Source of the DNA: a virus
IMG/VR virus record: IMGVR_UViG_3300033388_003070
Span: 1-22,296 of that record
Reading direction: 5' to 3' (one strand)
Length of the DNA stretch: 22,296 nt
Part shown: one piece after another, positions 1-22,296 of the stretch
Layout of the letters: each line of letters begins with the position of its first letter
Position numbering within the stretch: position 1 is the stretch's first letter
The notes under the pieces: model-generated
Seen by the model: only the letters and a program-made list of their open reading frames with translations
Databases searched by the model: none
Told to the model about the DNA's origin: nothing
Program-made: the position numbers and the translations under genes

Positions 1-708
1 TGGAGCAATTGTGAATGCAGACAAAGTTTCCAAAATTGCGACTGCTCTTGGATTACCTACAACCCAGTTAGCTGAGCCACGTCTAGTATTAATAGCGATT
101 TGTTGTGATTTTCTCAAAAGATTGTGATATAATTCACGGTATCTTTCCATTTCCCAACGTCCACTAATTCCACCAGATGATGCTAAGAAGTCCCAAGTTG
201 TTTCATAGCTAGTACCTTGTCCATCTACTGTACTTTCAATAGCTGCAATAAGTTCACGATCAATTTCAGCTGTTATTTCATAAGAAAGAATGTCCATCAT
301 TTCTTCTTCAAGTTCAAGACCGTGCATAGCCTTCAAGTCTTGTGCGACTTCAAGAGACCAACGGCTTCTTAACTTACGAGTTGTTGCTTCAATTTGTGCT
401 TTTTCTACTGTCATGTTGACTTCTCTGATATGTGTTCCAGTACCAAGTCCTAAACCAATGTCAGAACCAACTGTACCTGGAGTAGTTCCAAGAGAACCAA
501 GTACTTCACCAGCAGATGTTACATAAGAACCAGAGTATGCGCTGTCAATAGTATTATATCCAAGTTCTACATCAGTAGTTCCACTATAATTAGCACCTGA
601 ATCACCTGCTTTAAATCTCAAAGCAAAGGCAAGTCCAACTGGGCCTGTAAGTGGTTGTACACCTACTAATTGATGAGCAACTAATTCTGGAAAAGTTCTT
701 CTAACCAT
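1..708 (-). CDS. 23: Major capsid protein gp23, C-terminal part (frameshifted fragment, truncated by window edge)
   Basis: Main part of the T4-type major capsid protein, which forms the hexameric shell of the head. The frame is open from 723 down to base 1 and runs off the window; the ATG used here (708) is only the first in this frame and is unlikely to be a true start. Recognisable gp23 stretches are AVPMVRRTFPELVAHQLVG followed by VQPLTGPVGLAFALR (the family's M-VRR-PNL-A-D--GVQPM-GPTG region), and further on RSRWSLEVAQDLKAMHGL, matching T4's ELAQDLRAVHGM region, then EITAEIDRELIAAI. The last codons read NPRAVAILETLSAF. A TAG in this frame at 724-726 means it cannot be reached from the gp23 start at 902 without a frame change. 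The fragment plus the N-terminal piece gives about 300 of the roughly 450-520 residues usual for the family; the rest lies left of base 1. Confidence 0.93.
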   Translation of the reverse strand, partial: MVRRTFPELVAHQLVGVQPLTGPVGLAFALRFKAGDSGANYSGTTDVELGYNTIDSAYSGSYVTSAGEVLGSLGTTPGTVGSDIGLGLGTGTHIREVNMTVEKAQIEATTRKLRSRWSLEVAQDLKAMHGLELEEEMMDILSYEITAEIDRELIAAIESTVDGQGTSYETTWDFLASSGGISGRWEMERYRELYHNLLRKSQQIAINTRRGSANWVVGNPRAVAILETLSAFTIAP

Positions 709-902
709 AGGTACTGCGAAGTGCTATAAGTATTAGCACCTAAACTATCTGCGCCTGTTGCATAACCTGTTGTTTCCAACATTATATTATGCTGATTTTC
801 AAGCATGATAGCTGTTGATTTCAAAATCTTAGCTGATCTAATCTTAGTACCTTCATCAAGAACACCTTCCCATTTCTTAATTAAATCTTGTATATTGTCC
901 AT
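681..902 (-). CDS. 23: Major capsid protein gp23, N-terminal part (out of frame with the rest)
   Basis: N-terminus of the same capsid protein, starting MDNIQDLIKKWEGVLDEG. The start at 902 is supported by a strong AGGAGG ribosome-binding site and by the late promoter just upstream. T4 gp23 begins in the same style (a short helix with LLNKWKPLLEG) and loses this N-terminal delta peptide to protease gp21; here L15-D16-E17 before G18 fits the L/I-x-E before G/A cleavage consensus, though T4 is cut further in. The frame makes sense to about residue 58-60 (GANTYS) and then gives a non-capsid tail ending in TAG at 681-683. The true continuation, FAVPMVRR, lies in another frame from 720 downward. 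One missing base near 718-730 would explain this; adding one A after AGCA would restore a TYSNFAVPMVRR-like reading. Confidence 0.85.
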   Translation of the reverse strand: MDNIQDLIKKWEGVLDEGTKIRSAKILKSTAIMLENQHNIMLETTGYATGADSLGANTYSTSQYLWLEELFQN

Positions 903-944
903 CGTTTTGTTTTTCCTCCTATTTTATTTTATTAATTTTAAAAG

Positions 945-952
945 TATTTATA
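945..952 (-). promoter_or_regulatory. T4-type late promoter for gp23 (TATAAATA)
   Basis: Exact TATAAATA on the minus strand, the octamer bound by the gp55 late sigma factor in T4. It lies about 43 nt upstream of the gp23 ATG and overlaps the gp22 stop codon (TAA at 950-948). Between it and the start is an AGGAGG ribosome-binding site. In T4 gene 23 has its own strong late promoter, as here. Confidence 0.8.
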
Positions 953-1751
953 ATACCTTTCTGTCTTTTAGTACTTTAACGTACTCGTTTACTGCTTGTT
1001 GAAAAGGATTATCTTTTGATTCGTCTTTCTTTTCATCGTCATCATCGTCATCATCAGCATCTACTTTTCCTTTACCGTCTTTGTCATCTTTCTTGTCATC
1101 ATCGTCATCTTTCTTGTCATCTTTCTTGTCATCATCGTCGTCATCCATTTCGTTGACTTTCAAAGATTCAAGAATAATGTCAAATTTACGATCAATTTCA
1201 GATTGATTAAAAACGCCTTCAAGCATTTCGATCATGTGCTTCTTTTGTGATTCTGTCAAACCATCACATTTCTGTCTCAAATAAAGTTCAGCTGCCAGTT
1301 CTTGAGCATCCTTTTTAACTTCAAGATTTTCAGAAATTGATGTATCAAGTTCATCACGAAGCTTTTGAATTTCATCCTTAGATTCTTTCAAAAGTGATTT
1401 AACTTCCTTATCAAGCAATCCTTCATCAACACTTAAGCGAATTTTGAATTGTTCAATTAGGTCGTGATATAGTTCACCTTTTTTAGCAAACTCAAGAATT
1501 TTATCAGGAATAGTCATTTCTTCGTCTAATACTGAATCAACAAAGTTTGAAAATTTAGATGTAATTTCTTCTTTGTATTCTTCAAATTTAGATTCATAAA
1601 TGTCAACTAACTTTTCTTTTTCTTCTGTTAGTTTAGCATTAAGAAGTTCTTTTGCTTTTGTTTCAATAATAATCTCAAGTTTTTCTTTAATTTTGCCTTG
1701 TGCTGATTCATCAAGTTTTTCAACACCAAGCAACGCAAGAAGTTTGTCCAT
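948..1751 (-). CDS. 22: Prohead core scaffolding protein gp22
   Basis: Major scaffold of the prohead, around which gp23 assembles and which is later cut up by protease gp21. It has 267 residues (T4 gp22 about 269) and lies between protease and capsid genes, as in T4. The sequence is strongly charged and helical throughout, with long coiled-coil-like Glu/Lys stretches. Residues around 172-195 (CDGLTESQKKHMIEMLEGVF and the following FDIILESL) match the conserved T4 gp22 segment LTESQKEKVLNLIEGMEF. The C-terminal third has a very acidic Asp/Lys tract (about residues 200-250) before a short end, FQQAVNEYVKVLKDRKVL, similar in placement to T4's C-terminal shell-contact tail. LDES near the N-terminus and MLEG are possible gp21 cleavage sites. 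The start at 1751 has an AGGAGG site and a perfect late promoter upstream. Confidence 0.92.
   Translation of the reverse strand: MDKLLALLGVEKLDESAQGKIKEKLEIIIETKAKELLNAKLTEEKEKLVDIYESKFEEYKEEITSKFSNFVDSVLDEEMTIPDKILEFAKKGELYHDLIEQFKIRLSVDEGLLDKEVKSLLKESKDEIQKLRDELDTSISENLEVKKDAQELAAELYLRQKCDGLTESQKKHMIEMLEGVFNQSEIDRKFDIILESLKVNEMDDDDDDKKDDKKDDDDDKKDDKDGKGKVDADDDDDDDEKKDESKDNPFQQAVNEYVKVLKDRKVL
1030..1149 (-). repeat. Low-complexity Asp/Lys codon tract within gp22
   Basis: On the plus strand this reads as irregular repeats of tcatcatcgtcat and tttcttgtcatc units, encoding runs of four to seven Asp separated by Lys-Lys. It is an internal coding repeat, not a separate element. It is likely length-variable between relatives because it can slip during replication. 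Confidence 0.8.
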
Positions 1752-1786
1752 TAAATATTTACCTCCTATTTTATTTTATTTGTATG

Positions 1787-1794
1787 TATTTATA
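1787..1794 (-). promoter_or_regulatory. T4-type late promoter for gp22 (TATAAATA)
   Basis: Exact TATAAATA on the minus strand in the 82 nt gap between the small head protein gene and gp22. It lies about 36 nt upstream of the gp22 ATG, with an AGGAGG site (1763-1768) between. The rest of this gap is plain AT-rich leader; no hairpin terminator is visible. Confidence 0.78.
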
Positions 1795-1833
1795 CTGTTA
1801 TGTATAATTATATAAAAATTAATAAAACCTTTA

Positions 1834-2028
1834 TTACATATTTGTTTTCAATGTTTTTAATTGTTTAATAATATTATCTATTTCACGTTTAACAGAATTT
1901 TTTTTATTATTAATATATAAATTATTTAAACCATCAAATTGAGATTTAATATAATCTAAATCACTTTGAAATGCATCATATTGACCCATTAAAGCACCTT
2001 CTTTTAAATATTTTTCATATATTTTCAT
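1834..2028 (-). CDS. Small internal head protein with T4-type capsid-targeting sequence
   Basis: A 64-residue Lys/Asn-rich helical protein between protease gp21 and scaffold gp22. Its first ten residues, MKIYEKYLKE, followed by G11, closely match in length and pattern the T4 capsid-targeting sequence of the internal proteins (MKTYQEFIAE before A), which directs proteins into the prohead core and is removed by gp21. L8-K9-E10 before G11 fits the L/I-x-E before A/G cleavage rule. The mature part would be about 54 residues, basic and probably helical, which suits a DNA-associated internal protein packaged in the head. The start ATG at 2028 overlaps the gp21 stop by one base, so translation is coupled. 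The similarity is recalled from T4, not from a search. It could instead be a core protein with no injected function. Confidence 0.65.
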   Translation of the reverse strand: MKIYEKYLKEGALMGQYDAFQSDLDYIKSQFDGLNNLYINNKKNSVKREIDNIIKQLKTLKTNM

Positions 2029-2618
2029 TAGATACTCTTTTCAATGTATTCTATTACTTGCCATATTTGTCTTTTATGTGCTTCTTTAGCATCTTCAATT
2101 GTTAGTTCTTTCTTAGGCATATATTCAGTAAACTCTTTTCCTTCATAAACACCTTTAACCCATGAAGGATTATTTGATGGGTCAGTAACAAGGTCCCAAG
2201 TAATTAAATTGAAATCTTCATTAACATAACCATCATCGGCAACAGTTCCTAAACCTCTTGAACTAATACCCATTTTACCTTCTTTAACTAAAGTTTTAGC
2301 AATACTTCCCATAGGTGTATCAAGCAATTTTGCTGAACCATAAAGGTCATTATTTCTCCATTCAAGAGTTTTTGTTAATATTGCTATTTTATCAGGATTG
2401 ATTTCTGGATTAGGTGGATGACCTAACTCACCCCAAAGAGAACCATTCTTAACTTTTTCATCAATTTTAGTTACTTCTCTTTCAAGTATTGTTTTTTTGT
2501 ATCTACGGTCATTATTATTTTTAATTTCAGCAGAACTAAAAATACCAACAATATTTATGCCTTTACTTTTTGATTCTACTAATTCAAAATCATGTGAAAC
2601 TTCTGTGATTAATTTCAT
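2028..2618 (-). CDS. 21: Prohead core protease gp21
   Basis: Serine protease that matures the T4-type prohead by cutting the scaffold, core proteins and the capsid N-terminus at L/I-x-E sites. It has 196 residues, slightly shorter than T4 gp21 (about 212). Hallmarks are the His motif GELGHPPNP (His67), the nucleophile motif KMGISSRGLG (Ser119 or Ser120), and a downstream WDLVTDPSNNPSW segment supplying a conserved Asp, typical of the herpesvirus-like prohead protease fold. The N-terminal block GIFSSAEIKNNNDRRY, about residues 26-40, is also typical of gp21 (family pattern 'N-NGRIY'). A GGAG ribosome-binding site precedes the ATG at 2618. The gene lies between small core proteins and gp22, the T4 position. 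Confidence 0.93.
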   Translation of the reverse strand: MKLITEVSHDFELVESKSKGINIVGIFSSAEIKNNNDRRYKKTILEREVTKIDEKVKNGSLWGELGHPPNPEINPDKIAILTKTLEWRNNDLYGSAKLLDTPMGSIAKTLVKEGKMGISSRGLGTVADDGYVNEDFNLITWDLVTDPSNNPSWVKGVYEGKEFTEYMPKKELTIEDAKEAHKRQIWQVIEYIEKSI

Positions 2619-2629
2619 GTTTTTTTCTC

Positions 2630-2637
2630 CATTTATA
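2630..2637 (-). promoter_or_regulatory. Possible weak late promoter for gp21 (TATAAATG)
   Basis: One mismatch to TATAAATA, 12 nt upstream of the gp21 ATG and overlapping the stop codon of the upstream 80-residue gene. The same promoter-in-stop arrangement is seen at 945 and 22168 with perfect copies. Chance occurrence is quite possible in such AT-rich DNA. Confidence 0.3.
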
Positions 2638-2875
2638 ATTGTTTTACTAATTTTCCTATATTATCCCAAAGTCTTTCCCAGTCAGAATCAATTCTTCTCA
2701 TAAATTTTATTAATTCTTTACCTTTTGGTTCTTTTGGACCAGGTATTGCATCTTCTAATTCTTCAAGAAAATCAGCCATAGTATCATTAGCTTTATCCAT
2801 ATATTTACTATCATAACTAAATCTACCTTCACTTAGCATTTTATTATAAGCTTCTTGTATTTTATCTTGTTTCAT
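2633..2875 (-). CDS. Small prohead core protein with putative gp21 cleavage site (gp68 position)
   Basis: An 80-residue protein in the interval where T4 has gene 68. The N-terminus KIQEAYNKMLSEGRF contains L14-S15-E16 before G17, a good gp21 cleavage site, preceded by an amphipathic helix; this parallels the 64-residue protein at 1834-2028 and the neighbour at 2875-3156. The body is acidic and helical (DFLEELEDAIPGPKEPKG) and ends in WERLWDNIGKLVKQL, echoing ADNIGTLV in the upstream neighbour, so the two may be diverged duplicates. The ATG at 2875 overlaps the upstream stop by one base (TAATG); no Shine-Dalgarno is visible, so translation probably depends on coupling. The core-protein role is inferred from position and cleavage motif, not from recognised homology. 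Confidence 0.6.
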   Translation of the reverse strand: MKQDKIQEAYNKMLSEGRFSYDSKYMDKANDTMADFLEELEDAIPGPKEPKGKELIKFMRRIDSDWERLWDNIGKLVKQL

Positions 2876-3156
2876 TATATGTATTTTCCTAAATCTATTT
2901 TATTAAAATATTTTAATGCTGCTTTGGCGTTTTGATAATCTTTACTAAATGCTGTTTCATGGGCTAACAATGTAACTAAAGTACCAATATTATCAGCTAC
3001 AGCATAATATCTGTTTTTTACTTCATTAGCAAACTTTTGATCCCAATTTTTTATAATTTCTTGTGGGCTCATATCATCTTTATAACTTCTTGCTTCTAGC
3101 ATTTTATAATATGCTTGAAGCATATTATCATATGCCTTTTGTATTCCATCATCCAT
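2875..3156 (-). CDS. Small prohead core-type protein, related to its downstream neighbour
   Basis: A 93-residue helical protein. The start at 3156 is chosen because AGAGGA lies 7 nt upstream and the N-terminus (MDDGIQKAYDNML) then aligns with KIQEAYNKML of the downstream gene; an upstream ATG at 3222 would overlap the gp67-like gene by 65 nt and lacks such a site. Residues 8-22 contain an internal repeat, AYDNMLQ and AYYKMLEA, and MLEA (E21 before A22) is a weaker candidate gp21 site (Met instead of Leu/Ile at P3). The segment ADNIGTLVTLLAHETAF later in the protein resembles DNIGKLV at the neighbour's C-terminus. Position between gp67-like and gp21 suggests a prohead core component; function is otherwise unknown. 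Confidence 0.58.
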   Translation of the reverse strand: MDDGIQKAYDNMLQAYYKMLEARSYKDDMSPQEIIKNWDQKFANEVKNRYYAVADNIGTLVTLLAHETAFSKDYQNAKAALKYFNKIDLGKYI

Positions 3157-3157
3157 A

Positions 3158-3355
3158 TTATTCCTCTTTGGTATCATTTTTTGTTTCAGCTTTAGCATCA
3201 GCTTTTGGTTCAATAGGTTCACTGAGTTCTAATTTTTTTTCTAAAAAATCATACTTAGCTGCCTTGATTTCTTTACTTAAAACGTCTTTGGCATCCATAA
3301 ATTTATCATTTTCAAATGAGTCCAATGCTTTTTTAATTTGTTCTTTATCTATCAT
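3158..3355 (-). CDS. 67: Prohead core protein, gp67-like
   Basis: A 65-residue protein directly downstream of the portal gene, where T4 encodes gp67 (80 residues), a small acidic core component removed by proteolysis during head maturation. The N-terminal half, IKKALDSFENDKFMDAKDVLSKEIKAAKYDFLEKKLEL, has the gp67 pattern of two helices with the family's 'AI-s-D---A---F---m--k---li---k--ia' spacing. The C-terminal half is a low-complexity Pro/Ala/Lys/Glu tail. The ATG at 3355 is preceded by AAAGGAGAATTAAA, a leader nearly identical to that of two other genes here (5625 and, in part, 4956), and by two tandem late promoters. The call rests on synteny plus pattern; the sequence is too short for more. 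Confidence 0.7.
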   Translation of the reverse strand: MIDKEQIKKALDSFENDKFMDAKDVLSKEIKAAKYDFLEKKLELSEPIEPKADAKAETKNDTKEE

Positions 3356-3375
3356 TTTAATTCTCCTTTATAACA

Positions 3376-3392
3376 TATTTATATTATTTATA
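3376..3392 (-). promoter_or_regulatory. Tandem T4-type late promoters upstream of gp67-like gene
   Basis: Two exact TATAAATA octamers on the minus strand, at 3385-3392 and 3376-3383, separated by one base, in the 41 nt gap between portal and gp67-like genes. The nearer copy is about 20 nt upstream of the ATG. They would supply late transcripts for the small core proteins and gp21. Two start points nine bases apart, or one preferred copy, are both possible. Confidence 0.75.
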
Positions 3393-3396
3393 TTTT

Positions 3397-4956
3397 TTAC
3401 CAACTACCACCACTTTCACCTGTGTCTTCTCTGAAACCATATTCAATATCTTTTTTCATACCATCACGATTAGCTTGAATTTCTTCATCTGTCCATTTAA
3501 GATATTTTTTCATACAATAGTATTTACTCATTTCTTCTCTATCAGCTAGTGATGAATAATTATTATGTCTTGATTCTATAAAGTTTGCTTCCATTTGTTC
3601 TTTATATTTTGAAGGTGGGTTCATTAAAACTTGAATTTTTCTTTTATTCAATCCATATTGTTTTTTAAGACCTTTAAAATCTAAGTGAAGTAAAAATAAA
3701 TCAGTAAGTTCATTACTAAATTTCTTTTGTTGTCTTTCAAGAAATTTGCTCCATTTAATTTCATCCCTTGATATTTCACCTGTGCTTCCACCACCAAATA
3801 AACTATCTGCGTCAGTTTTTTCTTGACTAGCTGATACACGTGAAGCTGGATATTTTAATGCTCTATATAATTTTCTTGCAAAGTAATATACATCATCTAA
3901 TTCTGTAAAACCAGTAGCATTACCACCAACAGTTTCAATTTGACTACCACGGCCTTCAGCAGATTGAGGTAAATAATAGTTTTCAAGTAAGCTTAAAATT
4001 TCTGGTTCTTGTGATAGCTGACCAGTTGTTGAATTATAAGATTGCTTTTTGGTCATTTTTTGTTTTATTTTTTCAACATATTTTAAAGCTTTATCACGAG
4101 GCATGTTTCCAGTATCAATTCTAAATACAAATCTTTCAGGTGCTCGTATTATTCTGTAAATTATAACTGATGTTTCTAATAATTTTAATTGATTATATGG
4201 TACTTTTGATTTTTCAAGAAAACCAAATATTTCATATTTTGATTTACCAAATATTCCATAATTTATAAATCCTATTTGATTTGTATTAAACAGTACAATA
4301 TCTTCTCTTGACTCTGCTTCTTCAATACTTAATGGTCTTTTAGAATTAGGTTTTAAATATTGGAAAAAAGAAGTTACTTTACCTGTTAACGGATTATAAA
4401 TATAGTCCATTGTTTCACTTGGTAAAATTTTAATATTTATGATACCTTGTTTAGGATGTCTGCTGTCAATAATTCTTTCATAATAAACTCTGCCATCTAT
4501 ATAGTAATTTCTAAACATATTCCATAAATCATCTTCTGAATTTATACTATTACTAAATAATTTACTAAATTCACTATTTAGATTTTTTATAATATTTTCA
4601 TTGTCAGCTAATGATTTGTCTTTTATTTCAAGATGAAGTAATACACCATCTTCATCTATTTGTGTTGATTCATTTACAGCATCTTCAATAACATCAGATA
4701 TTTCAGGCATGTCCGCCATTTGTCTATAAAAAGCAATTTTATTAACTTCATTTTCATATTGTTTATTAATATAATTATTATAAAATAAATTAAAAGATTG
4801 AACACCAACCTGACCAACACCATACATGTCTTCAGTGCTTTCCCAACCTTCACCTTTTCTGGCAATAATGTCAGTTAATTTAGGTTTAGGTCTTTCCTCA
4901 AACGCTTTTATTTCTTCAGTTAATGTATCTTTTTTAAAGTAACTTATTATACCCAT
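3397..4956 (-). CDS. 20: Portal vertex protein gp20
   Basis: Portal protein that forms the dodecameric ring at the head vertex, nucleates head assembly and is the channel for DNA packaging. It has 519 residues (T4 gp20 about 524). Recognisable family blocks are FYRQMADMPEISDVIEDAVNE near residues 80-100 (T4-type 'R-m---pEvd-AI-EIVNEAI'), DGRVYYERIID, INIKILPSETMDYIYNPLTG, IYRIIRAPERFVFRIDTGNMP with PRDKALKYVEKIKQKM (the most conserved gp20 stretch), and the glycine-rich ETVGGNATGFTELDDVYYFARKLY followed by ALKYPASRV. The C-terminus ends GFREDTGESGGSW. An AGGAGAA site precedes the ATG and a perfect late promoter lies 20 nt upstream. The reading frame is intact. Confidence 0.96.
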   Translation of the reverse strand: MGIISYFKKDTLTEEIKAFEERPKPKLTDIIARKGEGWESTEDMYGVGQVGVQSFNLFYNNYINKQYENEVNKIAFYRQMADMPEISDVIEDAVNESTQIDEDGVLLHLEIKDKSLADNENIIKNLNSEFSKLFSNSINSEDDLWNMFRNYYIDGRVYYERIIDSRHPKQGIINIKILPSETMDYIYNPLTGKVTSFFQYLKPNSKRPLSIEEAESREDIVLFNTNQIGFINYGIFGKSKYEIFGFLEKSKVPYNQLKLLETSVIIYRIIRAPERFVFRIDTGNMPRDKALKYVEKIKQKMTKKQSYNSTTGQLSQEPEILSLLENYYLPQSAEGRGSQIETVGGNATGFTELDDVYYFARKLYRALKYPASRVSASQEKTDADSLFGGGSTGEISRDEIKWSKFLERQQKKFSNELTDLFLLHLDFKGLKKQYGLNKRKIQVLMNPPSKYKEQMEANFIESRHNNYSSLADREEMSKYYCMKKYLKWTDEEIQANRDGMKKDIEYGFREDTGESGGSW

Positions 4957-4974
4957 TTTATTCTCCTATACAAA

Positions 4975-5625
4975 TTATTTATAACCTATTTTTAAAATTT
5001 CTTCAGTAGTTATTGTTTTAGTATTATTTAGATTTTCTGGTATAATTTCTTCTCTTTTTTCATACCAATCTCTTAATTTATCTTGATCATTTATTTCTAA
5101 TGCAACTTCTTGTTTTAATCTTTTAGGTAATGAGTTTAAAAATTCATAAGTACTGTTTCTTAAAAATCCTGTTGTTACCCAATCAATTAATGCCATTTCT
5201 TTTACTTTAAACACCCACATTTCTTGGTCAAGTTTATTTCTTTTTTTATCAGTTAGATCACCAATTTGTTCTTTAAATAAACAAGCTTGATGATAGAATC
5301 TTGTAAATTCCCGTTCAGTATCTTTTATAACTCGTTGAGATTCTTCCATTAACATAATTTTTTCTTTATAGTCAACTTTTGCTCTTTTCAATTCAAAACC
5401 AATTGACTTGTCTATTTTTTCTTCTAGTTCTTCAATATCAATAATAAGTCTTTCTTGGCTACAAGTTAGTTCTCTTAGTCCTCTAAATCGTTTATATAAT
5501 TCTCTTAATGATTGTTTGTACTGCCCGTAAAGTGTTCCACCTGCTCTTGTTGTAACAAAGTAATCATCTTGAAATTGACTCATTCCAGTTTGATGGTCGT
5601 CCAACAAATTTTTTAGTTGTGTCAT
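4975..5625 (-). CDS. Unrecognised helical protein upstream of the portal gene
   Basis: A 216-residue protein I do not recognise. It is predicted to be almost wholly helical and highly charged, with coiled-coil character from about residue 35 to 125 (for example ELTCSQERLIIDIEELEEKI and KEKIMLMEESQRVIKDTE). A Gly-rich bend, TRAGGTLYGQYKQS, lies near residues 26-40. The C-terminal third holds a more globular segment, WVTTGFLRNSTYEFLNSLPKRL. There is no signal peptide or membrane segment. The start at 5625 has an AAAGGAGAATTAAAATG leader almost identical to that of the gp67-like gene, so it is probably expressed late with the head genes. Its stop codon is embedded in the portal gene's late promoter. 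A structural or assembly role is suggested by position only. Confidence 0.75.
   Translation of the reverse strand: MTQLKNLLDDHQTGMSQFQDDYFVTTRAGGTLYGQYKQSLRELYKRFRGLRELTCSQERLIIDIEELEEKIDKSIGFELKRAKVDYKEKIMLMEESQRVIKDTEREFTRFYHQACLFKEQIGDLTDKKRNKLDQEMWVFKVKEMALIDWVTTGFLRNSTYEFLNSLPKRLKQEVALEINDQDKLRDWYEKREEIIPENLNNTKTITTEEILKIGYK
4976..4983 (-). promoter_or_regulatory. T4-type late promoter for portal gp20 (TATAAATA)
   Basis: Exact TATAAATA on the minus strand, 20 nt upstream of the gp20 ATG. It overlaps the end of the upstream gene, whose last codons are Tyr-Lys-stop (TAT AAA TAA). A GGAG ribosome-binding site follows. Confidence 0.75.
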
Positions 5626-5644
5626 TTTAATTCTCCTTTTAATT

Positions 5645-5652
5645 TTTTTATA
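5645..5652 (-). promoter_or_regulatory. Possible late promoter for the 216-residue protein (TATAAAAA)
   Basis: One mismatch to the late octamer, 20 nt upstream of the ATG at 5625, the same spacing as the perfect copy ahead of gp20, and again lying at the stop codon of the upstream gene. Suggestive but weak in AT-rich DNA. Confidence 0.35.
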
Positions 5653-6238
5653 CTATTGTAAAGTTAACCCAATTTCCATGAGTTCTGTTATTACTACTAT
5701 TCCAATCCATACCATCCATTGTAATTACTTGCCATGTATAATTACCTGGTACTAAATTTACATTATAATTAAAATTACCAACATATCTTTCATTAACAAC
5801 ATAATCATTTTGGTCATAGATTTGAATGCCATAATAAATATCATATCCTGGGTCGGCTACTTCATCCCATGTAAATGTTGTGCTTGTTGGAACAATAGCA
5901 CCCGCAGAAGGAAACATTGTTTGAGTATCAACAGCTGGGATTGATCTGTTGATTGTTTGTGTTTCGACATATTCTACAGTTTCACCACCTATTGTTATAG
6001 AAAATGTATAACTACCCAATGGAGGAGATATACCATTAAATTGTCTCAAAATATACTGTTTATCATCTCTAAATACAAAGTTTGATAATAAACTAGCAGT
6101 AAATCCACTTGGACCTGTAACAGTAATATTTGTAATATCTGTTGATAAATCTCCTATATAATTTTTAAAATTAAATTCTACCCATGTGTCAACTCCGTTG
6201 ACACATTTTATACTTATTGTATAATTAAAATTAGCCAT
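5648..6238 (-). CDS. Ig/fibronectin-III-like beta-sandwich protein, possible virion surface protein
   Basis: A 196-residue protein rich in Thr, Asn, Tyr and Val with alternating hydrophobic patterns typical of beta sandwiches. Two domains seem likely: residues about 1-105, and about 110-196, where TTFTWDEVADPGYDIYYG, then NVNLVPGNYTWQVITMDG give the classic FN3/Ig pattern (a Trp in strand B and a Y-W-V strand near the end). Such domains are common on phage capsid decorations, tail tubes and fibres (for example T4 Hoc). The start at 6238 (MANFNYTIS) is chosen over an in-frame upstream ATG at 6286 because two AGGAGG sites lie just before it and the longer version begins with a basic tail coded by those sites. 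The first 25 nt overlap the GNAT gene. No signal peptide. It could be a substrate for the upstream modification genes, but that is conjecture. Confidence 0.75.
   Translation of the reverse strand: MANFNYTISIKCVNGVDTWVEFNFKNYIGDLSTDITNITVTGPSGFTASLLSNFVFRDDKQYILRQFNGISPPLGSYTFSITIGGETVEYVETQTINRSIPAVDTQTMFPSAGAIVPTSTTFTWDEVADPGYDIYYGIQIYDQNDYVVNERYVGNFNYNVNLVPGNYTWQVITMDGMDWNSSNNRTHGNWVNFTIV
6184..6206 (-). other. Perfect 10-bp hairpin early in the Ig-like gene
   Basis: A perfect inverted repeat: ten paired bases (ATGTGTCAAC with GTTGACACAT) around a three-base loop that reads GGA in the mRNA. It starts 32 nt inside the Ig-like gene and 7 nt past the GNAT stop codon. No T-run follows on the transcribed side, so it is not a typical intrinsic terminator. 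It may affect translation or stability of this messenger. Confidence 0.6.
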
Positions 6239-6708
6239 TTTAATCCTCCTTTTAATCCTCCTTTTAATTGTTTTATTACAAAACAATTAGGCCCAAATTC
6301 ATATTGTTCATCGAACTCAGACACTTGTTTAAAACCACACTTTAAATAAAATGGTAATGCACTTTTTCTTGGCATACTCCATATATATTTAAAACCAAGA
6401 ATATTAGCATATTTTATAGTTGCTTTAATTAATTTTTTACCTACACTTTTAAGTCTATATTCTGTATTTATATATAAACCTCTACTTCTACAAAAAGTAT
6501 TTGAAGTTGGTAATAAACTATTCACTCCAATTATTTTATTGTCATTATAACACGCAAAACATATTGGTTTATTTTCCATTATTTTTGGATTGTATTTTCC
6601 TAAGTAATCAATAGGATTACTTGACTCAATTTTTGTAACTCTCCCTTTCCAGAGTTTATCTTTCCATATAGGATAAATAGTTTCAAAATTTACAATTTTT
6701 ATTTTCAT
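6214..6708 (-). CDS. GNAT-family N-acetyltransferase
   Basis: A 164-residue acetyl-CoA-dependent acyltransferase of the GNAT fold. The core is visible as CFACYNDNKIIGVNSLL (strands 2-3), then GLYINTEYRLKSVGKKLI followed by KATIKYANILGFKY, whose R-x-K-x-V-G-K segment is the motif A pyrophosphate-binding loop (R/Q-x-x-G-x-G/A, with Lys in the last position). The later SALPFYLKCGFKQVSEFD is the usual 'A--fYek-GF' end. The substrate cannot be told from sequence. The start ATG overlaps the upstream stop by one base (TAATG). The last 15 or so residues (KGGLKGGLKWLILIIQ) are coded by the ribosome-binding repeat of the next gene and probably are a non-conserved tail. It is the last enzyme of the accessory operon. 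Confidence 0.88.
   Translation of the reverse strand: MKIKIVNFETIYPIWKDKLWKGRVTKIESSNPIDYLGKYNPKIMENKPICFACYNDNKIIGVNSLLPTSNTFCRSRGLYINTEYRLKSVGKKLIKATIKYANILGFKYIWSMPRKSALPFYLKCGFKQVSEFDEQYEFGPNCFVIKQLKGGLKGGLKWLILIIQ
6238..6261 (-). repeat. Tandem 12-nt repeat carrying a duplicated ribosome-binding site
   Basis: Two exact copies of a 12-nt unit (GGAGGATTAAAA on the coding strand) precede the ATG of the Ig-like gene. The near AGGAGG is 6 nt from the ATG, the ideal distance; the far one is 18 nt away. The same repeat lies in frame in the end of the GNAT gene, where it encodes a repeated Lys-Gly-Gly-Leu. Confidence 0.85.
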
Positions 6709-7916
6709 TACATATTCCTTATATTATGATAGTCAAAAACTGTTACACCTTGTTCAAATAATATTTCAACTGCTTTTTTACTTAATTTCATTTGCTCACT
6801 ACTTATTGAAGGTATAAATCCATAATAAAATGGACCTATATATAATTCTTTTTTTCTTTCATAGTTGTTAAAAACATATGTATTTAGTTTAGCTGATAGA
6901 AGATTTACTGAAAACGCAAACTTAATTTTATCATATGGTAATTGATTAAGGAAATTTTCTAATTCAATAATATCATTTAACTCTAAATTATTCCACCCTA
7001 AAATAAAAGGTAATTGAATTTGTATTGCTTCATGTCCTTGATTTGCTAATATATTTATTGTCTCTAAGGCTCCACTTACTGTTATATTTTTTTTAATATA
7101 TTTCAACATTCTATTAGATGGAAATTCTATTCCTACAATAAATTTAATTTGAGGTAATTTTTTAGTTTTGTTACTAAATATTTCAGTTAAAGCTTTTCTT
7201 TCAGATTCATTTCCCCTCAAGTATATGTCATATCTTATTTTTTTATTATAATCTAGTTTATATAATAATTCTTTTATCTGTGCTGAAGTTGTTGATGGGG
7301 TATATAAATTTACCCTTTGTTTTCCTGTATAGTTTATATCTTCAAATTCAAAATTAATGTTTGGTCTTTTTCTTGATCCCTGAGAATAATTACAAAAAAT
7401 ACATTTACCCCAATAACAAAAACTGCTTAGTGTATATGTGTATGAAAGAGTCATTGATTCATCATTATCAGGTAATTCTAAATTCCATTTACTTGAAAAG
7501 TTTGGTACATTAAAATATTCTTCCATGGTTTTTGTTGTTAAATACATGTTAATTGGAAACGTAAAATTAGACGTTGTAAACACATTAGAATTTGCAGCTG
7601 GTCCACCAACAACAAAATGTATATTTGGATATTGTAATGCCCATTGATAACATTGATATAATTGACTTAAGTAATAGACACTAACATAAGCTGTTCCATA
7701 TTCGATAGGAAGATTTACTTTAATTTTCTCTATTTTATTTTTACCATATCCATATAATTGTTTGCTGTGATTAACCCAATAAAAATCTCCTTTAGATTTG
7801 CATAAGTCATATGTGTCAGAAAAACCATTACACAATTCATAAATAGAGTGTCCTTTAAATCTTGGATTGGTATTTTCTATTTTTGAGTAGAACTGTATAA
7901 ACAAGACATCTTTCAT
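6708..7916 (-). CDS. Radical SAM protein with cobalamin-binding-like N-terminal domain (paralogue 1 of 3)
   Basis: A 402-residue member of a tandem trio. The start at 7916 (MKDVLFIQF) is chosen because it aligns exactly with MSNVLFIQF and MDTLFIQF of the paralogues and overlaps the upstream stop as ATGA. The N-terminal part (about 1-140) is Rossmann-like, with YPNIHFVVGGPA resembling the B12-binding domain of class B radical SAM enzymes, but no D-x-H-x-x-G cobalamin ligand is visible. The cluster motif is C167-YWGK-C172-IF-C175, spaced CX4CX2C instead of the common CX3CX2C, and identical in spacing in all three copies. Further on, GIEFPSNRMLKYIKKNITV matches the 'GiEsgsd-vLk-inKg-t' region of MiaB/Elp3-like radical SAM barrels. 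Substrate unknown. Confidence 0.82.
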   Translation of the reverse strand: MKDVLFIQFYSKIENTNPRFKGHSIYELCNGFSDTYDLCKSKGDFYWVNHSKQLYGYGKNKIEKIKVNLPIEYGTAYVSVYYLSQLYQCYQWALQYPNIHFVVGGPAANSNVFTTSNFTFPINMYLTTKTMEEYFNVPNFSSKWNLELPDNDESMTLSYTYTLSSFCYWGKCIFCNYSQGSRKRPNINFEFEDINYTGKQRVNLYTPSTTSAQIKELLYKLDYNKKIRYDIYLRGNESERKALTEIFSNKTKKLPQIKFIVGIEFPSNRMLKYIKKNITVSGALETINILANQGHEAIQIQLPFILGWNNLELNDIIELENFLNQLPYDKIKFAFSVNLLSAKLNTYVFNNYERKKELYIGPFYYGFIPSISSEQMKLSKKAVEILFEQGVTVFDYHNIRNM

Positions 7917-9088
7917 TTTTTTCTCCTGGTTGTAGGAGGAACCATATATGTCCAATTAACTGGTATTTGTTTCATTAATTCCAAAGCTTCTATGTTAATC
8001 TTTAATTCATCATCAGTCAACTCTACAAAATAACCTCTATAAAAGTCTTCCTCATATACATGTCTGCGAACTCTATCCTTATATAAATCATAAAGAGGTG
8101 TATTTATTTTGAAAAATGTTTTAAAAATAATAACTGCGTCCACTTTTGATACTTTTGATATAAAGTATTTTAAACTATCAATATCACTTCTGTTAAGAGT
8201 TGGCCATCCTATCATATACAGTGTATAGAAATTAACATTATCAAATTTACTAGATATAGATAGTGCTTTTAAAATACCTTCTACTGTGGTTCCCTTTTTT
8301 ATAAATTTTAACATCTTATCTGATGGAAACTCTATTCCAAATCTAAACTTTAAATTTGGAATTGTACCTTTAAAATTCGTTAAATTGTTTTCTAATGATT
8401 TGATTACATCTTGATCGCATCTCATCATAAAATCATATTCTATATCTTCTCTATAGCTTATGTTTTTAAATACCTTTTCTAAAAAATAAGAAGTAATTCC
8501 TGGTGACCCCACTTTTACTTGTTTGATTCCATCAAACTCAATACTATTAATATATGACATATCCACACAATCTCTTATTCTACTATTGAAAGAGTAATTA
8601 CAAAAGATACATTTTCCCCAATAACAAATTGTATCCAAATTATATGAGAATATAAGCACATCAAATTTACTAAGATCGTCATCTATATCTGATAGTTCTA
8701 GTTTCCATTTACGAGAAAAATTAGGTTCATTAAAATATTCTTCTACACTTTTTGTACTATACTCTATATTTGGAGGACTTATTGATTTACAATCAAATCC
8801 ACTTAATACAGCAGGACCACCAACAACAAAATGTATATCTGGGTATTTTTTTGCCCATTTAGTTGATTGAATAAGATGGGAAACATAAGACGCACTTATA
8901 AAAATAGTACCTTTGTTTATTGGAAGGTCGGGGTTTTTGTCTTGTAAATCTTTATCATTAATCCACAAAAAATCTCCTTTGTTTTTACATAAGTCGTATA
9001 TCTCAGAAAATCCATTACATAAAGCAAAACAAGGACCTGTTCTAGAACTTTTAAACTCTGAACAGAATTGTATAAATAAGGTATCCAT
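7913..9088 (-). CDS. Radical SAM protein with cobalamin-binding-like N-terminal domain (paralogue 2 of 3)
   Basis: A 391-residue paralogue of its two neighbours. It has LFIQF at the N-terminus, LCNGFSEIYDLCKNKGDFLW, and YPDIHFVVGGPAVLSGFD in the B12-domain-like part. The iron-sulfur motif is C155-YWGK-C160-IF-C163, and FRFGIEFPSDKMLKFIKKGT lies in the barrel. I place the start at 9088 (MDTLFIQF) from alignment with the paralogues; an in-frame ATG at 9103 would overlap the upstream gene and add five residues, and neither has a Shine-Dalgarno, so translation probably depends on reinitiation two bases after the upstream stop. Extra cysteines near residues 9-34 are not shared by all copies. The three copies are too diverged to be simple recent duplicates, so each may have its own step or substrate. 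Confidence 0.82.
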   Translation of the reverse strand: MDTLFIQFCSEFKSSRTGPCFALCNGFSEIYDLCKNKGDFLWINDKDLQDKNPDLPINKGTIFISASYVSHLIQSTKWAKKYPDIHFVVGGPAVLSGFDCKSISPPNIEYSTKSVEEYFNEPNFSRKWKLELSDIDDDLSKFDVLIFSYNLDTICYWGKCIFCNYSFNSRIRDCVDMSYINSIEFDGIKQVKVGSPGITSYFLEKVFKNISYREDIEYDFMMRCDQDVIKSLENNLTNFKGTIPNLKFRFGIEFPSDKMLKFIKKGTTVEGILKALSISSKFDNVNFYTLYMIGWPTLNRSDIDSLKYFISKVSKVDAVIIFKTFFKINTPLYDLYKDRVRRHVYEEDFYRGYFVELTDDELKINIEALELMKQIPVNWTYMVPPTTRRKK

Positions 9089-9090
9089 AT

Positions 9091-10275
9091 TTAAAAAACC
9101 CATTTAGATGAAGCAAGTTGATTTTCATCCCATGAAAAAACTTTGTTCGCCATACCTTTAATTATTTCTGATGCTTGTTGATTAAGTTTTATTTGTTCGT
9201 TTTTCAATTTTGGAAAATATCCTTTATAAAAAGAACCAGAAAACATTTTCTTTTTAATACTATCCAGATATATATCATGTAACTTAGATCCAACAGGACA
9301 AAATAGGTTAAAAATAAAAGTACGTTTAATATAACCAACTTTATTTATAAACTCCTTTAGAGATTTAACATCGTTTTTATTAAGGTCTGGCCATCCTACT
9401 ATAAACATAGAGTATATTTGTATATTATCATACTGGTTTAATATCTTGATAGTTTGTAAAATATCTTGAACTGTAGTTCCTTTATTAGCAAACTTTAATA
9501 TTCGGTCTGATGGAAACTCTATTCCTATTCTAAATTTAAGATTTGGAATAGTACTTTTAAAATTTTTGAACACTTTATTTAGTGCAATATATTCATTTTT
9601 TTGACCTCTTAAATATACATCATAAAAAATATTTTTATTATATGATAAATTGGGTATAACTTTTTTAATATTTGTACAAGTGATTGCGTTTGTATTTAGT
9701 CGAGCTAGTTTTACTCCATCAAATTCTATATCTTCAATACAAGATGTTTGCCAATTTTCTCTTGTTCTTTTAATACTTTTTGGCATACTACAAAAATCAC
9801 ACTTTCCCCAGTAACAAAAATTATTGGAAATTGTATATCCAAAACATATAGTATCATATAAATGTGTTGGTTCTGGTATTTCGTTTATTTTTAATTTCCA
9901 TTCTCCAGAAAAGTTATCAACATTAAAATATTCTTCTACTGATTTTGTTGTTAATTCTAAGTTAGGAACTAAACCATAGATGTTTTTATGTGTATTTACT
10001 GCGGGGAAACCAACTATAGGACCACCAACTACAAATTTAATACCTGGATATTTTTTAGTCCACTTAAATACTTGTATTAATTGTGTCATAAAAGTAGCAC
10101 TGACATAAATAGTACCCTTAGTTATAGGAAGATTTAATGTACTCATTTCATGTTCATCAACCCAATAAAAATCGCCTTTGTTTTTGCATAAATCATAAGT
10201 ATCAGAAAACCCATTACACATTATCAAACGTCCATCAAGATTATAATAAAACTGAATGAATAATACATTACTCAT
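9091..10275 (-). CDS. Radical SAM protein with cobalamin-binding-like N-terminal domain (paralogue 3 of 3)
   Basis: A 394-residue protein, first of the trio in transcription order. N-terminus MSNVLFIQFYYNLDGRLIMC, then CNGFSDTYDLCKNKGDFYWV shared with the others; YPGIKFVVGGPIVGF is the B12-domain-like segment. The cluster motif is C154-YWGK-C159-DF-C162, and IGIEFPSDRILKFANKGTTV lies in the barrel. C20 and C30 are kept in all three copies, which may mean a structural or redox role. A GGGAG site precedes the ATG, which overlaps the upstream PP-loop gene by 8 nt. Known relatives of this architecture (class B radical SAM) methylate unactivated carbons or do ring chemistry, but lack of a visible cobalamin ligand leaves B12 use uncertain. 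Confidence 0.83.
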   Translation of the reverse strand: MSNVLFIQFYYNLDGRLIMCNGFSDTYDLCKNKGDFYWVDEHEMSTLNLPITKGTIYVSATFMTQLIQVFKWTKKYPGIKFVVGGPIVGFPAVNTHKNIYGLVPNLELTTKSVEEYFNVDNFSGEWKLKINEIPEPTHLYDTICFGYTISNNFCYWGKCDFCSMPKSIKRTRENWQTSCIEDIEFDGVKLARLNTNAITCTNIKKVIPNLSYNKNIFYDVYLRGQKNEYIALNKVFKNFKSTIPNLKFRIGIEFPSDRILKFANKGTTVQDILQTIKILNQYDNIQIYSMFIVGWPDLNKNDVKSLKEFINKVGYIKRTFIFNLFCPVGSKLHDIYLDSIKKKMFSGSFYKGYFPKLKNEQIKLNQQASEIIKGMANKVFSWDENQLASSKWVF

Positions 10276-11344
10276 ATTTTAAATCTCCCATTAGTTTATC
10301 ATAAGGTATAGTTACTACATTATTTCCTGGACTATCAAAAGGATGTTTTGCTGTAATTTCATCAGTATATTTTAGTATTAAAGGTTGTAAGTGTTCTAAC
10401 CCTGTATATTTTGGTCTTGGTTCAAGTTCAGGCCAATATTTATGTTTTATATTTATCTTTGCTCTCATAATATTGTTACCACCACCCAAATGACCAACTT
10501 TTTTATATTCTTCACTTGTTAATAATTTTCCACCATAAGGATAAAGTCTGTTTTCTGGCAATAACTCCAATGTACAATATGTTAACCAATCTTGAAGTAT
10601 ATCATCGAGTAAAGCAGAATATAATAATTCTGCAGTATACAAAGAGAACAAACTACATCCATCTATATTATGTTCTTCCATATAAGATGATAAATTTATA
10701 TATGATTCATATACCATTAGGTAAATATCATCATCTAATCTTCTGTTAGGATTCCATGCTGAGGGTCTAATACCACACCCAGGAAAGTGAGAAGGATTTT
10801 TATAACATTGTTTTTTGATATTTAATATATCATGGGACAACATCGGGTCTCCATCTCCAAAAATTTGAAAACCAAACCCGTTATCTAAAAACATCTTTTG
10901 TAAATTTTTTTGCCAAAGAGGATTTGGATACTTAACATTTCTGTATTGGTAACAATCACTTTCTAAAAATTCTTCAATGTCTAAATCAAAAAAAGAGTAT
11001 TCTACATTATTTTCTTTACAAAATTTTACAGCAAAATCAATATCATGTTTATTAAGATTGTTTTTAAAATTACATATTCTAACTTTAAATGGACGACCGG
11101 CTTCAAGAAACGATCTACAAATAATTTCACTATCTATACCTCCAGAAAAGTGAACTACAATATGTTTGTCAGTTGATTGATACATCAAATCTGCTGCTCT
11201 TATACACTCAGACCTCCAATCCATCGCTTCTTGAGTACAACTACCAATTTTATACCAAAAAATATCTTCATCATTTTCTCTTTTACCATATAGTTTATTA
11301 CCCCAACCATATGTTATATAATTGTTATGATATTGGTCGCTCAT
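10268..11344 (-). CDS. PP-loop ATP pyrophosphatase, asparagine synthetase-like
   Basis: A 358-residue enzyme with the PP-loop S67-GGID-S72 in VVHFSGGIDSEIICRSFLEAG, the ATP-binding signature of enzymes that adenylate a carbonyl before adding nitrogen or sulfur. The second block, FQIFGDGDPMLSHD near residue 160-175, resembles the G-x-G-x-D/E of the asparagine synthetase synthetase domain. There is no N-terminal Cys2 glutaminase domain, so ammonia or another amine donor must come from elsewhere. There is no C-terminal zinc Cys cluster as in QueC. N-terminal residues 1-70 resemble those of the next PP-loop gene, with the S/T-E-C-I-x-A-A segment just before the loop. Sugar amidotransferases of the WbpG/PseA type are one known use of this fold near glycan genes. 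ATGA overlap with the upstream gene. Confidence 0.8.
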   Translation of the reverse strand: MSDQYHNNYITYGWGNKLYGKRENDEDIFWYKIGSCTQEAMDWRSECIRAADLMYQSTDKHIVVHFSGGIDSEIICRSFLEAGRPFKVRICNFKNNLNKHDIDFAVKFCKENNVEYSFFDLDIEEFLESDCYQYRNVKYPNPLWQKNLQKMFLDNGFGFQIFGDGDPMLSHDILNIKKQCYKNPSHFPGCGIRPSAWNPNRRLDDDIYLMVYESYINLSSYMEEHNIDGCSLFSLYTAELLYSALLDDILQDWLTYCTLELLPENRLYPYGGKLLTSEEYKKVGHLGGGNNIMRAKINIKHKYWPELEPRPKYTGLEHLQPLILKYTDEITAKHPFDSPGNNVVTIPYDKLMGDLKYE

Positions 11345-12657
11345 TTTTTCATTTCCTTATATATACATGTATAAACTGGAGCATTGTCTGGTCTATTACT
11401 TGTGTGTTTAAATCCTTTTCGTTTTAACATTTCTTTTTGAGTTTGTGCTCCTGGTAACCATTGAGCTTGTATTGTATGAATAACCATGTCTGGATACATT
11501 TCTGCTTCTTTCATTTTAAAATTCCATAAAGCTTTGATAGCTCCAAGTCCTCTATACTTAGGAAATGTGTATGAACTATGTGCGTATCCACCTTTATTAC
11601 CTTTAAATAAATCAAAACATGTGAGAGCAACTAATATATCATTTATATAAGCTGCAAAATAATTTTTTGTTTCTATTACATCATCATAAGGTGATCTTAG
11701 CAATGTCATGTTTTCTTTTTCATAATAAGGTTGGTATTGTAACATTTCTTCTCTAGTTATTTTCTTACATTTAATAGGAGATAAAATATAAACTAAATCT
11801 GTTATGGATGTTTTAACAATACCATCGCTACCATTAAATTTGTTTTCTAAATATGGTCGATACAAATTATAATCTAATTCTTTATATTTTTCAAATCCTG
11901 TATATATTGTTCTTTCAGTTAAATTTTTCCAGTATTTATTATATAGTTTATTTTTTTCATAATATGTACTTGACTCATTATTAATATCAATCATATCAGT
12001 TATTACTTGGTCAGTTATGAATGATAACATTAATTCTGGTGTATATTGAAAAAATCCTGGTGTTCCTTCTTTATTATTTACTAGAAAATGTCTATACCAA
12101 GATGATATTTTTTCCTTTTCCCATAATTCCCAAATAAGTTCTTCATTTTTAGCTATGTAACATTCACCACTACCTAAAACAACATGACCATTAACTTGAT
12201 CTGATAACCACATAATCACTGGAAGTTGTGGTGATATACAATTAGTTTTTGTTGCGTATTTCATTAACTCATTTTTCCAGAAGTTAATAATATTAATATT
12301 ATAAATTTTATAAGGAATGTTATATTCAGTACAAAATTTAAGAGCATGTTCTATATCATCTTTATTAATAAAACCATCAAAAAAAGCAATTATACAAGTA
12401 ATTGGAATATTTGCTTCAATAAAACTACGAGCAACTATTTCTGAATCAATTCCTCCTGACAATAATATATATATTGGAAGGTCAGTATTTTCTTTTATTT
12501 TACAAGCAGCTAATATACATTCTGTTCTAAAATCAAAAGGGTCATTTTTACATCGTCCATATTTTACATTCCACTTATCTTCTGGAGATTTTCTCAAGTT
12601 AAAATACTCTCCATTATAACCAAATTTAAAATGATTTTTATATGTTAAATTTTTCAT
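11341..12657 (-). CDS. PP-loop ATP pyrophosphatase fused to a GNAT acetyltransferase
   Basis: A 438-residue two-domain protein. The N-terminal part has the PP-loop S67-GGID-S72 in YILLSGGIDSEIVARSFIEA at the same residue numbers as in its neighbour, and GHVVLGSGECYIAKNEE as the second block. From about residue 325 to the end there is a GNAT domain: YFAAYINDILVALTCFDLF, then FPKYRGLGAIKALWNFKM with the R-G-L-G-A acetyl-CoA loop, and EMLKRKGFKHTSNRP at the end. The frame is continuous across the junction, so the fusion is genuine in this sequence. It suggests one protein activates or amidates a substrate and acylates the same or a linked group. It overlaps both neighbours by ATGA. Its N-terminal opening (FDFRTECILAACKI) is homologous to that of the other PP-loop gene, so the two arose by duplication. 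Confidence 0.82.
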   Translation of the reverse strand: MKNLTYKNHFKFGYNGEYFNLRKSPEDKWNVKYGRCKNDPFDFRTECILAACKIKENTDLPIYILLSGGIDSEIVARSFIEANIPITCIIAFFDGFINKDDIEHALKFCTEYNIPYKIYNINIINFWKNELMKYATKTNCISPQLPVIMWLSDQVNGHVVLGSGECYIAKNEELIWELWEKEKISSWYRHFLVNNKEGTPGFFQYTPELMLSFITDQVITDMIDINNESSTYYEKNKLYNKYWKNLTERTIYTGFEKYKELDYNLYRPYLENKFNGSDGIVKTSITDLVYILSPIKCKKITREEMLQYQPYYEKENMTLLRSPYDDVIETKNYFAAYINDILVALTCFDLFKGNKGGYAHSSYTFPKYRGLGAIKALWNFKMKEAEMYPDMVIHTIQAQWLPGAQTQKEMLKRKGFKHTSNRPDNAPVYTCIYKEMKK

Positions 12658-13571
12658 ATGAAGTGTACTAACTCTGATATTTTACATTTACACACATTAG
12701 CGCAGGAGTTTAATTTATTAATATTTTCAAAAACATAATCATAAAATTCATTTTCTATTACATCGTTGTATGAATTATTATTTAAGTCAAGAAAAGGTAT
12801 ATTTTTTTCAAACAAATCAATAAAATCTTTACTTTCATCTTTGTAATGATGTCTTTTTGAACTTAATAAGTAGCATGAACATAATATTCCATCAACATTT
12901 AAAAAAAATTCATTTCTATCAATCATAAGACAATCTATTTTTTTACGCTCAAAAGCAAAATCACCTTGAGTTTTAATTTTGATTTTTGTTGGTCGTTCAA
13001 AAACGTCGTTATATTCTTTTGATGGTCTATAATAAATTTTACGACAACCAATTTTCATTGACAATTTTTTTAAATCATTTAACTGATGTTCATTATGTTT
13101 AAATAGTATTGTTTGTATGAGGGATATTCCTCTACCATCATTGAATGCTTTTATATTTTTAACAACTTGTTTAAAATCTGTACCAACTCTATAAAGACTG
13201 TGTGTATCTTCCATACCATCTAAAGCAAATATCACATAACCTGAGTCAATTTTGCTAAAGTATTTTGCTAAATTATACCACCATTGTTCATTATGAGTAA
13301 ATCCATTTGTTGTTAATCTTATTTGAAGATTATTATTTGTTTTACGTAAATAATCAATAAGTTCATCAAATTGAGGGTATGATGTAGGTTCCCCTAAACT
13401 TCCAGAAAGAACAACTACTTTATATGTTTCAAAAGGTATCTTTTTAATTGTATCTAATTTTAAATCAATTATTTCTTTCAAATTCATTAGAACTCTTGTG
13501 CAAAGTGGACAACGAGCTGTGCACCTTGTGGTTAGTTCTATATTTACACAAGTAATATCTAAATTTTTCAT
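12654..13571 (-). CDS. Radical SAM protein with C-terminal SPASM/twitch-like cysteines
   Basis: A 305-residue radical SAM enzyme. The cluster motif is at the very N-terminus, ELTTRC17-TAR-C21-PL-C24, the canonical CX3CX2C. The GGEP-type SAM-binding motif is altered to SGSLGEPT (about residues 57-64), followed by IRLTTNGFTHNEQW and YVIFALDGMEDTHSLYRVG, which fit the usual strands. After the barrel, the cysteines in LNVDGILCSCYLL and in NSCANVCKCKISE suggest an auxiliary [4Fe-4S] cluster domain of SPASM or twitch type, common in enzymes that act on peptides or on sugars (for example anSMEs and BtrN). The protein is at the short end for SPASM proteins. It overlaps the methyltransferase upstream and the PP-loop/GNAT gene downstream by ATGA. 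Confidence 0.87.
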   Translation of the reverse strand: MKNLDITCVNIELTTRCTARCPLCTRVLMNLKEIIDLKLDTIKKIPFETYKVVVLSGSLGEPTSYPQFDELIDYLRKTNNNLQIRLTTNGFTHNEQWWYNLAKYFSKIDSGYVIFALDGMEDTHSLYRVGTDFKQVVKNIKAFNDGRGISLIQTILFKHNEHQLNDLKKLSMKIGCRKIYYRPSKEYNDVFERPTKIKIKTQGDFAFERKKIDCLMIDRNEFFLNVDGILCSCYLLSSKRHHYKDESKDFIDLFEKNIPFLDLNNNSYNDVIENEFYDYVFENINKLNSCANVCKCKISELVHFI

Positions 13572-14191
13572 TTCACTCCTATTATCATAAATCGTTTATA
13601 ATCTATAACATTTATTTCACCATTATATAAAATATGAAACAATTTATATTTTAATTTCATTTCTTCTAAACTATTTACACAATTAATATGTTCTTCAAAT
13701 TGAGTTGCATTATTAGACTGAAGAATAACAAGAGTTCCTTCTTTAATTTTTTTGAACCATTTGTTATCTATAATATGCTCACAAGATGTATTAATAACGG
13801 TATTAATACCGTTAAATTCTATTTCATTAATATCTTTGGTAAAAGATTTAAATTTCCAATCATTTATTACATGACTTATATTTAATTCATCTGCTATTTT
13901 AGCGCATGATGGGTCAATATCAAAAGAATGTATTTTATCTACCATGTCATTTTCAAATAACATTTCAGCAAGTATCCCATACCAACCACATAATAAATAA
14001 GTAATCTTTAAAGGAATATTTAAATATTTCATTTCTTTAATCAACCAAATTTTACTATATAATTGTCCTTTTGATAAACTATCTAAATTAAAATCTGGAT
14101 ATGTTTTTATTACTTCAGAAACGTTATTTAAAAATTCAAAACTAGTTTTATAAATTTTTAATTCTTTTCTTATATATTTCCAAATATCCAT
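13568..14191 (-). CDS. Class I SAM-dependent methyltransferase-like protein
   Basis: A 207-residue protein with a Rossmann methyltransferase layout. Residues 62-76, KITYLLCGWYGILAE, correspond to motif I (usual form V-L-D-x-G-C-G-x-G; the acidic residue and glycine pattern are changed here to LLCGWYG). IHSFDIDPSCAKIAD follows, with the acidic D91/D93 that normally bind the SAM ribose. TVINTSCEHIID is the motif IV-like strand and LVILQSNNATQFEEHI a later one. An N-terminal helical part (1-60) precedes the fold. The substrate is unknown; other readings include a methyltransferase-like protein without activity. GGAGG lies 7 nt before the ATG, which directly follows the upstream stop. Phages with similar clusters carry comparable proteins, but that is from memory. 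Confidence 0.72.
   Translation of the reverse strand: MDIWKYIRKELKIYKTSFEFLNNVSEVIKTYPDFNLDSLSKGQLYSKIWLIKEMKYLNIPLKITYLLCGWYGILAEMLFENDMVDKIHSFDIDPSCAKIADELNISHVINDWKFKSFTKDINEIEFNGINTVINTSCEHIIDNKWFKKIKEGTLVILQSNNATQFEEHINCVNSLEEMKLKYKLFHILYNGEINVIDYKRFMIIGVK
13795..13814. repeat. Perfect 20-bp palindrome inside the methyltransferase gene
   Basis: TAACGGTATT followed directly by its reverse complement AATACCGTTA, with no spacer. It lies within coding sequence (Asn-Gly-Ile-Asn-Thr-Val). It could be a protein binding site or a chance result of codon choice. Confidence 0.6.
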
Positions 14192-15307
14192 TTAACCTCC
14201 CATCATACTATTTATTATTCCAGTAAAATTTTGTTTAACAAGAGTAATATCATTATCTGAAAAATACTTGTCCAACCATACATAAAATTCTTCATATTTT
14301 TTTACTATAATCTTTTTTTCTTTTATATTCATATTACGAATATCTAATATCTGTGGACTGGAAAGTATATTAAAATGTGGTTCTAGTCTTATTTTTTTAA
14401 AATTTAGTTGTGAATACCATTTAAACATATCTATTACATTTAAAATATTTTCAGTACATACAGTTATAGCAAATGAGGCAAAAGTATTTGAGTGTGAATA
14501 TTTTTCAAATAATTCTAAATTTTTCTTTACAATATTCCATTTTGCAGGGTATCTTATTTTTTCAAAAGTATCATTAATTCCATCAACTGAAAAACCAACT
14601 CTTACGTTTTTAAACTTCTTCCAAGTATCCAACATTTTTTTAGTTAGAACTATACCATTGGTATTATAATCTAAATGAATATGATTATTATGGTTCTTTT
14701 CTATTATAATCTGTAAAAGATTCCAATGGTTTTTTATTATTGTTGGTTCACCACCAGTTATATAAATTTTGTTTATATATTGTAAATTTTTAATTAACTC
14801 TTTTATATAGGGAGTATCTAAATTACCAGACCAATCTATAATTTTGTTATTCCACATACTTGAATTTGCTCTATCACATATAATACATTTACCATTACAT
14901 TTATTCCCAAATCGTAAATCATAATATTCTATTGGAAAATCTTTTTCTTTAATTGAACCGTCTTTGCTTGTCAGTTTAATTGCTTTTTTTATTAATTCTG
15001 GATAAAAAGAATTATTAACTTGTCTATTACTATCAAGACTAACTAATTCTCTATTCCAACATTGACTACATAATATATGTTTTTGTCCTGCTAACATAGA
15101 TTTTCTTAATTCTTTATATAAGATATGATTTCTTGGAATTGTATCTTTTTCTGCATTTTTTCTAGTTCCATCCAATCTTCTTAAAAAAGAAAAAGGAGAA
15201 TGATTGCAAATACAACAAATTCTTATATCACCTATGCTATTTACACTAGAATGAATCCACGGTAAAGGACAAAATGTTTTATTGATTTTTAAAGTATTCA
15301 ATTTCAT
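14192..15307 (-). CDS. Twitch-domain radical SAM protein
   Basis: A 371-residue enzyme with an auxiliary cluster domain before the radical SAM barrel. The N-terminus has TFC13-PLPWIHSSVNSIGDIRIC-C and further cysteines at C34, C80 and C83 (ILCSQCWNRE), typical of the phage and bacterial 'twitch domain' radical SAM family that begins F-C-PLPW-H. The catalytic motif is C137-NGK-C141-II-C144, followed by YITGGEPTIIKNHW (GGEP motif, residues 185-188), DYNTNGIVLTKKMLDTW and VGFSVDGINDTFEKIR in the barrel. Substrates of this family are unknown to me. The start at 15307 overlaps the upstream gene by 29 nt and is fixed by the conserved FCPLPW end. The stop abuts the methyltransferase start. Confidence 0.88.
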   Translation of the reverse strand: MKLNTLKINKTFCPLPWIHSSVNSIGDIRICCICNHSPFSFLRRLDGTRKNAEKDTIPRNHILYKELRKSMLAGQKHILCSQCWNRELVSLDSNRQVNNSFYPELIKKAIKLTSKDGSIKEKDFPIEYYDLRFGNKCNGKCIICDRANSSMWNNKIIDWSGNLDTPYIKELIKNLQYINKIYITGGEPTIIKNHWNLLQIIIEKNHNNHIHLDYNTNGIVLTKKMLDTWKKFKNVRVGFSVDGINDTFEKIRYPAKWNIVKKNLELFEKYSHSNTFASFAITVCTENILNVIDMFKWYSQLNFKKIRLEPHFNILSSPQILDIRNMNIKEKKIIVKKYEEFYVWLDKYFSDNDITLVKQNFTGIINSMMGG

Positions 15308-16361
15308 TATCTTTATAATTTGTTAACTTACTGGGGTCAGCTAAGCTTCTTATTGGAACTAAACTACATACTCCTTTTATTCTTCCATCTGCACCAGGTT
15401 TATGAAGTCTATCTAATTTTTCAATTTTATCTTTGAATTTTAATGCTTCATTTAATTTACCTGGTGGTGTCATTAATTTTACTTCAATCCAATTTTCATC
15501 AGATATAGAATCATGTCTATCCATAAATATTTGTAATACATGAATAAAATGTTGTTTATTCATATATTCAAAATGAGCACTTAAATTTATATTATTGATA
15601 TATTTACAAGCTTCTTTCCAAAATGATAATCTTTTTGAAACATTACTTGTTACTAGAATATTTTGATTTCTTGATTTTAAATAACTTATAATATCAATAA
15701 AACCAGGATGTGTAGTTGGTTCTCCACCACCAAAGTTCCATCTTATTTTATTTCCTTGTGTACAATTAATAAAATTATTACATGATTCTAAAATTAAATC
15801 TATTGGTATAAATTTTTCTACTTTGTTATGTATTCCTGGCCAACAATACGAACAATTATAATTACATCGTCTTGTTAAATCCCATAATATTTGATATGGT
15901 ATTGGAAAGTTCATTTCAACAGCACAATGATTTCCAATAGATTTTTTTAAATTTTTATTAGTTCTATCTTGACCATAGTATCCATCTTTTGTAACGGCAA
16001 GAAGATTTTTACATCTATTTGTTTTACTAACTATTATATCAGCACCACATGAACATGTTTTAAATTCACATATATTCCATTGTTTTAAAGGAAACCATCC
16101 ATCATATATATTTCCAATTAGTCCTTTATGTTCTCCAACTTTAAGTTTTTTAATTACATTATTTTTATTATATATATTAATTGATGAACTTGCTGTATTA
16201 CAAATCAAAATATTTCCATCATAATCAATATATAAACTTCTAACTCCAGCTGCGCATAACCATCCTTTCCAATGATTAAACCCTCGTGCTATTGCTTCAT
16301 CAACTGACACACGAATAAATTTTCCACTAATATCATATATTCTTAATTGTTTATTACTCAT
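15279..16361 (-). CDS. Radical SAM protein with N-terminal auxiliary Fe-S domain
   Basis: A 360-residue radical SAM enzyme. The start at 16361 (MSNKQLRIYD) is chosen because AAGGAG lies 8 nt upstream and it forms an ATGA overlap with the previous gene; an in-frame upstream start would add six residues. The N-terminal domain has GWLC36-AAG, IDYDGNILIC54, then IC98, TC103-S-C105-GADI and RC. The radical SAM motif is RRC166-NYN-C170-SY-C173, with GGGEPTTHPGF (about 211-221) and ILVTSNVSKR in the barrel. The GW-C-AG...ID-G...C...C-C domain is also found in the protein encoded just upstream (16358-17302), but there at the C-terminus. The last 29 nt overlap the next gene. Confidence 0.87.
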   Translation of the reverse strand: MSNKQLRIYDISGKFIRVSVDEAIARGFNHWKGWLCAAGVRSLYIDYDGNILICNTASSSINIYNKNNVIKKLKVGEHKGLIGNIYDGWFPLKQWNICEFKTCSCGADIIVSKTNRCKNLLAVTKDGYYGQDRTNKNLKKSIGNHCAVEMNFPIPYQILWDLTRRCNYNCSYCWPGIHNKVEKFIPIDLILESCNNFINCTQGNKIRWNFGGGEPTTHPGFIDIISYLKSRNQNILVTSNVSKRLSFWKEACKYINNINLSAHFEYMNKQHFIHVLQIFMDRHDSISDENWIEVKLMTPPGKLNEALKFKDKIEKLDRLHKPGADGRIKGVCSLVPIRSLADPSKLTNYKDNEIEYFKNQ

Positions 16362-17302
16362 GGTTTCTCCTTGGTACACATTATATCAAAATTACAATGA
16401 CAATATTCACGGTTACATATTATTGGATTAATTGGAAGTTTAACATGATGTTTAATATCTCCTAAATTACCGCCTTCTAAACACCATCCCCTCCATACTA
16501 GTCCATTTGTATCTATAACTATTTGTTCAATACCTGCATAGCATTTCCATCCTTTCCAATTATTTGATTTTTCAATAATAAATTTATGACATGAAATTAC
16601 TTTTTCTGTATTATGTCCAATTAATTTCATTGCCCCTCTAAATGACGGCCAATAATTATTCCATTTTATTTTACCCGTATATAATTTTCCTTGATTAGTA
16701 ATAATTTCTTTTTGTTTTTCTGTGTATTCATATAATTCATCTTTAAAGTCTACTAAAAGGGGTTGAAGTGCCATTGATACATTTGTAATATCTTTAACAA
16801 TTTTTTCAGCAATCTTTAAACATAAATTAAAATGATTGGGGTGCATCATTATATTAATATGTATTTTCATATAATTGTTTAATAATTTTATTACTTTAAT
16901 ATAATGATTTTTATTTGAAAATTCTGGATGAAAACTTAAACAAGTATTATCAATTTTGTCTTTTATATTATCCCACCATTTTAGTGATTGACTTCCATTG
17001 GATATTATTCCAACAGTAACATTTTCATAAAATTTTAAAAATGTTACAAGGTCATAAAAACCATACCAATATGTTACTTCACCACCTGTAAATTCAAAAT
17101 GTATATTTTTATTTTTATAATGTTTAATAATTTTCTTACAAAAATTAATAATAATATTCAAATCAAGTTTTTCAGATGAACCACTGTGAAGAAAATCAGG
17201 ACAATAAGAACATTTATAATTACATGAATTTAATAAACACCAATTAACAACTACAGTATCTTTAGCAAATTGTTTAGCATGTTCTAATTTATAGTATTCC
17301 AT
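16358..17302 (-). CDS. Radical SAM protein with C-terminal auxiliary Fe-S domain
   Basis: A 314-residue radical SAM enzyme. The start at 17302 (MEYYKLEHAKQF) makes a TAATG junction with the upstream gene; an upstream in-frame start is possible but adds only MGICI. The motif is NSC27-NYK-C31-SY-C34-PDFLHSG, and the SAM-binding loop reads FEFTGGEVTYWYGF, with Val replacing Pro in GGEP. VTVGIISNGSQSLKWW and TCLSFHPEFSNKNHY follow in the barrel. The C-terminal domain (about 235-314) reads GWKCYAGIEQIVIDTNGLVW, then GWCLEGGNLGDIKHH, and ICNREYCHCNFDI, a SPASM/twitch-like cluster domain. It is likely partner or paralogue of the next radical SAM gene, which carries the same domain on the other side. 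Confidence 0.87.
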   Translation of the reverse strand: MEYYKLEHAKQFAKDTVVVNWCLLNSCNYKCSYCPDFLHSGSSEKLDLNIIINFCKKIIKHYKNKNIHFEFTGGEVTYWYGFYDLVTFLKFYENVTVGIISNGSQSLKWWDNIKDKIDNTCLSFHPEFSNKNHYIKVIKLLNNYMKIHINIMMHPNHFNLCLKIAEKIVKDITNVSMALQPLLVDFKDELYEYTEKQKEIITNQGKLYTGKIKWNNYWPSFRGAMKLIGHNTEKVISCHKFIIEKSNNWKGWKCYAGIEQIVIDTNGLVWRGWCLEGGNLGDIKHHVKLPINPIICNREYCHCNFDIMCTKEKP

Positions 17303-18237
17303 TATACATATTCCCATGGTTTATAATTATAACTTATCATTTTATTTGTTAATTCCTTTTTAGTTGTTATTATTTTATTACTTGAATCAAATTTTATATC
17401 AAAGTGTTTTAAATAATCTGTTAGTCCATCATCAGTATAAGGTTCATTAAAAAATTGAACAGTTTTTCCTAATAATATATATTCAAATATTAGTCTACCA
17501 AATTGCTCTTGATATTCAAGATATTTTCTTCTTCTATATATAAAAGTTTTATAATTAAATAAATGATTTGATTCATTATATTTTAGAGGAACTTTAACAC
17601 CATTTTTTATTATCCAATCTGGTTCAAAACTAAAACCTTTTCCAAACTTATCTATTAATAATTTAGAATATTTTTTATCGTCATCCCATCTAAAAAAATA
17701 TTCGTTTTTGTTTTCATATTTGATAGTATTCAACATATCAATATTAATATTTTTAAAGAATACTTCAGCATTTAAATCTGGATATTTATTTTTAAATATC
17801 TTATAGTTATTTGGAGGCATTAGAAATATAGTTTCTTTTGTATAAAAGTTTCTTAGTGTTTCATATAAATCAACTTCATTAAAAAATCTAGCATATTTCA
17901 TATCTTTTAAATGATAAGTTAACTCAATAGAATCCATCACTAATAATTTTTTACATATAACATATATTCCTAATTCTTTAGCAGAAATAAGAGTTTTAAA
18001 ATCTGTTATAACAATACCAGGTTCTATGATTTCTTTTTTTAGAATTTTTATTTCACCTTTACCTAATACATATGACCGTTTAGTATTATTAATAATTTCA
18101 TATAATCTTTTTACATTTTCACAATAGAATTTAATTTTATATCCTTCTCTGTCTTTTAAATGTTGTTGAATGTCAAGATGATTTAAATACGAACCTTGAG
18201 TTCCTTTTTGGTAAGTTATAAATACTATTTCTTTCAT
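17302..18237 (-). CDS. Probable GT-B-type glycosyltransferase
   Basis: A 311-residue protein starting MKEIVFITYQKGTQGSYLNH; an upstream in-frame ATG (18309) is rejected because it would overlap the previous gene by 71 nt and adds a non-conserved basic stretch. The first half looks like a Rossmann domain (IVFITYQ, YKIKFYCENVKRLYE, GIVITDFKTLISAKELGIYVICKK). The second half has KTFIYRRRKYLEYQEQFGRL followed by IFEYILLGKTVQFFNEPYTDDG, which fits the donor-binding end of GT-B enzymes (a conserved Glu in a segment before 'E-l-lGk-V'). No Walker or other motif is seen. Sugar donor and acceptor are unknown. Other readings: a phage-specific Rossmann protein with no transferase activity. Confidence 0.6.
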   Translation of the reverse strand: MKEIVFITYQKGTQGSYLNHLDIQQHLKDREGYKIKFYCENVKRLYEIINNTKRSYVLGKGEIKILKKEIIEPGIVITDFKTLISAKELGIYVICKKLLVMDSIELTYHLKDMKYARFFNEVDLYETLRNFYTKETIFLMPPNNYKIFKNKYPDLNAEVFFKNINIDMLNTIKYENKNEYFFRWDDDKKYSKLLIDKFGKGFSFEPDWIIKNGVKVPLKYNESNHLFNYKTFIYRRRKYLEYQEQFGRLIFEYILLGKTVQFFNEPYTDDGLTDYLKHFDIKFDSSNKIITTKKELTNKMISYNYKPWEYV

Positions 18238-18238
18238 G

Positions 18239-19186
18239 TTAAAAATCCTTACTAGTTCTGAGTGGATTTTTAAAAATCGACCTAAAAAATTTAGATGCGT
18301 TTTCATCAATCTCAGCTATTTCAAATTCCAGGTCATTTCTAATTTCTTCACCAAGTAATTTTATTTCTTGTATTAGTTTTTTATTATCCCAACAATATCC
18401 ACTTTTTGTACACATATGTTTGCTAGTATATGATTCAAATAATGGATATATTTCACTCAACCAGTAATTTTCTAAGTATTCAAAATCTCTTACATTTATA
18501 TAATCCCAATTAGTTAGGTTTGTTTTATATGCTCCAAGTCTTGCTCCGTAAATACTCCATAAACCATTTTCAACATCTGCTCCAACAGAACACCAAACTA
18601 ATAATCTAATAATATTTTTCCAGTACATTTGTTTTTTTAATTCTTTAATTGGAATTTTAACACCTTGGTTTAATGTCATTTTAACGCCTTCGCGAAATCC
18701 TGACCTCCATGCCTGTCTTGGTGAACCATTTGGATAAGTTATAGATGATACTTTATTACTATGAATATATCCCTTTTCAAAACAAAATTCAACTTTATTT
18801 TTTGGTTGATCTGAATTTTCATGTGTTTTCATTTTCATTACAAATGGTTTTGTCCAACATTTAAGACTTCCATTGCCATAAATTAAACCATTAACATAAT
18901 TCATACTGCTCCAACTAATAGTTTTTGTCATATCTTCAGCTATTTCTTTTGGTATTGATAAATCAAAAAATTCTGGTTTAATTATTGTATCAGCATCACA
19001 AGTAATAAATCTATCCGTATCTGATATTTGTGCTGCTGTTTTATGTGCTGCATCAGAACCATATACACCATGAACTCTTTTTACCCAAGGACATTTTTTT
19101 TGAATATTAGCCCAATGTTCATCAGCATTATCCTCATCATATGAAATAAAAATTATATCAAATTCTGTTACAGGTATTTCACTCAT
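18239..19186 (-). CDS. GT-A-type glycosyltransferase (phage family, DxD motif)
   Basis: A 315-residue protein. The start at 19186 (MSEIPVTEFD) has AAGGTG 8 nt upstream; the in-frame GTG three codons earlier is less likely. The N-terminal domain fits a GT-A fold: DIIFISYDEDNADEHWANI, WVKRVHGVYGSDAAHKTAAQ, then RFITCDADTIIKPEF, where D64-A65-D66 is the DxD metal and nucleotide-sugar site. SWSSMNYVNGLIYGNGSLKC follows as the conserved acceptor-side segment. The C-terminal 140 residues are helical and aromatic (VRDFEYLENYWLSEIYPLFE). Similar proteins annotated as glycosyltransferases are known in T4-like phages of marine bacteria (from memory). It overlaps the upstream gene by 8 nt and is 1 nt from the next start. 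Confidence 0.75.
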   Translation of the reverse strand: MSEIPVTEFDIIFISYDEDNADEHWANIQKKCPWVKRVHGVYGSDAAHKTAAQISDTDRFITCDADTIIKPEFFDLSIPKEIAEDMTKTISWSSMNYVNGLIYGNGSLKCWTKPFVMKMKTHENSDQPKNKVEFCFEKGYIHSNKVSSITYPNGSPRQAWRSGFREGVKMTLNQGVKIPIKELKKQMYWKNIIRLLVWCSVGADVENGLWSIYGARLGAYKTNLTNWDYINVRDFEYLENYWLSEIYPLFESYTSKHMCTKSGYCWDNKKLIQEIKLLGEEIRNDLEFEIAEIDENASKFFRSIFKNPLRTSKDF

Positions 19187-20090
19187 AATTATCACCTTTT
19201 AATAAAACACTTATATATTTGTTATTATATATTAAAGTTTTTCCTTTAATATCTTTTTTTAATTTTATTAATATATTTTTACGTTCTAATTTTTCTTTAT
19301 CTAAATAAAATTTATCATGTAAAATATTTGGGTCATGTCTATCTACTACAAAAAACTCAATTTCTTTTTGAAATCTAATAAGATTTAAGTTTTCAATATT
19401 ATTTTGAATACTAATTCCTGTATCTGTTGGTGTTACAATTAAATGGTATGAAAAATTATTTGATTTTTGTATATGGTCTGCCTTATGAATATCAAATTTT
19501 ATTTTTTCTTTTATAGGTGATATTAATTTTAGTTCTCCTTTTGACCATGAGTATTTTTCAAATAATTTAATTGTAAAAAACTCAATATAATTTTTATCAA
19601 TAGGAGGAAGTTCAAAAAACATTTGACCTGATTCTAATAAATCTTGTGCTTCAATTATAAGAGTTTTTATTATTTTATCCTTTTCTTTAACAATAATTCT
19701 TATCTCTGTTCCATGTTCAAATTTAACTTCATTTCTAAAGTTTGTTTGATATAAAGGAATAATATCTGCAATGTCAAGAGAAACTTCTAAAACATTATCT
19801 GAATAATATGTAAGTTTTAAATTACTTTCTGCTTCTTCTTTATATGGAATTTTATATAAAATTTGATTAGGACTTCTTAACATGATTATGTTATTCTTTT
19901 CAAATAACATATATTTTTTAAGTTCATTATTATACGCGACAATCCATTGAGTAATACCTTTTGTTCCTGTTATAAAACCTACAACTTCTTCAATACTACA
20001 TTCTATATAAAGTTCTTTACCTTTTTTCTTTTCACTAAGAATATCTGTTATTTGACCTGTTTTTTCATAATAAACATATTTTTTCTTCAT
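19179..20090 (-). CDS. Unrecognised protein, beta-rich
   Basis: A 303-residue protein I do not recognise, located between glycosyltransferase genes. It shows many alternating hydrophobic strands (QILYKIPYKEEAESNLKLTY, VLEVSLDIADIIPLYQTNF, TEIRIIVKEKDKIIKTLIIE, FNIHKADHIQKSNNFSY-type stretches) and few long helices. There are no cysteine clusters, DxD motif, signal peptide or membrane segments. This profile would suit a virion, baseplate or carbohydrate-associated beta protein rather than an enzyme, but this is only a compositional impression. The start at 20090 overlaps the upstream gene by 26 nt, with AGAGG about 12 nt upstream. It is embedded in the accessory operon and so may be the protein acceptor or a carrier for the glycosyltransferases around it. 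Confidence 0.7.
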   Translation of the reverse strand: MKKKYVYYEKTGQITDILSEKKKGKELYIECSIEEVVGFITGTKGITQWIVAYNNELKKYMLFEKNNIIMLRSPNQILYKIPYKEEAESNLKLTYYSDNVLEVSLDIADIIPLYQTNFRNEVKFEHGTEIRIIVKEKDKIIKTLIIEAQDLLESGQMFFELPPIDKNYIEFFTIKLFEKYSWSKGELKLISPIKEKIKFDIHKADHIQKSNNFSYHLIVTPTDTGISIQNNIENLNLIRFQKEIEFFVVDRHDPNILHDKFYLDKEKLERKNILIKLKKDIKGKTLIYNNKYISVLLKGDNYE

Positions 20091-20898
20091 AAATTTTAAT
20101 AACCTCTTTGCTTAAAAAGTTTTTTTTAATATAATGAAATGGATAAATTTGATTGAAATTGTTTATTTTTAATTCAATTTTTCCATGATAGTTAGTAAAA
20201 AATGTAGAAAGCTCTTTATTCCAATCGCTCATAATATCATCATCTTGTATTCTACTTCGCATATGAATAAATGATAAAAAATTTGATCTGAATTTCCAAT
20301 TATAATCGAATTGAATTTTTGCTGCTATTGCAAATACAACATCACTACTAAGAAAATTTGGTGGATTTTTAAGAAATTTATTATAAAATTCTTTCCAGTT
20401 TTTAAATATTATTTTAACTAATTTAAAATATTGTTCAATTTCTTTAGTCTTTTTAAAATAGAATAATGCTGTATAAAAATTTGGAAGTTTATTATTTGTA
20501 AATACTTTTCTATAATAATCAGATGTGGTAAATTCATTTCTATAATTTCTTACTTTAGTTGTAAAGCTTATATCATATATTGATAATAGTTCCCACCATG
20601 TAGAAATATCATTAAAAAATAACATATCAGAATCTAAAATAATAGTTTCATCATATGGTGTTAGTTCAAAAAATTGCCATTTATTATTAATTTTCCAATC
20701 ATCATTAATTTTATCAACATATATAATTTTATCAAATAATTTTATATATTTATCTGGAATTTTATTATCTTTATTTACAATTACAGATAATTTATTTATT
20801 TCTTTCTGTGAAAGACGCAAAGACATTGATAATACATATGCCATTTTTACATAATCATTCTTACCATTTTGTGCTAAAGTTAAAAATCCTTTACTCAT
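20065..20898 (-). CDS. Glycogenin/GT8-like glycosyltransferase (paralogue A)
   Basis: A 277-residue protein. The start at 20898 (MSKGFLTLAQNG) overlaps the upstream gene by 8 nt; upstream in-frame codons are inside that gene and not conserved. The GT-A fold is suggested by KGFLTLAQNGKNDYVKMAYVL at the N-terminus, INKLSVIVNKD, then WQFFELTPYDETIILDSDML, where D89-S90-D91 is the DxD metal site in the typical GT8/glycogenin context ('f-l-pYd-viylDsD-l'). FYTALFYFKKTKEIEQYF and LSSDVVFAIAAKI are the later conserved blocks (the latter supplying the acceptor-side Asp). It is a diverged paralogue of the upstream neighbour, sharing PY-ETI--DSD and the D-VF-IA segment. Sugar and acceptor unknown. Confidence 0.75.
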   Translation of the reverse strand: MSKGFLTLAQNGKNDYVKMAYVLSMSLRLSQKEINKLSVIVNKDNKIPDKYIKLFDKIIYVDKINDDWKINNKWQFFELTPYDETIILDSDMLFFNDISTWWELLSIYDISFTTKVRNYRNEFTTSDYYRKVFTNNKLPNFYTALFYFKKTKEIEQYFKLVKIIFKNWKEFYNKFLKNPPNFLSSDVVFAIAAKIQFDYNWKFRSNFLSFIHMRSRIQDDDIMSDWNKELSTFFTNYHGKIELKINNFNQIYPFHYIKKNFLSKEVIKIYEEKICLL

Positions 20899-21796
20899 AT
20901 ATTTTTTCCATACATAATTTAATAAATTTATCACTATTTTTTAATAATTCTTTTTTATTCATAATATGAACATTAAAACCTTTAGCATTAACTAAAGTTA
21001 TTTTCCATGGTTCTTTTGGGTGATAAGAATGAAATATTATTTCATTCGTATTAATTATTTTAGCTATTTTATCTTTTTGATATGATGACACCATTGTATC
21101 TTGTGGTAAAGATTTTATTCCTTGAGTTGTAAATCCATTAAGTATATGTAACGCAATACTAAAAACAAAATCATTTCTATAAATACCATATTTAAATCCA
21201 TATAAAAATTGGAAAAAATTATACTCTTCTCTAATATAATCAACTAATTCAAAAAATGATTTAGCAAGTAAAGACTTTTTAAAATATACAGCTGTTGCCC
21301 AACACATAGGAATACCATGGTTTGATATTCTTTTATCTTTTAATTCAAATTCATTATTTTGCAAATCAACTGTTTTATGATTCATTAATATATCTTCATT
21401 ACATCCCCATATATTATCAAAATCATTATTCATTAAAATATAATCTGAATCTATTAAAATTGTTTCATTGTATGGGGAATATTGATATGATAACACTCTG
21501 TTTTGATTATCAAAATCTGATTTGAATGTGTGCCAAGGGGAATCAAAGTGGGTTCTTTTTTTACTTATAAATTTTTCTTTTGCTATAATGATATTATCAA
21601 ATGCTGTTCTAATAACTTTTTCTGAAACTGAATTATACATCCATTTTTTAGCATTTTCATTCATTATTATTGTAGTGTGATTGTGTTTCAGGTGAGTTTT
21701 AATTGAAAGAGCACAACAAACTGCTAATTTACCATAATTAAGATTAGACATTTTTTTATTACCAAAAGCAAGTAAAAGGTATCCTCTTTTATTCAT
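20891..21796 (-). CDS. Glycogenin/GT8-like glycosyltransferase (paralogue B)
   Basis: A 301-residue protein starting MNKRGYLLLAFGNKKMS at 21796, with the ATG overlapping the upstream stop by 8 nt (a TTG three codons earlier is less likely). It aligns with paralogue A: GYLLLAFGNKKMSNLNYGKL, HTTIIMNENAKKW, then YQYSPYNETILIDSDYILMN, with the DxD at D116-S117-D118, followed by CWATAVYFKKSLLAKSFFEL and RNDFVFSIALHILNG. A long insert (FISKKRTHFDSPWHTFKSDF) separates the second and third strands. Such enzymes transfer a hexose from UDP-sugar to a growing glycan or a protein tyrosine. Being first in the enzyme operon, it would be made earliest and perhaps most. Product unknown. Confidence 0.75.
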   Translation of the reverse strand: MNKRGYLLLAFGNKKMSNLNYGKLAVCCALSIKTHLKHNHTTIIMNENAKKWMYNSVSEKVIRTAFDNIIIAKEKFISKKRTHFDSPWHTFKSDFDNQNRVLSYQYSPYNETILIDSDYILMNNDFDNIWGCNEDILMNHKTVDLQNNEFELKDKRISNHGIPMCWATAVYFKKSLLAKSFFELVDYIREEYNFFQFLYGFKYGIYRNDFVFSIALHILNGFTTQGIKSLPQDTMVSSYQKDKIAKIINTNEIIFHSYHPKEPWKITLVNAKGFNVHIMNKKELLKNSDKFIKLCMEKIYE

Positions 21797-22142
21797 CCCA
21801 ATCAATTACCTTTTTTATATTTCTTATTTTATTAAGCTTTTGGTAATCTTTATAATATTGATTAATAACATTTTTATATCTTTTATAAACAACATTATAA
21901 AATTCTTGTAAGTCTGTAATTAAAATAGGGGCATCGTTAGTATCAAGAAAAACAAATTCACTTTCTTTTTTTGATAACAATGTAGAAATAAACAAAATTA
22001 ATTCTTTATCTATTTTAAATAAATTATTTTTATAAACTATTAATAATTTATTATTCATTAAAACTTTTAGATTTTTTTGTTTTGTAGATAATATTATTCT
22101 AAAATTTGAAAAATCTAAAGCTTTTTTTAAACGTTTATCCAT
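21789..22142 (-). CDS. Small conserved-type phage protein, function unknown
   Basis: A 117-residue Lys/Ile-rich protein. The N-terminal half looks like two beta hairpins (FRIILSTKQKNLKVLMNNKLL, LIVYKNNLFKIDKELILFIS) and the C-terminal half a long helix (QEFYNVVYKRYKNVINQYY then KDYQKLNKIRNIKKVIDWDE). The opening MDKRLKKALDFSNFRIIL and the ending RNIKKVIDWDE remind me of a small protein found near structural genes in T4-like cyanophages, but I cannot confirm that. It is the first complete gene after the late promoter at 22168, with an AAAGGTAAA-type ribosome-binding region, and its last codons overlap the first glycosyltransferase gene. It probably belongs to the structural neighbourhood rather than to the pathway. 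Confidence 0.7.
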   Translation of the reverse strand: MDKRLKKALDFSNFRIILSTKQKNLKVLMNNKLLIVYKNNLFKIDKELILFISTLLSKKESEFVFLDTNDAPILITDLQEFYNVVYKRYKNVINQYYKDYQKLNKIRNIKKVIDWDE

Positions 22143-22167
22143 TTCACAATTTACCTTTTACCTTTTA

Positions 22168-22175
22168 TATTTATA
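22168..22175 (-). promoter_or_regulatory. T4-type late promoter heading the accessory operon (TATAAATA)
   Basis: Exact TATAAATA on the minus strand, 25 nt upstream of the ATG at 22142 and overlapping the stop codon (22173-22171) of the upstream gene, as at the gp23 and gp20 promoters. No gap longer than two bases and no other well-placed perfect copy is seen between here and 6214, so this promoter (or one further upstream) probably drives the accessory genes late in infection. Confidence 0.7.
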
Positions 22176-22296
22176 AACCATTAATTAACGAATATGATGG
22201 TGCAGTTATTGTTAATGATGCTGAACCAGATGATTGATTATCTAGTTTTCTATATTGTGTTGTTATAGTTGTTGTTCCATCAACATCTCTACCACC
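22171..22296 (-). CDS. C-terminal end of an unidentified protein (partial, cut by window edge)
   Basis: The last 41 codons of a gene that enters from the right edge. The peptide is rich in Thr, Ser and Gly and ends SSGSASLTITAPSYSLINGL, preceded by VDGTTTITTQYRKLDNQ. The alternating small/hydrophobic pattern is that of a beta-structured phage virion protein such as a tail, neck or fibre component. The fragment is too short to name. The frame is open to the window edge and its stop is shared with the late promoter. Confidence 0.65.
   Translation of the reverse strand, partial: GGRDVDGTTTITTQYRKLDNQSSGSASLTITAPSYSLINGL

Follow-up and report, generated by a model that had tools for sequence, protein, structure and literature searches.

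Three tandem genes of a T4-like phage, RS1, RS2 and RS3, form a new phage branch within an enzyme class that is already known: judged by sequence comparison and structure prediction, their products belong to the radical SAM class that carries a B12-type domain. The genes lie in a 22,296-nucleotide stretch of the virus record IMGVR_UViG_3300033388_003070, referred to here as the window. RS1 (6708..7955; 415 amino acids (aa) when read from a TTG), RS2 (7913..9103; 396 aa) and RS3 (9091..10275; 394 aa) are consecutive intact open reading frames on the minus strand, which together occupy 6708-10275 and overlap or abut. RS1 probably starts at the ATG at 7913 and RS2 probably at 9088; with these starts, the three genes abut tightly. 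The aligned proteins are ~43% identical and have ~90 invariant columns, and they share both the segment FVVGGP and the cluster motif C154-YWGK-C159-x-F-C162 (RS3 numbering), which reads CYWGKCIFC in RS1 and RS2 and CYWGKCDFC in RS3. These features bear out an earlier note on this DNA, which had described three tandem radical SAM paralogues.

That note had also argued that the unusual spacing of the cysteines is not an error, and this is correct: an assembly or frame error is ruled out, as all three copies and their relatives keep the spacing, and the CX4CX2C cysteines are invariant in 30/30 family members. The absence of a D-x-H-x-x-G motif from RS1, RS2 and RS3 was likewise confirmed by inspection of the sequences and their alignment. 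Neither feature is as exceptional as had been supposed. A pattern scan of GTDB for C[WYF]WG[KR]CxFC returned at least 118 stretches, and among the matches listed most lie in long radical SAM proteins from Bacteroidetes, Nitrospinae, Clostridia, CPR and other groups; moreover, the literature records CX4CX2C in GenD1, a cobalamin enzyme (PMC4340712). Mmp10 binds cobalamin with neither a DxHxxG motif nor a lower axial ligand (PMC8828468), which removes the missing motif as an argument against cobalamin. Given these two precedents, both the CX4CX2C spacing and the lack of DxHxxG are ordinary for the class. The YWGK signature is present in RS1-RS3 but is not a feature of the family, most bacterial members having CYWKKC; apart from the viral copies, only a few bacterial proteins have Gly157, and most have Lys there. 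The cysteines C20 and C30 (RS3 numbering) both occur in all three paralogues, but the proposal that they are a cofactor-binding pair was rejected: C30 is invariant in all 30 sequences and C20 is a cysteine in only 24 of them.

Profile searches place the proteins in the radical SAM superfamily at the edge of detection. RS3 matches PF04055 (Radical_SAM) with 26.7 bits (E=7.5e-6), or 29.7 bits together with its frame neighbours, against a cut-off of 29.5, and RS1 with 17.8 bits (E=0.0039); RS2 has no Pfam match of its own and is recognised via the family alignment. Across the family, the same profile matches 20 of 21 members at E<0.1. No known named family matches RS1-RS3 over its cut-off; in NCBIfam they score best against B12 enzymes, TIGR04014 among them, though far short of the cut-off, and Pfam matches to DAN, DSBA, DUF6123 and FANCL were discarded as sub-threshold noise. 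A comparison of the family profile with one of 15 CX4CX2C proteins by hhalign was far stronger (99.4%, E=5e-21, positions 70-399). It covers the barrel together with the latter half of the B12-type domain, leaves the N-terminal half uncovered, and indicates that the Rossmann-like N-terminal domain seen in the earlier note is a homologue of the B12 domains found in other radical SAM enzymes. The B12-binding profile itself (PF02310) is matched by 14 of those 15 proteins and, by HMM search, by 0 of 21 family members.

Structure prediction for RS3 is consistent with this assignment. Two AlphaFold models were made: the first from five sequences (pLDDT 68, which is weak; pTM 0.68), and the second (pTM 0.77) from an alignment with 19 more distant same-motif radical SAM proteins added, so that these may have biased its N-terminal domain, and the first model alone is free of their influence. 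In both, a Rossmann-type N-terminal domain is predicted to precede six barrel strands arranged in order, and the cysteines are predicted to sit in the loop after barrel strand 1, with the motif (154-162) following strand 142-146; the cluster loop is of low confidence. This is the position that the earlier note had wanted checked.

Outside this phage, the family is narrow and chromosomal, and by all sequence comparisons it is uncharacterised and previously unnamed. Searches of IMG/VR and INPHARED with RS3 alone and with the three-sequence alignment returned no relatives, and a wider scan of IMG/VR yielded a single full-length viral relative (L009; 28-29% identity), located inside a glycosyltransferase-type cluster on a 127-kb contig. 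A closer relative (L208; 38% identity over 400 aa) comes from a metagenome-assembled genome of a Deltaproteobacteria bacterium, and a profile was built from these two sequences and RS1-3. With it, full-length or partial members were found in 30/291 genomes of L208's class, usually as one copy, and in 2/297 genomes drawn evenly over the phylum, both of them already in the class set; the clade of homologues that the earlier note had called for thus exists, in one Deltaproteobacteria-type class. A 1336-aa fusion (L297) proved to be an artefact in which a run of N had been read through. The narrow chromosomal distribution points to the host lineage of the phage, whose hosts are probably Deltaproteobacteria-type.

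Alignment of 30 members shows which parts of the protein are held constant. Besides the cluster cysteines and C30, the invariant residues are W156, GGP84-86, R223, G251, E253, S256, G294 and W295. In the bacterial proteins, Q320, R322, W323, A326, H327 and P328, on or after strand 6, are also invariant or nearly so (25-26/26), and almost all of these are changed in the phage copies, with A326 kept by RS1 only. By sequence, these changes fit an altered substrate pocket. In a phylogenetic tree, RS1-3 form one clade with weak support (89/35) beside a bacterial clade (94/96); RS2 and RS3 are closest to each other (99/95), branches are long, and that of L009 is too long for it to be placed. Because the paralogues have diverged too deeply for a selection test, functional decay of one copy is possible by rate.

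The neighbours of the bacterial genes recur. An ATP-grasp ligase of the GshB/RimK type (GSH-S_ATP/GSH-S_N or RimK) is found near 19 of the 26 bacterial loci, and an SBP_bac_5 protein, accompanied by permeases and ATPases of the Dpp type, at 18 of 26, both counts ignoring kinship among the genomes; the transporter genes mostly lie divergently to the radical SAM gene. At L208, the neighbouring genes encode an N-formylglutamate amidohydrolase and two ATPases. A bacterial substrate that is amino-acid- or peptide-like is plausible. The ligase and the peptide transporter are not among the phage neighbours of RS1-3, and hence the phage substrate may differ from the bacterial one.

The phage genes have neighbours of another kind. 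At the left end of the window are the minus-strand genes gp23, gp22, gp21 and gp20 of a T4-like phage in the order gp20-gp21-gp22-gp23 (phrog_213, 207, 237 and 138); the gp20 portal protein (3397..4956, minus strand; phrog_213, E=7e-100) is ~30% identical to its best cultured-phage matches. Transcriptionally upstream of gp20, from 6214 to 22142, there is an island of long genes, all on the minus strand and mostly overlapping or abutting. It begins with a GNAT acetyltransferase directly downstream of RS1 (6214..6708; phrog_1249, E=8e-11; 33% identity to a protein of L238, a relative described below). Beyond RS3 are two PP-loop ATPase-like genes with the motif SGGIDSE, PP1 (10268..11344; weak QueC, NAD synthase and ATP_bind_3 matches, below cut-off) and PP2 (11341..12657; a GNAT-like C-terminus; weak NAD synthase and GNAT matches, below cut-off). 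Four more radical SAM genes bring the total to seven: rsA (12654..13571; Radical_SAM 45 bits; 30% identity to CP220/F379, F379_101), rsB, with a twitch domain (14192..15307; NF033640, 277 bits, over cut-off), rsC (15279..16379; Radical_SAM 42 bits; a Cys-containing N-terminal part, SPASM-like by eye) and the STM4011-like rsD (16358..17317; Radical_SAM 31 bits; NF038073 E=2.5e-12, below cut-off). The gene mt (13568..14191), which encodes a 207-aa protein 34% identical to its homologue at locus L348, separates rsA from rsB. Next to rsD, u335 (17302..18309) is glycosyltransferase-like by eye, without a Pfam match, and 37% identical to proteins of L333 and L366 and 34% to one of L348; the further genes (18239-19195, 19179-20090, 20065-20934 and 20891-21805) have no Pfam match either, and some of them are also glycosyltransferase-like by eye.

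The content of this site changes between close relatives. In two records with portal proteins 94% identical to that of the window (G003 and G012), the same site, between tail-fibre-like genes and gp20, is occupied by other radical SAM genes (~11 and ~7, respectively), and by genes that by eye are epimerase-, sulfotransferase-, deacetylase- and transferase-like; the RS1-3 family is absent from both. In L238 (62% portal identity), radical SAM genes are accompanied by genes of aminotransferase-like and GNAT-like type, and L237 (66% portal identity) has no radical SAM genes at this site. The site before gp20 is an exchangeable module, refilled between close relatives.

On balance, we lean towards the reading that RS1-3 are three working copies of one B12-domain-type family, acting as tailoring enzymes of a decoration island. 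The phage would have acquired the gene from its host lineage and then triplicated it. Each copy would cleave SAM reductively to give a 5'-deoxyadenosyl radical, which would abstract a hydrogen at an unactivated carbon in some small building block, be it an amino acid, a peptide or a sugar; the island's PP-loop ATPases, GNAT and transferases would then assemble the products into a decoration on the virion or on the surface of the host, one that may be swapped rapidly under recognition pressure. Against this reading, the characterised fold relatives are only ~10-17% identical to RS1-3.

The chemistry of such enzymes could take two forms, methyl transfer with cobalamin or cobalamin-free reactions like that of AprD4, which we consider about equally likely. 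AprD4-type dehydratases have a B12-type domain fold, lack cobalamin and act on an aminosugar. That RS1-3 are similarly cobalamin-independent, with a relic B12 domain, and dehydrate, epimerise or deoxygenate either a sugar or an amino acid, is a serious contender whose chances we put not far short of even. Foldseek searches returned MiaB, RimO and AprD4 for model 1 and additionally MgmA, OxsB, CysS, TokK and TsrM for model 2, so that AprD4 is among the top structural matches of both; the lack of a B12-domain Pfam match and the sugar-type genes in the islands of the relatives also fit. However, the likeness to AprD4 (12% identity) is one of fold only, and MiaB/RimO and cobalamin enzymes score equally well. 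Rather more tentatively, RS1-3 may be class B radical SAM methyltransferases that depend on cobalamin and add a C-methyl group to a product of the island. Their motif and homologous domain are those of proteins that mostly carry PF02310, model 2 resembles OxsB, TokK, TsrM, MgmA and CysS, and the NCBIfam matches, far below cut-off as they are, are to B12 enzymes; against this, the family itself gives no PF02310 match, and the N-terminal half of its domain differs and falls outside the profile alignment.

The islands of the relatives led to a side observation. In both G003 and G012, the island holds a tail-tip-like protein with Cys-rich repeats (CDCAYACT), followed by an open reading frame that by eye is an S74-like chaperone. 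In IMG/VR, 52 stretches match a DNA pattern that encodes C-x-C-[DN]-C-x-[YF]-x-C-x-C-[DN]-C, and radical SAM genes are present in 47 of the 48 tested records with Cys-rich repeats of the (CTCNCNY)n type, usually 7-10 of them. By motif count, their density at these loci is 26.6 per 100 kb, every one sharing its strand with the Cys-rich gene, compared with 0.32 per 100 kb in unrelated contigs and 3.0 per 100 kb in portal relatives. The Cys-rich open reading frames form 41 clusters at 80% identity, and most are <1 kb from a radical SAM gene; homologues of rsC adjoin Cys-rich tail genes. The Cys-rich island of L348 contains homologues of rsA, mt and u335 and a 478-aa protein weakly similar to RS2. 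CP220 gp020-gp022, which lie beside a related radical SAM gene, have no Cys-rich repeat, and we found no paper in the open-licence literature that treats Cys-rich tail proteins together with radical SAM enzymes.

It is conceivable, but unlikely, that RS1-3 are radical SAM enzymes that modify peptides and in this way help to mature a protein of the virion, for instance a Cys-rich tail-fibre tip. The Cys-rich tail-tip gene within the same island of the nearest relatives, the near-universal presence of radical SAM genes in Cys-rich-repeat records and the homologues shared with L348, including the weakly RS2-similar protein, speak for it; yet the RS1-3 family occurs in 0/35 Cys-rich records, and no Cys-rich tail gene is found within the window, which ends at 22296. 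Given these two facts, any link of RS1-3 to Cys-rich tails is indirect. A broader version, to which we likewise assign a low probability, is that the island belongs to a widespread phage system modifying a (C-x-C-[ND]-C-N-Y)n tail-fibre tip, with RS1-3 a newly recruited branch; within that reading, modifying the tip would mature a phage receptor-binding protein in a RiPP-like way. Finally, an assignment of RS1-3 as MiaB/RimO-type methylthiotransferases, suggested by the top Foldseek and PDB sequence matches, is very improbable and was rejected because the auxiliary-cluster cysteines and domains are missing: the MiaB/RimO family binds a second cluster through three N-terminal cysteines and RS1-3 have a single invariant one (C30), their cluster motif is not CX3CX2C, and none of 21 members has a UPF0004 or TRAM match in Pfam.

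These results define a lineage-restricted, unnamed radical SAM family of which one phage carries three copies, and identify CX4CX2C as a recurrent signature of B12-domain radical SAM proteins, not an oddity. The reproducible bacterial neighbourhood of ATP-grasp ligase and peptide transporter offers a testable route to the substrate. Separately, the finding that many uncultured phages combine tail proteins bearing Cys-rich repeats with radical SAM genes would, if the association is confirmed, open the subject of virion-protein maturation by radical enzymes.

Comparison with known systems shows several partial likenesses. Uncharacterised B12-binding-domain radical SAM proteins (loci L107-L224) have the CX4CX2C motif, an N-terminal GG loop and a G-x-E-x-x-S barrel segment in common with RS1-3; these are ~450-760 aa long and carry PF02310 (in 14/15 tested), whereas RS1-3 are ~400 aa, differ in the N-terminal half and have no PF02310 match. 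AprD4, a radical SAM diol dehydratase (6fd2), resembles the RS3 model in overall fold and N-terminal Rossmann-type domain, but at 12% identity and with a known substrate. MgmA/TIGR04014 is the best NCBIfam sequence match of RS1-3 and a fold match (9ccb), although the sequence match reaches 32 bits against a cut-off of 360 and covers ~65 residues only. The gentamicin C-methyltransferase GenD1 can be likened to RS1-3 by its CX4CX2C motif alone (PMC4340712), and it is larger and proven to be cobalamin-dependent. At the level of the genome, the Campylobacter phages CP220, CPt10 and F379 are T4-like and, like the window phage, carry many radical SAM genes and an interchangeable module (11-12 such genes in CP220 and CPt10, with five of CP220's 11 in the module; PMC2853527); they differ in their hosts and partner genes and have no RS1-3 family member. 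The host-recognition islands of pelagimyophages, in which glycosyltransferases are combined with radical SAM cassettes (PMC7029224), are similar in spirit to the island described here.

Clusters of radical SAM genes repeatedly lie next to, and on the same strand as, genes for Cys-rich (CTCNCNY)n tail-tip-like proteins. One is encoded at 18959-19507 of G003, a viral record whose portal is 94% identical to the window's (5960-6508 of locus L319; also in L359 and L349), and others lie beside radical SAM clusters in loci L320-L371; an S74-type chaperone segment often comes after the tail-tip-like protein. Radical SAM genes are present in 47 of 48 tested records with the Cys-rich repeat, and their density is 26.6 per 100 kb in the Cys-rich loci versus 0.32 in unrelated viral contigs. 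We propose that these proteins and radical SAM clusters form a candidate phage system for virion-protein maturation; a search of open-licence literature found no paper on the association.

In the window and its close T4-like relatives (L227/L228, L237 and L238), the interval upstream of gp20 is a hypervariable island, a single site at which radical SAM, transferase, sulfotransferase-, epimerase-, deacetylase- and aminotransferase-like genes are exchanged. Two PP-loop ATPase-like paralogues, both with SGGIDSE, lie side by side at window 10268-12657; every family match was below cut-off, and the second ends in a C-terminal GNAT-like domain. Between the phrog_1409 and GNAT genes, window 5648-6286 encodes a small protein, recognized by eye as Ig/Fn3-like and without a PHROG match, that is possibly a virion decoration protein.

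The bacterial matches listed (L107-L224) include a family that is very widespread in Bacteroidetes; its radical SAM proteins, ~730 aa long, carry the nearly invariant segment DGRWNKLTMAHGCYWGKCTFCD. A Deltaproteobacteria-type neighbourhood is conserved in L290-L315: the gene related to the window's three radical SAM paralogues is divergent from a GshB-like ATP-grasp gene, which is followed by genes for a family-5 solute-binding protein and a Dpp-type transporter.

In Campylobacter phage CP220 (NC_027997.1, 16347-22100), the portal gene likewise has a radical SAM gene ~5 kb upstream, one related to those adjoining Cys-rich tail genes.
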